From Liolophura sinensis (lineage: Eukaryota; Mollusca; Polyplacophora; Chitonida; Chitonidae): a DNA stretch of 64,000 bases. The stretch's first letter is position 1; each line of letters opens with the position of its first letter. This document shows positions 1-64,000 of the stretch, piece by piece. The stretch lies in NCBI RefSeq assembly GCF_032854445.1, contig NC_088306.1, forward strand, positions 19,749,764 to 19,813,763. The letters are read 5' to 3'. The notes beneath the pieces are model-generated. The model was not told where the DNA came from and ran no database searches. It saw nothing but the letters and a program-made list of their open reading frames with translations. Position numbers and translations under genes: made by a program.

Positions 1-285
1 TTTCAATGTTTTCAGTAACAAGGTCTCAATGTTTTGAGTAATAGGGTCTAAATGTTTTCAGTAATAAGGTCTTAATGTTTTCAGTAACATGGTCTCAATG
101 TTTTCAGTAACAGGGTCTCAATGTTTTCTGTAACAGGCTCTCAATGTTTTCAGTAACAGAGTCTCATTGCTTTCTGTAACAGGCTCTCAATGTTTTCAGT
201 AACAAGGTCTCAATGCTTTCAGTAACAGGGTCTCCATGTTTTCAGTAACAAGGTCTCAATGCTTTCAGTAACATGGTCTCAGCGA
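1..285. repeat. 23-bp minisatellite in an angiomotin intron
   Basis: About 12 imperfect tandem copies of a 23-bp unit (consensus GGTCTCAATGTTTTCAGTAACA plus one base). The first GGTCT motifs are at 22 and 45. It lies in the intron after exon 12 and probably continues left of the window. Confidence 0.9.
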
Positions 286-413
286 TCGTGTAGTTATATA
301 ATGTCCTTTGTAATGTAAAGCAGTAACATGTCAGTTCTGTTCCAATGTTCAAACTGTCATACAGTGTTTAAAGAATTTTGCGAAACCATAGGAAGAACAA
401 ACTAAACTCTTAC

Positions 414-652
414 TTGTTTTGACATGTTTAATTGTTCCATATTCTTTGAAGAAGCCATGTTCAGAGGGTGAGCTCCCATCACTGCTTTCCCGACTGAGTG
501 GGCCGGCCCTGTGCGAGACAACCGACGGTCGCGGTGAGTGTAGCGGTGAACAGTAGATACTGTGAACGCTACTGCTACGTGTCATAGATGAACGCTGGAG
601 CACCTTGATCATTGCCTCTTTCTCCGAGAGCTGTGTCTCCAGTGATTTCACT
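414..652 (-). CDS. AMOT-like: Angiomotin exon 12, end of coiled coil and Ser-rich tail
   Basis: Acceptor GCTTCTCCAG after a run of T, donor GTAAGA. Encodes RVKSLETQLSEKEAMIKVLQ, very close to the vertebrate IKTLHAQIIEKDAMIKVLQ, followed by a Ser/Pro-rich stretch. Ends in phase 1, so at least one more exon lies outside the window. Confidence 0.9.
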
Positions 653-3600
653 CTGGAGAAGCAAAAAAAAAAAAATTTCACTCATTGAGGGACAAATTAT
701 GGTTTGACTGACTGCTTCAGAACGTGGAAGGCAAGTAAACCACCAACCTTTGGCAGGTGACTGATGAACTTACCCACATGTGACGTACAGGGATGCACAC
801 CATCTTGGTGGAAGGCGAATAAACCACCAGCCTTTGGCAAATTCAAGCATGTGACGCACAGATACACGCCATACTGGTGGAAGGCAAATAAACCACCAGC
901 CTTTGGCAGACGACTGATGAACTTTCTCACATGTGACGTACAAGGATGCACACCATATTGGTGGAAGGTGAATAAACCACCAGCCTTTGGCAGATTACTG
1001 ATAAACTTTCAAGCATGTGACGCACAGAGGTACACACCATATTGGTGGATGGAAAGTGGTCTTCAATGAACACTAGACTAAGCAAACGACCACACAAGTG
1101 ACACTGACAGCTTGTTCTCACTAAGGTCCCACGAGCTGTGAAAGTAGGAGGCTAGCTTGATATGAAAATAAATATAATCGTGACAAGATTCTCTCAGTGC
1201 CTTACCTGGCCTCTAACTCAGTAACTTTCCTGTTGGCCTGGTAGAGCTCCTCCATGTTTTTCAGTTTATCAGCTTTGGCTTCTGCGATGAGTTTCTCTGT
1301 TTCCTTTGAGCTATGACTCAAGGCAACAAGCCTTGCATCCCTGAAAGCAAACAAAAAAAGGATTTCATTTAAGTAAATGACATGATGTTTTGTCATGGGA
1401 TATCGTCAATTCAGGAAATATTTCAAAGAATTTTACCATAAGAGAAAATGGCAAGAAAATAATTAGAACCAAATGACATTAATTTTATATCAGAAAGGTA
1501 TCTGTAGACAAATACTGTAATTTTTTAACCTTTTTGCTTGTTTGCAAGACATTTATTCAAGCATATTCTGAAGGCATTAATCTGTGTTGACTGAAAAAAA
1601 TCATAGTTTTTGTGATCTGCCAATCTAACCAATGTAGTTTTGTGCCCAAAATCAAATTAAAGTTGCACAGAGAGTTGCTCTTTCATATACGAAAAGATGG
1701 AGGAATTAAGATACAACGCTTCTTTCAAGAAAAAGAAAAGAGACCAAAACTTACTTTGTTTCTCCTTCTAATGACAACTTCTTTGCACTTTCCTCCAAGA
1801 ATCTCTGTTCCCACTGAGAAAACATCACAAAGTTATTACTAACAATATGGAAAGCCATTCTACTTGCAACAAACAAACCAACCTCTGAAATAAAGAAAGT
1901 TACCCTGACAATGCTAATGTCCTGTATAAGACAAGTAATGTGGATGTTTGTTCTGTCTTAAGAATTTTGAAAGTGAATGTAGAGCAACTATTATCAAAGA
2001 TGTCTGATTTGTACTTGTGCTGGCCAGATAATACCAGAACTCTCCCCCATTTAACACTATGTGAAAAACTCAAACCAGTTTCTACAAAACAAATTGCCCT
2101 GTCAGCATTTTGTTCTTTTGTTCCAGATTAAAATTGCAATATCTGCTGCTTCCATGGCTTTGGACAATTTTTATCAGGGGAGGTAATGATTGCCAAAAAA
2201 ACCTTGACTATTTGTCTCACCTTTATTAACTCTCCTTCCAACTGTAAAAGTTTGGCATCTTTCTGGTGGCAAATCCTTCGTAAAGCCCCCAAATCTGTCT
2301 CATGTTCGGCTGACAATATACCAGTCATCCCAGACTAAAACACAAAAAAAACAGCCTGATTTAACAAATGAAGCCTGGTGTTTATCACATGCAGACAGGA
2401 TCTGCTGTGTATAAAAGTTAAAAAGTATCTATGCCAAATATGTACAATAAAGATCTCAACGAAATGTTCTACAAAACTGAAGTCATTCACAAGCAGATGC
2501 TTCTGAGGTCAGAATTTCAAGTTCAGTGTTGTCTTTAGTATACATATAGTGGAGTTCAAGAAGCTTCACTTACCTCCATTGACCTAAAGACATCTAGCTC
2601 TTTCTCCAGTTTATCCTGAAGTTGTTGTTGTAGCAACTCTCGTTTTTCACACGTGGACTGTAGAGCAACCAGAGCTTTCTGTAACTGGTCTACTCTCTCC
2701 ATGTACATCTGCTTTTTCTGACACTGCAAGAAGGATAGGTTATAAAATGTTTCATTGACTGTTTTGATTGACGCTTAAAAGATGCAGAATTGGCTGGTGT
2801 GAGAGACAGGCAAGTCTCGGATATGTCCAGCTTGAGACGAATTTTAGGTATGGCAGTTTTATTCAAAGGTGGCAACAGCCGAAAGATTTAACGTTGGAGA
2901 TCCTAGCATAAAAATTTATAAATGCATGACACTGCAGTTTGAACAAGGAAAAAGTTGTTGAGTACAAAAAAACGAAAAAAAAAAATAAAAAGAACATATA
3001 TTTTGATCTGTCTGATTGTTATCAAATATTTTTTCAAACATTCTTCTAGGTTTTCTTTCTAATATACACGCCTCTCATCACCCACGATAGGGGGTAAATA
3101 TTTCACACCATATGTAATGCCAGAAACTCCTTTTGGGACCAGCCCATAGAGCTCACCTCCTCTTCCAGCCGTCCCACGTTCAACTGTGCTTCTGAGAGTG
3201 CGGTGTCCAGCATGACAATGTGAGACTGTTGTTGTTGTAACATGGACTGATGTGACCTCAGCTCCTTGTCCAAACATTCATTGCTGGAATTCAACTCTTT
3301 ATCTGCAAATACAAACCCACAATTTGATTTTTTTTTTTTTTTTTTTTGATTGGTGTTTTACGCCGTACTCAAGAATATTTCACTTGTACGACGGCGGCCA
3401 GCATTATGGTGGGTGGAAACCGGGTACAGCCCGGGGGAAACCCACGATCATCCGCAGGCTGCTGGCAGACCTTCCCACTTACGGCCGGAAAGGAAGCCAG
3501 CATGAGCTGGACTTGAACTCACAGCGACCGCATTGGTGAGAGGCTCCTGGGTCATTACGCTGCGCTAGCACACTAACCGACTGAGCCACGGAGGCCCCCC

Positions 3601-6600
3601 CCACAATTTGAGGTGAAACTAGATACACTGTAATACAATATTACTACCAACCATTAAAACTGTCAAACCGCCCCCCCTCCCCCCCCCCATCAAAAAAAAC
3701 ACACGACTAGGGTCTCAAATGTTTGCCTGGGGATTATTTTTGGTTTGAACATTGTTTTCATTATATCATATCAATGTCTCCTGGTAGCAGGTTGGCAAAA
3801 AGGTCGAAATATTTATACAAGCAGTGCTGCCTCAGTGATACAGCATGCCAAAGACGCATACAAATTCCCACACTACAGACAAAGGGGCAGTACTCAGCAT
3901 ATCAGTCTTATCTCTAATGGTGCATTATATTATAAAAATTTCCTGGATCTGAATCCAGATCACAAACAAAATAAAATTGATTGGTGCTCTGCCTTGCATA
4001 AAACTTCATCCAAAATCTGTTGGATCATGTTGGATACATATAATAACAAATTCTCTATTTCATAAAAATGCATAATTATTTTAATGACAAATCCATACAG
4101 ACAAACCAACAAATAAATAAACACCTGCAAAAATATAACCTCCTTGGTGGAAGCAAAACAGGCTAACATGGAGAAACTTACTATGGGATAATGCTTGCAT
4201 AAGATCAGCTTCTTTCTGAGCCACGTCGCGCTGCATATCACTTCCACTAGGACTTAATCTCTGAAAAAAAAGACAAAAACATTTCATAATAATAATCATA
4301 TCATCATAATGTCATGAACTCCTGGTATGATCAAGCATTCCATCAGCAATTAGTTTGTTACAGACAACAGCCATTAAATTATACTTAAGCACCCCTGCAA
4401 ATAAACCATTGAGTTGACAGTTAATTTGCAAATGAATTTTATATTTGGTCAGAAAGGTTTTACCCTAGTTATTGGAAAGTTTTTAAAAGAAAAATATTAA
4501 CTACATCAAAAGTCTAAACTGAACAAACATACCTCATTCGTCGAACGAGAAACCATCTTCTCCAGTTGTTCTGGAAAGTAAATGTATAAAATCATGTAAA
4601 CATCTTTCTGTAGAAACAGTGATTTCACTTCAAAATTTCCTGCCTTAGAGAATTGAATGTTCAGACAGCTGAGCTTGACTGGGTCCTGAATACTGAAATC
4701 TTGTACACGGTTCTTTCCAACAGCAGTCACAATATCCGCCTATTTACAGTCTTCCAGTGTACAAAAGGCTGATTGTTGAAGCAACGGCTGACAGCTGAAC
4801 CTTATGCATTGCTGAACCCAAGGCTGACCGCTAAACCAAAGAATGATGGCTGAACCTATGGCTGATGGCTGAACAATAGGCTGACAGATGAACCAATGGC
4901 TGATGGCTGAACGAAAGGGTAATGGGTAACAAAAGGGTGACGGCTGAACAAAAGGGGATGGCTGAACTGAAAGGTGATCACTGAACCGAGGCTGATTACT
5001 GAACTAAACACTTACCCCTCAGCTGCCTGTTCTCAGACTTTAGCTTTTTAATTTCTTCCTCCATCCGCATTTTCAGGGCACCCTCGAGTCGCTCTCTTTT
5101 CTGTGAGGATTTCACTAAAGATTCATATGACTCATGTACTCTCTGAATTTCAAGTTCAAACTGAAATGAGAAATAAGCAAACCGTGTCAACTTACTGTCA
5201 CCTTGTGATCACATCCCACAAATGTTTAATGACTCTTGCATGACACATCACCTTAATTAACTTGTGAACTGGCCCCTTTGTTTATTTATTTGCATGTTAA
5301 TATATATGTACCAGTATTTACTTATTTATATGACTGGCGCACTCAAAAAATTTTCACTTACACAACATTTATCCGGCATACAAGCTGAGGAAACTGAAGA
5401 GCTCAGAGAAACTTTACTTTTTGTGAGGTACATTATAAACTTCACCTGAAGCTACAGTCAAAGTTAAACAACTATGTGATGGGTATGTGCAGTGAAAGAG
5501 CATTTCTGAAAAGAAGGGCAAGAGTTGTGTCCCTTGCTGAATTATTGGCAATGGATGCTTTTCCCTCCAGAGACTGCAATATGCATGGAAAATGAGATGG
5601 ATATATATGCTTCATGCACTATGCACTTGTCAACTTGGATAGAAATGGATATGGGTCTTGTATGACAGACAATGGTCTCCTGTAGTACCCCAGAGCAGAG
5701 TGAAAAGTGAGTGAGTGAGTAAGTGAGTGAAAGCTTGGGGTTTAACGTCCTACTTAACAATTTTTCAGTCATATGACAGTGAGTGAAAAAAACGAAAGGA
5801 TGATTCTTGCTTAGCCTAACATTTCGAATGGTATTTCGAACCCACCTTTTGTAGCTTAGAGACTTTGTGTTCATACTGGTTCAGCTCTTCCCTCAGATGC
5901 TGATTGTCCTCTGATAGCATCTCCACCATCTGAGATGCCCGTGTGGCAATAGCAGAGTGATCCCAGTCTTCAAGCTTACCAGATAGTTTGCTGAACAAAA
6001 TGTAAATAAAACATATATAAAATTTGATTGATTTCTTTGACTGGTGTTTTATGCCGTACTCAAGAATATTTCATTTATACGACTGCAGCCAGCAGACTGG
6101 TGGGAGGAAACCCGTGGCCATCTGCAGGTTGCCGTCCGACTTTAAGATGTATAGCCGGAGAAGAACCCAGAATGAGCTTGACCTGAACTCACAATGACCG
6201 CATTTGTGAACATACATAAAAAATCAAGGGTACATGTTTGTAGTTGTGGATTATATTGATAAAAGCATACATGTAGCTGCTGACCATTTGACAGGAAAAG
6301 CTACGCAAGTTTAAAGCAAACATCGCAAGACACTTTGTTTTCAACCGAATTACATTGTTGAACTAATGAGTTCAGTTAGAAATTGAATACATGTATATTA
6401 AAAATTGATTGGTCAAATCTATATTAGGTCAGGTTATATAGGTTTTGCTATAGGTTCAAAAATTTCATCACCAAATGCTAAAATTTTCTTTTCTTTTAGG
6501 CTATACATGTAAGTTAACCATCTGTGACAACATTAATCAATAATTTAAACAAATTAATTCAAATTTAATTATTTTACACTTTTCCATGACCAAAACACAT

Positions 6601-8134
6601 CTTTTAAAATTTACCGAATGAAAAAATGGCTCAATACATCAACATCTTTCCATAAGTCATCGTGATGATCATGTTGACTATAAAACACTCGTGAGTAGAC
6701 CACTAGTTAAGAAGCTATTTAATTAAACACAATCTCCCTCGTTACATGATATTTAAAGTTTTGCTCAGGTACTAACTTAACGACGCTAAGCACACAGACG
6801 AAGAAGTCAGACGAAAGCAGATTTTCTCTGGCATCAGCACCAGCATACCTTAGCTCCTGTGAAGCACCAACTTTTAAATCTCCTGACGAATAATATGGGT
6901 GCTCAGGTCGTGTAGTCTGTAGCGCTATGTAGCAAGCAAGTTCAGGCTGTGACCTTGAGGTCTGAAGGTCAGATTTGTCAATTAGTTCATATGACCTTGA
7001 TATGTCTTTGGCATCCATAGAGGGATTCCCCATGGAGCGATGTACTGGCATCCCTGGGTACTCAGGGGGTGGGGGTAAATGGGTATAGTATGTCACTCCT
7101 GGGGCATTCACACCCATGTGAAGCTGTTCTGTATTTTGCGTCCATAACTGATGTGAGTAAGCGGCTGGATTGGGACCAGTCTGGTACATTGCCAGTGGAC
7201 GGCTCAGTTCGTGTGGGGCTGTGACGTGGGGGAGGGACACTGCGTGAGTCCATTGCTGATGTGGGTCAGCACAAGTGGTGACCGGTGCCTGTATGTATTC
7301 CTGGCCCGTTTTGCCCACGAAGCTTTGGGGCATGCCGAGGCGTGCCAAGATACTGTAACCCGTGTCAGGGTCGTGAAGGTCAAGATTAGGGCTGAAAACA
7401 TTTTCCTGAGTATTCTCCTGGCCTTGGGGTTCCTGCCGCTGAGATGTGGAGAGGTTCTCTGACGAGGAGAGTGACACATCCGTACTCGTTTCACTGCCAG
7501 AAAAACTCTTCCTTGTGCCTGTAACAAAATTGTAAACATCAAAAAGTGTAAATATCTGCAAATCTACTTAATGCTAGGTTACACTGAATATATTTATCTA
7601 TTTGCTTGGTGTTTAATGCCGTACCAAAGAGTTTTTCATATATCACTATGGTTAGGGGATCTCCGAGCCAAAGCAACTGACTCAAGGCCGCAGCTGAAAT
7701 GCTCACCCACAGAGGAATTCATGCATGTGACCTCACTGGTCTGATAGTCACAGAGAGACAGCTGGTCGGTGAGGGCTCTACATTGTGTTTAAGTTCACTT
7801 TGTTGAAATATGAGATCTAAAAATCAAAGAAACTGAATATTTCTGTTCTTATAGAAAACTTTTCTGGGCTTAAGCCCTACTTAAAACATCTCAATTATGC
7901 TTTGTTAACACTTGATGTAAGCAAGGTGCTATGACAAAGAGCCCATGTGCATGTATGTTGGGCATTACTAAAAATGAGACAAAATGCATGACACCTCACC
8001 ACACAGAATTGTTACATAACTACTGGAAAATACTCTCCCCGCAGCAGGTCAAATTCATTCATACCTGGCTGGTACAGTTGCTTAGAGTGACCTGGGTATG
8101 GAGGTGGCTCCCTCTGTTGACAGGGCTGCTGCAT
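414..8134 (-). CDS. AMOT-like: Angiomotin family protein (AMOT/AMOTL orthologue), 12 coding exons, C-terminus outside window
   Basis: Scaffold of the Hippo and cell-polarity pathways. Family members bind YAP-type WW domains through PPxY motifs, bind actin and sit at junctions. I joined exons 8134-8065, 7518-6849, 5990-5846, 5160-5016, 4570-4533, 4260-4182, 3302-3157, 2723-2574, 2334-2221, 1813-1755, 1340-1206 and 652-414. Every junction is AG/GT and the phases agree throughout, giving about 663 residues. The N-terminal part is disordered with PPPY and PPEY motifs. From exon 3 on it is coiled coil that follows the vertebrate angiomotin order, including MVEMLSEDNQHLREEL, ESYESLVKSSQKRE, ALVALQSTCEKRE and EKEAMIKVLQ. 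The start is the ATG at 8134, preceded by an in-frame TAA nine bases upstream. The terminal exon with the PDZ-binding motif would lie left of position 1. Family assignment comes from remembered vertebrate sequences, not a search. Confidence 0.9.
697..1065. repeat. Tandem repeat with alternating 84/69-bp spacing
   Basis: The core AAACCACCAGCCTTTGGCA recurs at 737, 821, 890 and 974, giving spacings of 84, 69 and 84 bp. Open frames across it on both strands are repeat artefacts. It lies in the intron between exons 11 and 12. Confidence 0.88.
1206..1340 (-). CDS. AMOT-like: Angiomotin exon 11
   Basis: Acceptor TTGCTTTCAG, donor GTAAGG. Encodes DARLVALSHSSKETEKLIAE and KNMEELYQANRKVTELEAR. Helical and charged, before the final conserved coiled-coil strand. 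Confidence 0.88.
1755..1813 (-). CDS. AMOT-like: Angiomotin exon 10
   Basis: Acceptor TTTTCTCAG, donor GTAAGT. This 59-base exon encodes WEQRFLEESAKKLSLEGETK, matching the conserved angiomotin WEQKYLEE motif. Ends in phase 2. Confidence 0.9.
2221..2334 (-). CDS. AMOT-like: Angiomotin exon 9
   Basis: Acceptor GTGTTTTAG, donor GTGAGA. Encodes SGMTGILSAEHETDLGALRR and then ICHQKDAKLLQLEGELIK, equivalent to the vertebrate region ALMELLREKEERILALEAD. Phase 0 at both ends. Confidence 0.88.
2574..2723 (-). CDS. AMOT-like: Angiomotin exon 8, coiled coil
   Basis: Acceptor CTTGCAG and donor GTAAGT. Encodes CQKKQMYMERVDQLQKALVA and LQSTCEKRELLQQQLQ. It aligns residue for residue with the vertebrate KKKQVYVDKVEKMQQALVQ region, which fixes the acceptor at the first of two in-frame AGs. 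Confidence 0.9.
3157..3302 (-). CDS. AMOT-like: Angiomotin exon 7, coiled coil
   Basis: Acceptor TATTTGCAG, donor GTGAGC. Encodes NKELNSSNECLDKELRSHQS with MLQQQQSHIVMLDTALSEAQ and NVGRLEEE, corresponding to the vertebrate segment ending in KVVKLEEE. A full SINE begins only 25 bases upstream of the acceptor. Confidence 0.88.
3328..3600 (-). mobile_element. Full-length tRNA-derived SINE with target-site duplication
   Basis: On the minus strand it starts with a tRNA-like head (GCCTCCGTGGCTCAGTCGG as A box, GAGTTCAAGTCC as B box). A conserved central region follows, then a terminus AATATTCTTGAGTACGGCG and a poly(A) tail. Perfect 11-bp target-site duplications CCACAATTTGA lie at 3317-3327 and 3601-3611. 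The family resembles SINEs common in mollusc genomes. Confidence 0.92.
4182..4260 (-). CDS. AMOT-like: Angiomotin exon 6, coiled coil
   Basis: Acceptor TTTTTTTTCAG, donor GTAAGT. Encodes RLSPSGSDMQRDVAQKEAD and LMQALSH. Ends in phase 1, completed by exon 7. Confidence 0.85.
4533..4570 (-). CDS. AMOT-like: Angiomotin exon 5, 38-base micro-exon
   Basis: Acceptor ACTTTCCAG, donor GTATGT. Only 38 bases, giving REQLEKMVSRSTNE across the junction with exon 4. Phase is exact (2+36 bases), and it aligns with the vertebrate stretch that follows RDLRE. Confidence 0.85.
4770..5005. repeat. Short minisatellite (about 20-bp units) in an angiomotin intron
   Basis: Roughly a dozen degenerate copies of a GGCTGATGGCTGAACCAA-like unit, ending just before the exon 4 donor at 5015. 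Confidence 0.8.
5016..5160 (-). CDS. AMOT-like: Angiomotin exon 4, coiled coil
   Basis: Acceptor CTCATTTCAG, donor GTAAGT. Encodes FELEIQRVHESYESLVKSSQ followed by KRERLEGALKMRMEEEIKK, a conserved angiomotin segment. Ends in phase 1. Confidence 0.92.
5695..5800 (-). mobile_element. SINE 3'-end fragment (GTGA-tailed family)
   Basis: A (GTGA)n stretch followed by GCTTGGGGTTTAACG and CAATTTTTCAGTCATATGAC. It has the same 3' end as the SINE in the tRNA-Pro units (for example 21477-21807), but its 5' part is missing. Confidence 0.75.
5846..5990 (-). CDS. AMOT-like: Angiomotin exon 3, start of coiled coil
   Basis: Acceptor TTTTGTTCAG, donor GTGGGT. Encodes KLSGKLEDWDHSAIATRA and then MVEMLSEDNQHLREEL, closely matching the start of the vertebrate angiomotin coiled-coil homology domain, which binds lipid and scaffolds polarity proteins. 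Confidence 0.92.
6027..6212 (-). mobile_element. Diverged SINE lacking the tRNA head
   Basis: Matches the 3328-3600 SINE over its central and 3' parts (GCCGTACTCAAGAATATTTCA near 6053, CATGAGCTTGAC-like region near 6170). It ends before the tRNA-derived head, in the intron upstream of exon 3. Confidence 0.8.
6849..7518 (-). CDS. AMOT-like: Angiomotin exon 2, disordered region with PPEY motif
   Basis: Acceptor GTTACAG and donor GTATGC flank this 670-base exon. It is rich in Ser, Gln and Pro with LPPPPEYPG, a second WW-binding PPxY motif, at about 7076-7050. No globular domain is visible. The reading frame stays open about 130 bases past the donor into the intron; the donor was chosen because its phase matches exon 3. 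Confidence 0.85.
7590..7775 (-). mobile_element. Strongly diverged SINE remnant
   Basis: Begins with TTTATCTATTTGCTTGGTGTTTAATGCCGTAC, similar to the SINE 3' end, and decays afterwards. It lies in the intron between exons 1 and 2. Confidence 0.5.
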
Positions 8135-8187
8135 ATTGAGTTATCTCTCCTGGTTCCTAAGGCTATTTTGCTCTTCAATCACCTTCT
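8065..8187 (-). CDS. AMOT-like: Angiomotin exon 1 (start codon exon)
   Basis: Acceptor TTTCAG before 8187 and donor GTATGA after 8065. The ATG is at 8134-8132; bases 8135-8187 are 5'UTR with an in-frame TAA. It encodes a short glutamine-rich start followed by REPPPYPGHSKQLYQP, which holds a PPPY motif expected to bind WW domains. It ends one base into a codon, completed by exon 2. Confidence 0.85.
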
Positions 8188-11100
8188 CTGAAATGATTGA
8201 ATAGACTAATAGATTAATAAACTTGATACAAATCTAGACATAAATTATAAGTGAGTCATCATCTAAAAATTACCTGTTTTGGGCCACCAATGACATATTT
8301 TCAGACTGATAAGGGATGAAAGCCTAGAGTCTGGGTCTCAAAATATTTTATAGCACAGTTATCCAATCCACATCACCCGAAAACCAGGTTCAATGACATT
8401 TTTTATGTGAGATGGTATATGATAATGTATATGTGCTTGTGTCCAAACACACCTCAAAACTGCTCTATAAATGTACACAGTTCATGTAAATACATCAATC
8501 TACAATTTTTAAGACATTTACATCTTGTAGTCAAAAAAACAAAAACCTGTCATTCTTGAAAATCTGGGTTATTCTGAATTAGTGATATGAACAAATGGCC
8601 AATCAATATTGATGACAACATGAAAGGTACAGCAAGATGAAAGAAAGTTACAACACTAAATACCATGTACAAGAGGGAGAAAAAAGCACAGAATGTCTTA
8701 ATTTTCTAGATCAGACAGTTCTGAAAGTAATTCAAATTCATCAAATTTGAAAATTTCATAATAAAAACAAAAGGGATATACACTTCACCACAACTTGGAG
8801 TAATTCAGTCTTAAATAAATGTATCTCTAAAAGCAATCTAGTCGTGAATGAATATCAATTCAAACGATGCAAAATTCTTTTCATTCTTGTGAAAATTAAA
8901 TTAGCATTTATTTATGTAGCAGTCCTCAGGGTGTTCATTCAGTTTGTCATGTTTAATTTAACACACCTTCTGAACAGCTGAAAGATTATAAAGCAGGTAG
9001 AAACTCCTGTACAATAATATTTTCGGTACTGGTTTATCAGATTGTGACATAACCATGTCTTGCTCCTTAGACAATTTAGCCCATTATCAATTATTATGAA
9101 ATAAGCAGGATTAAAGACTTTTTAACTGTCTTTTCAATACTTTAAAATCAAAATCAGGGATTCTCTTTTTTAAATTTCATCCTTTAAGTTTGAAAATCAA
9201 TGAATCTTTTTTTCTATCTTTGATCTGGAACAATGAACTTAAAATGACCCTCAAAAATTTCCTTAAGGAAAATGAAAAATAGTATCTGGAATATGGTTAC
9301 ACAGTTAAACAAAACTAACCATCAAATGCTCTCTCATGATATGAGGAAATGAAATGCAACTTAGATAAATTACCGTTATCTGTAGCTGTTCATTTACATT
9401 TTGATTACTGTCATAATGAGAAGCTAAATTTTCTAACAGTATATACTTGTATGAATTCATGTATGGATGCAATATAATGAAAGCCCCGGGGGTCATCTGA
9501 TGGCGGGGGTGGGTGGGGGGGAGGGCTCTGGTGAGGTAAGCAAAATGAGTATTTCCTCATTCGGCATCAAGCAGAGAAATGTGATCTAAATTACATCCGA
9601 AACAAGCCTTAAAGTTCCTAATTTTTGATGATGTTTTAGTAAGGACATTATAATCATAAATTTGACTCACTACAAAAATTGAAGATCACTGGAAAAACTG
9701 TGGTTATGGTTAACCGTTTTGTAAATCAGGATGATCAGGCTATAAGGCAGACAAATAGGATGTCTACGGTACTAAGACTACATTCCAATGGCTCGAATGG
9801 CATTTTAATTAGCTTTTGATGCATAAGAAGAGCTCTTTTTTCAATAGAGATAAAAATGGTGATAATGCCAGATCCTTTGTGGTTGATATGCTAGACCAAG
9901 ATGCAAGAACTCATAATTAAAACTCCAACTAACATGTACCATGAATTTATAATTAACCATGAGCAAAAAAAAATAAATAAATAAAATGAAGGAAAATGGA
10001 AATGAAGAAGCCGTAAAGAGATAACATAGTACATATATGACAATGACTAACTATTCACGAAAGAGGGTCCATAATGTGGGAAACATAGCAGAAAACAGAA
10101 CAAACACTTTAATGCCTTTAAACACTTACATGTATTTTCATAAACCAAAAGATATAATAGTAAACAGATTATTTTTTCCCTTATTTTAAAAGTTGGTCAG
10201 CTTCAGGACTCCCAAAGTTTGAAATCCTTTTTAGTTACTTACAGAAAACACTCTTATTCAACTGACTGATTAAGGTCTGGTATAACAATTGTACGTATGA
10301 TGACAGCCTGATTCTTCAACCTTTTCAACCAATGCCATCAATATTTTGAAACTTTCTGAGAGAACTATGGCATGTAGAGAAATAATCTGGCCAGTTTTAT
10401 GCATCATGCTTCCATAGGTTTAGCCAGGGGTGGGGGGGGGGGGGATCTCAATGTCTTTGAAACGCCCTATTCTGACAAAATTAACATGGGAGAGATGAGG
10501 AAAATAGGAGAAAATTGGTAACGAGACAACCTGATTTCAAATTCTGGCTAAATCTATGCTTGTTTCTGTAGTGACACATACAAATAATCATTTGCACAAT
10601 AATTGTATACATAAATTCCACTAAAAAAAAGAGTAATTTGGGGGTTGAAGAAAAATTTGGTCAAATACGGAAAATTTAATTTTCAGGGACTCTGACTGCA
10701 CAAGTTCGAAACATCATAAAAATCCACTAATCTTCCATTGTTTTAATGGTAGCTACATGTACTACACAAATTTTGACCTGTAACATTACACCCAATTGGT
10801 ATTTCAGGGGTCTCAGGAGTTCATGTATATTTTATATAGGCCTAACAGGGTGGGGGCTTTTGTAAAGCTAAACGACGTGATTTTATGGTAGGTTTCAACG
10901 CCATCATTCAGTTGATAGTCAGTTCCTACAATTAATTATTCTTTAATTATTATGTCCAAATTAATAATAATATAATAAAAATATGCACTTAGACGCATTA
11001 TCAATACTTGTGTACAACAACCGTGAGGTATAATTCAGTTATCGTTTGATCAGTCGATGACAGGCTACTGACTGGAGACAACATAGGTGCTTCGCACCTG

Positions 11101-11571
11101 AACTGGTACATACATGTAACGTGTCGTGTAGGCCCAATAAACATATGTTCATTGCACACATGTTGTAACTTATTACTAGCTGTAACTGATAAATTGCTGA
11201 TGAGATAATCCGTATCTGTCTGCAATGCTTAACTTAAAATTTCAACAATTCTTGAGAAAAAAAAAATTTCTGTGTTAAATCATTTTGATTTTTGTGCAAC
11301 GGTTTCCGCGCTAAACGCCGCATTTTAGTCACCATAAAACTGAACTGCACACAGGAAAGGCTGGTATTTCAAACAATGTCACAGATGTCTCAACCCGTTT
11401 TCATAATTGAGCGTAACAATGGGCAGATCTTAACAAGAGGCGCTTGGTGATTTAGACAAAACAGTTTGGAGTAACAACAACAACGCCGCTGTGTAATACA
11501 CATGTAGTACCGTACAGTCAGTATCCCATAAAGTGGGTCGTGGGTGTTACGCTATTGTATATTGCACTTAC
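8188..11571. other. Long first intron of the angiomotin gene, no other gene seen
   Basis: AT-rich sequence with simple A and G runs (for example 9505-9525 and 10431-10443). No open frame, splice-flanked exon, tRNA or clear repeat could be supported on either strand. Confidence 0.6.
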
Positions 11572-11850
11572 CTGCATATTGTAAGTAAATCCAGCCAAAC
11601 CACTGCACATGCGATTTAAAGATGATTTCAACCACTCCGATTTAACTTTGAAAGTTGTCCAAAAGGTGTAATTTTCTTGTGTTTTCCGCATTTAACAACG
11701 GTGAATCCTGTGCTCGGAGATATCCCACCATAAACAAAGATGGCCGCCCCTAAGTATGTCAGGAATTTCCCTGCCGTGACGTCACAGGGTGAATTCCTTT
11801 TCGGCTGACCGAGCATACAGCAGGGGTCTAAACACACACAGTTTACATTT
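11572..11850 (-). promoter_or_regulatory. Probable 5'UTR exon and promoter region of the angiomotin gene
   Basis: On the minus strand a strong donor (GCAG/GTAAGT) lies at 11572/11571, and no coding exon can be placed upstream of the start exon. The exon is therefore likely non-coding and spliced to the acceptor at 8188/8187. Around 11740-11752 the sequence AAGATGGCCGCCCC resembles a YY1-type promoter element. The transcription start is not defined; the right edge here is a guess. Splicing would create a four-codon upstream ORF (ATG CAG AGA AGG TGA) across the junction. Confidence 0.45.
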
Positions 11851-11899
11851 CATCGGCACGGCGAAGATATTCCCCGGGCATAACAGATAATAGAAATGA

Positions 11900-13400
11900 A
11901 GCGGAAAGGCTTCCGTGGTATGCGGTGTAAACAGGCTATACATTCCCGACTTGAGCTAAAAGCTCTAAACACGTTTTTACATTCACAATGCAGGCAGAAC
12001 TTGACTGTCAGCTTCGGCCACGATTGATTTATGGGATTGCACATTTTAAATGGGCCTACCAGTGTTAAAAATAGGCTGATGAATTTTTACATGGTAAATT
12101 GTGGATCGCGAAGAATTTTTGTTTCTTTGTTACTCTAAAATTAAACAAGATAAAAAGTATGCCAAATCCGTTATGCCTGCACGTGTACGGAATTCACCGT
12201 TTGCCGGTAGAACCTATATAGACGTTCACACAAGATACAGCCAAATAGAACTAGCACCCCTCCCCCCCCCCCCCCCCACTATATATATGGGGCTAGTCGG
12301 TGTAATGTACTTGTCCTAAAAATCTGGCCCAAAAAGGGTATGTTTGGAGACAAATAACTGTCATAAAATAGTACTTTTGGCGATGAAACTAACTTTCCCA
12401 GTACATGTACCTTAATTACAAACCTTTCTAAAAGATCAATAGAACTCTCCAAACCAGCCAAAATGAGTATCTCGTTCCATGATCGAAATTTTAAGTGAAA
12501 TGCGGTACAGTTTCTGAATGGTAAAGATTAAAAAATGGGTGTCTACCAATTAGTATGAAACTCGTCTGAAATACACTGTAGTTTTGTGATTCATAAATCT
12601 AAAAGCTTTTTGTCCCATGCCAACCATTTTCTGATTTTTGTATTGTCTTTTCTATATATATATTTTTTATATATTATGGGTTATTGGTGTAATTTAGGAT
12701 TAAGAATATAATCTGCTTATACATGTATCTTAATCCCAGGCGTACATAATACAGGAGTTTGTGTAGGCCTAGACATCTTTGATAGGTTCTCGTCAATCTG
12801 ACAAAGAGGAAAGGCAAATTTAGTTAACACAAACTATTATAAACATAAATCCACTCATGCAAATATATCATAAACTCTGATCCCTCTCCCACCTTGCAGA
12901 CTGAAGAAACCCGGAATCATATTCAGGCGATTGCCTTGATTTGTTTATGTAATTCCCCTCCCAGGCACTAAACTGCCGTGTGTCTATATAGATGTGCTTA
13001 CAAGACGACAGTCGCACATTCCGACTGTAAGAGACATCATGCTGCAATGCATGCATGATGAGATACGCATGCTCTAAAAATAAACACCTGATATAGTTTG
13101 GACTCGCCTCACCTGTTCACATGAATCATCAAGATATGTGTGTAGGCATTATAGCTTCCTATATAAAAACCGGATTCATTTTACTTGCATACAAATTCCC
13201 ATATACCCCTACACTGGTGTTTAGTGAAAAAAGAACGGATCTATTTGCATAGTGAAATGTTTATTTTTGTTCATATTTTTGGTTAGTTTTTGTTCTTGCT
13301 TTTAATGCTATTGGTATTTATTACTGTTCTAATCATCATCACTATCACTTTTTTATTATGGTCATCATCATGCTCATCACATCATTATTACTATCATTAT
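11900..13400. other. Intergenic stretch without recognised genes
   Basis: Contains a poly(C) run near 12257-12277 followed by (TA)n, and a TCATCA/TTAT-rich low-complexity patch at about 13300-13400. No supported coding or RNA gene. Confidence 0.5.
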
Positions 13401-13404
13401 AATA

Positions 13405-13875
13405 TTTCTTTATTTAGTTATTTATTTATTTATTTCATTGGTATTTTACGCCATACTCAAGAATATTTCACTTATACGACGGCGACCAACATTATGGTGA
13501 GATGAAATCGGGCACAGCCCGGGGGAAACCCACGACCATCCGCAGGCTGCTGGCAAACCTTCCCACGTACGGGCAGAGAGGAAGCCAGCATGAGCTGGAC
13601 TTGAACTCACAACGACCGCATTGGTGAGAGGCTCCTGGGTCATTACAATTGGCGTTTTAAACCGTACGCAAGAATATTTCACTTATACGACAGCGGCCAG
13701 TATTATGGTGGGAGGAAAACCAGACAGAGCCCGGGGAAACACGCGAACATCCACAGGTTGTTGGCAGCCCTTCCCACGTACGGGCAGAGAGGAAGCCAGC
13801 ATGAGCTGGACTTGAACTCACAACGACCGTATTGGTGAGGGGCTCGCTAACCACGTAGGTCACGGGGGCTCCCAT
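13405..13875 (-). mobile_element. Two SINE copies in tandem, same orientation
   Basis: The first copy runs from the (TTTA)n tail at about 13405 to about 13646. It is interrupted in its head by a second copy (about 13650-13875) that begins GGCGTTTTAAACCGTACGCAAG. Both share the GAAGCCAGCATGAGCTGGAC core. This may be an insertion of one into the other or a dimeric transcript. Confidence 0.85.
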
Positions 13876-14504
13876 TATAAAATTGTCACCATTATACATA
13901 CTTTCATGGTTATAATGCCTCTGTTGTTATAATGTAGCAAATGTCTAAATATGTAGTAAAAGATTCAGATATTGTTCTTTGTTTTCAGTTAAGCGCACAA
14001 AGCCTCTCATGCAAAATTCACATTGCAATAAACTAGATAACAGCCACCACATATAAAACTCTTCCGCGTTCTTCAAGATTTCTGTAAAACATTTCCTAGT
14101 GGCGGCAACGATTTTAAAACGAACGTTGAGAGCGGCGCATGCGTTGCAAAGAGTAAGGAAAATACTTAGGCGAATCTGCGAAATTCTCATTCTCGGAAGA
14201 ACTATGCAAACACAATCGCTTGTCCATTGAAACACGCGATAAAAAATGCGCCACCCACCAAGGGGAAATAACTGCCTGTCTATAGCCAATCCAGTACGTC
14301 ATCTCTGTAACATTTCAAGTTCGAATTGGTTCATACATATACACGGGATGCTGTGAAAAATAAGATAGCTTATATTGTTGTACTGAACCACTAAATAATA
14401 CATAGATATCACCTACAGCACATGTAAACCTTGTCGCGTGTACGTGTATGATACACATCCAGTGGAGTCATTTCTACAGTTATATAAAATCCAATGGTTT
14501 ATTT

Positions 14505-14625
14505 CATTTATTTTTCTGGTTGGTGTTTTACGCCGTAGTCAAGAATATTTCACTTAGGCCTATATGACGGCGGCCGGCATTTTTGGTGGAAGGAAGCGAG
14601 ACAGAGAAGTTCCAGGGTCAACAGC
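14505..14625 (-). mobile_element. SINE fragment
   Basis: Has the SINE 3' end (GGTGTTTTACGCCGTAGTCAAG) and part of the GACGGCGGCC region, then loses similarity. Confidence 0.75.
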
Positions 14626-14629
14626 TTGT

Positions 14630-15925
14630 ATGTGAATATATAAGTGTATGCAAATTATCATACACAGGGTCATATAATTATCTCTTTATGGTCAGATAAT
14701 TATTTACCGCTTAAACGTCTCCATCCTTCATTACTGGTTCTATTAAGATATACCTGATAATTACCCGCAAGGCTTAACTTGGCTACCAGAAACCACAAAA
14801 CCGTGAAATATTTACAGAAAAAAATCAAAAACAAACAAAACAAAAAAAAAAAACATTCACGTCCATGTGAACTTACTAGGAAACAGGTTTATATTTAGAC
14901 AGAGGAGACCGAGAGAAAACATGTTATGTTTGGCTGACACGTATCAGCTGATATAAAGAAATGAAGTACTAGAATTGTGATACGAGAGTTGTGTTCAGCA
15001 GGAACATATGGTACGCCTATAGTGATGCAAGTCTTGACCGTATTCGTTGTATTTGGAGGTTCTCAAGCCACCTCACATAAAGTCTGCGAACCCTGAAATT
15101 CTGCAGAGACAAAGCAAAAACACATCCTTTGTATTGTATACGCAGAGCACATCTATAGTTACAAGTAGATTAGATTTAAAATATATAATTCAAATATTAA
15201 AGCAAATCTGAGGATACGGCTAAACAGTCTCAAACCCACTCTACAGCCAAACACACTTCGCACCTGATTTGTTTTAGCTGTTTGATTTACACAACAAGGA
15301 AATAAATATTTCCGTGTGAGGGAGTCCGTGTGGGTATGCTGTGTAGGTGGGTGTGGGTGTGTGTGTGTGTGTGTGGAGGGGGGAGGGGGGGGAGTTTGAA
15401 TTTACAGCAGAACCTACATCTAGTTACAAAAGGATTCTCTGGATGACTCATGAATGCGTTGCATTCGTTTATTTATTTGCTTATTTCCGTACTTATTTTC
15501 TTATTTATTTATTTATTTATTTAGCAAACAAGTCATCACAAATATAATACAAGACGTTCATCTGACAAAGAACTGCCTAGGAGTCAGCACAAAGTGAATT
15601 AGGCAGTTTTAGGCTTGGCAACACCATTTATAAAACTAGTCCAAAGTTGTCCATAACATACTAATCTATTTAATAGATTTTGACATTTACAGGTGCTTTA
15701 TTTTCTTATTTTACAGCCATCTAAAACTATCCGTTGCCTATCCACTGGGATAAATTCTTTCTGTGCATGTTTGCGCACATCGGATAAAAACCCATGGCAA
15801 AGTGGCTGCTTCAAATAGATGTACGTCAAGCTGCAAAATTCCATTCTATTCTCCCCAATGCCTCTACGGGCATGCCTTTTCTCGAGCTGTCACTTCGAGT
15901 TCGTATTCCGTGTGCGTTTTTGTTC
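14630..15925. other. Intergenic stretch with simple repeats
   Basis: A (GT)n/(GGA)n microsatellite lies at about 15345-15395 and a (TTTA)n tract at about 15465-15525. No gene is supported here. Confidence 0.5.
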
Positions 15926-16659
15926 TTTACTCATGCGCAAATGGTACACTTATGTCCTCTCAGTTTTGCCTCTCGGATGAAGTTTACCATTAGAAAATAC
16001 TGCCATTATACATTGGTGATACACTATAAATTCCTGTACCATTATTTTGCACCGAGTAAAAATAAACCGAAACGTTGTGACCGGGGCGACTACAAGTTCT
16101 CCATGGACGTTTCACGCTGACAAAATGCTATGACATTACTTCCAGTGTGCGAATCCTGCTCTGGCATTTTCGTCTAGGCTTTTAAATTCCGAGGTTTCTC
16201 AGACAAATAAGTGTATGCTGAAAATGTGTAAACAAGTCAAAAATATGGGAAGCGTGTTTAAATCCAACTTTCTCTTCTTCGTCTATATAATGCTACAAGT
16301 CAACAGACTTATCACTTACATGTACTCCAGGCAATTCGATTTGCCCGAATGTACAGCAATCATTCCCAACGAAATAATGAACACAACAAATACTGAAATC
16401 GAATTACAAAGTGTCTGATTACTCAGAGAGCAGTCTCAAACTTTGTAGTCTTTGCTACTTTAGCATGTTAAATCAAAGAGTTTCATCCCCTACAGGGCTC
16501 TTTCAGCTGACCAATGGCAGAGCTGAAAAGGAGACACAACGAATGATAACCAGAGCAAAATAAGACAGACGCAAGACAAACTTTAGCCGAGATTTTATGA
16601 TTCAAAAGTCAAATTTGTCTTTACGTTTATAACCAAAGCTCACAAAATGATCTTTTAAT

Positions 16660-16731
16660 GGGCTTGTCCGGGAATTGAACCTGTGGCCTCCCGCACCCGA
16701 AGCGGAAATCATACCACTAGGTCAACAAGCC
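16660..16731 (-). pseudogene. tRNA-Pro(CGG), degenerate
   Basis: 72 bases with loop TTCGGGT (anticodon CGG) and intact acceptor arm. The T stem has two mismatches (5' strand ACAGG against CCCGG), and the D arm reads GACCTAG instead of GGTCTAG. Leftmost copy of the array, probably inactive. Confidence 0.75.
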
Positions 16732-16950
16732 TGCTACGATTTCGTTTGACATAACTTATGAAAACAAATATGCCGATAAAACGTTTTGACATCAGAGAGG
16801 TAGAAATTTATTCGCTTGCTCATGTACGCTATAGGTCTTCTTTGTGCTACATGTATCTTGACAAATTGCATGAGATGGGTAAAAGAATACATCCGTTTGC
16901 CACTGTATGAAGTCATCATAATAGAAGTGAAATAGCCTTTTTAGGCAGAA

Positions 16951-16966
16951 GCTCTTTAAAGTGGAC
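16951..16966. other. Empty insertion site in a tRNA-Pro unit
   Basis: The spacer reads continuously GCTCTTTAAAGTGGACAAAGG. Other units carry a SINE or a LINE at this point, so this is the pre-insertion state. A second empty site is at about 46811-46830. Confidence 0.85.
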
Positions 16967-17395
16967 AAAGGCATTGAGAAATAAACATAACAGCTGGTCC
17001 AAAGATTAAGCTTGGGTTTGTGGAATGTTAAACATGAACGATTACTTCCCAAGGGCTCAAAATGTAAAACTGGAATTCAGGTCTATGAAAAGTGACAGCA
17101 TACCAGTCTTTTTTTTTTTTTTTTTTTGAAAAGATTGAATTTATTCCCAATAAACGTTAACGAAAACATACATACACAATGACATATCAGTAACAGAGTA
17201 ATATTGAGATTCACAGCGCAGCCCAGTTAAAAACAAAACATATCACAGACAAGTTGGGACTGCTGTGTGACACTTGTAATCATCAAATCACTTTGTTAGC
17301 GAAGTAAATAAACTAGCTTGTCATTGTCTACTCTGCAGAAGATTTCGTTGTGACACCAATACTTTTGAAGCATTGACCTATTTAACCGTTAGAAA

Positions 17396-19508
17396 TCAAC
17401 ATGAACTCTTTGCATCTCTTTGCTTATTCTGAAACACCACTTCGTTTCTTGCACACCAAGTACAAAATTGTAACACTGTAACTATATATAACACAACAGC
17501 CCTCACTCCCGGACTAAGAGGAAAATTAACTGATTTGTAAATTAGTGTGTCCTTGTCAAGATTCTGCAAAACGCGACCATAAAGAACAAACACCCGGCTG
17601 AATTCCTGCAACACCTGAGACACAATATGACATTGAACAAACAAATGGTCCTGTGTTTCCGAACCAGAACAAAATACACAGCAGTCGTCAGTGGCGATAT
17701 TACGCCTCAATAGTCTTTCTTTGATGGGCAAAATATCATGAACAAGCTTAAAACAGAAATTGATCAAGTTATGATCTAAAAACTTGTGGAAAACCGTTTT
17801 CCAAACAACACCCCATTTCAACTGCGGAGATGTTAGCATCACCCGTGGCGCCTGTAAGGCTTTCGTGACAAGCTGATCATAAATAACTTTACTAGGGTAC
17901 ATCACAGAAGGTAACGTTTGACCACTATAGAATTCCTTAAAAGCATTTATCGCAAACTGGTAGAAGGGTGTGTTACGTTCTGAGTGTGGGACACTGTGCA
18001 TGGCAAATTCAGGACAAGCACTCCTCAAAGATAAACCTAACCAGTAAATCGCAAAATATTTCCAGTCAGCCTCAGTACCATAAACCAATTTTAATACATG
18101 TCGTACGGCTAAAGCTTTCGTTTTGCACTCAACATTATGAACATTTAAACCTCCACTCTTAAATTTATTGTGTACAACACCCCGCTTTAAACTCTCAGGT
18201 TTATTATTCCACAAAAATTTAAATACTATCTGCGTACATTGAGTGACACCTTTAGCAGGTAACAAAGTACATTGTGCTGTGAACCATAAAACCGCTAGGG
18301 CGACAGTGTTAATTAGTACAGCCCTCCCCCTAAGAGTTAAATATCTTTCACACCAAGAAGTTACATTCTTCTTAACTTTATTTAAGACACGAGTGCAGTT
18401 GAGTTCCGCCTGGTTTTTTCCAAAAAAAAATTCCACAAATTTTGGAATTCTGAACAGTATTCAACCCTTAATCAGGCACTAACGAACTATCCCAATTTCC
18501 AAAAGGTAGGACAGTGGTCTTGGACACATTCAGTTTTGCCCCAGACGCCCTGCCGTAATTTTCTGTCAAAGTAACCACTTCTTGCACGGAACTTTCATCT
18601 TAGAGAATTGCCGTAGTGTCATCCGCAAAGGTAGAAACCTTAGCCTGCTTAGTTGTTCCCGGCATGGCAACACCATTAATCACACTGGACTTCCTAAGCG
18701 CCGATATAAACGGCTCTAACGATAAAACGTACAACAGTGGAGATAGGGAACACTTCTGGCGGACTCCTCTATTTAAACTAAATTGTTCACTTATGTGTCC
18801 ATTTACAATCACACTGGTGGAGATATTTGTGTACAGTAATTTAACCTATGCACAAAATTCGGGCCCAAAATTAAACATCTCTAAACATTTGAACAAAAAG
18901 GACCAATCAACCCTGTCAAAAGCCTTCTCCTGATCTAAGTTTAAAAAGCATGCCTTCAAATCTTTCTGTTCCACGTAATCATAGACATTACGTAAAAGAT
19001 GTAAATTGTCGAATATACTACGACCTGGTATTCCACAAGTTTGGTTCTGATTAACCACGTTGTCAGTAACAGATTTTAAACGATTACACAAAGCTTTTGA
19101 CACAATTTTGTAATCTACGTTCAGTAAACTAATAGGCCTCCAATTCCTTATGCCCGTTGCATTATTGGGGTTCTTACGTAGCAAGGTGATAAAACCACTC
19201 CGCTGGGACGGACTTAAACTGCCGGAGCGAAAACAACAATTGACAACTTCAGTAAATACATTGCCAATCAGAGGCCGGAACGTTACATAAAACTCGGCCG
19301 GTAAGCCATCACAACCAGGCGAACGGTATTTACACATATTATTTACACCAAACAAGAGCATTAGGTACAACGGGTGTACCTCTGTCACACTCCATGTCAC
19401 CCACTGGATCATCCTCCGCTCTGGTAGCGTCAATCTCAGTTTCGTCATCTGCGCCCATTTCTCCGTTATCATCATCATCACCATCACCACTATCACCATC
19501 ATCATCAC
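17396..19508 (-). pseudogene. LINE copy C ORF2 remnant (RT and C-terminal domain)
   Basis: RT motifs CGIPGRSIFDNL and NLDQEKAFDRVDW at 19508-18846, then SLSPLLYVLSLEPF and STFADDTTAIL at 18812-18600. A C-terminal part at 18436-17396 includes the zinc-knuckle-like CCVFCSGSETQDHLFVQC. Frames are interrupted by stops near 18600 and shifts near 18450 and 18840. No endonuclease domain remains. Confidence 0.85.
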
Positions 19509-20442
19509 TATCTACGTCAACATCATCACCATCTTCTCCTTCGTTGTCAGTTATGTTGTTGTCCTTGTCCAGTTTAACAATTTCCATGGCAGGCGGAAAC
19601 TCTAAGTCATCGTCGCTACCGCCCCCAACAACGTCAACGTCAATTATGACGTCCTGATCGGGGCTTTGCACGCTCGCCGTATTCTGTACAGAATTGTTCA
19701 CTTTGGACGCATACGTTAAAGCCCGAGCACAGCAATTACCACTTGCATGTTCCATCGAGCCACAAATACGACACGCTCGTGTACAATCCTTCACATTGTG
19801 GGGATCATCATGGGGGGGGGGGGAGAACCCCGAACAGTTATCGCACCATAAGGCAGAGCATTCCATGGCTTTATGCCCATTTTGTCCACACTTTCTACAT
19901 TCGTAGATTTGCCCAGGGTATGTAAACATTACTACCTCACCCCCCAGGTTAATAAAGTTCGGCACATAGGCCTACCACGTTATGTGGCACCTGAACCGAT
20001 ATACTTGAATACCAGTTCGCACGCCCGCAAATTCCTTGTCAGAAAACCGCGGTTTCGTAACACTAAGGCACTCTCCGTATGGTTTCAAAGCGGACGCTAT
20101 CAAATCATCCGACATTTCATCAGGAGCCCAGTGAGCAGTAAGGTTCATAAACACAGAACTGGCCGGGGTAATATTCCATACGGTGTCACCAGTAACAAAC
20201 TTTTCCTGCTTCAACAGAGCACTATGAGCAGCCTGTGTGGCAACACGAACATAGAAAATCTTCTTCAGGTAATACTTTTGAAAACAGAGTATGTCAGATT
20301 TGATGTTGATCACACTTATCAAAGCCCCAACAAAGACTCTCTGGACGGCAGATGAAAAGCTTACACTGCTACGTGTAGACATAGCTACGGACAATGGCCT
20401 GTCCGGCTTGTTCAGAACAGGGAAATAAACAGGCTTCGACAT
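19339..20442 (-). pseudogene. LINE copy C ORF1 remnant
   Basis: Starts MSKPVYFPVLNKPDRPLSV at 20442, like copy A. A frame break at about 19968 is followed by zinc knuckle CRKCGQNGHKAMEC and a second CRICGSMEHASGNC, then a long acidic Asp-rich stretch. Its end is fused to RT sequence in another frame. Confidence 0.82.
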
Positions 20443-20650
20443 TATCACGAATTTCGACTGGGCCACGGCCCAAATCCCACAAATAAAGACACCCTCAAAC
20501 TGAGCAAAGTCTTGTCAACAATATGGCACAAAAATATTGTACAGAAACAGTCACTATACCTAAGGATGCCACCGATTAATTGCGCTGTAAGAAAACACGT
20601 CTTTACTCCACCTCCCCTGGTGTTTTTTTCCCATAAATTGAGTTTTTAAT

Positions 20651-20687
20651 GGGCTTGTCCGGAAATTGAACCCGGGACCTCTCGCAC
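20651..20687 (-). pseudogene. tRNA-Pro 3'-half fragment
   Basis: Carries only the 3' 37 bases of the gene (T arm and acceptor). It breaks in the anticodon loop and joins spacer sequence GGGAAGCGTGTTTAAATCC, normally found far from the tRNA. This is a recombination scar. Confidence 0.85.
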
Positions 20688-21176
20688 GGGAAGCGTGTTT
20701 AAATCCAACTTTCTTTTCTTCGTCTATATAAGGCTACAAGTCAACAGACTTATCACTTACATGTACTCCAGTTAATTCCGTTTGCCTGAATGTACAGCAA
20801 TCACTCTCAATGAAATAATGAATACAACAAATACTGAAATCGAATAAGGTGCCATGTGTCAGAAAGCTGATTGAAAGTGTGCAGCTAGGTACCTGTCATG
20901 TAAGCAAGTCATTATAAATCAAATAAAGAGTGTCTGATTACTCAGAGAGCAGTCTCAAACTTTGTAGTCTTTGCTACTTTAGCATGTTAAATCAAAGGAT
21001 TTCATCCCCTACAGGGCTCTTACAGCTGACCAAAGGCAGAGCTGAAAAGGAGACATAACGAATGATAACCAGAGCAAAATAAAACAGACGCCAGACAATC
21101 TTTAGCCGAGATTTTATGATTCAAAAGTCAAACGGCTTTACGTTTATAACCAAAGCTCATAAATTGAGTTTTTAAA

Positions 21177-21248
21177 GGGCTTGTCCGGGAATTGAACCCG
21201 GGACCTCTCGCACCCGAAGCGAGAATCATACCACTAGACCAACAAGCC
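21177..21248 (-). tRNA. tRNA-Pro(CGG)
   Basis: 72 bases from GGCTTGTTGG to ACAAGCCC with full acceptor, D, anticodon (CTCGC-TTCGGGT-GCGAG) and T (CCGGG-TTCAATT-CCCGG) pairing; discriminator C. Matches the animal tRNA-Pro consensus. The first TTTT on the sense strand is about 90 bases downstream, so the terminator is distant. Confidence 0.95.
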
Positions 21249-21476
21249 TGCTCCGATTTCGTTTGACATAACTTATGAAAACAAGTATGCTGATAAAACA
21301 TTTTGAAACCAGAGAAGTAGAAATTTATACGCTTGCTCACGTACGCTATAGGTCTTCTTTGTGCTACATGTATCTTGACAAATTGCATGAGATGTGAATA
21401 CATCCGTTTGCCACTTTATAAAGTCATCATTATGGAAGTGAAATAGCCTTTTTAGGCAGAAGCTCATTAAACTGGA

Positions 21477-21807
21477 GTGAGTGCTTGGGGTTTAACGTCG
21501 TAACAATTTTTCAGTCATATGACGACGAAGGAATCATTAGGGTGCATGTATGTGTAATGTGCCTCCTTGTTGCAGGACGGATTTCCCCCGCTCTTTTGTT
21601 TAGTGCTGCTTCACTGAGACGACTTACCGAAGGCAAGTAAGGCGCCCCGCCCGAGCCATTATACTGATACGGGTCAACCAGTCGTTGCACTATCCCCTTC
21701 ATGCTGAACGCCAAGCGAGGAAGTTACAACTTCCTCTTTTAAAGTCTTAGGTGTGAGTCGATCAAGGATTGATCCTGGATCTACCGGTCCCGAAGAGGAT
21801 GCTCTAG
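21477..21807 (-). mobile_element. SINE in tRNA-Pro unit (copy 1)
   Basis: About 330 bases, tail (GTGA)n at the low-coordinate end and head GTCCTCTTCGGGACCGG at the high end, flanked by ATTAAACTGGA-like duplications. The open frame across it is not a gene. Confidence 0.85.
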
Positions 21808-21988
21808 TTTAAATTGGTCAAAGGCATTGAGAAATAAACATAGCAGCTGGTCCAAAGATTAAGCTTGGGTTTGTGGAATGTTAAACATGAACGATTACTT
21901 CCCAGGGGCTCAAAATGTAAAACTGGAATTCAGGTCTATGAAAAGTGACAGCATACAAGAAAAAATATAATAACAAAATAAAACTACA

Positions 21989-22060
21989 GGGCTTTTCCGG
22001 GAATTGAACCCGGGACCTCTCGCACCCTAAGCGAGAATCATACCACTAGACCAACAAGCC
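21989..22060 (-). tRNA. tRNA-Pro(AGG)
   Basis: Anticodon loop TTAGGGT; the A at position 34 is presumably edited to inosine as in other eukaryotes. One acceptor-stem mismatch (3' strand AAAAGCC). A (T)n terminator lies within about 10 bases downstream on the sense strand. Confidence 0.9.
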
Positions 22061-23058
22061 ATTGAATTCGCAAACTGCTGAAATCGGACTGTTTCACTGC
22101 ACAATTCGACAAAGTGCCTTGACCAATTAAATTGAAAACGTACATTTATACAGCAATAAAGAGAGAGAACATTAAATCAATGAAGTTATTATTTTTTTTC
22201 CTGAAAAAAAAGATTTGGATCCAAGGTTTACTTCTGCGCTGAAGATTGCTAGGGTGCTGATTGGAATATACTGTCATTGTCGCTTAGTAATACACTATAA
22301 ATTCCTGTACCATTATTTTGCACTTAGTTAAAATAAACCGAAACGTTTTGCCCGGGGCGACTACAAGTTCTCCATGGACGTTTCACGCTGACAAAATGCT
22401 ATGACATTGCTTCCAGTGTGCGAATCCTGCTCTGGCTTTTTCGTCTAGGCTTTTAAATTCCGAGGTTTGTCACAGAAATAAGTGTTTGCTCAAAATGTGT
22501 AAACAAGTAAAAAATATGGGAAGCGTGTTTAAATCCAGCTTTCTCTTCTTCGTCTATATAATGCTACAAGTCAACAGACTTATCACTTACATGTACTCCA
22601 GTTAATTCGGTTTGCCTGATTGTATTGTAATCATTCCCAATGAAATAATGAATACAACAAATATTGAAATCGAATAAGGTGCCATGTGTCAGAAAGCTGA
22701 TTGAAAGTGTGCAGCTAGGTACCTGTCATGTAAGCAAGTCATTATAAATCAAATAAAGAGTGCCTGATTACTCAGAGAGCAGTCTCAAACTTTGTAGTCT
22801 TTGCTACTTTAGCATGTTAAATCAAAGGATTTCATCCCCTACTGGGCTCTTACAGCTGACCAATGGCAGAGCTGAAAAGGAGACATTTTTTTTTTTTTTG
22901 AAAATTGTTGAATTTATTCCCAGATTGTCATCAAATACACAAGATTTCACAATACCCGGCTATCACAAACTTTTGAAATCACAAGGCAGTCTTAATTAAA
23001 ATAAAATATCACAGAAAAGATGACTGCTTTGTGAATAGAACAATCGCACATTAGCTGC

Positions 23059-26000
23059 TCATTTCAATAAATACACTAATTTATCATTCCGTAATGTACA
23101 GAAGACTTTGTTTATACACCAGATTTTCTCGAAAGATGGCCTGTCTAGTCGAAAAAAGTCAACATGAATACGGGTTTTAATTATTCCTTTGGCGGCCTTA
23201 ACAATAGCAACAGAATCCCTGTTTTTTTCCTGAAATATTATGTCGTTGCGTGCACACCAAATACTAAACTGAAGAACACATATGACATACACTATCACAG
23301 CTCTAACTTCCTGGTTAAAGGTGGAATTGAATACCTTGTAAATTAATGTTTCCGAGTCCATATTTGGTAGGTAGTTCGCAAACAAAACAAATATCCGGTT
23401 AAAGTCATTAAACACATCCTGAACGATTTTACATTGTACAAACAGATGTTGCCGAGTTTCAGACAGGGAGCAAAAAACACACAAGTCATCGGTGGCTACA
23501 TTTCTCCTAAGAAGTTTTTCCTTAACGGGCAAAATGTCATGAACCAACCTGTAACTGAAGTTGACCAAGTTGTGATCTAAGAATTGATGAAAAACAGTTT
23601 TCCATATTCTAACCCAGTCCAAATGCGGCATAGACACCATTGTTCTTGGACAATGTACTATTTTTGTTACAAAATATTCATAAATATACCTGCTTGAACA
23701 CATTGTTACAGGTTGCTGTACACCTGTGGTAAATTCTCTCCAGGCGCTCAAGGCCAGTCTATAAAAAGGTGGAATGTTTTCAGAATGTGGGACATTGGAA
23801 CGACAGAATTCACGACAAACATGTCTTAGGGGTAAACCCAACCAATAGATGGCAAAGTATTTCCATTCCGCTGTTGTTCCATGAATTAATTTTAAAACAT
23901 GCCGAGTAACAAGTGCTTTTATTTTACAATCTATATTATGTACGTTTAGACCTCCATTCCCTATTTTATTATGTACGACAACTCTCTTCAAACTTTCGGG
24001 CTTGTTATCCCACAAAAATCTGAACACAGTTTGGGAACATTGATTGACACATTTAGGTGGCAACAGAGTACACTGTGCAGAAAACCATAAAACAGCTAAA
24101 GCAACTGTATTAATTAAGACAGACCTCCCCCGTAGGGTCAAATATCTTCCATTCCATGCTGATACATGTTTCTTTACCTTACTTAAAACACGCTCAGAAT
24201 TGAGTTCTGTTTGATCTGGTCCAAAAAATACCCCACAAATCTTTGAATTTGTAGTGATGTTAAGCCCACCACTGTGCACGTTAGTTTCGTCCCAGCTACC
24301 AATGGGAAGAACTGTGCTTTTCAACAAGTTGAGTTTTGCTCCTGAGGCTTTTCCATAACTTTCTGCTAGTTTAATTACATGCGGAACAGAACTCTCTTCA
24401 GATAAAATTGCAGTCGTATCATCTGCAAATGCCGACACTCTTGTTTCCTTATTTGTGCCGGGTAACCGTACACCATTAATTTCGTCATTGTTTCTAATGG
24501 CGGCTATAAAGGGCTCTAAGGACAAAACATACAATAATGGTGACAAAGAACAACCCTGTCGGACACCTCGACTCAGTTTAAATTCTTCTGTTATGTGCCC
24601 GTTCACAATAACACTACTTGTAATGTCAGTATATAATAATTGCACCCACTTACAAAAGTCGGGTCCGAAGTTAAATTTCTCTAAACATTTGAACAAAAAT
24701 GACCAGTCTGCTCTGTCAAAAGCTTTCTCTTGGTCTAAGTTAAGAAAGCATCCTTTTAAATCTTTTTGTTCAACATAATCATATGTATTTCGTAATAAGT
24801 GAAGGTTGTCAAAAATACTTCGGCCTGGTATTCCACATGTCTGATTCTGAAGTACAATTGTATCGATCACATTTTTTAACCGATTGCACAAAGCTTTAGA
24901 AACAATCTTATAATCTACATTTAGTAAGCTAATTGGCCTCCAGTTTTTTATGCTTTCGGCATTGTCGGGGACCTTACATAATAGTGTGATTAACCCGGAA
25001 CGCTGTGAATTACTTAATCTACCCAAGTTAAAACAGTGATTAACTACATCCGTAAACACACCCGAAAACAGTGGCCAAAATTGTACATAAAACTCTGCTG
25101 GCAAACCGTCGCATCCCGGGGAACGGTTTTTAGACATATTTTTTACTGCAAAAAACAACTCCTGTTCAGTCAAAAGGCCTTCGCAGGCAGTTTTACAATC
25201 GTCATTTCACATCGGAAGCGATGACAAGAACTCATCTTGAATGGAGGAGTCAGTATCTTGTTCAGTATACAATTTCATATAATACGACCTTATACACTTA
25301 GTAATGCCTTCCTGAGATTCATGGGATATTGAAGAATCACTATGACAAGTAATACTTTTGATCATCTTCTTTCTGCCCCTACCAACTTCTCGTCTAATGA
25401 AATATTTGGTTGGTTTTTCTCCCTGATCAAAATGAACAGCTTTAGCACGGATAACCGCTCCCGCATGATTCGACTTATAAAGGGCATTTAGAGTCTTTTT
25501 CACATTGTCAATACGCTCACAGTTAATGATTGGACTAGATTTCAACGCATTTAATTCTTGTTCAAGTACCAACAAATCACGTTTTTTGTTCATAGATTTT
25601 TCCTTACAGTAACTCCGAATCCTATCTTTACATTCCCCTTTAAATGTCTCCCATCTGTCTATTAGATCTGCATGACCAGTTGTACAGACAGAGAAAATAT
25701 CATGGAAGACGGATTTAATATCATCAACAAGCTCCGTGTCATTTAACACAGAAGTATTACACTTCCAGTAGAACGGCCCCCATGAAATGACATCTTCAAA
25801 AGAGATATCAAAAAACAAACACGAATGATCAGAAAAAGACACATGTACAGCATCACACTGGGTTACATACTTAAACACAGCGTTAGGGATATAAAATCTA
25901 TCCAATCTACTGGCACACTGGCGCCTAGACCACGTGTAACAATTCTTATCCGGATGCAGTTTCCTAAAAATATCACAAATACCAAAATCTCTTTTCAAAT

Positions 26001-26544
26001 TATTAATTTCGTCCACTCCATCATTCCTTACATTAGTGGCACAGCCAGCTCTATCTAATTCAATGCTCTCAACACAATTAAAATCCCCACCCATAATAAC
26101 CAACTCACTGCCCTGCATCACATTATCTAGATTAGAAATAAACTCTTTTCTTTCCTTTGGATTATTAGGGGCATATACACAAACAAGGTTTAAAGCAGTG
26201 TTGTTGAGCTCAACCCTAAGGCTTATGTAGCGACCGTTAGGGCACCTCTGTATTTTCCGTATAAAGCAGTCTACCGTATACCTAATAATTATTCCCACCC
26301 CACAACTTCGATTTGACCCATACGCCCACCTTGCATCGCCTGGGATTTGCAAATATTTAGTGTCATTATAGTTTTCGAAGTGTGTTTCCTGTAAGAATAG
26401 TACATCAATTCCTTTATCGAAAACAAATTGCTTGACATGTTCTTGTTTAGACGGATCCCGTAAACCATTAATGTTTAAAGTCCCAAAACGAATATTATTT
26501 AAGCTCATTATACAAATAAGTAAAGGTAGAGCGTACATACCCAT
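23059..26544 (-). CDS. LINE copy A ORF2, endonuclease-reverse transcriptase, one in-frame stop
   Basis: Starts ATG at 26544 (MGMYA, also in copy D), 36 bases after ORF1. The APE-type endonuclease has LNINGLRD, FLQETHF, CVYAPNN, GGDFNCV and FSDHSC. RT has NWRPISLLN, CGIPGRSIFDNL, FLNLDQEKAFDRADW, RQGCSLSPLLYVLSLEPF and SAFADDTTAIL. The C-terminus has CVFCSLSETRQHLFVQC. Together 1161 codons, broken only by TGA at 25207-25209 in the linker between endonuclease and RT. No RNase H. Confidence 0.92.
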
Positions 26545-26580
26545 TGTGGTCAAATAAGAGAGTCCTAATTACGCTACAAA

Positions 26581-27888
26581 TCATTTGTCTCTTTTCATTC
26601 GCTGCCTCGCACGAGAAGCAAGCGATTTTCTTTTCCTGTATTCCAGAAGCATGGTGTCCCCCTCCTGAGATGGGGTCGGCGTCATACAGTCTGACGACTG
26701 ATCAGCATCAACACCATCATAATCAGTAGAATGGGAACTGGGCGGGATAGATGACGCTGCCTCTTCGGCTGTACTGCCATTGTCCAACTTAGCTCGCTTT
26801 TCCTCGACTGGGACTGGTGAACGCACGTCGGGAGCGTGCACGTCAGCCACGACCACATTCTTCACCCTTGGGACAGCTGATGACGTTTCATTATCACCAA
26901 CATCCACTTCTTCGGTGTTCTTAGTATTCTCCCGGACGTCCATCTCCTTATCAGACTCGCTGTCGTCGCTGACGTCTTCATCGGCGCTGTCGTCACCATT
27001 CCCGTCGATTTCGTCTTCGTTCTCCTCGCTGTCTTGAACCAGTTCCATAGCAGGTGCGTTGAATGGGTCATCATCGTCGCTGACGTCAACATCAATGTCA
27101 TCTTGTTTTACGGCGTCTTCCTTATTATACTGGCGCATAGTCGGTAGGTTTCCCTTAACTCGCGCCGCGTACGACATTGCTCTCGCACAACAGTCACTGA
27201 CCGTATGAAGCCCTGAGTCACACATTCGGCATGGATTTGTACAGTCCTTCTCTGTATGAGGATTCTCATGGGGGGAGAAACCGTCGCAGTTAGAACACCA
27301 CAGTGCTCTACACTCTGCCGCCTTGTGTGATTTTTGGCCACACTTCCGACATTCATAGGTTTGCCCGGGGTAGGTAAACATAACAATGTCACCACCGAAA
27401 TTAATAAAATTTGGTACATAACGAACTTTGTGACACCTAAATCTGTAAATCCGAATACCTGTCCGAACATGTGAGAGCTCCGGGTCTGAAAATCTGGGTT
27501 TCGTCACACCCAGGCATTCACCATAGGGTTTCAAAGCTGCCTCGATAGTGTCATCTGACATTTCATCCGGTGCCCAGTGGGCCGTCAGATTCAGGTAAAC
27601 TGACGACGCGGGCATAATGGACCACGTCGTTCCATTTATAACAACATTGGATTTACTCACTAGGGCATTATGCCCAGCCACTGTAGACACGCGGAGATAG
27701 AAGTGTTTCTTTAAATAATTCTTCTGAAAACTTATTAGCTCTGTCTTGATATTTAACACACTTGACAGAAAAGGAATAAAGTCCCTCTGGACAGCCGTAG
27801 AAAATGCCGGGCTGCTTCGTGTAGAGATTGACACAGACAAAGTTCTGCTTGGCCTGTTTACAGGCGAAAACGACACGGGCTTGGACAT
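26581..27888 (-). CDS. LINE copy A ORF1, CCHC zinc-knuckle nucleic-acid-binding protein
   Basis: 435 residues from ATG at 27888 (MSKPVSFSPVNRPSRTLSV; the same start occurs in copies C and D). The N-terminal half is basic/hydrophobic and conserved. It then has CRKCGQKSHKAAEC (CX2CX4HX4C), a middle Cys/His cluster, and a second knuckle CRMCDSGLHTVSDC. The last third is highly acidic, ending in a basic KRKSLASRARQRMKRDK. The role is presumed RNA binding in the retrotransposition particle. The frame is undamaged. Confidence 0.9.
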   Translation of the reverse strand: MSKPVSFSPVNRPSRTLSVSISTRSSPAFSTAVQRDFIPFLSSVLNIKTELISFQKNYLKKHFYLRVSTVAGHNALVSKSNVVINGTTWSIMPASSVYLNLTAHWAPDEMSDDTIEAALKPYGECLGVTKPRFSDPELSHVRTGIRIYRFRCHKVRYVPNFINFGGDIVMFTYPGQTYECRKCGQKSHKAAECRALWCSNCDGFSPHENPHTEKDCTNPCRMCDSGLHTVSDCCARAMSYAARVKGNLPTMRQYNKEDAVKQDDIDVDVSDDDDPFNAPAMELVQDSEENEDEIDGNGDDSADEDVSDDSESDKEMDVRENTKNTEEVDVGDNETSSAVPRVKNVVVADVHAPDVRSPVPVEEKRAKLDNGSTAEEAASSIPPSSHSTDYDGVDADQSSDCMTPTPSQEGDTMLLEYRKRKSLASRARQRMKRDK

Positions 27889-28204
27889 ACCTGATCCAAC
27901 GGGGCACACGCCCTTCACCAAACAGTAACCACTGGCCAAACTCAAGCTCTGTGGGCTCCCAGATCACCAAAAAATCAGTCTCAAAAACAAGCGTTGTTGT
28001 TGCACAAATGTGTAAACAGCAGAGAATAACCGACACGTCCGTTCACTTCGGCGTCTAGCACACTCCCCCCAAAAGGAGACATAACGAATGATAACCAGAG
28101 CAAAATAAGACAGACGCCAGACAATCTTTAGCCGAGATTTTATGATTCAAAAGTCAAACTTGGCTTTACGTTTATAACCAAAGCTCATAAATTGAGTTTT
28201 TATT

Positions 28205-28276
28205 GGGCTTGTCCGGGAATTGAACCCGGGACCTCTCGCACCCGAAGAGAGAATCATACCACTAGACCAACAAGCC
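28205..28276 (-). tRNA. tRNA-Pro(CGG), one anticodon-stem mismatch
   Basis: Full-length cloverleaf with anticodon CGG, but the stem reads CTCTC-TTCGGGT-GCGAG, leaving one T-C mismatch. The same mutation is in the copy at 30079, so it was inherited by tandem duplication. Confidence 0.88.
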
Positions 28277-28511
28277 TGCTCCGATTTACTGTGGCATAAC
28301 TTATGAAAACAAGTATGCTGATAAAACATTTTTGAAACCAGAGAGGTAGAAATTTATACGCTTGCTCATGTACGCTTTTGGTCTTCTTTGTGCTACATGT
28401 ATCTTGACAAATTGCATGAGATGTGTTAAAGAATACATCCGTTTGCCACTTTATAAAGTCATCATTATGGAAGTGAAATAGCCTTTTTAGGCAGAAGCTC
28501 ATTAAACTGGA

Positions 28512-28842
28512 GTGAGTGCTTGGGGTTTAACGTCGTAACAATTTTTCAGTCATATGACGACGAAGGAATCATTAGGGTGCATGTATGTATAATGTGCCTC
28601 CTTGTTGCAGGACGGATTTCCCCCGCTCTTTTGTTTAGTGCTGCTTCACTGAGACGACTTACCGAAGGCAAGTAAGGCGCCCCGCCCGAGCCATTATACT
28701 GATACGGGTCAACCAGTCGTTGCACTATCCCCTTCATGCTGAACGCCAAGCGAGGAAGTTACAACTTCCTCTTTTAAAGTCTTAGGTGTGAGTCGATCAA
28801 GGATTGATCCTGGATCTACCGGTCCCGAAGAGGACGCTCTAC
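28512..28842 (-). mobile_element. SINE in tRNA-Pro unit (copy 2)
   Basis: Nearly identical to the 21477 copy, at the same spacer position, flanked by TTAAACTGGA on both sides. Spread by tandem duplication of the unit rather than fresh insertion. Confidence 0.88.
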
Positions 28843-29030
28843 TTTAAACTGGACAAAGGCATTGAGAAATAAACATAGCAGCTGGTCCAAAGATTAAGCT
28901 TGGGTTTGTGGAATGTTAAACATGAACGATTACTTCCCAGGGGCTCAAAATGTAAAACTGGAATTCAGGTCTATGAAAAGTGACAGCATACCAGTCTTTG
29001 GAAAAAATATAATAACAAAATAAAACTACA

Positions 29031-29102
29031 GGGCTTGTCCGGGAATTGAACCCGGGACCTCTCGCACCCTAAGCGAGAATCATACCACTAGACCAACAAG
29101 CC
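29031..29102 (-). tRNA. tRNA-Pro(AGG)
   Basis: Perfect cloverleaf, anticodon AGG, discriminator C. The sense strand continues TGTAGTTTTATTTTG, giving a terminator within about 10 bases. Confidence 0.95.
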
Positions 29103-30078
29103 ATTGAATTCTCAAACTGCTGAAAGCGGACTGTTTCACTGCACAATTCGACAAAGTGCCTTGACAAATTAAATTGAAAACGTACATTTATACAGCAATA
29201 AGGAGAGAGAACATTAAATCAATGAAGTTATTATTTTTTTTCCTGAAAATGTCCAGTTTGGTCACGTGATCCATGCGCAAATGGTAGATTTGGGCCCAAG
29301 GTTTACTTCTGGGCTGAAGATTGCTAGGGCACTGATTGGAATATACTGTCATTGTAGGTTAGTAATACACTATAAATTCCTGTACCATTATTTTGCACCG
29401 AGTTAAAAAAAAAACCGAAACGTTTTGACCGGGGCGACTACAAGTTCTCCATGGACGTTTCACGCTGACAAAATGCTATGACATTGCTTCCAGTGTGCGA
29501 ATCCTGCTCTGGCTTTTTCGTCTAGGCTTTTAAATTCCGAGGTTTGTCAGAGAAATAAGTGTTTGCTCAAAATGTATAAACGAGTCAAAATTATGGGAAG
29601 CGTGTTTAAATCCAGCTTTCTCTTCTTCGTCTATATAATGCTACAGGTCAACAGACTTATCACTTACATGTACTCCAGTTAATTCGGTTTGCCTGATTGT
29701 ATTGTAATCATTCCCAATGAAATAATGAATACAACAAATACTGAAATCGAATAAGGTGCCATGTGTCAGAAAGCTGATTGAAAGTGTGCAGCATGGTACC
29801 TGTCATGTAAGCAAGTCATTATAAATCAAATAAAGAGTGTCTGATTACTCAGAGAGCAGTCTCAAACTTTGTAGTCTTTGCTACTTTAGCATGTTAAATC
29901 AAAGGGTTTCATCCCCCAGAGGGCTCTTACAGCTGACCAATGGCAGAGCTGAAAAGGAGACATAACAAATGATAACCACAGCAAAATAAAGCAGACGCCA
30001 GATAAACTTTAGCCGAGATTTTATGATTCAAAAGTGGCTTTACGTTTATAACCAAAGCTCATAAATTGAGTTTTTAAC

Positions 30079-30150
30079 GGGCTTGTCCGGGAATTGAACC
30101 CGGGACCTTTCGCACCCGAAGAGAGAATCATACCACTAGACCAACAAGCC
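30079..30150 (-). tRNA. tRNA-Pro(CGG), one anticodon-stem mismatch
   Basis: Same CTCTC anticodon-stem variant as 28205, plus a change in the variable region (GAAAGGTCC). Possibly weakly functional; no close terminator. Confidence 0.85.
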
Positions 30151-30384
30151 TGCTAAGATTTTCTGTGGCATAACTTATGAAAACAAGTATGCTGATAAAA
30201 CATTTTGAAACCAGAGAAGTAGAAATTTATACGCTTGCTCATGTACGCTTTTGGTCTTCTTTGTGCTGCATGTATCTTGACAAATTGCATGAGATGTGTT
30301 AAAGAATACATCCGTTTGCCACTTTATAAAGTCATCATTATGGAAGTGAAATAGCCTTTTTAGGCAGAAGCTCATTAAACTGGA

Positions 30385-30715
30385 GTGAGTGCTTGGGGTT
30401 TAACGTCGTAACAATTTTTCAGTCATATGACGACGAAGGAATCATTAGGGTGCATGTATGTGTAATGTGCCTCCTTGTTGCAGGACGGATTTCCACCGCT
30501 CTTTTGTTTAGTGCTGCTTCCCTGAGACGACTTACCGAAGGCAAGTAAGGCGCCCCGCCCGAGCCATTATACTGATACGGGTCAACCAGTCGTTGCACTA
30601 TCCCCTTCATGCTGAACGCCAAGCGAGGAAGTTACAACTTCCTCTTTTAAAGTCTTAGGTGTGAGTCGATCAAGGATTGATCCTGGATCTACCGGTCCCG
30701 AAGAGGACGCTCTAC
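30385..30715 (-). mobile_element. SINE in tRNA-Pro unit (copy 3)
   Basis: Same SINE, same site. Shares with copies 1 and 2 an 8-base-scale deletion (TAACGTCGTAACAATT) absent from the 41245 copy. Confidence 0.88.
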
Positions 30716-30903
30716 TTTAAACTGGACAAAGGCATTGAGAAATAAACATAGCAGCTGGTCCAAAGATTAAGCTTGGGTTTGTGGAATGTTAAACATGAAC
30801 GATTACTTCCCAAGGGCTCAAAATGTAAAACTGGAATTCAGGTCTATGAAAAGTGACAGCATACAAGTCTTTGGAAAAAATATAATAACAAGATAAAACT
30901 GCA

Positions 30904-30975
30904 GGGCTTGTCCGGGAATTGAACCCGGGACCTCTCGCACCCTAAGCGAGAATCATACCACTAGACCAACAAGCC
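30904..30975 (-). tRNA. tRNA-Pro(AGG)
   Basis: Perfect cloverleaf with anticodon AGG and a close downstream T run. Just upstream of its 5' end a deletion joins it to the next unit, so the next CGG gene begins only 168 bases away. Confidence 0.95.
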
Positions 30976-31142
30976 ATTGAGTTGTCAAGCTGACCTATGG
31001 CAGAGCTGAAAAGGAGACATAACAAATGATAACCAGAGCAAAATAAAGCAGACGCCAGATAAACTTTAGCCGAGATTTTATGATTCAAAAGTCAAACTTG
31101 GCTTTACGTTTATAACCAAAGCTTACTAATTGAGTTTTTATT

Positions 31143-31214
31143 GGGCTTGTCCGGGAATTGAACCCGGGACCTCTCGCACCCGAAGCGAGAATCATACAAC
31201 TAGACCAACAAGCC
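31143..31214 (-). tRNA. tRNA-Pro(CGG), D-loop variant
   Basis: Full pairing with anticodon CGG. The D loop reads AGTTGTAT instead of AGTGGTAT, changing conserved G18, which also lies in the A box. Function is doubtful. Confidence 0.85.
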
Positions 31215-31712
31215 TGCTCCGATTTTCTGTGGCATAACTTATGAAAACAAGTATGCCGATAAAACGTTTTGAAACCAGAGAAGTAGAAATTTATACGCTT
31301 GCTCATGTACGCTATAGGTCTTCTTTGTGCTACATGTATCTTGACAAATTGCATGAGATGTGTTAAAGAATACATCCGTTTGCCACATTATAAAGTCATC
31401 ATTATGGAAGTGAAATAGCCTTTTTAGGCAGAAGCTCTTTAAACTGGAATGAATGAATGAATGATTATGGCTTAACGCCACATCGGCAATATTTCAGCCA
31501 TATCGTGGCGAGAACAAGGTGAAAACGCGAGACGGTTAAGGTTTTCGATATGATAATATGAACATCAAAAGTAAAACAAAAAGTACAGACATGTTTAAAA
31601 TCGCATAAAAGAAAAAATAAGAGTTAAAACTCGAAAACCAGGGTTATATATTACATGTATAAATCTATATGTATATAACTGTTTATCTATAGATATTTAT
31701 GACAACTAAAAT

Positions 31713-34700
31713 TTATATTTTATGATATAGGCCAATGGCCTTCAAATAATTTATGACAACATCGCCAGCGATGCTGTCAAATAAATCATATATAGAGTTG
31801 ACCGTGTAGAACCTTTGCCGAACATGGGCAAAGTCCACACAGTCAACCAGAATATGTTTGATGCCATATTGAGCATCACATCCAACACACTCGGGAGCAC
31901 TGCTCCCATCCAAGATGAAATTGTGTGTTAGACGAGAATGTCCAATACGGCATCTCGTTAAAACGACTTGGTCTCTACGAGACATATCAAGTGTACATGA
32001 ATTATAGCCAATGACAGGATGAATGACATGCAGTTTATTGTAAACCTGCAGATCCCATTCACCCTGCCAAAGCCGACGAATATATTTAACAATATTAGAC
32101 TTAAAATCATTATATGGTATTTTAACTTGCGACAAAGGTTTAGTAAGGGCAGCTTTTGCCTCCCTGTCTACGACTGTGTTTTCATGGATACCAACATGAC
32201 TTGGTATCCAGCAGAATAGGATATCTTTACATCTTTTAATTAGCTTTCGGTGTATGGCTAATATTTCGAGGATCAACGGATTTTTAAATTTATTATTCTG
32301 TATTGCCAAAAGGCTGGAAAGCGAGTCGCTGCATATCACAGCCCTCTGAGCATGCCCAGAAGAGACATATGATGAGGCCAGGAGTATAGCCCTGGCCTCT
32401 GCAGAAAAGATTGAAGACGAGGATGGAAGACGAAGAGAAGCAACTCGCTGCTCTAAGACACCTGCAGCTGCAACCCTATCCCCATCCTTTGACCCATCAG
32501 TATATAAAAATTTATAATCCGAATATTTAGCCTTAATTTCAACAAAACCTTGCTGAATTATAAGAGGATTTGTATTTGATTTATTATATTTTCGTAGATC
32601 AAATATCAATTTAGGTTGTGGAAAAAGCCATGGTGGGGACTCCGGAAAAGAAACCGGAGCTATGTCTCCAAGTTTAATGTTGGCTTCCACAATATGGTCC
32701 CTAACACGAACACCGAACGAAGGGATCTTGTTAGAACATTTAGTATATTTGTCTACATATAATGGATTGAAAACACAGTCGTAGGCAGGGTTTGTTGGAT
32801 GAGCTTTAAGCTTTGTAGCATATTGAAGGCTCAGTTTTACACGCCTGTGATGTAAAGAAGGCTCGTTAGCCTCTACGTATAAACTTTCTACTGGTGAGGT
32901 TCTAACCAAGGCTGAGCCTCAAACCTTGGTGATGGACCGGATCCAACATTTTAGTATACGACTTCCTAGCGGAACCGTAAATGATGGATCCATAATCTAT
33001 TTTAGACCTCACCAGAGAACGATATAAATTAAGTAAAACTGATCGGTCAGCACCCCAATCGGTGCTAGACACGACCTTAATTATATCGAGAGCCTTTATA
33101 CATTTAGCTTTAAGCATTTTAATATGAGGTATAAATGATAATTTTTTATCGAATATAACCCCTAAAAATTTAATTTCTCCAATAATTTTCACTGGTTTAC
33201 CACAAAAATTAAGTTCAGGGTCAAGATGGAATTTCCGTTGATTACAAAAATGCATACCGACGGTTTTAGGTTTTGAAAATCTAAAACAATTGGCAACTGC
33301 CCATTTCTCGATCTTATTGAGACAAAGCTGCAGTTGCCGCTCGATGTTATTCATATTTTTAGCACGGTAGCATATCAGGAAATCATCTACATATAAAAAA
33401 CCCTCTGTGCCAGATGTCAATGTTTTAGACAAACTATTAATTTTTATGCCAAATAGTGTTGGTGAAAGGATACTGCCCTGGGGCACACCCATTTCCTGCT
33501 CATAAGAGTCAGAAAGAGTGGACCCCACCCTTACCTTAAACTGACGATCGGATAAAAATTCTGATATAAATATTGGTAATCGGCCTTTAAGACCCATATC
33601 CGCAAGGTCTTTTAAAATACCATATTTCCATGTGGTGTCGTAAGCCTTCTCAAGGTCAAAAAATATGGGCACCACATGTTCGTTATTAATAAATCCATCT
33701 CGTATAAAGGTTTCGAAGCGAACAAGGTGATCCATAGTGGATCTACCTTGACGAAAACCACATTGTATATTAGAAAGTAACTTGTTGGCTTCAAGAAACC
33801 AAACAAGTCTATGATTTATCATCCGTTCCATAGTTTTACAGACACAGCTGGTAAGAGCTATGGGACGGTAATTATTTGGGTCATTATGATCCTTACCCGG
33901 TTTGGGAACCGGGATAATACACGACGGAACTAAATGACCCCATGACGGTGGAAAATTACCAGTTATCCAAATATCATTAAGCAAGTCCAAGAGTGTCTCC
34001 AGTGGCTCAGGTGGTAAATGGTTCAAAAACTTATAATATACGTTATCAGGCCCACAAGCAGTATCGTGGGCCTTTTTAGTGCAGTTTTAAGTTCATCGAT
34101 ATTAAAAGGACAATTATAATCTTCTAAATTTTTAGAAGAAAAGGACAATTGAATTTTCTCCTTCTGGTTTTTAATGTGTTGAAATTCTGAAGTATAATTT
34201 TCAGAAGAAGATTTGTTGGAAATTGTCTTAGCTAGTTTATTTGCAATATTAGGTGGAGAAGTTAAGATACTATCTCCATCTTTTAAATGCTGGACTTTGG
34301 CTTTATTATTTTTACCCTTAAGTTTCTGAACCATGTTCCAGACCTTACGCATGGGTGTTTTTGAGGTAATGCCCGAAACAAAGTTCCGCCAACAAGATCG
34401 TCTCTTGGACTTGATTAATCGACGAGCTTTAGCTCTGAAACTACGAACCTGGTTTAAATTATTATCAGTGGGACAATGATTAAATCTGCGTTCAGCCTTT
34501 TTGCGGTCCTTTATGGCTTTGCGACAGTCATTGTCGTACCAGGGTTTACTTTTGGATTTGAGATTTGTCAAGGTCTTAGGTATAGTTCTATCGGCAGCTC
34601 GTAATACAAGCTCATTAAATTTTAATATCGGATCATCTGCTGCATTGAGAGTCTCTGGAGTGATATCAGCCTCAGAGAACATCTCAAATGCGATCCAGTC

Positions 34701-35406
34701 TGCTTGATCGAATTTCCACCTAGCTACACGTTCTAAAGAATTAGAAGTGATATGTTCTAGGATTATAGGAAAATGGTCACTACCACAAAGATCGTCATGC
34801 ACCTTCCACGAAAAATTCGGGAGAAGTGATGGGTCTGTGATAGTGAGATCGATAGCAGAATAAGTGCCATTACCCGGATGTAAATAGGTATTAGAACCAT
34901 CATTGAAATAACACAGTTCCTCCTTCGATAAGGAGTCTTCGACTATCTTGCCCTTATTATTTATGTTATTACTGCCCCATACAGGGTTATGGGAATTAAA
35001 ATCACCCAGTATTATAAACGGTTTTGGCAATTGTTAGATTATGTAACTGTAAAGCTGACAAAGAAATGTTAGGAGGAATATACACTGAACATAATGTGTT
35101 TGTTTCAGACAATGAAACACGAACGGCCACAGCCTGAAGCTCTGTATCCAGAGCAACAGGGCTGTGAATAACATTGTCATTGACGAAGATGGAGGAGCCG
35201 CCTGCAGCTCGATCTTCTTCATTCGAGTACCTACTGTATAATGAGTAATTTTTAAGAGTTATTTTGTCTTTGTCAGATGTCTTCAGGTGAGTTTCCTGAA
35301 GACACAGGGCAATAGGATTTAATAATTGAACGAGCTGTGTTATTTCAATAAAATTTACCTTAAGGCCTCGACAATTCCATTGTATAATTTTGTCATATAT
35401 CGCCAT
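31713..35406 (-). pseudogene. I-like LINE ORF2: endonuclease, RT and RNase H, frameshifted
   Basis: Endonuclease: IIQWNCRGLKVN, LCLQETHLK, ILGDFNSHNPVWG and GSDHFPIILE. RT: IPVPKPGKD, NYRPIALTSC, GFRQGRSTMDHL, FFDLEKAYDTTW, GVPQGSILSPTLF and FLYVDDFL. RNase H: LYTDGSKDGDRVAAAGV, SAEARAI, CSDSLSS and WIPSHVGIHEN. Frame breaks occur near 35030, 34060 and 32905, otherwise nearly complete. Confidence 0.9.
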
Positions 35407-36765
35407 TATGGAGGGAGACGTATAGGAGATTTATGTTTGGACCGAGGACAACCCTTTCGTGGAGATCGGCTGGAAGATCTCCCTGATGCGGGTGATATAT
35501 CCATCACCTCCGCATCTGATGTTGAAGGACCAACGTCCTCCAACGAACCAAACTTATTGAAAGTTTGTATAGGATCCCTAGTGGCCTTAGAGGGACGCTC
35601 TGTGGGGCCACCAGGTTTATTAGTTATTTTATTATTATTTTGAGATTGACTTTTGGACTTATTTTTGTCATTTTTAGGGCAATTGAGCTCAGCTGGTTTA
35701 CCAGGGTGTTCTATACTATTTACTGTTTTTATTTGTTCTTTTGAAGGAGTTTGAGTTGAGGAAGAACTAAATGAAGGTTGAGATGCAAGTTGCACAGAAA
35801 CATAACTAGGTTTGTCGTTTCCAATGGGCCAAGTCCAAGAGGTTTGAGTAGCAACAGTTGCTACTCGCTTGACCACATTGGCAAACGAAGTCGGTAGAGA
35901 AGTATTAGGAAGTGAGGCTAATTTCCGGGCGTCCTGATAGGAGATATTGTTTTTAATTTTCAAGTTGATAATTTGCTTTTCCTTAACGAAAAGCGGACAG
36001 TCCCTTGAGGAGGCCATGTGATCTCCACTGCATGTTGCAACACTTAACTGTGTTGCTGCAGTCGAAACCATCATGCCCTTCACTGCCGCATCTGAAGCAA
36101 ATGAGTTTGTTCTTACATTGTCCCTTGCCATGACCAGATCGTTGGGAATTAAAACAACGTGTAGGATTGGGGATATATAAATCCACATTAACCCTATACC
36201 GGCCAACGTAGATATGAGACGAAAGGGAGGTAGTGTTAAAGGTAAGCAGGTATGTATTAAGTTTAAAGAGGTTACCAGATTTCTTCGTAACGAAGCGTTT
36301 CACTCTGGTAACACCCTGTGAATTTAGTTCTTGGCAGATTTCTTCCTCAGTCAGGTCAGCTATATCACCATCCCTGTCACGAATGATTCCCTGACAGCTG
36401 TTCAGGGAATCGTGAAGGGATGTGAAAACAGATATGTCAGATATTTTATTTAATTTAAGTAAATTTTTTGACTGTTGTTGCCGGAAACATTCAATGAGAA
36501 TGTCTCTGGATCTAAGTTTTTTGACGTTTTTTAAAGTTCCAGCTGTGCCCTGGAGAGCCCTTTGCAAAAGAAACGGGTGAATTTTTGAAGCCGGCTTTTG
36601 TTCACTCTTAGTTGAGAAAACAATGAAAGCCGGCCAACTGCTCTGTTCGTTATCCAGTGAGTCAGACAACTTCCTCTTTTTATCAGCACTTAAAGACAAA
36701 GTCGGCTGAGAGGAAGATCTATTAGATATATTCGAAATATTTGAAGTAGGTTTTAAGGTAGACAT
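35406..36765 (-). pseudogene. I-like LINE ORF1 (gag-like), one frameshift
   Basis: The N-terminal frame 36765-35983 and C-terminal frame 36206-35406 overlap. The frame changes at about 36060-36030, inside the zinc-knuckle region (CFRCGSEGHDGFDC, then CSGDHMASSRDC). The following VKEKQIINLKIKNNISYQDA segment with ARKL is typical of Jockey-group gag proteins. Confidence 0.85.
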
Positions 36766-37555
36766 GACATATAGATATAAATTTCACCCCATATGTTCCC
36801 CACCCACCACGGAGTGCCAACAAGGGCGATGCCTGAACCTGGAATACCCAGCAGGAAAGACACCAAGGATTCCATATGAGGTATACTCGAACAGATTGAT
36901 TTATACCAAAGGTTAAATTCAATCTACTCGATTGACCCATGAGCCACCGCCTCAAAATGTAGTCCCGCAAACGATATTTCAGAAAAAAGATTTGTTCGCT
37001 AAATGATGTGCTGTTATTGAAGCAATTGGGATCACGCAGAGGCAAGACATGACCAAGCCGATTGATCGTACCGGGCCCATCCGACCTCCCGTCTCTCTCC
37101 AAGTAAGGGCCAAAGTGACGTGTTGGGCGTGAGGATCTCGCAAGATCAACACACTCTCAGCCACCGGGATCCCGTCCTCGTAGATTACGGGTCGCAACCC
37201 ACGGCAAACAGGCCGCTCACCGGTTGCCTGTCACACAACCGAGAAGATGTGAGCGTATTCTACTCACCGGGCTCACACAGGAGAGCTCTAGGTTAGTCGA
37301 CTTTTACGACAAGCTTGCCTAGAGGGCTGAGGTCCTATTCTTATCACCCCGGAAACCCCACAGGGGCTTTAAACTGGACAAAGGCATTGAGAAATAAACA
37401 TAGCAGCTGGTCCAAAGATTAAGCTTGGGTTTGTGGAATGTTAAACATGAACGATTACTTTCTAGGGGCTCAAAATGTAAAACTGGAATTCAGGTCTATG
37501 AAAAGTGACAGCACACCAGTTTTTGGGAAAAGTATAATAACAAAATAAAACTACA

Positions 37556-37627
37556 GGGCTTGTCCGGGAATTGAACCCGGGACCTCTCGCACCCTAAGCG
37601 AGAATCATACCACTAGACCAACAAGCC
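37556..37627 (-). tRNA. tRNA-Pro(AGG)
   Basis: Perfect cloverleaf, anticodon AGG, close T-run terminator. It lies just upstream of the composite element, in a unit whose CGG gene was deleted. Confidence 0.95.
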
Positions 37628-37850
37628 ATTGAGTAGACAGCTGAAAGAGGACTGTTTCACTGCACAATTCGACAAAGTGCCTTGACAAATTAAACTGAAA
37701 ACGTACATTTTATACAGCAATAAGGAGGGAGAACATCAAATCAATGAAGTTATTATTTTTATTCCTGAAAATGTCCAGATTGGTCACGTGATCCATGCGC
37801 AAATGGTGTAAAAGAATACATCCGTTTGCCACTTTATAAAGTCATCATTA

Positions 37851-38297
37851 GGACACAGACCCCCATTACAACTTGCGTTTTTCAGTAGGGACGATTGTAG
37901 TTCTGTGTTGTAAAGTCTTTTTTTGCTGCCAGCCTGCCGTTTTTGGTGTACAAGTGCATGCTTGGTATGAAAATGATGGAAATTGTCTAAGCTTTGGGCA
38001 GGTATGAGTTTTAATGGTGAAAGTTTGAAATTCTGGGCGAGAGGACACAAGGAGACAGGTGGTGATGATGAGGCTGCGAGTGACGTCCCCTTGGCGTTGC
38101 TAAGCACCCCTCCCAGCTGCCGGCATGTAAAGGTCCAGATTTTTCCAGTCAACCTATGTCAAGATTTTTACAGCTTCTTTCTCTCAGGCTGGGCCAGGTA
38201 TGCACCAAAGCTTATTGGCCTCGGAATGTTTGGGACTGAGCTACAGCGCTAAACGTTAACATTGTCGCTTATGGAAAACTAATGGGGGTCTGTGGCC
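37851..38297. repeat. Left terminal repeat of the composite element
   Basis: 447 bp with 18-bp inverted tips, nearly identical to 40744-41196 in direct orientation. Resembles a non-autonomous DNA element (MITE-like) or, less likely, an LTR. Confidence 0.85.
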
Positions 38298-40743
38298 TGA
38301 TCTGTCCACTTGTGCCAAAACATGTAATATGTCACTGTGTGCTCAGATTTGGCAACAGCCTGATAATATTTGGTGGGTACATCTGCGATGTGGTTTGCAT
38401 TGACATGGAACTTGATTGAGCAGTTTTAAAGCTTTTTAATTCTATATTTTCCCCACATATCCATTTTGTCTAAAAATCGGCTAAAGCGCTCTGTGGTCAA
38501 GGGTAGTACAGGAGTATAAACAGACTGGAACAAACACAGACAATGTTTCATTGTTCCTGGTTTTTAAAATGTCTCTTTTGGGGCTGACATTTGATAAATA
38601 ATGCAAAATTTGAGTGCTGCGAGTGAAATTGGAGTATGTGGCTGATAGATAGGGTGGTGTGATTAAGGATGGTCAATAAGGCCTTGCATCACATATAAGG
38701 GCCCAGCCTCACACAGCTGGATAAAAACACATCAGCAGATTAATTTACTTGGCTAGAGTAGTAGAGAGGGCCAGTGTGCATTTAATTTACAAACCAAGTC
38801 AGGTTCCTCCCATGTGTGCCACCACACACTAGGTAAATGTGCTTCAAATCATCCTGCAGGTCACAAAACATGAAAAACAGGCATCTCTGCTGGAACACTG
38901 TCTGCTGTTTTGGGCATAGACTTGAAGTGGACAAGGTAAATTTTCCTCTTTAAACTTAAAAATAAACCACTGTAGGCATGTAGTTTTCATTGCATGTGTA
39001 TATTCATTCCTCTGACAAGTTACATGTGCACTCACACAGTATGTGTGGCGTTGGAACAAAAATGATCAATTTCAAGTTTCTAGCATACATGTGAGTGTGA
39101 TCTGTTGGAATATTGCCCTTGTGAAAATGAGTCTGTGCCCCACCAGGTGTCTGTTTTTCCACCAGAACATAGTACGCTGTTCCTGCGACATCTCAAGGAG
39201 TTTTTGTTTTAGTATGTGGCCCAGTGTGGCATCCACCTCCCTGGGCAACTGGGATTTTTTTTATGTTTCCAATGTCCTCACACACAAGTTAGAAATTAGA
39301 CAGCTACATATGTCTTTCACATCCTAGTTTAATACCTATTGAGCTTTTGTCTTGGTTTCCCTCTTTAGATCTTGTCTCCCAAACATGGCGTCAGTGAACT
39401 TTGCCTGGTTTATGCATATATTGAACTGGGATCTACCTAGGTGAGTGGGGTCTGCTAGCCGTTCAGCTTCCTCAAAGGCCTGACCATTCGGATGCAGTCT
39501 TCGACTCCTTTGGCCGACCTAGAATCCCCGTCATTGGTCCGGTACTACACCATGACACATACCCCTCCGGCCCCCCCCCACCCCCCCAACCGGGGAAACG
39601 TCACAGGTTTCTCATATATGTACGGACAGTTTGAATGTCCATTCCTCATGCCCACCCAGCAACACCCAGTGTGGAACCTGATTACGGATGTAATTTCTCA
39701 CTGATTATTTGAGGATTTCTGTGTTGTTACAGGTTAAAAAGTATAGCTTTTCCCCTCTTCTTGGGTCCCTTCAACATGTCTTGGGAGGGTTGCCTTGCTG
39801 ACTGTCTGAATGACCAATGTGCATGTACTGTGTGGCTTTATTTTTGTAAGTGGCAAATTCATATTTCTCCCCTCTACTTATCTCTTGTAGATGCCAGTGT
39901 CACACTTTGGTGTTTGTTATGTGGAAAGTACTAATTTAGTCTGAGGCAACAACACAGGTGGTGGGATTCTTTTGCACTGTGAGTTGAGGTAAGCCAGCCA
40001 ACCAATGGCAGCCATGGGGGAGACGGGAAAGGGGGGTAGTGTGTGTGTGGGGGGGAGTGGGTGATCTTTTAAAGGGTTTTATCATGTGAATCACTATGTA
40101 AAAGGGATACTAGTCTTTTCTTTAGCCCTATCCATGGAAACTCTGCCTATGAGCATTTCTATATCAATTTGGGTGCATACGTTTACTTTGATGGTGATCA
40201 AAATGTACTTTTCTGGAATTTTGAAACTCCGCTTTGCTACCCACCTGTATCACTTTAAGTCAAATTTTGCACAAAGTTGCTAAAAGGTATGTCCTATATT
40301 TGCTAAGTGAATTGTCAGATAAATTACCTGTCTTTTGATATATATTTTGACACTTTTGGCTTTTAAGTATTTTCTTAACACTGCTGTAAACAAGAAAATC
40401 TACTTGAAAATCCATAATTTTCTAAATGTTTGTCAATGGAAAATGTAAAATACTTTGTCATTGGAATTTTTTCATTTTTCTTGCAGATATACATACCAGC
40501 TTTCCAAAACATTTGACCTGGTTAAGATATTTTGAAGGGTATGTGCACTACAGAGCTTTGAACTTGGTGCTTGAGGACGGACAAACAGACACATTTCCAA
40601 GATAGGGGTACCCCAAGTTAAATTCCTCCTACTGAAAAGTTTTTGCATGTATCAAGCTGTAACTTTATGTGTGAGGTTTAGAGGTAGTAAGCATTATGTG
40701 GTGCAAAAATGATTGATTTTAAAAAAAGTTGGCTGGTGTGATA
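38298..40743. other. Unique interior of the composite element
   Basis: About 2.4 kb of non-repetitive sequence, less AT-rich than the array spacers, with a C-run at 39572-39588 and G-runs near 40050. Apart from the small spliced ORF, no coding or RNA gene is supported. It may be captured genomic DNA. Confidence 0.5.
39385..40535 (+). CDS. Possible two-exon small ORF inside the composite element
   Basis: ATG at 39385 in a strong Kozak context (AAACATGGCG). Exon 1 (39385-39440) ends at donor CCTAG/GTGAGT; exon 2 starts after TTTTTCTTGCAG at 40487 and reads to TGA at 40533-40535. The 34-residue product begins MASVNFAWFMHILNWDLP and ends TYQLSKTFDLVKIF. No family is recognised. It could be a captured gene fragment or chance. 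Confidence 0.25.
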
Positions 40744-41196
40744 GGACACAGACCCCCATTACAACTTGCGTTTTTCAGTAGTGACGATTGTAGTTCTGTG
40801 TATTTTAGGGTGTAAAGTCTTTTTTTGCTGCCAGCCTGCCGTTTTTAGTGTACAAGTGCATGCTTGGTATGAAAATGATGGAAATTGTCTAAGCTTTGGG
40901 CAGGTATGAGTTTTAATGGTGAAAGTTTGAAATTCTGGGCGAGAGGACACAAGGAGACAGGTGGTGATGAGACTGCGAGTGACGTCCCCTTGGCGTTGCT
41001 AGGCACCCCTCCCAGCTGCCGGCATGTAAAGGTCCAGATTTTGACGGTCAACCTATGTCAAGATTTTTACAGCTTCTTTCTCTCAGGCTGGGCCAGGTAT
41101 GCACCAAAGCTTATTGGCCTCGGAATGTTTGGGACTGAGCTACAGCGCTAAACGTTAACATTGTCGCTTATGGAAAACTAATGGGGGTCTGTGGCC
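40744..41196. repeat. Right terminal repeat of the composite element
   Basis: 453 bp; differs from the left repeat by a few substitutions, a short insertion (TATTTTAGGG near 40801) and small deletions. Confidence 0.85.
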
Positions 41197-41244
41197 ATTA
41201 TGGAAGTGAAATAGCCTTTTTAAGCAGAAGCTCTTTAAACTGGA

Positions 41245-41579
41245 GTGAGTGCTTGGGGTTTAACGCCGTACTCAACAATTTTCCAGTCATATGACGGCGA
41301 AGGAATTATTAGGGTGCAAGTACGTGTAATGTGCCTCCTTGTTGCAGGACGGATTTCCACCGCTCTTTTATTTGGTGCTGCTTCACTGAGACGACTTACC
41401 GAAGGCAAGTAAGCCGCACCGCCCGAGCCACTATACTGTTACGGGTCAACCAGTCGTTGCACTATCCCCTTCATGCTGAACGCCAAGCGAGGAAGTTACA
41501 ACTTCCTCTTTTAAAGTCTTAGGTGTGACTCGATCAAGGATTGATCCTGGATCTACCGGTCCCGAAGCGGACGCTCTAC
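41245..41579 (-). mobile_element. SINE in tRNA-Pro unit (copy 4, least altered)
   Basis: Retains the fuller 3' end TAACGCCGTACTCAACAATT and a left flank CTCTTTAAACTGGA identical to the empty site, with TTTAAACTGGA on the right (41580-41590). Closest to the original insertion. Confidence 0.9.
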
Positions 41580-41768
41580 TTTAAACTGGACAAAGGCATT
41601 GAGAAATAAACATAGCAGCTGGTCCAAAGATTAAGCTTGGGTTTGTGGAATGTTAAACATGAACGATTACTTCCCAAGGGCTCAAAATGTAAAACTGGAA
41701 TTCAGGTCTATGAAAAGTAACAGCATACCAGTTTTTGGGAAAAGTATAATAACAAAAAAAAAACTACA

Positions 41769-41840
41769 GGGCTTGTCCGGGAATTGAACCCGGGACCTCT
41801 CGCACCCTAAGCGAGAATCATACCACTAGACCAACAAGCC
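41769..41840 (-). tRNA. tRNA-Pro(AGG)
   Basis: Perfect cloverleaf, anticodon AGG, with the sense strand running into TGTAGTTTTTTT immediately downstream as terminator. Confidence 0.95.
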
Positions 41841-42821
41841 ATTGATTTCGCAAGCTGCTGAAAGCGGACTGTTTCACTGCACAATTCGACAAAGTGCCGT
41901 GACAAATTAAATTGAAAACGTACATTTTATACCGCAATAAGAAGGGAGAATATTAAATCAAGGAAGTTATTATTTTTTTTCCTGAAAATGTCCAGTTTGG
42001 TCACGTGATCCATGCCCAACTGGTAGATTTGGATCCAAGGTTTACTTCTGGGCTGAAGATTGCTAGGGTGCTGATTGGAATATACTGTCATTGTCGCTTA
42101 GTAATACACTATAAATTCCTGTACCATTATTTTGCACCCAGTTAAAATAAACCGAAACGTTTTGACCGGGGCGACTACAAGTTCTCCATGGACGTTTCAC
42201 GCTGACAAAATGCTATGACATTGCTTCCAGTGTGCGAATCCTGCTCTGGCTTTTTCGTCTAGGCTTTTAAATTCCGAGGTTTGTCGGAGAAATAAGTGTT
42301 TGCTCAAAATGTGTAAACAAGTCATAATTATGGGAAGCGTGTTTAAATCCAGCTTTCTTTTCTCCGTCTATGTACAGCTACAAGTCAACAGACTTATCAC
42401 TTACATGTACTCCAGGCAATTCGATTTGCCCGAATGTACGGCAGTCACTCCAATGAAATAATGAATACAACAAATACTGAAATAGAATAAGGTGCCATGT
42501 GTCAGAAAGCTGATTGAAAGTGTGCAGCTAGGTACCTGTCATGTAAGCAAGTCATTATAAATCAAATAAAGAGTGTCTGATTACTCAGAGAGCAGTTTCA
42601 AACTTTGTAGTCTTTGCTACTTTAGCATGTTAAATGAAAGGGTTTCATCCCCCAGAGGGCTCTTACAGCTGACCAGTGGCAGAGCTGAAAAGGAGACACA
42701 ACGAATGATAACCAGAGCAAAATAAGACAGACGCAAGACAAACTTTAGCAGAGATTTTATGATTCAAAAGTCAAACATGGCTTTACGTTTATAACCAAAG
42801 CTCATAAATTGAGTTTTTAAC

Positions 42822-42893
42822 GGGCTTGTCCGGGAATTGAACCCTGGAACTCTCGCATCCGAAGCGAGAATCATACCACTAGACCAACAAGGA
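42822..42893 (-). pseudogene. tRNA-Pro(CGG), degenerate
   Basis: Anticodon loop TTCGGAT with CGG, but the 5' acceptor strand starts CCTTGTTGG and no longer pairs with ACAAGCC; T-stem and variable-loop changes are present as well. Confidence 0.82.
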
Positions 42894-43080
42894 TGCTCCG
42901 ATTTTCTTTGACATAACTTATGAAAACAAGTATGCCGATAAAACGTTTTGAAACCAGAGAGGTAGGAATTTATACGCTTGCTCATGTACGCTATAGGTCT
43001 TCTTTGTGCTACATGTATCTTGACAAATTGCATGAGATGTGTAAAAGAATACAACAGTATAACAACAAAATAAAACTACA

Positions 43081-43152
43081 GGGCTTGTCCGGGAATTAAA
43101 CCCGGGACCTCTCGCACCCTAAGCGAGAATCATACCACTAGACCAACAATCT
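43081..43152 (-). pseudogene. tRNA-Pro(AGG), degenerate acceptor
   Basis: Body of the tRNA is intact with anticodon AGG, but the 5' acceptor strand is replaced (AGATTGTTGG) and the T loop has TTTAATT. Probably inactive. Confidence 0.82.
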
Positions 43153-43399
43153 AGATGTTTTCAATCTGCTGAAAGCGGATTGCTTCACTGCACAATTCGA
43201 AAAAGTGCCGTGACAAATTAAATTGAAAACGTACATTTCATACAGCAATAAGGAGGGAGAACATTAAATCAATGAAGTTATTATTTTTTCCTGAAAATGT
43301 CCAGTTTGGTCATGTGATCCATGCTCAAATGGTAGATTTGGATCCAAGGTTTACTTCTGGGCACAGTAAAGTAATTAAACCAGAGTGTTGTTGTTGGCT

Positions 43400-44917
43400 C
43401 ATTTTGTTTTTGCGCAAAGCATGAATTAACAATTTTTCTGAACACCGAACTAATAAAGTCCCAATATTGCGCATAAAACTCGGCTGGAAGACCATCCACA
43501 ACAGGAGTACGATATTTATGCATATCTTTCATAGCCATAAAGAGTTCAGTGCTGGTTATTAAACCTTCACATAATTTTTAACATTTATCAGACAACTTGG
43601 GTAACTGGCACAAAAGTTCTTCTTGACAGTCTACATCAGTTTCTTGTTCAGAATACAATTCTTTGTAACATGCTGTTATAAAACTAGCAATGTCCCTTTG
43701 ATCACCATGCAATATACCCACAGAGTCATGACATTTCAGTTTAGTAATCGTTTTCTTTCGCCCCCTTCCTACTTCGCGCTTAAAAACAGAGCGGGTGGGT
43801 TTTTCACCCTGATCAAAATGAATAGCTTTAGCTCTGATAACCGTACCAGCGTGAGCTGCTTTATGCAGTGCATTAATAGCCTGTTTCACATTTTCAAGTG
43901 GAACATAGTTATTGACCGGGTCAACCCTAAGTTGATAAAGGACTCTTTCGAGATCATTTAATTGAGTTCGTTTTAATGTGGGAACTTCTTTACAATGTTT
44001 CCGTATTATCAATTTACATGATTCTTTAAACTCATCCCATAAATCAATCAACCTGTTATTATCACAATTACTAAAATATCTACCAAACTCGTTTTGAATA
44101 CTGTTCACAAGTTCGTTATTACCTAGGACAGACACATTGCATTTCCAATAAAATGGCCCCCAGGTAATAACACTGTCAAAACAAACATCATTATAAACAC
44201 AGCTGTGATTAGAAAAAGCGGTTGGTATGATATCTGCCGATATAGCATAGGGCACTGTTGAAGAGGGCATACGAAATCTGTCTAAACGACGTGCAACCTG
44301 ACTCCTCGACCAAGAGTAACAAAGTTTGTCAGGATTTACTTCACGAAATATATCACATATACCAAACTCAAGGCATTCATTTCATTAGCACTATCAGTTC
44401 TCGAGTTGAGATTGCCCCCATTCTTATCTAAAATATTGTTTTCCACAAAATTAAAATCATCCCCTAAAATAATCAAATCATTCCTATTCAACAATGTGTC
44501 AAGACTAGCAATAAATTCTCTTCTTTCGGTAGGACCATTAGGCGCATACAAACAAAGTAAGTTAATAGCAGTATTATTTAAATCAGGCCTAACTGATATA
44601 AACCGACCCTGTGGGCACCTTGTAACTTTCCTTACTCTACAGTCAACTGAATAACGAACAATAATGCCCACACCACGGCTTTGACTTGTACCAAATGACC
44701 ACGTACACTCTACGGGGATATTTAGGCTCTTAGTTTCATTATAGTTCTGAAAGTGTGTCTCTTGTAAAAATAAAACATCAATATCGTTGTCAAATACAAA
44801 CTGTTTCAGTTGAACCTGTTTGTTACTATCTCTTAGCCCTTTAACACTCATTGTAGCAAATCTAATTGAACTGTGAACAGACATTGTGATAATAACTAGA
44901 ACAGCGTACATACCCAT
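43400..44917 (-). pseudogene. LINE copy D ORF2 remnant (endonuclease to start of RT)
   Basis: Starts MGMYAVLVIITMSVHSS at 44917. Endonuclease motifs FLQETHF, CLYAPNGP and GDDFNFV are followed by a frameshift near 44340. The linker (44270-43578) then leads to the RT beginning DGLPAEFYAQYW at about 43490. The catalytic RT core is gone. Confidence 0.85.
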
Positions 44918-45012
44918 TTTAGAGCTAATTGGGTGTTATGCAACACAGTCGTTTGAGTTCTAATTAACATCCCGGCGACGCCTACCGCCGGGATGCTTTT
45001 CTCTGTTTTCTT

Positions 45013-46388
45013 TCATTTTGATGCCACAAGGTGGCAAATGGCATACTCAGTCCCGTGACAAACGTCGCCTTCCCCGGCGCGACTGATTCTCTCATAACCC
45101 CTAGGAGGAAATTCTCCGATACCCTCAGGACGTAAGAAATATCCATACCATACGCATGAAATTTCCATACACAGCCCCAAACAACGCAACACACCCAAGC
45201 TCAGACACGCCATCCTGCCCGCCCCTTTAATTCCTGTCATCAGTTTGGCATTCTTTTGCTCCACTGGTTCGCGTGAGAGCACATTATAGACATCGGCCTG
45301 TATTATCCCGACGTCAGCCTTCGCCCAGAAATCATCCATCGGGGTAGAAATTTCAGGGTCCGGTGAGGAAAATGCCAGATGAACTCCTTGCTCCGCTGAA
45401 TCGACTGCCGCAGACACAGGTTCGGCATCTACGCCCGCTACGTCAACACATTCTTTCGTCCCGTCACCAGAATCCGCCATGTTTATGTTTACGCTATCAT
45501 CAAAGTCAACCACAACATCATCGCCCTCGTTTTGAACGTTATTTATCTGGTACCGGCCGTCGAACCCACGTCAACATCAGAATCGACGTGGACGTGTTTT
45601 CCGCTGTGACAATGCCAACGTTCACTTGTGTTCTAACAGCCCGAGCATTGTCAGAAGTTACGCCTTTCACCCGAGCCGCGTAAAACCAAGCACGAGAACA
45701 ACAATCACTTACAGTATGCTGCTCCGATCCGCACATGCGACACAAGTCATCGCAGTCTTTCTCACCGTTCGGATTTTCGTGCGGAGAAAAACCATTGCAG
45801 TTGTTACACCAAACCAACATACATTACGCCGCCTTATGGCTATTTTGCCCACATTTCCGGCATTCATATCTCTTCCCAGGATACGTGAACATAACAAGGT
45901 CCCCGTCGAAATTGATGAAATTTGGAACATATCGCTCCTTGTGACACCGGACATCTCATGTTCTCACATGAGACAGCTCACCATCAGAAAAGTTGGGTTT
46001 TTTTCACCTCCAAACACTGGCTGTAGGGTTTCAACGCCGCGGAAATCGTGTCGTCAGACATTTCATCTGGTGCCCAGTGCACCGTTAGGTTCAAATACAC
46101 AGAGCTTGCAGGCACAATTTCCCATGCCGTTCCTCCGAGAAGAAAGCTTCCTTTGTTTACCAGTGCATTATGTGCTGCAATTGTCGACACTCGAAAATAA
46201 AACGTTTTCTTGAAATAGTTTTTCTGAAAAGTGACAAGGTTCGATTTCATATTTATTATCGCCCTTAGTACAGCAAGTAAGTCCCTCTGCACTACCGTAG
46301 AAAATACAGAGCTGTTCTTGGTAGATATAGCCACAGACAGAGTTCTCAAAGGTCTGCTCGCAGGCGAAAACGTAACTGGTCTTGACAT
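45013..46388 (-). pseudogene. LINE copy D ORF1, frameshifted
   Basis: Starts MSRPVTFSPASRPLRTLSV at 46388. It is split near 45984, 45820 and 45540 by frameshifts; the pieces include a Cys/His cluster with CRMCGSEQHTVSDCC and an acidic tail. Confidence 0.82.
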
Positions 46389-46620
46389 ACCTCTGGCTGC
46401 TGCCCACTTCCTAAATGTCCTCACAACAAAATATCACTCCGTAGATTCCGGATTCGAACAAAAAATCAACAAAACTACAACGTTGTTGTTGCACACCGAC
46501 GGCTTACACGGCAGCTGAGAAAACACGTCTTCACTCCACCAAGGTCAACACCTTTCCCTATGATTCAAACGTAAACTTGGCTTTAGGTTATAATGAAAGC
46601 TCATAAATTGAGCTTTTAAT

Positions 46621-46692
46621 GGGCTTGTCCGGGAATTGAACTCGGGACCTCTCGCATCCGAAGTGAGAATCATATCACTAGAACAACAAGCC
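46621..46692 (-). pseudogene. tRNA-Pro(CGG), degenerate
   Basis: Anticodon CGG in loop TTCGGAT. The anticodon stem has a C-A mismatch (CTCAC against GCGAG), and there are D-arm and T-arm substitutions. Right-edge copy of the array. Confidence 0.8.
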
Positions 46693-47004
46693 TGTTCCAC
46701 TTTTGTTTGACATAACTTATCAAAACAAGTATGCTGATAAAACGTTTTGAAACCAGAGAGGTGGAAATTTGTACGCTTGCTCATGTACGCTAAAATAGCC
46801 CTTTTAGGCAAAAACTCTTTAAACTGGACAAAGGCATTGAGAAATAAACATAGCAGCTGATCCAAAGTTTAAGCTTGGGTTTGTGGAATGTTAAACATGA
46901 ACGATTACTTCCCAGGGGCTCAAAATGTAAAACTGGAATTCAGGTCTATGAAAAGTAACAGCATACCAGTCTTAATGAAAAATAAAATAACAAAATAAAT
47001 TTAT

Positions 47005-47032
47005 AGGGTTGGTCCGGGAATTGAATTGAACC
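47005..47032 (-). pseudogene. tRNA-Pro 3'-end remnant
   Basis: Short match to the acceptor and T arm (GGTCCGGGAATTGAA with a repeated TTGAA). The rest is deleted up to spacer sequence. Confidence 0.6.
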
Positions 47033-48007
47033 CATCAATGAAGTTATTTTCTTTTTCTCCTGAAAATGTCCAGTTTGGTCACGTGATCCATGCGCAAATG
47101 GTAGATTTGAATCCAAGGCTTGCTTCTGGGCTGAAGATTGCTAGGGCGCTGATTGGAATATACTGCCATTGTAGGCTAGTGATACACTATAAATTCCTGT
47201 ACCATTTTTTGCACCCAGTTAAAATAAACCGAAACGTTTTGACCGAGGCGACTACAAGTTCTCCATGGACGTTTCACGCTGACAAAATGCTTCGACATCG
47301 CTTCCAGTGTGGGAATCCTGCTCTGGCTTTTTTGTTTAGGCTTTTAAATTCCGAGGTTTGTCAGAGAAATAAGTGAATGCTCAAAATGTGTAAACAAGTC
47401 AAAAATATGGCGTGTTTAAATCCAGCTTTCTCTTCTTCGTCTATATAATGCTACAAGTCAACAGACTTATCACTTACATGTACTCCAGGCAATTCGATTT
47501 GCCCGAATGTACGGCAATCACTCTCAATGAAATAATGAATACAACAAATACTGGAATCGAATAAGGTGCCATGTGTCAGAAAGCTGATTGAAAGTGTTCA
47601 GCATGGTACCTGTCATGTAAGCAAGTCATTATAAATCAAATAAAAAATGTGTGATTACTCAGAGAGCAGTCTCAAACTTTGTAGTCTTTGCTACTTTAGC
47701 ATGTTAAATCAAAGGGTTTCATCCCCCAGAGGGCTCTTACAGCTGACCAAAGGCAGAGCTGAAAAAGAGACATAACCGATGATAACCAGAGCAGAACAAG
47801 CAAGACGAAAGACAAACACGAGTCAAAATTTTTTTGGGTTTTTGTTTGAAGAATAAAATTTATTCACAGATAAATATCAGGAATTATAAATACACATTGA
47901 AATCTAACAGATACAATGCGTAATCCACAAATCTGTTTACGTTAAAATAAACATATTACAATATCCATAGCTTTGTGAGATATCATAGTCAAAATTACCG
48001 GATTGAA

Positions 48008-51000
48008 TTATTTCATCAGAAATATAAGTTTGCCATTGTCTATTTTATAAAAGACGTTGTTTTTACACCAACGTGTTTGAAATTGTTGACTGTTTAACAA
48101 AACAAAGTCAACATGTATACAAGTTTTGATAATACCCTTAACAGTTCTAATGATAAAGTTAACGTCCCTCTTTGTGTCATCGAACACTTTGTCACTTTTG
48201 TCGCACCATACAGAAAACTGAATGACACTTATCAGGTACAAACATATTGGCAAATCTTACTTGTCAATGTGGCCATCAAATAATCTGTAAATTAGTTGTT
48301 TTGTATCGTAAACAGGAAGGAAATTTGAGTGCAAGAAAAACACTCACACAAAATGACCAAGCACTTGTTGGATCACCTGACGTGCTGCAAATTTATTTAT
48401 TTATTTATTTATTTGATTGGTGTTTTACGCCGTACTCAAGAATATTTCAGTTATACGACTGCGGCCAGCCTTATGGTGGGTGGAAACCGGACAGAGACCG
48501 GGGGAAACCCACGACCATCCGCAGGTTGCTGTCAGAGCTTCCTACGTACGGCCAGAGAGAAAGCCAGCATGAGCTGGACTTGAACTCACATCGACCGGAC
48601 ATTCTACAAATAAATGCATTTCAGTCTCTGAGTGCTGACAAAATACACACGAGTCGTCGGCGACCACATTCCTTCTCAGCAATCTTTCTTTTACGGGTAA
48701 GATATTGTTGGACTTATAACCGAAGTTAACTAAGTTGTAAACAAGGAACGGGTGAAAAACCATCCTCTATACAACGCCTCAGTCCAACTGGGGGATCTTA
48801 ACAATTGCTCTAAGCAATTCGACATACGTTGTAATTAAGTTCTCATAGATATATTTGGTACTATACATAACAAGAGGAAGGTGTTGCCCCGCATAAAGTA
48901 CCCTCCAGGCATTCAGTGCAAATTTGTAGAACGGTGGGGCAGTTTCTGAATGTGAGATATTGTGTCTTCCTAACTCTGATTTTACATTCGTTAAAGATAA
49001 CCCTAACCAGTATATTGCAAAGTATGTCCAATCTGCTCTACACCCATATACTAATTTCAAAATATGTTTAATTGCTAAAACCTTTACATTCTATATGTTG
49101 GACATTCAAGCCGCTAGCGGGAAATGTATTACAAACAACAGATCCCTTTAAACATTCTGGCTTGTTATTCCATGAAAATCTAAACACAGTTTGGTTACAC
49201 TGGGCTAAAAATTTTGTCGGTAAAATAGTACACAGATACACAAATATTCATTCCATTTAACAGTTGGGAGAGCCACACTTTTAGACAAATTCAGTTTCGC
49301 ACCAGATGCTTTATCATACATTTCAGCAACACTTATAACCTCAGGAATGGAACTCATGTCAAAAACAATTTCTGTAGAGTCATCAGCAAAGGCAGACACC
49401 TTAGCCTGTTTGTCTGTTCCAGGCATTTGTACCCCTTGGGTGTTAGCGTTATCCCTAACTGCAGCTATAAACGGTTCCAGAGATAACACGTACAATAAAG
49501 GAGACAAAGAGCAGCCTTGACGGACACCATGTGATAAACTAAATGAGTCAGTGATATAACACTACTCGACATATCCGTATATAATAGTTTTACCCAGTTA
49601 CAAAAATCTAGTCCAAAATTAAACTTTTTAAGACATTTAAATAAAAAATACCACTCTACTCTTTCGAAGACCTTTCCTGATCTAGATTTATAAAACAAGC
49701 CTTCAGGTCTTTCAGTTCAATGAAATCATACGTATTACGTAATAAAAAGGTTTTCAAATATACTCCTACCCGGAATGCCAAATGTTTGATTTTACAAAAC
49801 AATAGATTCAATAACGCCTTTAAGGCGATTGCATAAAGCCTTTGAGACAATCTTATAGTCAACATTTAATAAGCTAATAGGTCTCCAGTTTTTAATGTTT
49901 TCTGAATGATTTGGATCTTTACACAATAACGATATCAATCCAGATCGTTGAGACGCACTTAATAACCCATAGCTAAAACAAGAATTAATAACCCGAGTAT
50001 ACATTTCACCAAACACCGGCCAGAACTTAACATGAAACTCCGATGGCAAACCATCGTTTCAAGGTGAGCGATACTTGCATATATTTTTGACAACGTATAA
50101 TAATTCCTGCTCCGTGAATACCTGCACACAGTTCTTTAAAATCATGGCTTAATTCCGGTACTCCAGATAAAAACACTTCTTGCTCAGCAGGGTATAAATT
50201 TTCTTTGGTCTACAAACCCTCACAGCACGAACGTATACAACTACCAATATCACGTTGACATTTATGGGCAACAGAACAATCCTTATGACAGGTAATATTT
50301 TTAATCATTTTCTTTGTAGCTCTGCCCACTTCCCGTCTAATAAAGTATCTAGTGGGTTCCCCCCCTGATCAAAATACGTAGTTTTAGCCCTAATAACAGC
50401 TCTGTCACGAGATGCGTTTTGTGAAGTAAGTCACAAGATGTTACATAATCTTTCACAGTAATAGGCACATAAAACCGATCTAGTCTACAAGCGACATGGC
50501 CTCTAGACCAAGAGTACTTTCCCTTATCAGGATAAAGTTTTCGAAAAATCTCACACATCCCGAAGTCAGTTTTTAAAGCATTAATTTCACGAAGACCATT
50601 ATTTCTGGCTTGACTATTGCCACCATATTTATCTAAAGTATTATTTTCAATAAAATTAAAGTCTCCACCAAGAATCACAAGGTCACTGCCAGACATTAAC
50701 TCATCTAGACTAGAGATAAAATCCTTTCTTTCCTTTGCATTATTCGGGCGTACACACATATCAAGTTAAGAGGTTATTATTACGATACCTCGGAACTTTC
50801 TTAATAAAGCAGTCAACAGTTTACCGAATAATTATGCCCACCCCACAGCTCCTGTTCGATCCGTAGGCCCAACTCGAATCTCCAGGTATAGTCAAACATT
50901 TAGTATCATTATAATCATCAAAACGAGTTTCCTGTAAAAGCACAACATCAATACCATTATCAAGCATAAATGATTTAACATATTCTGCTTTAGCAACATC

Positions 51001-51108
51001 ACGCAAACCATTTACATTCAGAGTACCGAAGCGAATTGAACTAAGACCTGACATTACAGCAAATAGAAAAAGGCGTACCTTCCCATTGGTAGAATGTATA
51101 ATGTTCAC
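48008..51108 (-). pseudogene. LINE copy E ORF2 remnant
   Basis: Endonuclease pieces GTLNVNGLRD and LLQETRF (51108-50821), then GGDFNFIE (50759-50349). RT pieces are NWRPISLLNVDYKIVSKAL (50049-49792), SLLYVLS-like and SAFADDSTEI (49507-49205). C-terminal pieces (49060-48542) include CVFCQHSETEMHLFVEC, and the end is at 48008. Many frameshifts. Confidence 0.85.
48389..48598 (-). mobile_element. SINE inserted in LINE copy E
   Basis: (TTTA)n tail at 48389-48415, then GGTGTTTTACGCCGTACTCAAG through GAAGCCAGCATGAGCTGGAC, lacking the tRNA head. It interrupts the ORF2 C-terminal zinc knuckle, so it is younger than the LINE insertion. Confidence 0.9.
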
Positions 51109-51288
51109 TGATCACAGTCTTAGTCTCTGGACAAAACGTCTTCTCCCACGGGAGGCGATAGACTTTTTTCGACGATATTCCAACAACATGTTGGAACAAT
51201 ACTGGATTGCCGCAGGTGACATGTCACATCTAAGCACAATGTTTCTTCAACTGACTCTCTAGAACCCAGATTAGCATTAGAAACTATT

Positions 51289-52370
51289 TCACCATCTGGA
51301 AATCTCCGTTGAATCGTTCTCTATCCGGGCTTTCTTCTGTTGCGCAGGCTCAGGAGATTGTACGTTACGTACTTCAGCCTGAGCATCCATTTGGACACGG
51401 CCACCTACCACCGGAATCGAACCCTCGTCACCAGCACCCTCATTGTCCGCCGAAACTGACGTCTCGGCAGATGGCTCTGGTGCTGACCCCTCTTCCTTCT
51501 GTCCGTCATCGGAATCCATCACTGGATCCAGCATCATCCAAATCGCCATCTACATCAATGTCAACATCAACGTCAAAAACGTCGACGTTCTGTCCCGCCA
51601 GGAGACGTCGTGAACAACACAATCTTCATGTCCACTGTTATCATCTTCTGAGATTGTTTTCCGCTGCGGAGCACCTTTAACCCGCCCAGCGTAGGACCAC
51701 GCACGCGCACAACACTCACTTGCGGTATGCTGAGCCGAGCCACACATACGACAAAGCTCGCCAGAGTCGAACTCCACATGTGGGTTCTCGTGAGGAGAAA
51801 AGCCATCACAGTTATTACAATACATCGCCTTACACTCAAAAAACTTGTGGCCTTTCTGGCCGCACTTTCTGCACTCATACACCTGTCCTGGGTAGGTAAA
51901 CATAGCAACGTCTCCGTCAAAGTTTATGAAGTTGGGGATATAACGGCTCTGATGACATCTAAACCGGAAAATCCGTATGCCTGTCCGAACGTGGGACAAC
52001 TCAGAAATAGAAAACGCAGGTTTTTTAAACACACAGGCACCCATCATAGGGTTTTAGGGCTTCCCTTATTGTGTCATTTGACATTTTGTCAAGTGCCCAC
52101 TGAGCAGTTAGGTTCAAATGAAAAGACGTAGCCGGTACAATATTCCATACACCACCAGTCATCTCAAACGCCCCCTTATTCAGAAGAGCATTGTGATCCG
52201 CTAAAGAAGCCACACAAATGTAAAAAAATTTCTTGAAATAATTCTTTTGGAAGCTGACTAAATCAGCCTTAATGTTTATGACACCAGTGAAGTCCCTTTG
52301 GACCGCCGCAAAGAATGCAGTACTGGACTTTCAGGCCTGTTTGCACGCGTTAATGACACTAGTTTGGACA
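51289..52370 (-). pseudogene. LINE copy E ORF1 remnant
   Basis: Frames 52213-52025, 52047-51550 and 51549-51289 together match copy A ORF1, with zinc knuckles CRKCGQKGHKFFEC and CRMCGSAQHTASECC and an acidic tail. The original start near 52370 is recognisable but the frame is broken. Confidence 0.82.
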
Positions 52371-52646
52371 TACCTGTGGCAGTAGGGAAAGAGCCCACCA
52401 CAATCTCCACGAGGACCACTGTAAATCACTGTTTTGAAGCAGGAACCACAAAGTAAATCTACAAAATAAATACTTTGTTATTACACACAGGTGTAAACAA
52501 CAGAACACAGAAAAACACGTCTTCACTCTCTGAAGGCCAGTCTGAACTCCCCATCGGGGCGTGATTTGTATTCCTGCTGGAATAAAAACGGGCATCACAT
52601 CGTAAGTAACACAGCCATCAAAGATAATGAAAAATAAAAAGTAATG

Positions 52647-52718
52647 TGCCGTGACTAGGACTGGAACCTAGGTTGTCTCGGCCACAACGAGATGTCCTAA
52701 CCACTAGACTATCACAGC
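52647..52718 (-). pseudogene. tRNA-His(GTG), altered B box
   Basis: 72 bases, anticodon GTG. The T arm reads CTAGGTTCCAGTCCTAG: the stem is still paired by a compensatory change, but the loop departs from the GTTCGAATC B-box consensus. Edge copy, probably weak or inactive. Confidence 0.78.
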
Positions 52719-53091
52719 TTTCGTGCAGTGCATCCTCTTTTCCCCCATTTTGCCCCTCACTTGACAACTGCGTGACCAATAACACAAACAAAACACGTTG
52801 CGTTCCTTTAAAAGTCCTGTCCTGTCTGCTTGAAATTCTGTTCAATGACTGATAAAAAAAAACACGTCTGTCTTAAACACCCGCCAATTGATGCAATGAT
52901 TCCATTACTCCGGAAACAAATTAGTTTTATACCTTGGCAAGACATGTTTCCACATTTTCTAAATTTAAATGAGTCTTCTGCATATTGCTCTCCTATTCTT
53001 TGGCCAGAAAAACAATAAGTCACATAACACATGCTTATTAAATACAACCTACTTATCAATGCACGTTTCTATAGGCTAGTGAAAATCTTTC

Positions 53092-53848
53092 ACCAGAACG
53101 CATTGAGCGAGGCAGATTGCCACAGGCAAAAGCCTGAGTGAAAACATCAAACAAAATGTTACATAACTCAGGCCAGAAGAAACAATAAAATTTAGCCGTG
53201 AGCCCGTCATTGCCAGGACTTTTGTTTTTCGCCATACCTTTCAGTGCCACCCACAGTTCATCCTTTATCAACTCCGTGTCACAGAAAGTTCTATTACCAT
53301 CATTTAATCGTACTGTAACATCGGCCAATAAGTTCTTAACATCATTCAAATCAACATCATTCAAAAAACACCTTACTTGATCTATCATGTTCTAGGACCT
53401 TAGTTGCCTTATCACGAATTGAAAACATCACATTCAAGTCCCAAACCAAAATACGCCTCTGGACGTAAATAGTCTGAAAGAGATTTGAAAAAATCACATC
53501 TGTCCAATACATTGTTAGGGGCATAACAATTCATAATATCATATTTCACAGCATTTACTTCTACACATACGCAAATAATTCTACCTGATGCGTCACGTTT
53601 CCATTCAGTAACACAATGTTGAAGTTTCTGACTTACTACAATGGCCACCCCTGGCTTCTCCCGTCAGCATTGCTATAGTACAATTTGCAGGGAAATAGAT
53701 GTTTGAATTGGTCAATAAAGATATCGTCCCAAAATGTTTCCTGGAGGCATTTTATGTCTGACGCTGAAGTAGAGAATACGGTACATACATTTTTAAGCTT
53801 CTTTACATTGCGCAATCCATTGCAATTAAGTGATCCCAAGAAGATCAT
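53092..53848 (-). pseudogene. LINE copy F ORF2 remnant
   Basis: Starts MIFLGSLNCNGLRNVKKL at 53848 with CLQETFWDD. A frame break follows near 53640, then VVSQKLQHCVTEWKRDASGR and CYAPNNVLDRCDFF (53648-53412). The RT beginning NKSPGNDGLTAKFYCFFWPE is at 53290-53230. It is truncated at 53092; the endonuclease C-terminal half is also deleted. Confidence 0.78.
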
Positions 53849-53934
53849 TTCTAGAGAAAAAATAACAGTTAAGATACTAGTCTTGAACTTGATTGCTGGG
53901 TAGTTTGATACTATAATACAGGTTATAGTGAGTC

Positions 53935-54952
53935 CTTATCAACACTTTTCTTTGTATATGGCACTGTGCGTTTTGCCTTGGGCAAATCTGGCTGAGGCTT
54001 CAGTTTTCGTCTTCTTTTGTTCCGGACCGTGGAGAAACCAGAAGATTGTGTGACCATCGCTTCACTGTCGTCGCTGTCCCCCTCCTTTGTTTTTCGTTTT
54101 CTTGACTTCACCACCTTTTCTTTGTATTTCAGCGTGGGGTTCAGGAGACTCGGCTTGTTCATGCACGTGTATTCCCAAGTCACTGGTGACAACTTCTCTT
54201 TGCTGCACGTCCCCCTCTTCTTTGTGCACATTTTCGCTGTTTTCTAGGTTTCTGTTTTCCTTTTCACGGATCACTACGGATCTGTTGTACGAGATTGGCA
54301 CCCAAGCTGAAATACCTTTTCCCCACAGTTGCAGATAAATAACCCGCAAGAATCACACAATTCATCGTCGCTGTTGTCGTTGCATCTACATCTACTGAAA
54401 CGGCATACATCAGAAGGTTCGCAGAAACACTTATTCCCAGCGTAACCGCATTCATCACAGTCCACCTCTTTGCAGGCTTGTGCCATGTGGCCTTGTTTCC
54501 CAAAATAGTAGCATGTGGTCTGGGCAGTTTCTATACAGATGTTCATCAGATAATCATATTGAGCATACTTTTTTTTGGTTATCGTGTACAACTCGATAAT
54601 ACGCCGTTCCCAATCCACAAGTAAAACGCATTGCATAAGGCAGAGATTTGATTTCTGGGGGCATTTTTACCCGCACATACCTCGTCCCGTCTGCAATATG
54701 AGTACCTGGGTGAAAACGTCTCCGTATTTCTGACACAGGCTCCACACCGTACTCCCACAACTTCTCATAAATTTCTTTGTCTTCCACATAGCTTGACAAA
54801 AGCAAGAAGGACACGACTAGGGTCCTTGAAGACACTTCCGTGCACGAAAATTGTTTGTCCTTTATCTGTATTCCTCCCACCAGTAGATCACTTGCTTCAC
54901 GGTCTGACAGAAATTTCATACTGATCACTTCACTTTTCATACGGGGCAGACG
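53935..54952 (-). pseudogene. LINE copy F ORF1, frameshifted
   Basis: The frame 54940-54554 (KSEVISMKFLSDREASDLLV near its start) continues in 54636-54274. That part is Cys-rich with CYYFGKQGHMAQACKEVDC, a knuckle-like motif in which the first CX2C is CYYF, followed by CDECGYAGNKCFCEPSDVC. A basic tail (54231-53923) follows. Layout resembles ORF1 of Tx1-type elements. Confidence 0.75.
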
Positions 54953-55214
54953 CGAAAAATGTGTTCAATCCTTTTGTTGATTCAACGGCATTAATCACAT
55001 CTGTTGCAGATAGTTCTGAGATGCTTCCCACACAGGACAAGTCTCTCTTAAACAGTCGGTTTGTCATATTTCCTTGGCCACCTGAGACAGGCATGGCGCA
55101 AAATGCGCCATTACCCAGGCGAGCTTAGTAGTTCCACCGAACAAAAACAACAAAGTGAAAAGCGCTCTCTCAAGAAACACGTCCGACCAGTTCAACTGTC
55201 ACCACTGGAGTCAT

Positions 55215-55248
55215 CAACAAGAAGTCTTAACAACTAAACTATCACGGC
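55215..55248 (-). pseudogene. tRNA-His 5' half cut at the anticodon
   Basis: 34 bases corresponding to tRNA positions 1-34 (GCCGTGATAG to TTG), ending exactly after the first anticodon base. It is joined to the 5' end of LINE copy F. Confidence 0.85.
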
Positions 55249-55876
55249 TTCCCATTTGCTCCTTCACTGGACAACTTCATGCCTTTTGACACAAACACAA
55301 AACACGTCGCGTACCTTTAAAAGTCCTGTCCTGTCAGCTTACAATTCTGTTCACTCATTCATTAAAAATACGTCTGTCGTAAACAGCCGCCAATTGATGG
55401 AATGATTGCAGAACTCCGGAAACGAGTTAGTGTTATACCTTGGCAAGACACGTTTCCACATTCTCTAAATTTGAATGAGTCTTTTGCGTATCGCTCTCCT
55501 ATTCTTTGGCTAGACAAAAAAATTATTTCACGCCTTTTTAGCAATAAGTCACAAAACACATGCTTATTAAATACAACTTATTTATTAACGAACGCTTCTA
55601 TAGGCCATTGACAATCTTCCCATTTATGCAAGCTCAATCAGCTGATATAGATCGGAGGTTGCTCAATTTTACTGTTAAAATACAGCCATCAAGCTCCAAT
55701 TTTTTGACAGAAGATCGCAGTGTTTCTTGGCACCCAACAAATTGTCAAAATTTAAAAACCAAGCCAAAATTATTTTGAATACATCGGCATGTGTTTTTTA
55801 ATAGAGCTGGAATAAAAACGGGCATCACATTGTAAGTAACACAACCATAAAAGTTATTGGAACAAAAGGTGTATTC

Positions 55877-55948
55877 TGCCGTGACCAGGATTCGAACCTG
55901 GGTTGTCTCGGCCACAACGAGAAGTCCTAACCACTAGACTATCACGGC
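55877..55948 (-). tRNA. tRNA-His(GTG)
   Basis: Complete cloverleaf: acceptor GCCGTGA/TCACGGC, anticodon TCTCG-TTGTGGC-CGAGA, T arm CCAGG-TTCGAAT-CCTGG, A73. G-1 is not encoded (preceding base A), as expected where it is added after transcription. Confidence 0.95.
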
Positions 55949-56617
55949 TTACATACAGAGTGTCCTCGTTGCGCATTTTTTCCCACACTTGAGAAATTCA
56001 AGACTTCTGACTCCAACGAAACACATTACCTTCCTTTAAAAGTTCTGTCCTGTCTGCCTTAAACTCTGTTTAATCATTCTTTGAAAATATGTCTGTTTTA
56101 AACAGCTAAGTATTGATAAAATGATTATTTTTTGTCTTTTTAGCAATAAGTCATTTAACACATAGTTATTAAATACAACTTACTGATCACGGCACGTTTC
56201 TATAGTGTAATTTAAATAAGTCTTCTGCATAACGCTATCTTAATCTTTGGAGAGAAAAACAAATTATCTCAAGCCTTTTTAGCAAAAAGTCACAAAACAC
56301 ATGCTTATTAAATACAACTTACTTATCAACGAACGTTTCTATAGGCCAGTGAAAATCTTCCTATTTATGCAAACCCGGTCAGCTGTTATAGATTGGAGAT
56401 TGCTAAATTTTCCTGTTAAAAAACAGCCATCAAGCTCCAATTTTTTGACAGAAGATCGCCGTGTTTCTTGGCACCCAACAAATTGTCAAAATTTAAAAAC
56501 CAAGCCAAAAGTACTTCGTCTACATCGGGACGGCTTTAGAAATCGAGCTGGAATAAAAACGAGCATCACATCGTAAGTAACACAGCCATAAAAGATATTC
56601 AAACACAAAATGTAATT

Positions 56618-56689
56618 TGCCGTGACCAGGATTCGAACCTGGGTTGTCTCGGCCACAACGAGAATTCCTAACCACTAGACTATCACAGC
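56618..56689 (-). tRNA. tRNA-His(GTG)
   Basis: Complete, with one G-T wobble in the acceptor stem (GCTGTGA). Sense-strand TTTT about 9 bases downstream serves as terminator. Confidence 0.93.
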
Positions 56690-57474
56690 TTACGTACAGT
56701 GTGTCCTCGTTGCGCATTTTCTCCCACACTTGAGAAATTCAAGACTTCTGATTCAAACTTAACACACTACCTTCCTTTAAAAGTTCTGTCCTGTCTGCCT
56801 TAAATTCTGTTCAATCATTCTTTGAAAATACGTCTGTTTTAAACTGCTAAGAATTGATGGAATGATTGCATAACTCCGGAAACGAATTAGTCTTATACTT
56901 TGCCAAGGCACGTTTCCACATTCTCTAAATGTAAATGAGTCTTCTGCATATCGCTCTCCTATTCTTTGGCCAAAAAACAGACTATTTTATGTCTTTTAAG
57001 CAATAAGTCATAAAACACATAGTTATTAAATACAACTTACTGATCACGGCACGTTTCTATAGTGTAATTTAAATAAGTCTTCTGCATAACGCTATCTTAA
57101 TCTTTGGAGAAAAAAACAAATTATTTCATGCCTTTTTAGCAATAAGTCACAAAACACATGCTTATTAAATACAACTTACTTATCAACGAACGTTTCTAAA
57201 GCCAAGTGAAAATCTTCCTATTTATGCAAACTCCTTCAGCTGTTATAGATTGGAGATTGCTAAATTTTCCTGTTAAAAAACAGCCATCAAGCTCCAATTT
57301 TTTGACAGAAAGTCGCAGTGTTTCTTGGCACCCAAAAAATTGTCAAAATTTAAAAACCAAGCCAAAAGTACTTCGTCTACATCGGGACGTCTTTAGAAAT
57401 CGAGCTGGAATAAAAACGAGCATCACATCGTAAGTAACACAGCCAAAAAAAATATTCAAACACAAAATGTAATT

Positions 57475-57546
57475 TGCCGTGACCAGGATTCGAACCTGGG
57501 TTGTCTCGGCCACAACGAGAAGTCCTAACCACTAGACTATCACGGC
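57475..57546 (-). tRNA. tRNA-His(GTG)
   Basis: Perfect copy of the array consensus, anticodon GTG, close TTTT terminator. Confidence 0.95.
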
Positions 57547-58195
57547 TTACGTACAGTGTGTCCTCGTTGCGCATTTTCTCCCTCACCTGAGAAATTCCAG
57601 ACTTCTGACACAAAGAAAATACGTTGCGTTCCTTTCCAAGGTGTGTCCTGTCTGACTAATTTTCCGTTCAATCTTTCATTAAAAATGCGTCTCTCTTAAA
57701 CAGCCGCCAATTGATGGAATGATTGCATAACACCGGAAACCAATTATTCTGATGCCTTGGCATAACATGTTTCGAATTTCTCTAAACTTAAATGAGTCTT
57801 CTGCATGAGGCTCTCCTATTCTTTGACCAGATAAACAAATTATTTCACGCCTTTTTAGCAAAAAGACACAAAACACACATGCTTATTAAATACAACTTAC
57901 TTATCAACGAACGTTTCTATAGGCCAGTTAAAATCTTTCTATTTATGCAAGCTCGGTCAGCTGCTATAGTCCGGTGAATGCTCAATTTTCCTGTTAAAAA
58001 ACAGCCATCAAACTCCAATATTTTGACAGAAAGTCGCAGTGTTTCTTGGCACCCAAAAAATTGTCAAAATTTAAAAACCAAGCCAAAAGTACTTCGTCTA
58101 CATCGGGACGGCTTTAGAAATCGAGCTGGAATAAAAACGGGCATCACATCGTAAGTAACACAGCCATAAAAGATATTCAAACACAAAATGCAATT

Positions 58196-58267
58196 TGCCG
58201 TGACCAGGATTCGAACCTGGGTTGTCTCGGCCACAACGAGATTTCCTAACCACTAGACTATCACGGC
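58196..58267 (-). tRNA. tRNA-His(GTG)
   Basis: Complete; the junction before the anticodon stem reads GGAAATCTCG instead of GGACTTCTCG, with stems still paired. Confidence 0.93.
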
Positions 58268-59053
58268 TTACGTACAGTGTGTCCTGGTTGCGCATTTTCT
58301 CCCACACTTGAGAAATTCAAGACTTCTGATTCAAACTTAACATATTACCATTCTTTAAAAGTTCTGTCCTGTCTGCCTTAAATTCTGTTCAATCATTCTT
58401 TGAAAATACGTCTGTTTTAAACTGCTAAGAATTGATGGAATGATTGCATAACTCCGGAAACGAATTAGTCTCATACCTTGGCAAGGCACGTTTCCACATT
58501 CTCTAAATGTAAATGAGTCTTCTGCATATCGCTCTCCTATTGTTTGGCCAAAAAACAGATTACTTTATGTCTTTTAAGCAATAAGTCATAAAACACATAG
58601 TTATGAAATACAACTTACTGATCACGGCACGTTTCTATAGTGTAATTTAAATAAGTCTTCTGCAAAACGCTATCTTAATCTTTGGAGAAAAAAACAAATT
58701 ATTTCACGCCTTTTTAGCAAAAAGTCACAAAACACATGCTTATGAAATACAACTTATTTATTAACAAACGTTTCTATAGGCCAGTTAAAATCTTCCTATT
58801 TATGCAAATTCCTTCAGCTGTTATAGATTGGAGATTGCTAAATTTTCCTGTTAAAAAACAGCCATCAAGCTCCAATTTTTTGACAGAAGATAGCCGTGTT
58901 TCTTGGCACCTAACAAATTGTCAAAATTTAAAAACCAAGCCAAAAGCACTTTCGTCTACATCGGGACGGCTTTAGAAATCGAGCTGGAATAAAAACGAGC
59001 ATCACATCGTAAGTAACACAGCCATAAAAGATATTCAAACACAAAATGTAATT

Positions 59054-59125
59054 TGCCGTGACCAGGATTCGAACCTGGGTTGTCTCGGCCACAACGAGAA
59101 GTCCTAACCACTAGACTATCACGGC
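59054..59125 (-). tRNA. tRNA-His(GTG)
   Basis: Consensus sequence, all stems paired, close terminator. Confidence 0.95.
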
Positions 59126-59773
59126 TTACGTACAGTGTGTCCTCGTTGCGCATTTTCTCCCTCACTTGAGAAATTCAAGACTTCTGACACGAAGAAAATA
59201 CGTTGCGTTCCTTTCAAAGGTGTGTCCTGTCTGACTTATTTTCCGTTCAATTCTTCATTAAAAGTACGCCTCTCTTAAACAGTCGCCAATTGATGGAATG
59301 ATTGCATAACACCGGAAACCAATTATTCTGATACCTTGGCATAACATGTTTCCAATTTCTCTCAATTTAAATGAGTCTTCTGCATGACGCTCTCGTATTC
59401 TTTGACCAGAAAAACAAATTATTTTAAACCTTTTTAGCAATAAGTCACAAAACACACATGCTTATTAAATACAACTTACTTTCAACGAACGTTTCTATAA
59501 AACAGTTAAAACCTTTCTATTTATGCAAGCTCGGTCAGCTGCTATAGTCCGGTGAATGCTCAATTTTCCTGTTAAAATACAGCCATCAAACTCCAATATT
59601 TTGACAGAAAGTCGCAGTGTTTCTTGGCACCCAAAATATTGTCAAAATTTAAAAACCAAGCCAAAAGTACTTCGTCTACATCGGGACGTCTTTAGAAATC
59701 GAGCTGGAATATAAACGGGCATCACATCGTAAGTAACACAGCCATAAAAGATATTCAAACACAAAATGTAATT

Positions 59774-59845
59774 TGCCGTGACCAGGATTCGAACCTGGGT
59801 TGTCTCGGCCACAACGAGAAGTCCTAACCACTAGACTATCACGGC
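59774..59845 (-). tRNA. tRNA-His(GTG)
   Basis: Identical to the 59054 copy; all stems are paired and a TTTT follows closely. Confidence 0.95.
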
Positions 59846-60630
59846 TTACGTACAGTGTGTCCTCGTTGAGCATTTTCTCCCTCACTTGAGAAATTCAAGA
59901 CTTTTGATTTAAACTAAACACGTTGCGTTCCTTTAAAAGTTCTGTCCTGTCTGCCTTAAATTCTGTTCAATCATTCTTTGAAAATACGTCTGTTTTAAAC
60001 TGGTAAGAATTGATGGAATGATTGCATCACTCCGGAAACGAATTAGTCTTATACCTTGGCAAGGCACGTTTCCATATTCTCTAAATGTAAATGAGTCTTC
60101 TGCATATCGCTCTCCTATTCTTTGGCCAAAAAACAGATTATTTTATGTCTTTTAAGCAATTAGTCATAAAACACATAGTTATGAAATACAACTTACTGAT
60201 CACGGCACGTTTCTATAGTGTAATTTAAATAAGTCTTCTGCAAAACGCTATCTTAATCTTTGGAGAAAAAAACAAATTATTTCACGCCTTTTTAGCAAAA
60301 AGTCACAAAACACATGCTTATGAAATACAACTTATTTATTAACGAACGTTTCTATAGGCAAGTGAAAATCTTCCTATTTATGCAAACTCCTTCAGCTGTT
60401 ATAGATTGGAGATTGCTCAATTTTCCTGTTCAAAAACAGCCATCAAGCTCCAATTTTTTGACAGAAGATCGCCGTGTTTCTTGTCACCTAACAAATTGTC
60501 AAAATTTAAAAACCAAGCCAAAAGTACTTCGTCTACATCGGGACGGCTTTAGGAATCGAGCTGAAATAAAAACGGGCATCACATCGTAAGTAACACAGCC
60601 ATAAAAGGTATTCAAACACAAAATGTAATT

Positions 60631-60702
60631 TGCCGTGACCAGGATTCGAACCTGGGTTGTCTCGGCCAAAACGAGAAGTCCTAACCACTAGACTATCACG
60701 GC
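60631..60702 (-). tRNA. tRNA-His body with TTG anticodon
   Basis: Identical to its neighbours except that the anticodon loop reads TTTTGGC, changing GTG (His) to TTG (Gln). The body keeps the His acceptor stem and A73. Either a pseudogene or an anticodon-shifted tRNA. Confidence 0.88.
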
Positions 60703-61478
60703 TTACGTACAGTGTGTCCTCGTTGTGCATTGTCTCCCTCACCTGAGAAATTCAAGACTTCTGACACAAAGAAAATACGTTGCGTTCCTTTCAAAGGTGT
60801 GTCCTGACTAATAATAATCATTCTTTGCAAATACGTCTGTTTTAAACTGCTAAGAATTGATGGAATGATTGCATCACTCCAGAAACGAATTAGTCTCATA
60901 CCTTGCCAAGGCACGTTTCCACATTCTCTAAATGTAAATGAGTCTTCTGCATATCGCTCTCCTATTCTTTGGCCAAAAAACAGATTATTTTATGTCTTTT
61001 AAGCAATTGGTCATAAAACACATACTTATTAAATACAACTTACTGATCACGGCACGCTTCTATAGTGTAATTTAAATAAGTCTTCTGCAAAACGCTATCT
61101 TAATCTTTGGAGAAAAAAACAAATTATTTCACGACTTTTTTAGCAATATGTCACAAAACACATGCTTATTAAATACAACTTACTTATCAACGAACGTTTC
61201 TATAGGCAAGTGAAAATCTTTCTATTTATGCAAACTCCTTCAGCTGTTATAGATTGGGGATTGCTCAATTTCCTTGTTAAAAAACAGCCATCAAGCTTCA
61301 ATTTTTTGACAGAAGATCGCCGTGTTTCTTGGCACCTAACAAATTGTCAAAATTTAAAAACCAAGCCAAAAGTACTTCGTCTACATCGAGACGTCTTTAG
61401 GAATCGAGCTGAAATAAAAACGGGCATCACATCGTAAGTAACACAGCCATAAAAGGTATTCAAACACAAAATATAATT

Positions 61479-61550
61479 TGCCGGGACCAGGATTCGAACC
61501 TGGGTTGTCTCGGCCACAACGAGAAGTCCTAACCACTAGACTATCACGGC
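61479..61550 (-). tRNA. tRNA-His(GTG), acceptor mismatch
   Basis: Anticodon GTG intact. The 3' acceptor strand is TCCCGGC instead of TCACGGC, giving a mismatch at the fifth pair. Confidence 0.88.
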
Positions 61551-62222
61551 TTACGTACAGTGTGTCCTCGTTGCGCATTTTCTCCCTCACCTGAGAAATT
61601 CAAGACTTCTGACACAAAGAAAATACGTTGCGTTCCTTTCAAAGGTGTGTCCTGACTAATAATAATCATTCTTTGCAAATACGTCTGTTTTAAACTGCTA
61701 AGAATTGATGGAATGATTGCATCACTCCGGAAACGAATTAGTCTTATACCTTGGCAAGGCACGTTTCCACATTCTCTAAATGTAAATGAGTCTTCTGCAT
61801 ATCGCTCTCCTATTCTTTGGCCAAAAAACAGATTATTTTATGTCTTTTAAGCAATTAGTCATAAAACACATACTTATTAAATACAACTTACTGATCACGG
61901 CACGTTTCTATAGTGTAATTTAAATAAGTCTTCTGCAAAACGCTATCTTAATCTTTGGAGAAAAAAACAAATTATTTCACGACTATTTAGCAATAAGTCA
62001 CAAAACACATGCTTATTAAATACAACTTACTTATCAACGAACGTTTCTATAGGCAAGTGAAAATCTTTCTATTTATGCAAACTCCTTCAACTGTTATAGA
62101 TTGGAGATTGCTCAATTTTCCTGTTAAAAAACAGCCATCAAACTCCAATTTTTTGACAGAAAGTCGCCGTGTTTCTTGGCACCTAACAAATTGTCAAAAT
62201 TTAAAAACCAAGCCAAAAGTAC

Positions 62223-64000
62223 TTTTTTTTTTTTTTGAAAATTGTTGAATTTATTCCCAGATTGTCATCAAATACACAAGATTTCACAATACCCGGCTAT
62301 CACAAACTTTTGAAATCACAAGGCAGTCTTAATTAAAATAAAATATCACAGAAAAGATGACTGCTTTGTGAATAGAACAATTGCACATTAGCTGCTCATT
62401 TCAATAAATACACTAATTTATCATTCCGTAATGTACAGAAGACTTTGTTTATACACCAGATTTTCTCGAAAGATGGCCTGTCTAGTCGAAAAAAGTCAAC
62501 ATGAATACGGGTTTTAATTATTCCTTTGGCGGCCTTAACAATAGCAACAGAATCCCTCTTTTTTTTCTGAAATATTATGTCGTTGCGTGCACACCAAATA
62601 CTAAACTGAAGAACACATATGACATACACCATCACAGCTCTAACTTCCTGGTTAAAGGTGGAATTGAATACCTTGTAAATTAATGTTTCCGAGTCCATAT
62701 TTGGTAGGTAGTTCGCAAACAAAACAAATATCCGGTTAAAGTCATTAAACACATCCTGAACGATTTTACATTGTACAAACAGATGTTGCCGAGTTTCAGA
62801 CAGGGAGCAAAAAACACACAAGTCATCGGTGGCTACATTTCTCCTAAGAAGTTTTTCCTTAACGGGCAAAATGTCATGAACCAACTTGTAACTGAAGTTG
62901 ACCAAGTTGTGATCTAAGAATTGATGAAAAACAGTTTTCCATATTCTAACCCAGTCCAAATGCGGCATAGACACCATTGCTCTTGGACAATGTACTATTT
63001 TTGTTACAAAATATTCATAAATATACCTGCTTGAACACAATGTTACAGGTTGCTGTACACCTGTGGTAAATTCTCTCCAGGCGCTCAAGGCCAGTCTATA
63101 AAAAGGTGGAATGTTTTCAGAATGTGGGACATTGGAACGACAGAATTCACGACAAACATGTCCTTAGGGGTAAACCCAACCAATAGATGGCAAAGTATTT
63201 CCATTCCGCTGTTGTTCCATGAATTAATTTTAAAACATGCCGAGTAACAAGTGCTTTTATTTTACAATCTATATTATGTACGTTTAGACCTCCATTCCCT
63301 ATTTTATTATGTACGACAACTCTCTTCAAAACTTTCGGGCTTGTTATCCCACAAAAATCTGAACACAGTTTGGGAACATTGATTGACACATTTAGGTGGC
63401 AACAGAGTACACTGTGCAGAAAACCATAAAAACAGCTAAAGCAACTGTATTAATTAAGACAGACCTCCCCCGTAGGGTCAATATCTTCCATTCCATGCTG
63501 ATACATGTTTCTTTACCTTACTTAAAAACACGCTCAGAATTGAGTTCTGTTTGATCTGTCCAAAAAATACCCCACAAATCTTTGAATTTGTAGTGATGTT
63601 AAGCCCACCACTGTGCACGTTAGTTTCGTCCCAGCTACCAATGGAAGAACCGTGCTTTTCAACAAGTTGAGTTTTGCTCCTGAGGCTTTTCCATAACTTT
63701 CTGCTAGTTTAATTACATGCGGAACAGAACTCTCTTCAGATAAAATTGCAGTCGTATCATCTGCAAATGCCGACACTCTTGTTTCCTTATTTGTGCCGGG
63801 TAACCGTACACCATTAATTTCGTCATTGTTTCTAATGGCGGCTATAAAGGGCTCTAAGGACAAAACATACAATAATGGTGACAAAGAACAACCCTGTCGG
63901 ACACCTCGACTCAGTTTAAATTCTTCTGTTATGTGCCCGTTCACAATAACACTACTTGTAATGTCAGTATATAATAATTGCACCCACTTACAAAAGTCGG
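62223..64000 (-). mobile_element. Tx1/L1-like LINE copy B, 3' part (continues beyond window)
   Basis: Poly(A) tail (T run from 62223) sits in tRNA-His spacer after CCAAAAGTAC. The sequence is almost identical to copy A from its 3' end to RT, so it is a recent insertion of the same family. Confidence 0.93.
62396..63983 (-). pseudogene. LINE copy B ORF2, C-terminal part with apparent frameshifts
   Basis: Same protein as copy A, from RQGCSLSPLLYVLSLEPF and SAFADDTTAIL (63983-63534) to the C-terminus at 62396. Between about 63160 and 63650 it differs from copy A mainly by single-base indels, mostly in homopolymers, which break the frame. These may be sequencing errors, in which case the ORF could be open. 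Confidence 0.8.

Follow-up and report, generated by a model that had tools for sequence, protein, structure and literature searches.

A SINE/LINE pair with a shared 3′ end is represented by UnaSINE and UnaL2, and the long and short trypanosome elements ingi and RIME are said to share a target motif. In sequence-specific LINEs of the R1/R2 type, most copies are located at the same target sequence.

Pairs of the UnaSINE/UnaL2 type are named in PMC3747384, where the short tandem-repeat tail of the I element is also described, and Nimb and Ingi are given as the I clades of molluscs, alongside an Unknown clade of O. sinensis (PMC10294476). For the CanSINE hotspots of cats, insertions that arose independently in one locus and have overlapping target duplications are reported (PMC4084570). 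The placement of TRE3 downstream of tRNA genes was called exclusive to dictyostelids in a 2018 review (PMC5911963).

Here we analyzed 64,000 nucleotides of the chiton Liolophura sinensis (the window), where a SINE and an I-group LINE occupy the same base in different units of a tRNA-Pro array. The two elements are similar to pairs of the UnaSINE/UnaL2 type in that they have a shared 3′ hairpin and the same type of tail and are both dispersed; their tail units, however, are different, GTGA in the SINE and ATGA in the LINE, and therefore the direct partner of the SINE may be a sister LINE. Compared with ingi/RIME, the shared rule is here reduced to GA at the nick. CanSINE hotspots bring together SINE with SINE, whereas here a SINE and a LINE have one and the same base in common in paralogous units. 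Very probably, the LINE and the SINE form a dispersed I-group system that nicks at GA, and two independent landings took place at one permissive site.

Three states of a tRNA-Pro spacer

Seven copies of the tRNA-Pro spacer were revealed: two are empty, four contain a 5′-truncated SINE and one contains a 5.9-kb LINE. The features are as follows.

16660..46692, minus strand: array with 13 tRNA-Pro genes (CGG and AGG)
16954..16965, plus strand: empty site CTTTAAAGTGGA, matching CTTTAAACTGGA with one mismatch
21477..21806, minus strand: 5′-truncated SINE, 330 bp, right duplication with three changed letters (sequence comparison)
28512..28841, minus strand: SINE, 330 bp, truncated as the 21477 copy (sequence comparison)
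30385..30714, minus strand: SINE, 330 bp, truncated as the 21477 copy (sequence comparison)
31437..31448, plus strand: left target-site duplication of the LINE, CTTTAAACTGGA, first-strand nick after its last A (sequence matches)
31449..37366, minus strand: I-group LINE copy, 5918 bp, broken frames, (ATGA)4 tail at its left end (sequence comparison, domain search)
31465..31515, minus strand: LINE 3′ hairpin region, stem CGCCAC/GTGGCG (paired changes with the SINE)
31713..32909, minus strand: LINE frame with RNase H (PF00075, 3.5e-07)
32902..34026, minus strand: LINE frame with reverse transcriptase (PF00078, 3.2e-31)
34023..35406, minus strand: apurinic-type endonuclease split over two LINE frames (PF14529, 7.3e-18; PF03372, 1.9e-06; TRAS1 endonuclease, 0.0033)
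35983..36765, minus strand: ORF1-like LINE frame, its CCHC-type motif read by eye, with no Pfam match (frame reading)
37367..37378, plus strand: right target-site duplication of the LINE (sequence matches)
41245..41578, minus strand: SINE, 334 bp, truncated as the 21477 copy, 94% identical to the 30385 copy (sequence comparison)
46817..46828, plus strand: empty site (match to CTTTAAACTGGA)

The right flank of the spacer unit occurs seven times in the 609-Mb genome, and all occurrences are within the window (7 of 7 candidates scored). With at most one mismatch, CTTTAAACTGGA has 11 matches in the window against 0.59 expected by chance. In units 28500, 30373 and 31437 the site is located 178 bp 3′ of the AGG gene and 223–224 bp 5′ of the CGG gene. 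The first-strand nick TGGA/CAAAGG (the slash marks the cut) and a 12-bp duplication are common to SINE and LINE, some SINE units deviating in a few letters: the duplications are perfect in the LINE and in the SINE at 41245, the left copy reads CATTAAACTGGA in units 21477, 28512 and 30385, and the right copy at 21807 contains three changed letters (GTTTAAATTGGT). The claim of an earlier, sequence-only reading that one spacer position exists empty, SINE-filled and LINE-filled is confirmed.

The LINE occurs once in the window. It has the same endonuclease, reverse transcriptase and RNase H (broken frames searched separately) and the same short tandem-repeat tail as the I-group LINEs I factor, Nimb and Ingi, its membership being assigned by domains and not by a tree. 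Structure comparison matched it only to L1/R2 and more distant reverse transcriptases (best 2.8e-11) and to the TRAS1 endonuclease (0.0033). Its 5′ end gave no Rfam match up to E 5; no relatives of its reverse transcriptase and no matches to the tail patterns of the elements were found in viral contigs, and a literature search with the tail letters retrieved nothing related. Tail-pattern matches in eight bacterial contigs were taken as chance, their surroundings having no long similarity to the SINE or LINE.

The SINEs at 21477, 28512 and 30385 are 99% identical, and all four array SINEs start at one identical base that falls inside the longer genomic SINE. Since the truncation base is identical, they are most simply explained by a single insertion copied together with the units, and the three states therefore correspond to two insertion events, not five. 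The copy at 41245 has no derived letter in common with the other three, and it could therefore stem from a second SINE insertion, i.e., a third event at the same base. Ends near the truncation point of the array are not rare, since three of the 20 dispersed copies end within 2–9 nt of it. Nevertheless, such an event is unlikely: the truncation base is the same as in the other three SINEs, and the divergence of the 41245 copy from them (15–16 substitutions per 330) exceeds that of the flanks (7–9 per 279–286), though not significantly (p = 0.14 to 0.41).

Alternatively, the LINE could have taken the place of a SINE already present in its unit, through recombination or gene conversion. In the distal part of the left flank, letters of the LINE unit agree with those of the neighboring SINE units, and the spacer units therefore exchange sequence. 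This explanation is nonetheless very improbable: (i) both ends agree to the base, though the 5′ ends of SINE and LINE share no sequence; (ii) both LINE duplications are perfect; and (iii) at columns 139, 270 and 279 of the left flank the LINE unit does not have the letters common to the three SINE units compared. No positive evidence of replacement was found in the unit-flank alignments. In the trees of unit flanks none of the four inner branches was supported in each case, and the left flanks of units 41233 and 46817 are homologous to other units only over about 36–37 bp beside the site.

Target choice and the shared 3′ end

To characterize targets elsewhere in the genome, LINE junctions were collected from the best-scored 40 of 2062 candidates (45 matches) and from neighboring copies in the fetched regions; the only criterion for counting junctions as distinct was the final 20 letters of the left flank. 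Over the aligned piece the sampled copies show 80.9–100% identity to the copy in the window; being top-scored, they leave old copies outside the sample. Clustering of the LINE was counted on 40 of the 45 rows and is, if anything, understated, since the five omitted rows, weaker or neighboring pieces on contigs C118 (three), C33 and C11, all adjoin counted ones. SINE junctions were taken from 20 of the best-scored 40 among 1758 candidates; two of these loci (L058 and L059) do not differ in their flanks and appear to be a single insertion that was duplicated.

The LINE 3′ junction follows GA in 43 of 50 distinct junctions, against a background of about 5.7%; the remaining seven do not read GA. 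A right flank was available for 25 junctions: 17 show a duplication of 11–16 bp, with GA in both copies in all 17, and eight have no visible duplication. The dispersed SINE copies obey this rule less strictly, as 11 of 20 junctions follow GA and nine do not; the best flanking repeat is 12–16 bp long in 16 of 20, those of L066 and L077 being unconvincing as duplications. The SINE and the LINE thus agree in the preference for GA at the nick and in duplications of about 12 bp. We met no report of the GA-nick rule measured here in the excerpts of literature on I-group LINEs that we consulted.

The sequence-only reading had proposed a TTTAAACTGGA-like target for both elements and had named random targets elsewhere as evidence against it. 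Such targets were found: among the best-scoring LINE and SINE copies the insertion sites are unrelated sequences, 49 of 50 LINE junctions and all 20 fetched dispersed SINE junctions lying at other sequences. Unlike in the R1/R2 type, the only LINE junction at CTTTAAACTGGA (1 of 50) is that of the window's own copy, and the array target sequence was absent from the 20 fetched dispersed SINE junctions. That SINE and LINE share their base in a multicopy array could point to a site-specific I-group LINE that targets TTTAAACTGGA and is followed by the SINE. Given these counts, and a unit found only seven times in the genome, far below the number of candidate copies of the element, this is extremely improbable. 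Judging from the sequences, the system does not look site-specific and appears to obey a loose GA rule only. No tRNA gene was found near the I-group LINE in the 39 other fetched LINE regions.

The similarity of the SINE and LINE 3′ ends noted in that reading holds: 36 of 56 and 39 of 59 aligned columns are alike, and both ends contain a common hairpin in which four of six stem pairs are changed on both sides. In the predicted stem 83% of cells are paired, against 15–53% when slid. Common 3′ sequence and structure are what is expected of a LINE-mobilized SINE, and because the shared hairpin carries paired changes, the use of a common I-group machinery by the two elements, as judged by sequence comparison, is well supported. 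Of the idea that a SINE using the LINE machinery strikes the same target base, the same base, the 12-bp stagger, the related 3′ ends and the same nick rule in the genome copies read stand, and the dedicated TTTAAACTGGA-like target falls.

Probability and proposed mechanism of the coincidence

Each 1.5-kb unit contains 170 GA sites. The chance of landing on the same base is 0.14% per pair under a target model built from 49 junctions, in which one of 20 self-flank matches (the second L031 row) matches the tail only, and about 0.6% with equal weight for each of the 170 GA sites. In this model the array site receives 0.14% of the predicted insertion weight per unit and ranks 130 of 3062; the array base is therefore not predictable from the nick rule alone. 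An earlier model based on the four in-window SINEs (rank 651 of 3078) was replaced by it.

The same-base landing is either a chance event singled out by the sequence-only reading or the effect of a mild hotspot at this place. A real hotspot, in which the GA would be exposed by open chromatin between tRNA genes or by the DNA structure at the site, is compatible with the preferred explanation, and both the low per-pair probability and the crowding of other LINEs in these tRNA arrays are in its favor. We nevertheless regard it as possible but doubtful, as no more than two independent events have been established, the five L1-like LINEs occupy other positions and the array is found once in the genome.

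Under the preferred explanation, two landings of a dispersed I-group system, the LINE endonuclease would nick host DNA just after GA, with little else required, and the 3′-terminal GA would pair with the complementary UC in the short tandem repeats at the tail of the element RNA (AUUC in the LINE, ACUC in the SINE) and so prime reverse transcription. The second strand would be cut about 12 bp from the first nick. The 5′-truncated SINE would have landed once at this site in a tRNA-Pro unit and been multiplied with the unit to four copies, and the LINE would have landed independently at the same permissive GA site in another, empty unit. The shared 3′ hairpin may let the SINE RNA use I-group LINE protein; that the partner is the LINE of the array, and not a sister LINE whose tail is built of GTGA, is presumptive, as is the order of the SINE and LINE events.

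Independent SINE and LINE insertions with the same nick, stagger and 3′ hairpin represent a clean natural experiment on target choice, and for an I-group LINE they are joined by the measurement of a simple primer rule, GA. Two elements on the same base are possible without site specificity, which calls for caution in using SINE presence/absence as a homoplasy-free marker.

tRNA arrays and the I2 family

A poly(A) LINE family, I2, which is not part of the SINE/LINE pair, was found in the same region and is a stronger lead nearby. Two copies in the window are as follows.

22887..28070, minus strand: I2, L1-like poly(A) LINE with 12-bp duplication AAAAGGAGACAT, 122 bp 3′ of a tRNA-Pro gene
62223..64000, minus strand: I8, LINE 3′ part, 99% identical to I2, in a tRNA-His array, about 101 bp 3′ of the expected next tRNA-His gene

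The distance 3′ of tRNA genes is 34–37 bp for I1, 71–80 for I7, 101 for I8 and 122 for I2; the 5′ junctions of I6 and I7 lie 62 and 94 bp from tRNA genes. The family thus falls within the TRE3-like range (40–150 bp 3′ of tRNA genes, same orientation), I1 being just under it. It appears to resemble Dictyostelium TRE3 in its placement downstream of tRNA genes and in orientation, but its host is an animal and not a dictyostelid, and the likeness, which rests on position and not on a tree, concerns this family and not the SINE/LINE pair. We consider it rather likely that the tRNA arrays are home to an animal LINE family inserting about 35–120 bp downstream of tRNA-Pro and tRNA-His genes, in all copies seen in the tRNA direction, probably guided by the Pol III machinery and not by sequence, in convergence with TRE3; the SINE/LINE pair would then be bystanders that landed in the same exposed spacer. 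With such a family, the guidance of LINEs by tRNA genes could be tested in an animal.

Of 40 copies scored among 91 candidates, 29 lie in 11 clusters, and tRNA genes are known only for four copies at C12:19.77–19.84 Mb. Three genome copies, I8 included, are located in the tRNA-His array, with the tail 5231–5301 bp before the next tRNA-His match.

A tRNA-Pro spacer position in three states

The window is situated at 19.75–19.81 Mb of contig C12 (genome of 609 Mb, 632 contigs) and contains two tRNA arrays, the first with 13 tRNA-Pro genes and the second composed mostly of tRNA-His genes (eight His, plus one gene read as Gln); every gene in both arrays is on the minus strand. The array site, CTTTAAACTGGA/CAAAGG, is located in the spacer between the tRNA-Pro(AGG) and tRNA-Pro(CGG) genes. 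A genome search with its right flank revealed seven copies, every one inside the window.

Array sites found by genome search with the right flank
16954, empty
21465, holding a SINE (minus strand)
28500, holding a SINE (minus strand)
30373, holding a SINE (minus strand)
31437, holding the LINE (minus strand)
41233, holding a SINE (minus strand)
46817, empty

The sequence-only reading, which described one spacer position as empty, SINE-filled or LINE-filled, is thus confirmed (two, four and one of the seven copies, respectively). Across the site, a base-by-base alignment is obtained for the right flanks and likewise for the left flanks, which at 41233 and 46817 align for ~36–37 bp only. The duplications of 12 bp are perfect for the LINE and for the SINE at 41233; in the remaining SINE units one letter is changed in the left copy, and at 21807 three letters are changed in the right copy. 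The SINE and the LINE had also been proposed to hit the same target base, and in the unit alignment their first and second nicks indeed coincide. In units 28500, 30373 and 31437, 178 bp separate the nick from the AGG gene, on the 3' side of that gene, and 223–224 bp from the CGG gene, on its 5' side; in unit 21465, these distances are 171 and 217 bp, respectively.

It is highly improbable that the LINE took the place of an earlier SINE in its unit through recombination. In the distal left flank, the LINE unit has the same letters as neighbouring SINE units, and therefore units do exchange sequence. However, in three left-flank columns the LINE unit lacks the letters common to the three SINE units compared, both copies of its duplication are perfect, and replacement would need a base-exact match at both ends, yet the 5' ends have no homology. 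Trees of the unit flanks were unresolved.

The LINE is 5918 bp long and carries endonuclease, RT and RNase H domains over several broken frames, which is an I-group arrangement; an excerpt of PMC4640811 gives RNase H for I-group clades, Nimb and Ingi included. The array SINEs are partial elements of 330–334 bp, and in 17 of 20 fetched genome copies a 5' head with a tRNA-like start extends beyond them. Since the 5' truncation falls on one and the same base in each of the four array copies, a single SINE insertion, later multiplied along with the unit, is favoured. A separate insertion of the SINE at 41245 (unit 41233) is rather unlikely. In its favour, eight columns, four of which represent a single 4-bp deletion, set the other three array SINEs apart from the dispersed majority, and the 41245 copy has none of them; its distance to these three (15–16/330) also exceeds that of the flanks (7–9/279–286), but this difference is not significant (p 0.14–0.41). 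Three truncated genome copies (L066, L067 and L073) end 2–9 nt from the array truncation point, which suggests a reverse-transcription stop within the tRNA-like head.

Targets of the LINE and the SINE in the genome

For the LINE, the best 40 of 2062 first-look candidates were scored (45 matches); 39 fetched regions and ten loci of the first search yielded 50 distinct 3' junctions, counting that of the window. The left flank ends in GA at 43 of them (AGA 18, GGA 11, TGA 8, CGA 6), against a GA background of 5.4–6.0% within the window. Because the LINE tail itself ends in GA, the far flank was examined. It was present for 25 junctions, 17 with an 11–16 bp duplication and 8 without, and GA occurs in both copies at all 17; therefore, GA is part of the target, found at the nick and in the duplication. 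No tRNA genes were found in the 39 fetched regions. The CTTTAAACTGGA-like target envisaged by the sequence-only reading did not hold: in this survey of the best-scored copies 49/50 junctions lie elsewhere. Taken together, the junction, GA and tRNA counts show a dispersed LINE with loose target selectivity.

Specificity of the LINE for CTTTAAACTGGA is rejected for the copies read, the window's own being the single junction (1/50) at that sequence.

The LINE is also strongly self-nested, frequently on small contigs (C118 and C33, for example): at 20/50 junctions (L022, L024, L031, L033, L040, L043, L048–L050 and others) the left flank lies within a further copy of this LINE, and in one of these cases the match covers the tail only.

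For the SINE, the best 40 of 1758 candidates were scored, three of these in the array. Among 20 fetched copies outside the array, 11 have GA at the left-flank end, and in 16 the best flanking repeat is 12–16 bp long. Window SINEs with related tails have the targets CCCACAATTTGA, ACATAYATAAAA, CATTATAAWATT and GAGTGAAAA, none of which resembles the array site; the SINEs at 14518, 48414 and 7603 showed no clear duplication.

Counting both strands, a 1531-bp unit offers 170 GA nick sites. In a target model built from the 49 LINE junctions other than the array's, the array site accounts for 0.14% of the total weight, which places it at rank 130 of 3062; two insertions into a unit, taken at random, would coincide in 1.3% of cases. 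A single same-base pair is unusual, yet within what a reader seeking oddities would pick out. With one array at hand, the coincidence is either chance or a mild local hotspot.

The shared 3' end

Read in the RNA sense, both elements have a hairpin within their final 50–70 nt. The loops are similar, and a short tandem tail comes next; the similarity of the two 3' ends, noted from the sequence, is thus borne out (36/56 and 39/59 identical columns). Among 11 window tails (10 distinct; 14518 is misaligned within the stem), 83% of stem cells are paired and 4/6 pairs are changed on both sides, these changes coming mostly from the LINE and single SINE rows and hence representing few events. Slid versions of the stem pair in 15–53% of cells. 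Shuffles reached the observed pairing percentage in 12/500 cases, as many double-changed pairs in 2/500 and as many further pair types in 42/500. A twelfth tail, 7603, did not fold into the shared stem and was left out. At the sequence level, a machinery common to the SINE and the LINE is well supported, in line with the earlier proposal; the SINE may use that of this LINE. The GA primer left by the nick would pair with the tandem tail of the element RNA.

L1-like LINEs beside tRNA genes and other window features

Five related L1-like poly(A) LINEs, separate from the SINE/LINE pair, interrupt the two arrays and are all oriented as the tRNA genes.

L1-like poly(A) LINEs in the tRNA arrays
17112–20631, minus strand, I1
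22887–28070, minus strand, I2
43363–46558, minus strand, I6, end piece
47816–about 52551, minus strand, I7
from 62223 (to 64000), minus strand, I8, in the tRNA-His array

They are 63–71% alike over long stretches (I2/I8 99%). I2 matches human L1 ORF2p (RT 6e-50, endonuclease 5e-29) and contains a zf-RVT domain. The junctions lie 3' of a tRNA gene by 34–37 bp (I1), 122 bp (I2), 71–80 bp (I7) and 101 bp (I8), and the 5' junctions by 62 bp (I6) and 94 bp (I7, in the tRNA-His array), the gene position for I7 and I8 being taken from neighbouring units. The right end of I1 adjoins a broken tRNA copy; no duplication was seen there by eye.

Across the genome, I2 copies are clustered: 29 of 40 scored fall into 11 clusters, of which 10 are strand-uniform. 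The corresponding counts of clustered copies are 5/40 among SINE copies and 16 among the 40 LINE rows entered. The tRNA-His array holds three I2-family copies, I8 included, with tails 5231–5301 bp before the next tRNA-His match, a spacing that would fit a 5.2-kb element ~50–120 bp 3' of a tRNA-His gene. Among the matches listed, literature titles and abstract openings contained no animal case of such tRNA-downstream LINEs. In planaria, LINEs specific for tRNA genes themselves, LIN15_SM and LIN25_SM, are given in an excerpt of PMC4640811.

I7 (47816–52551) has its 3' end within a unit of the tRNA-Pro array, whereas its 5' end is in one of the tRNA-His array; it looks as though two LINE copies had recombined and so joined the arrays. 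A strand bias extends across the window: all 13 matches of the I-type tail profile (E <0.05) are on the plus strand, so that these elements are all minus-strand, like the five L1-like LINEs. At 37845–41195, two ~450-bp pieces (37849–38297 and 40742–41196) are 96% identical, and their ends read GGMCACAGACCCCCATTA by eye; they may be a pair of small inverted-repeat elements or a single element with terminal repeats.
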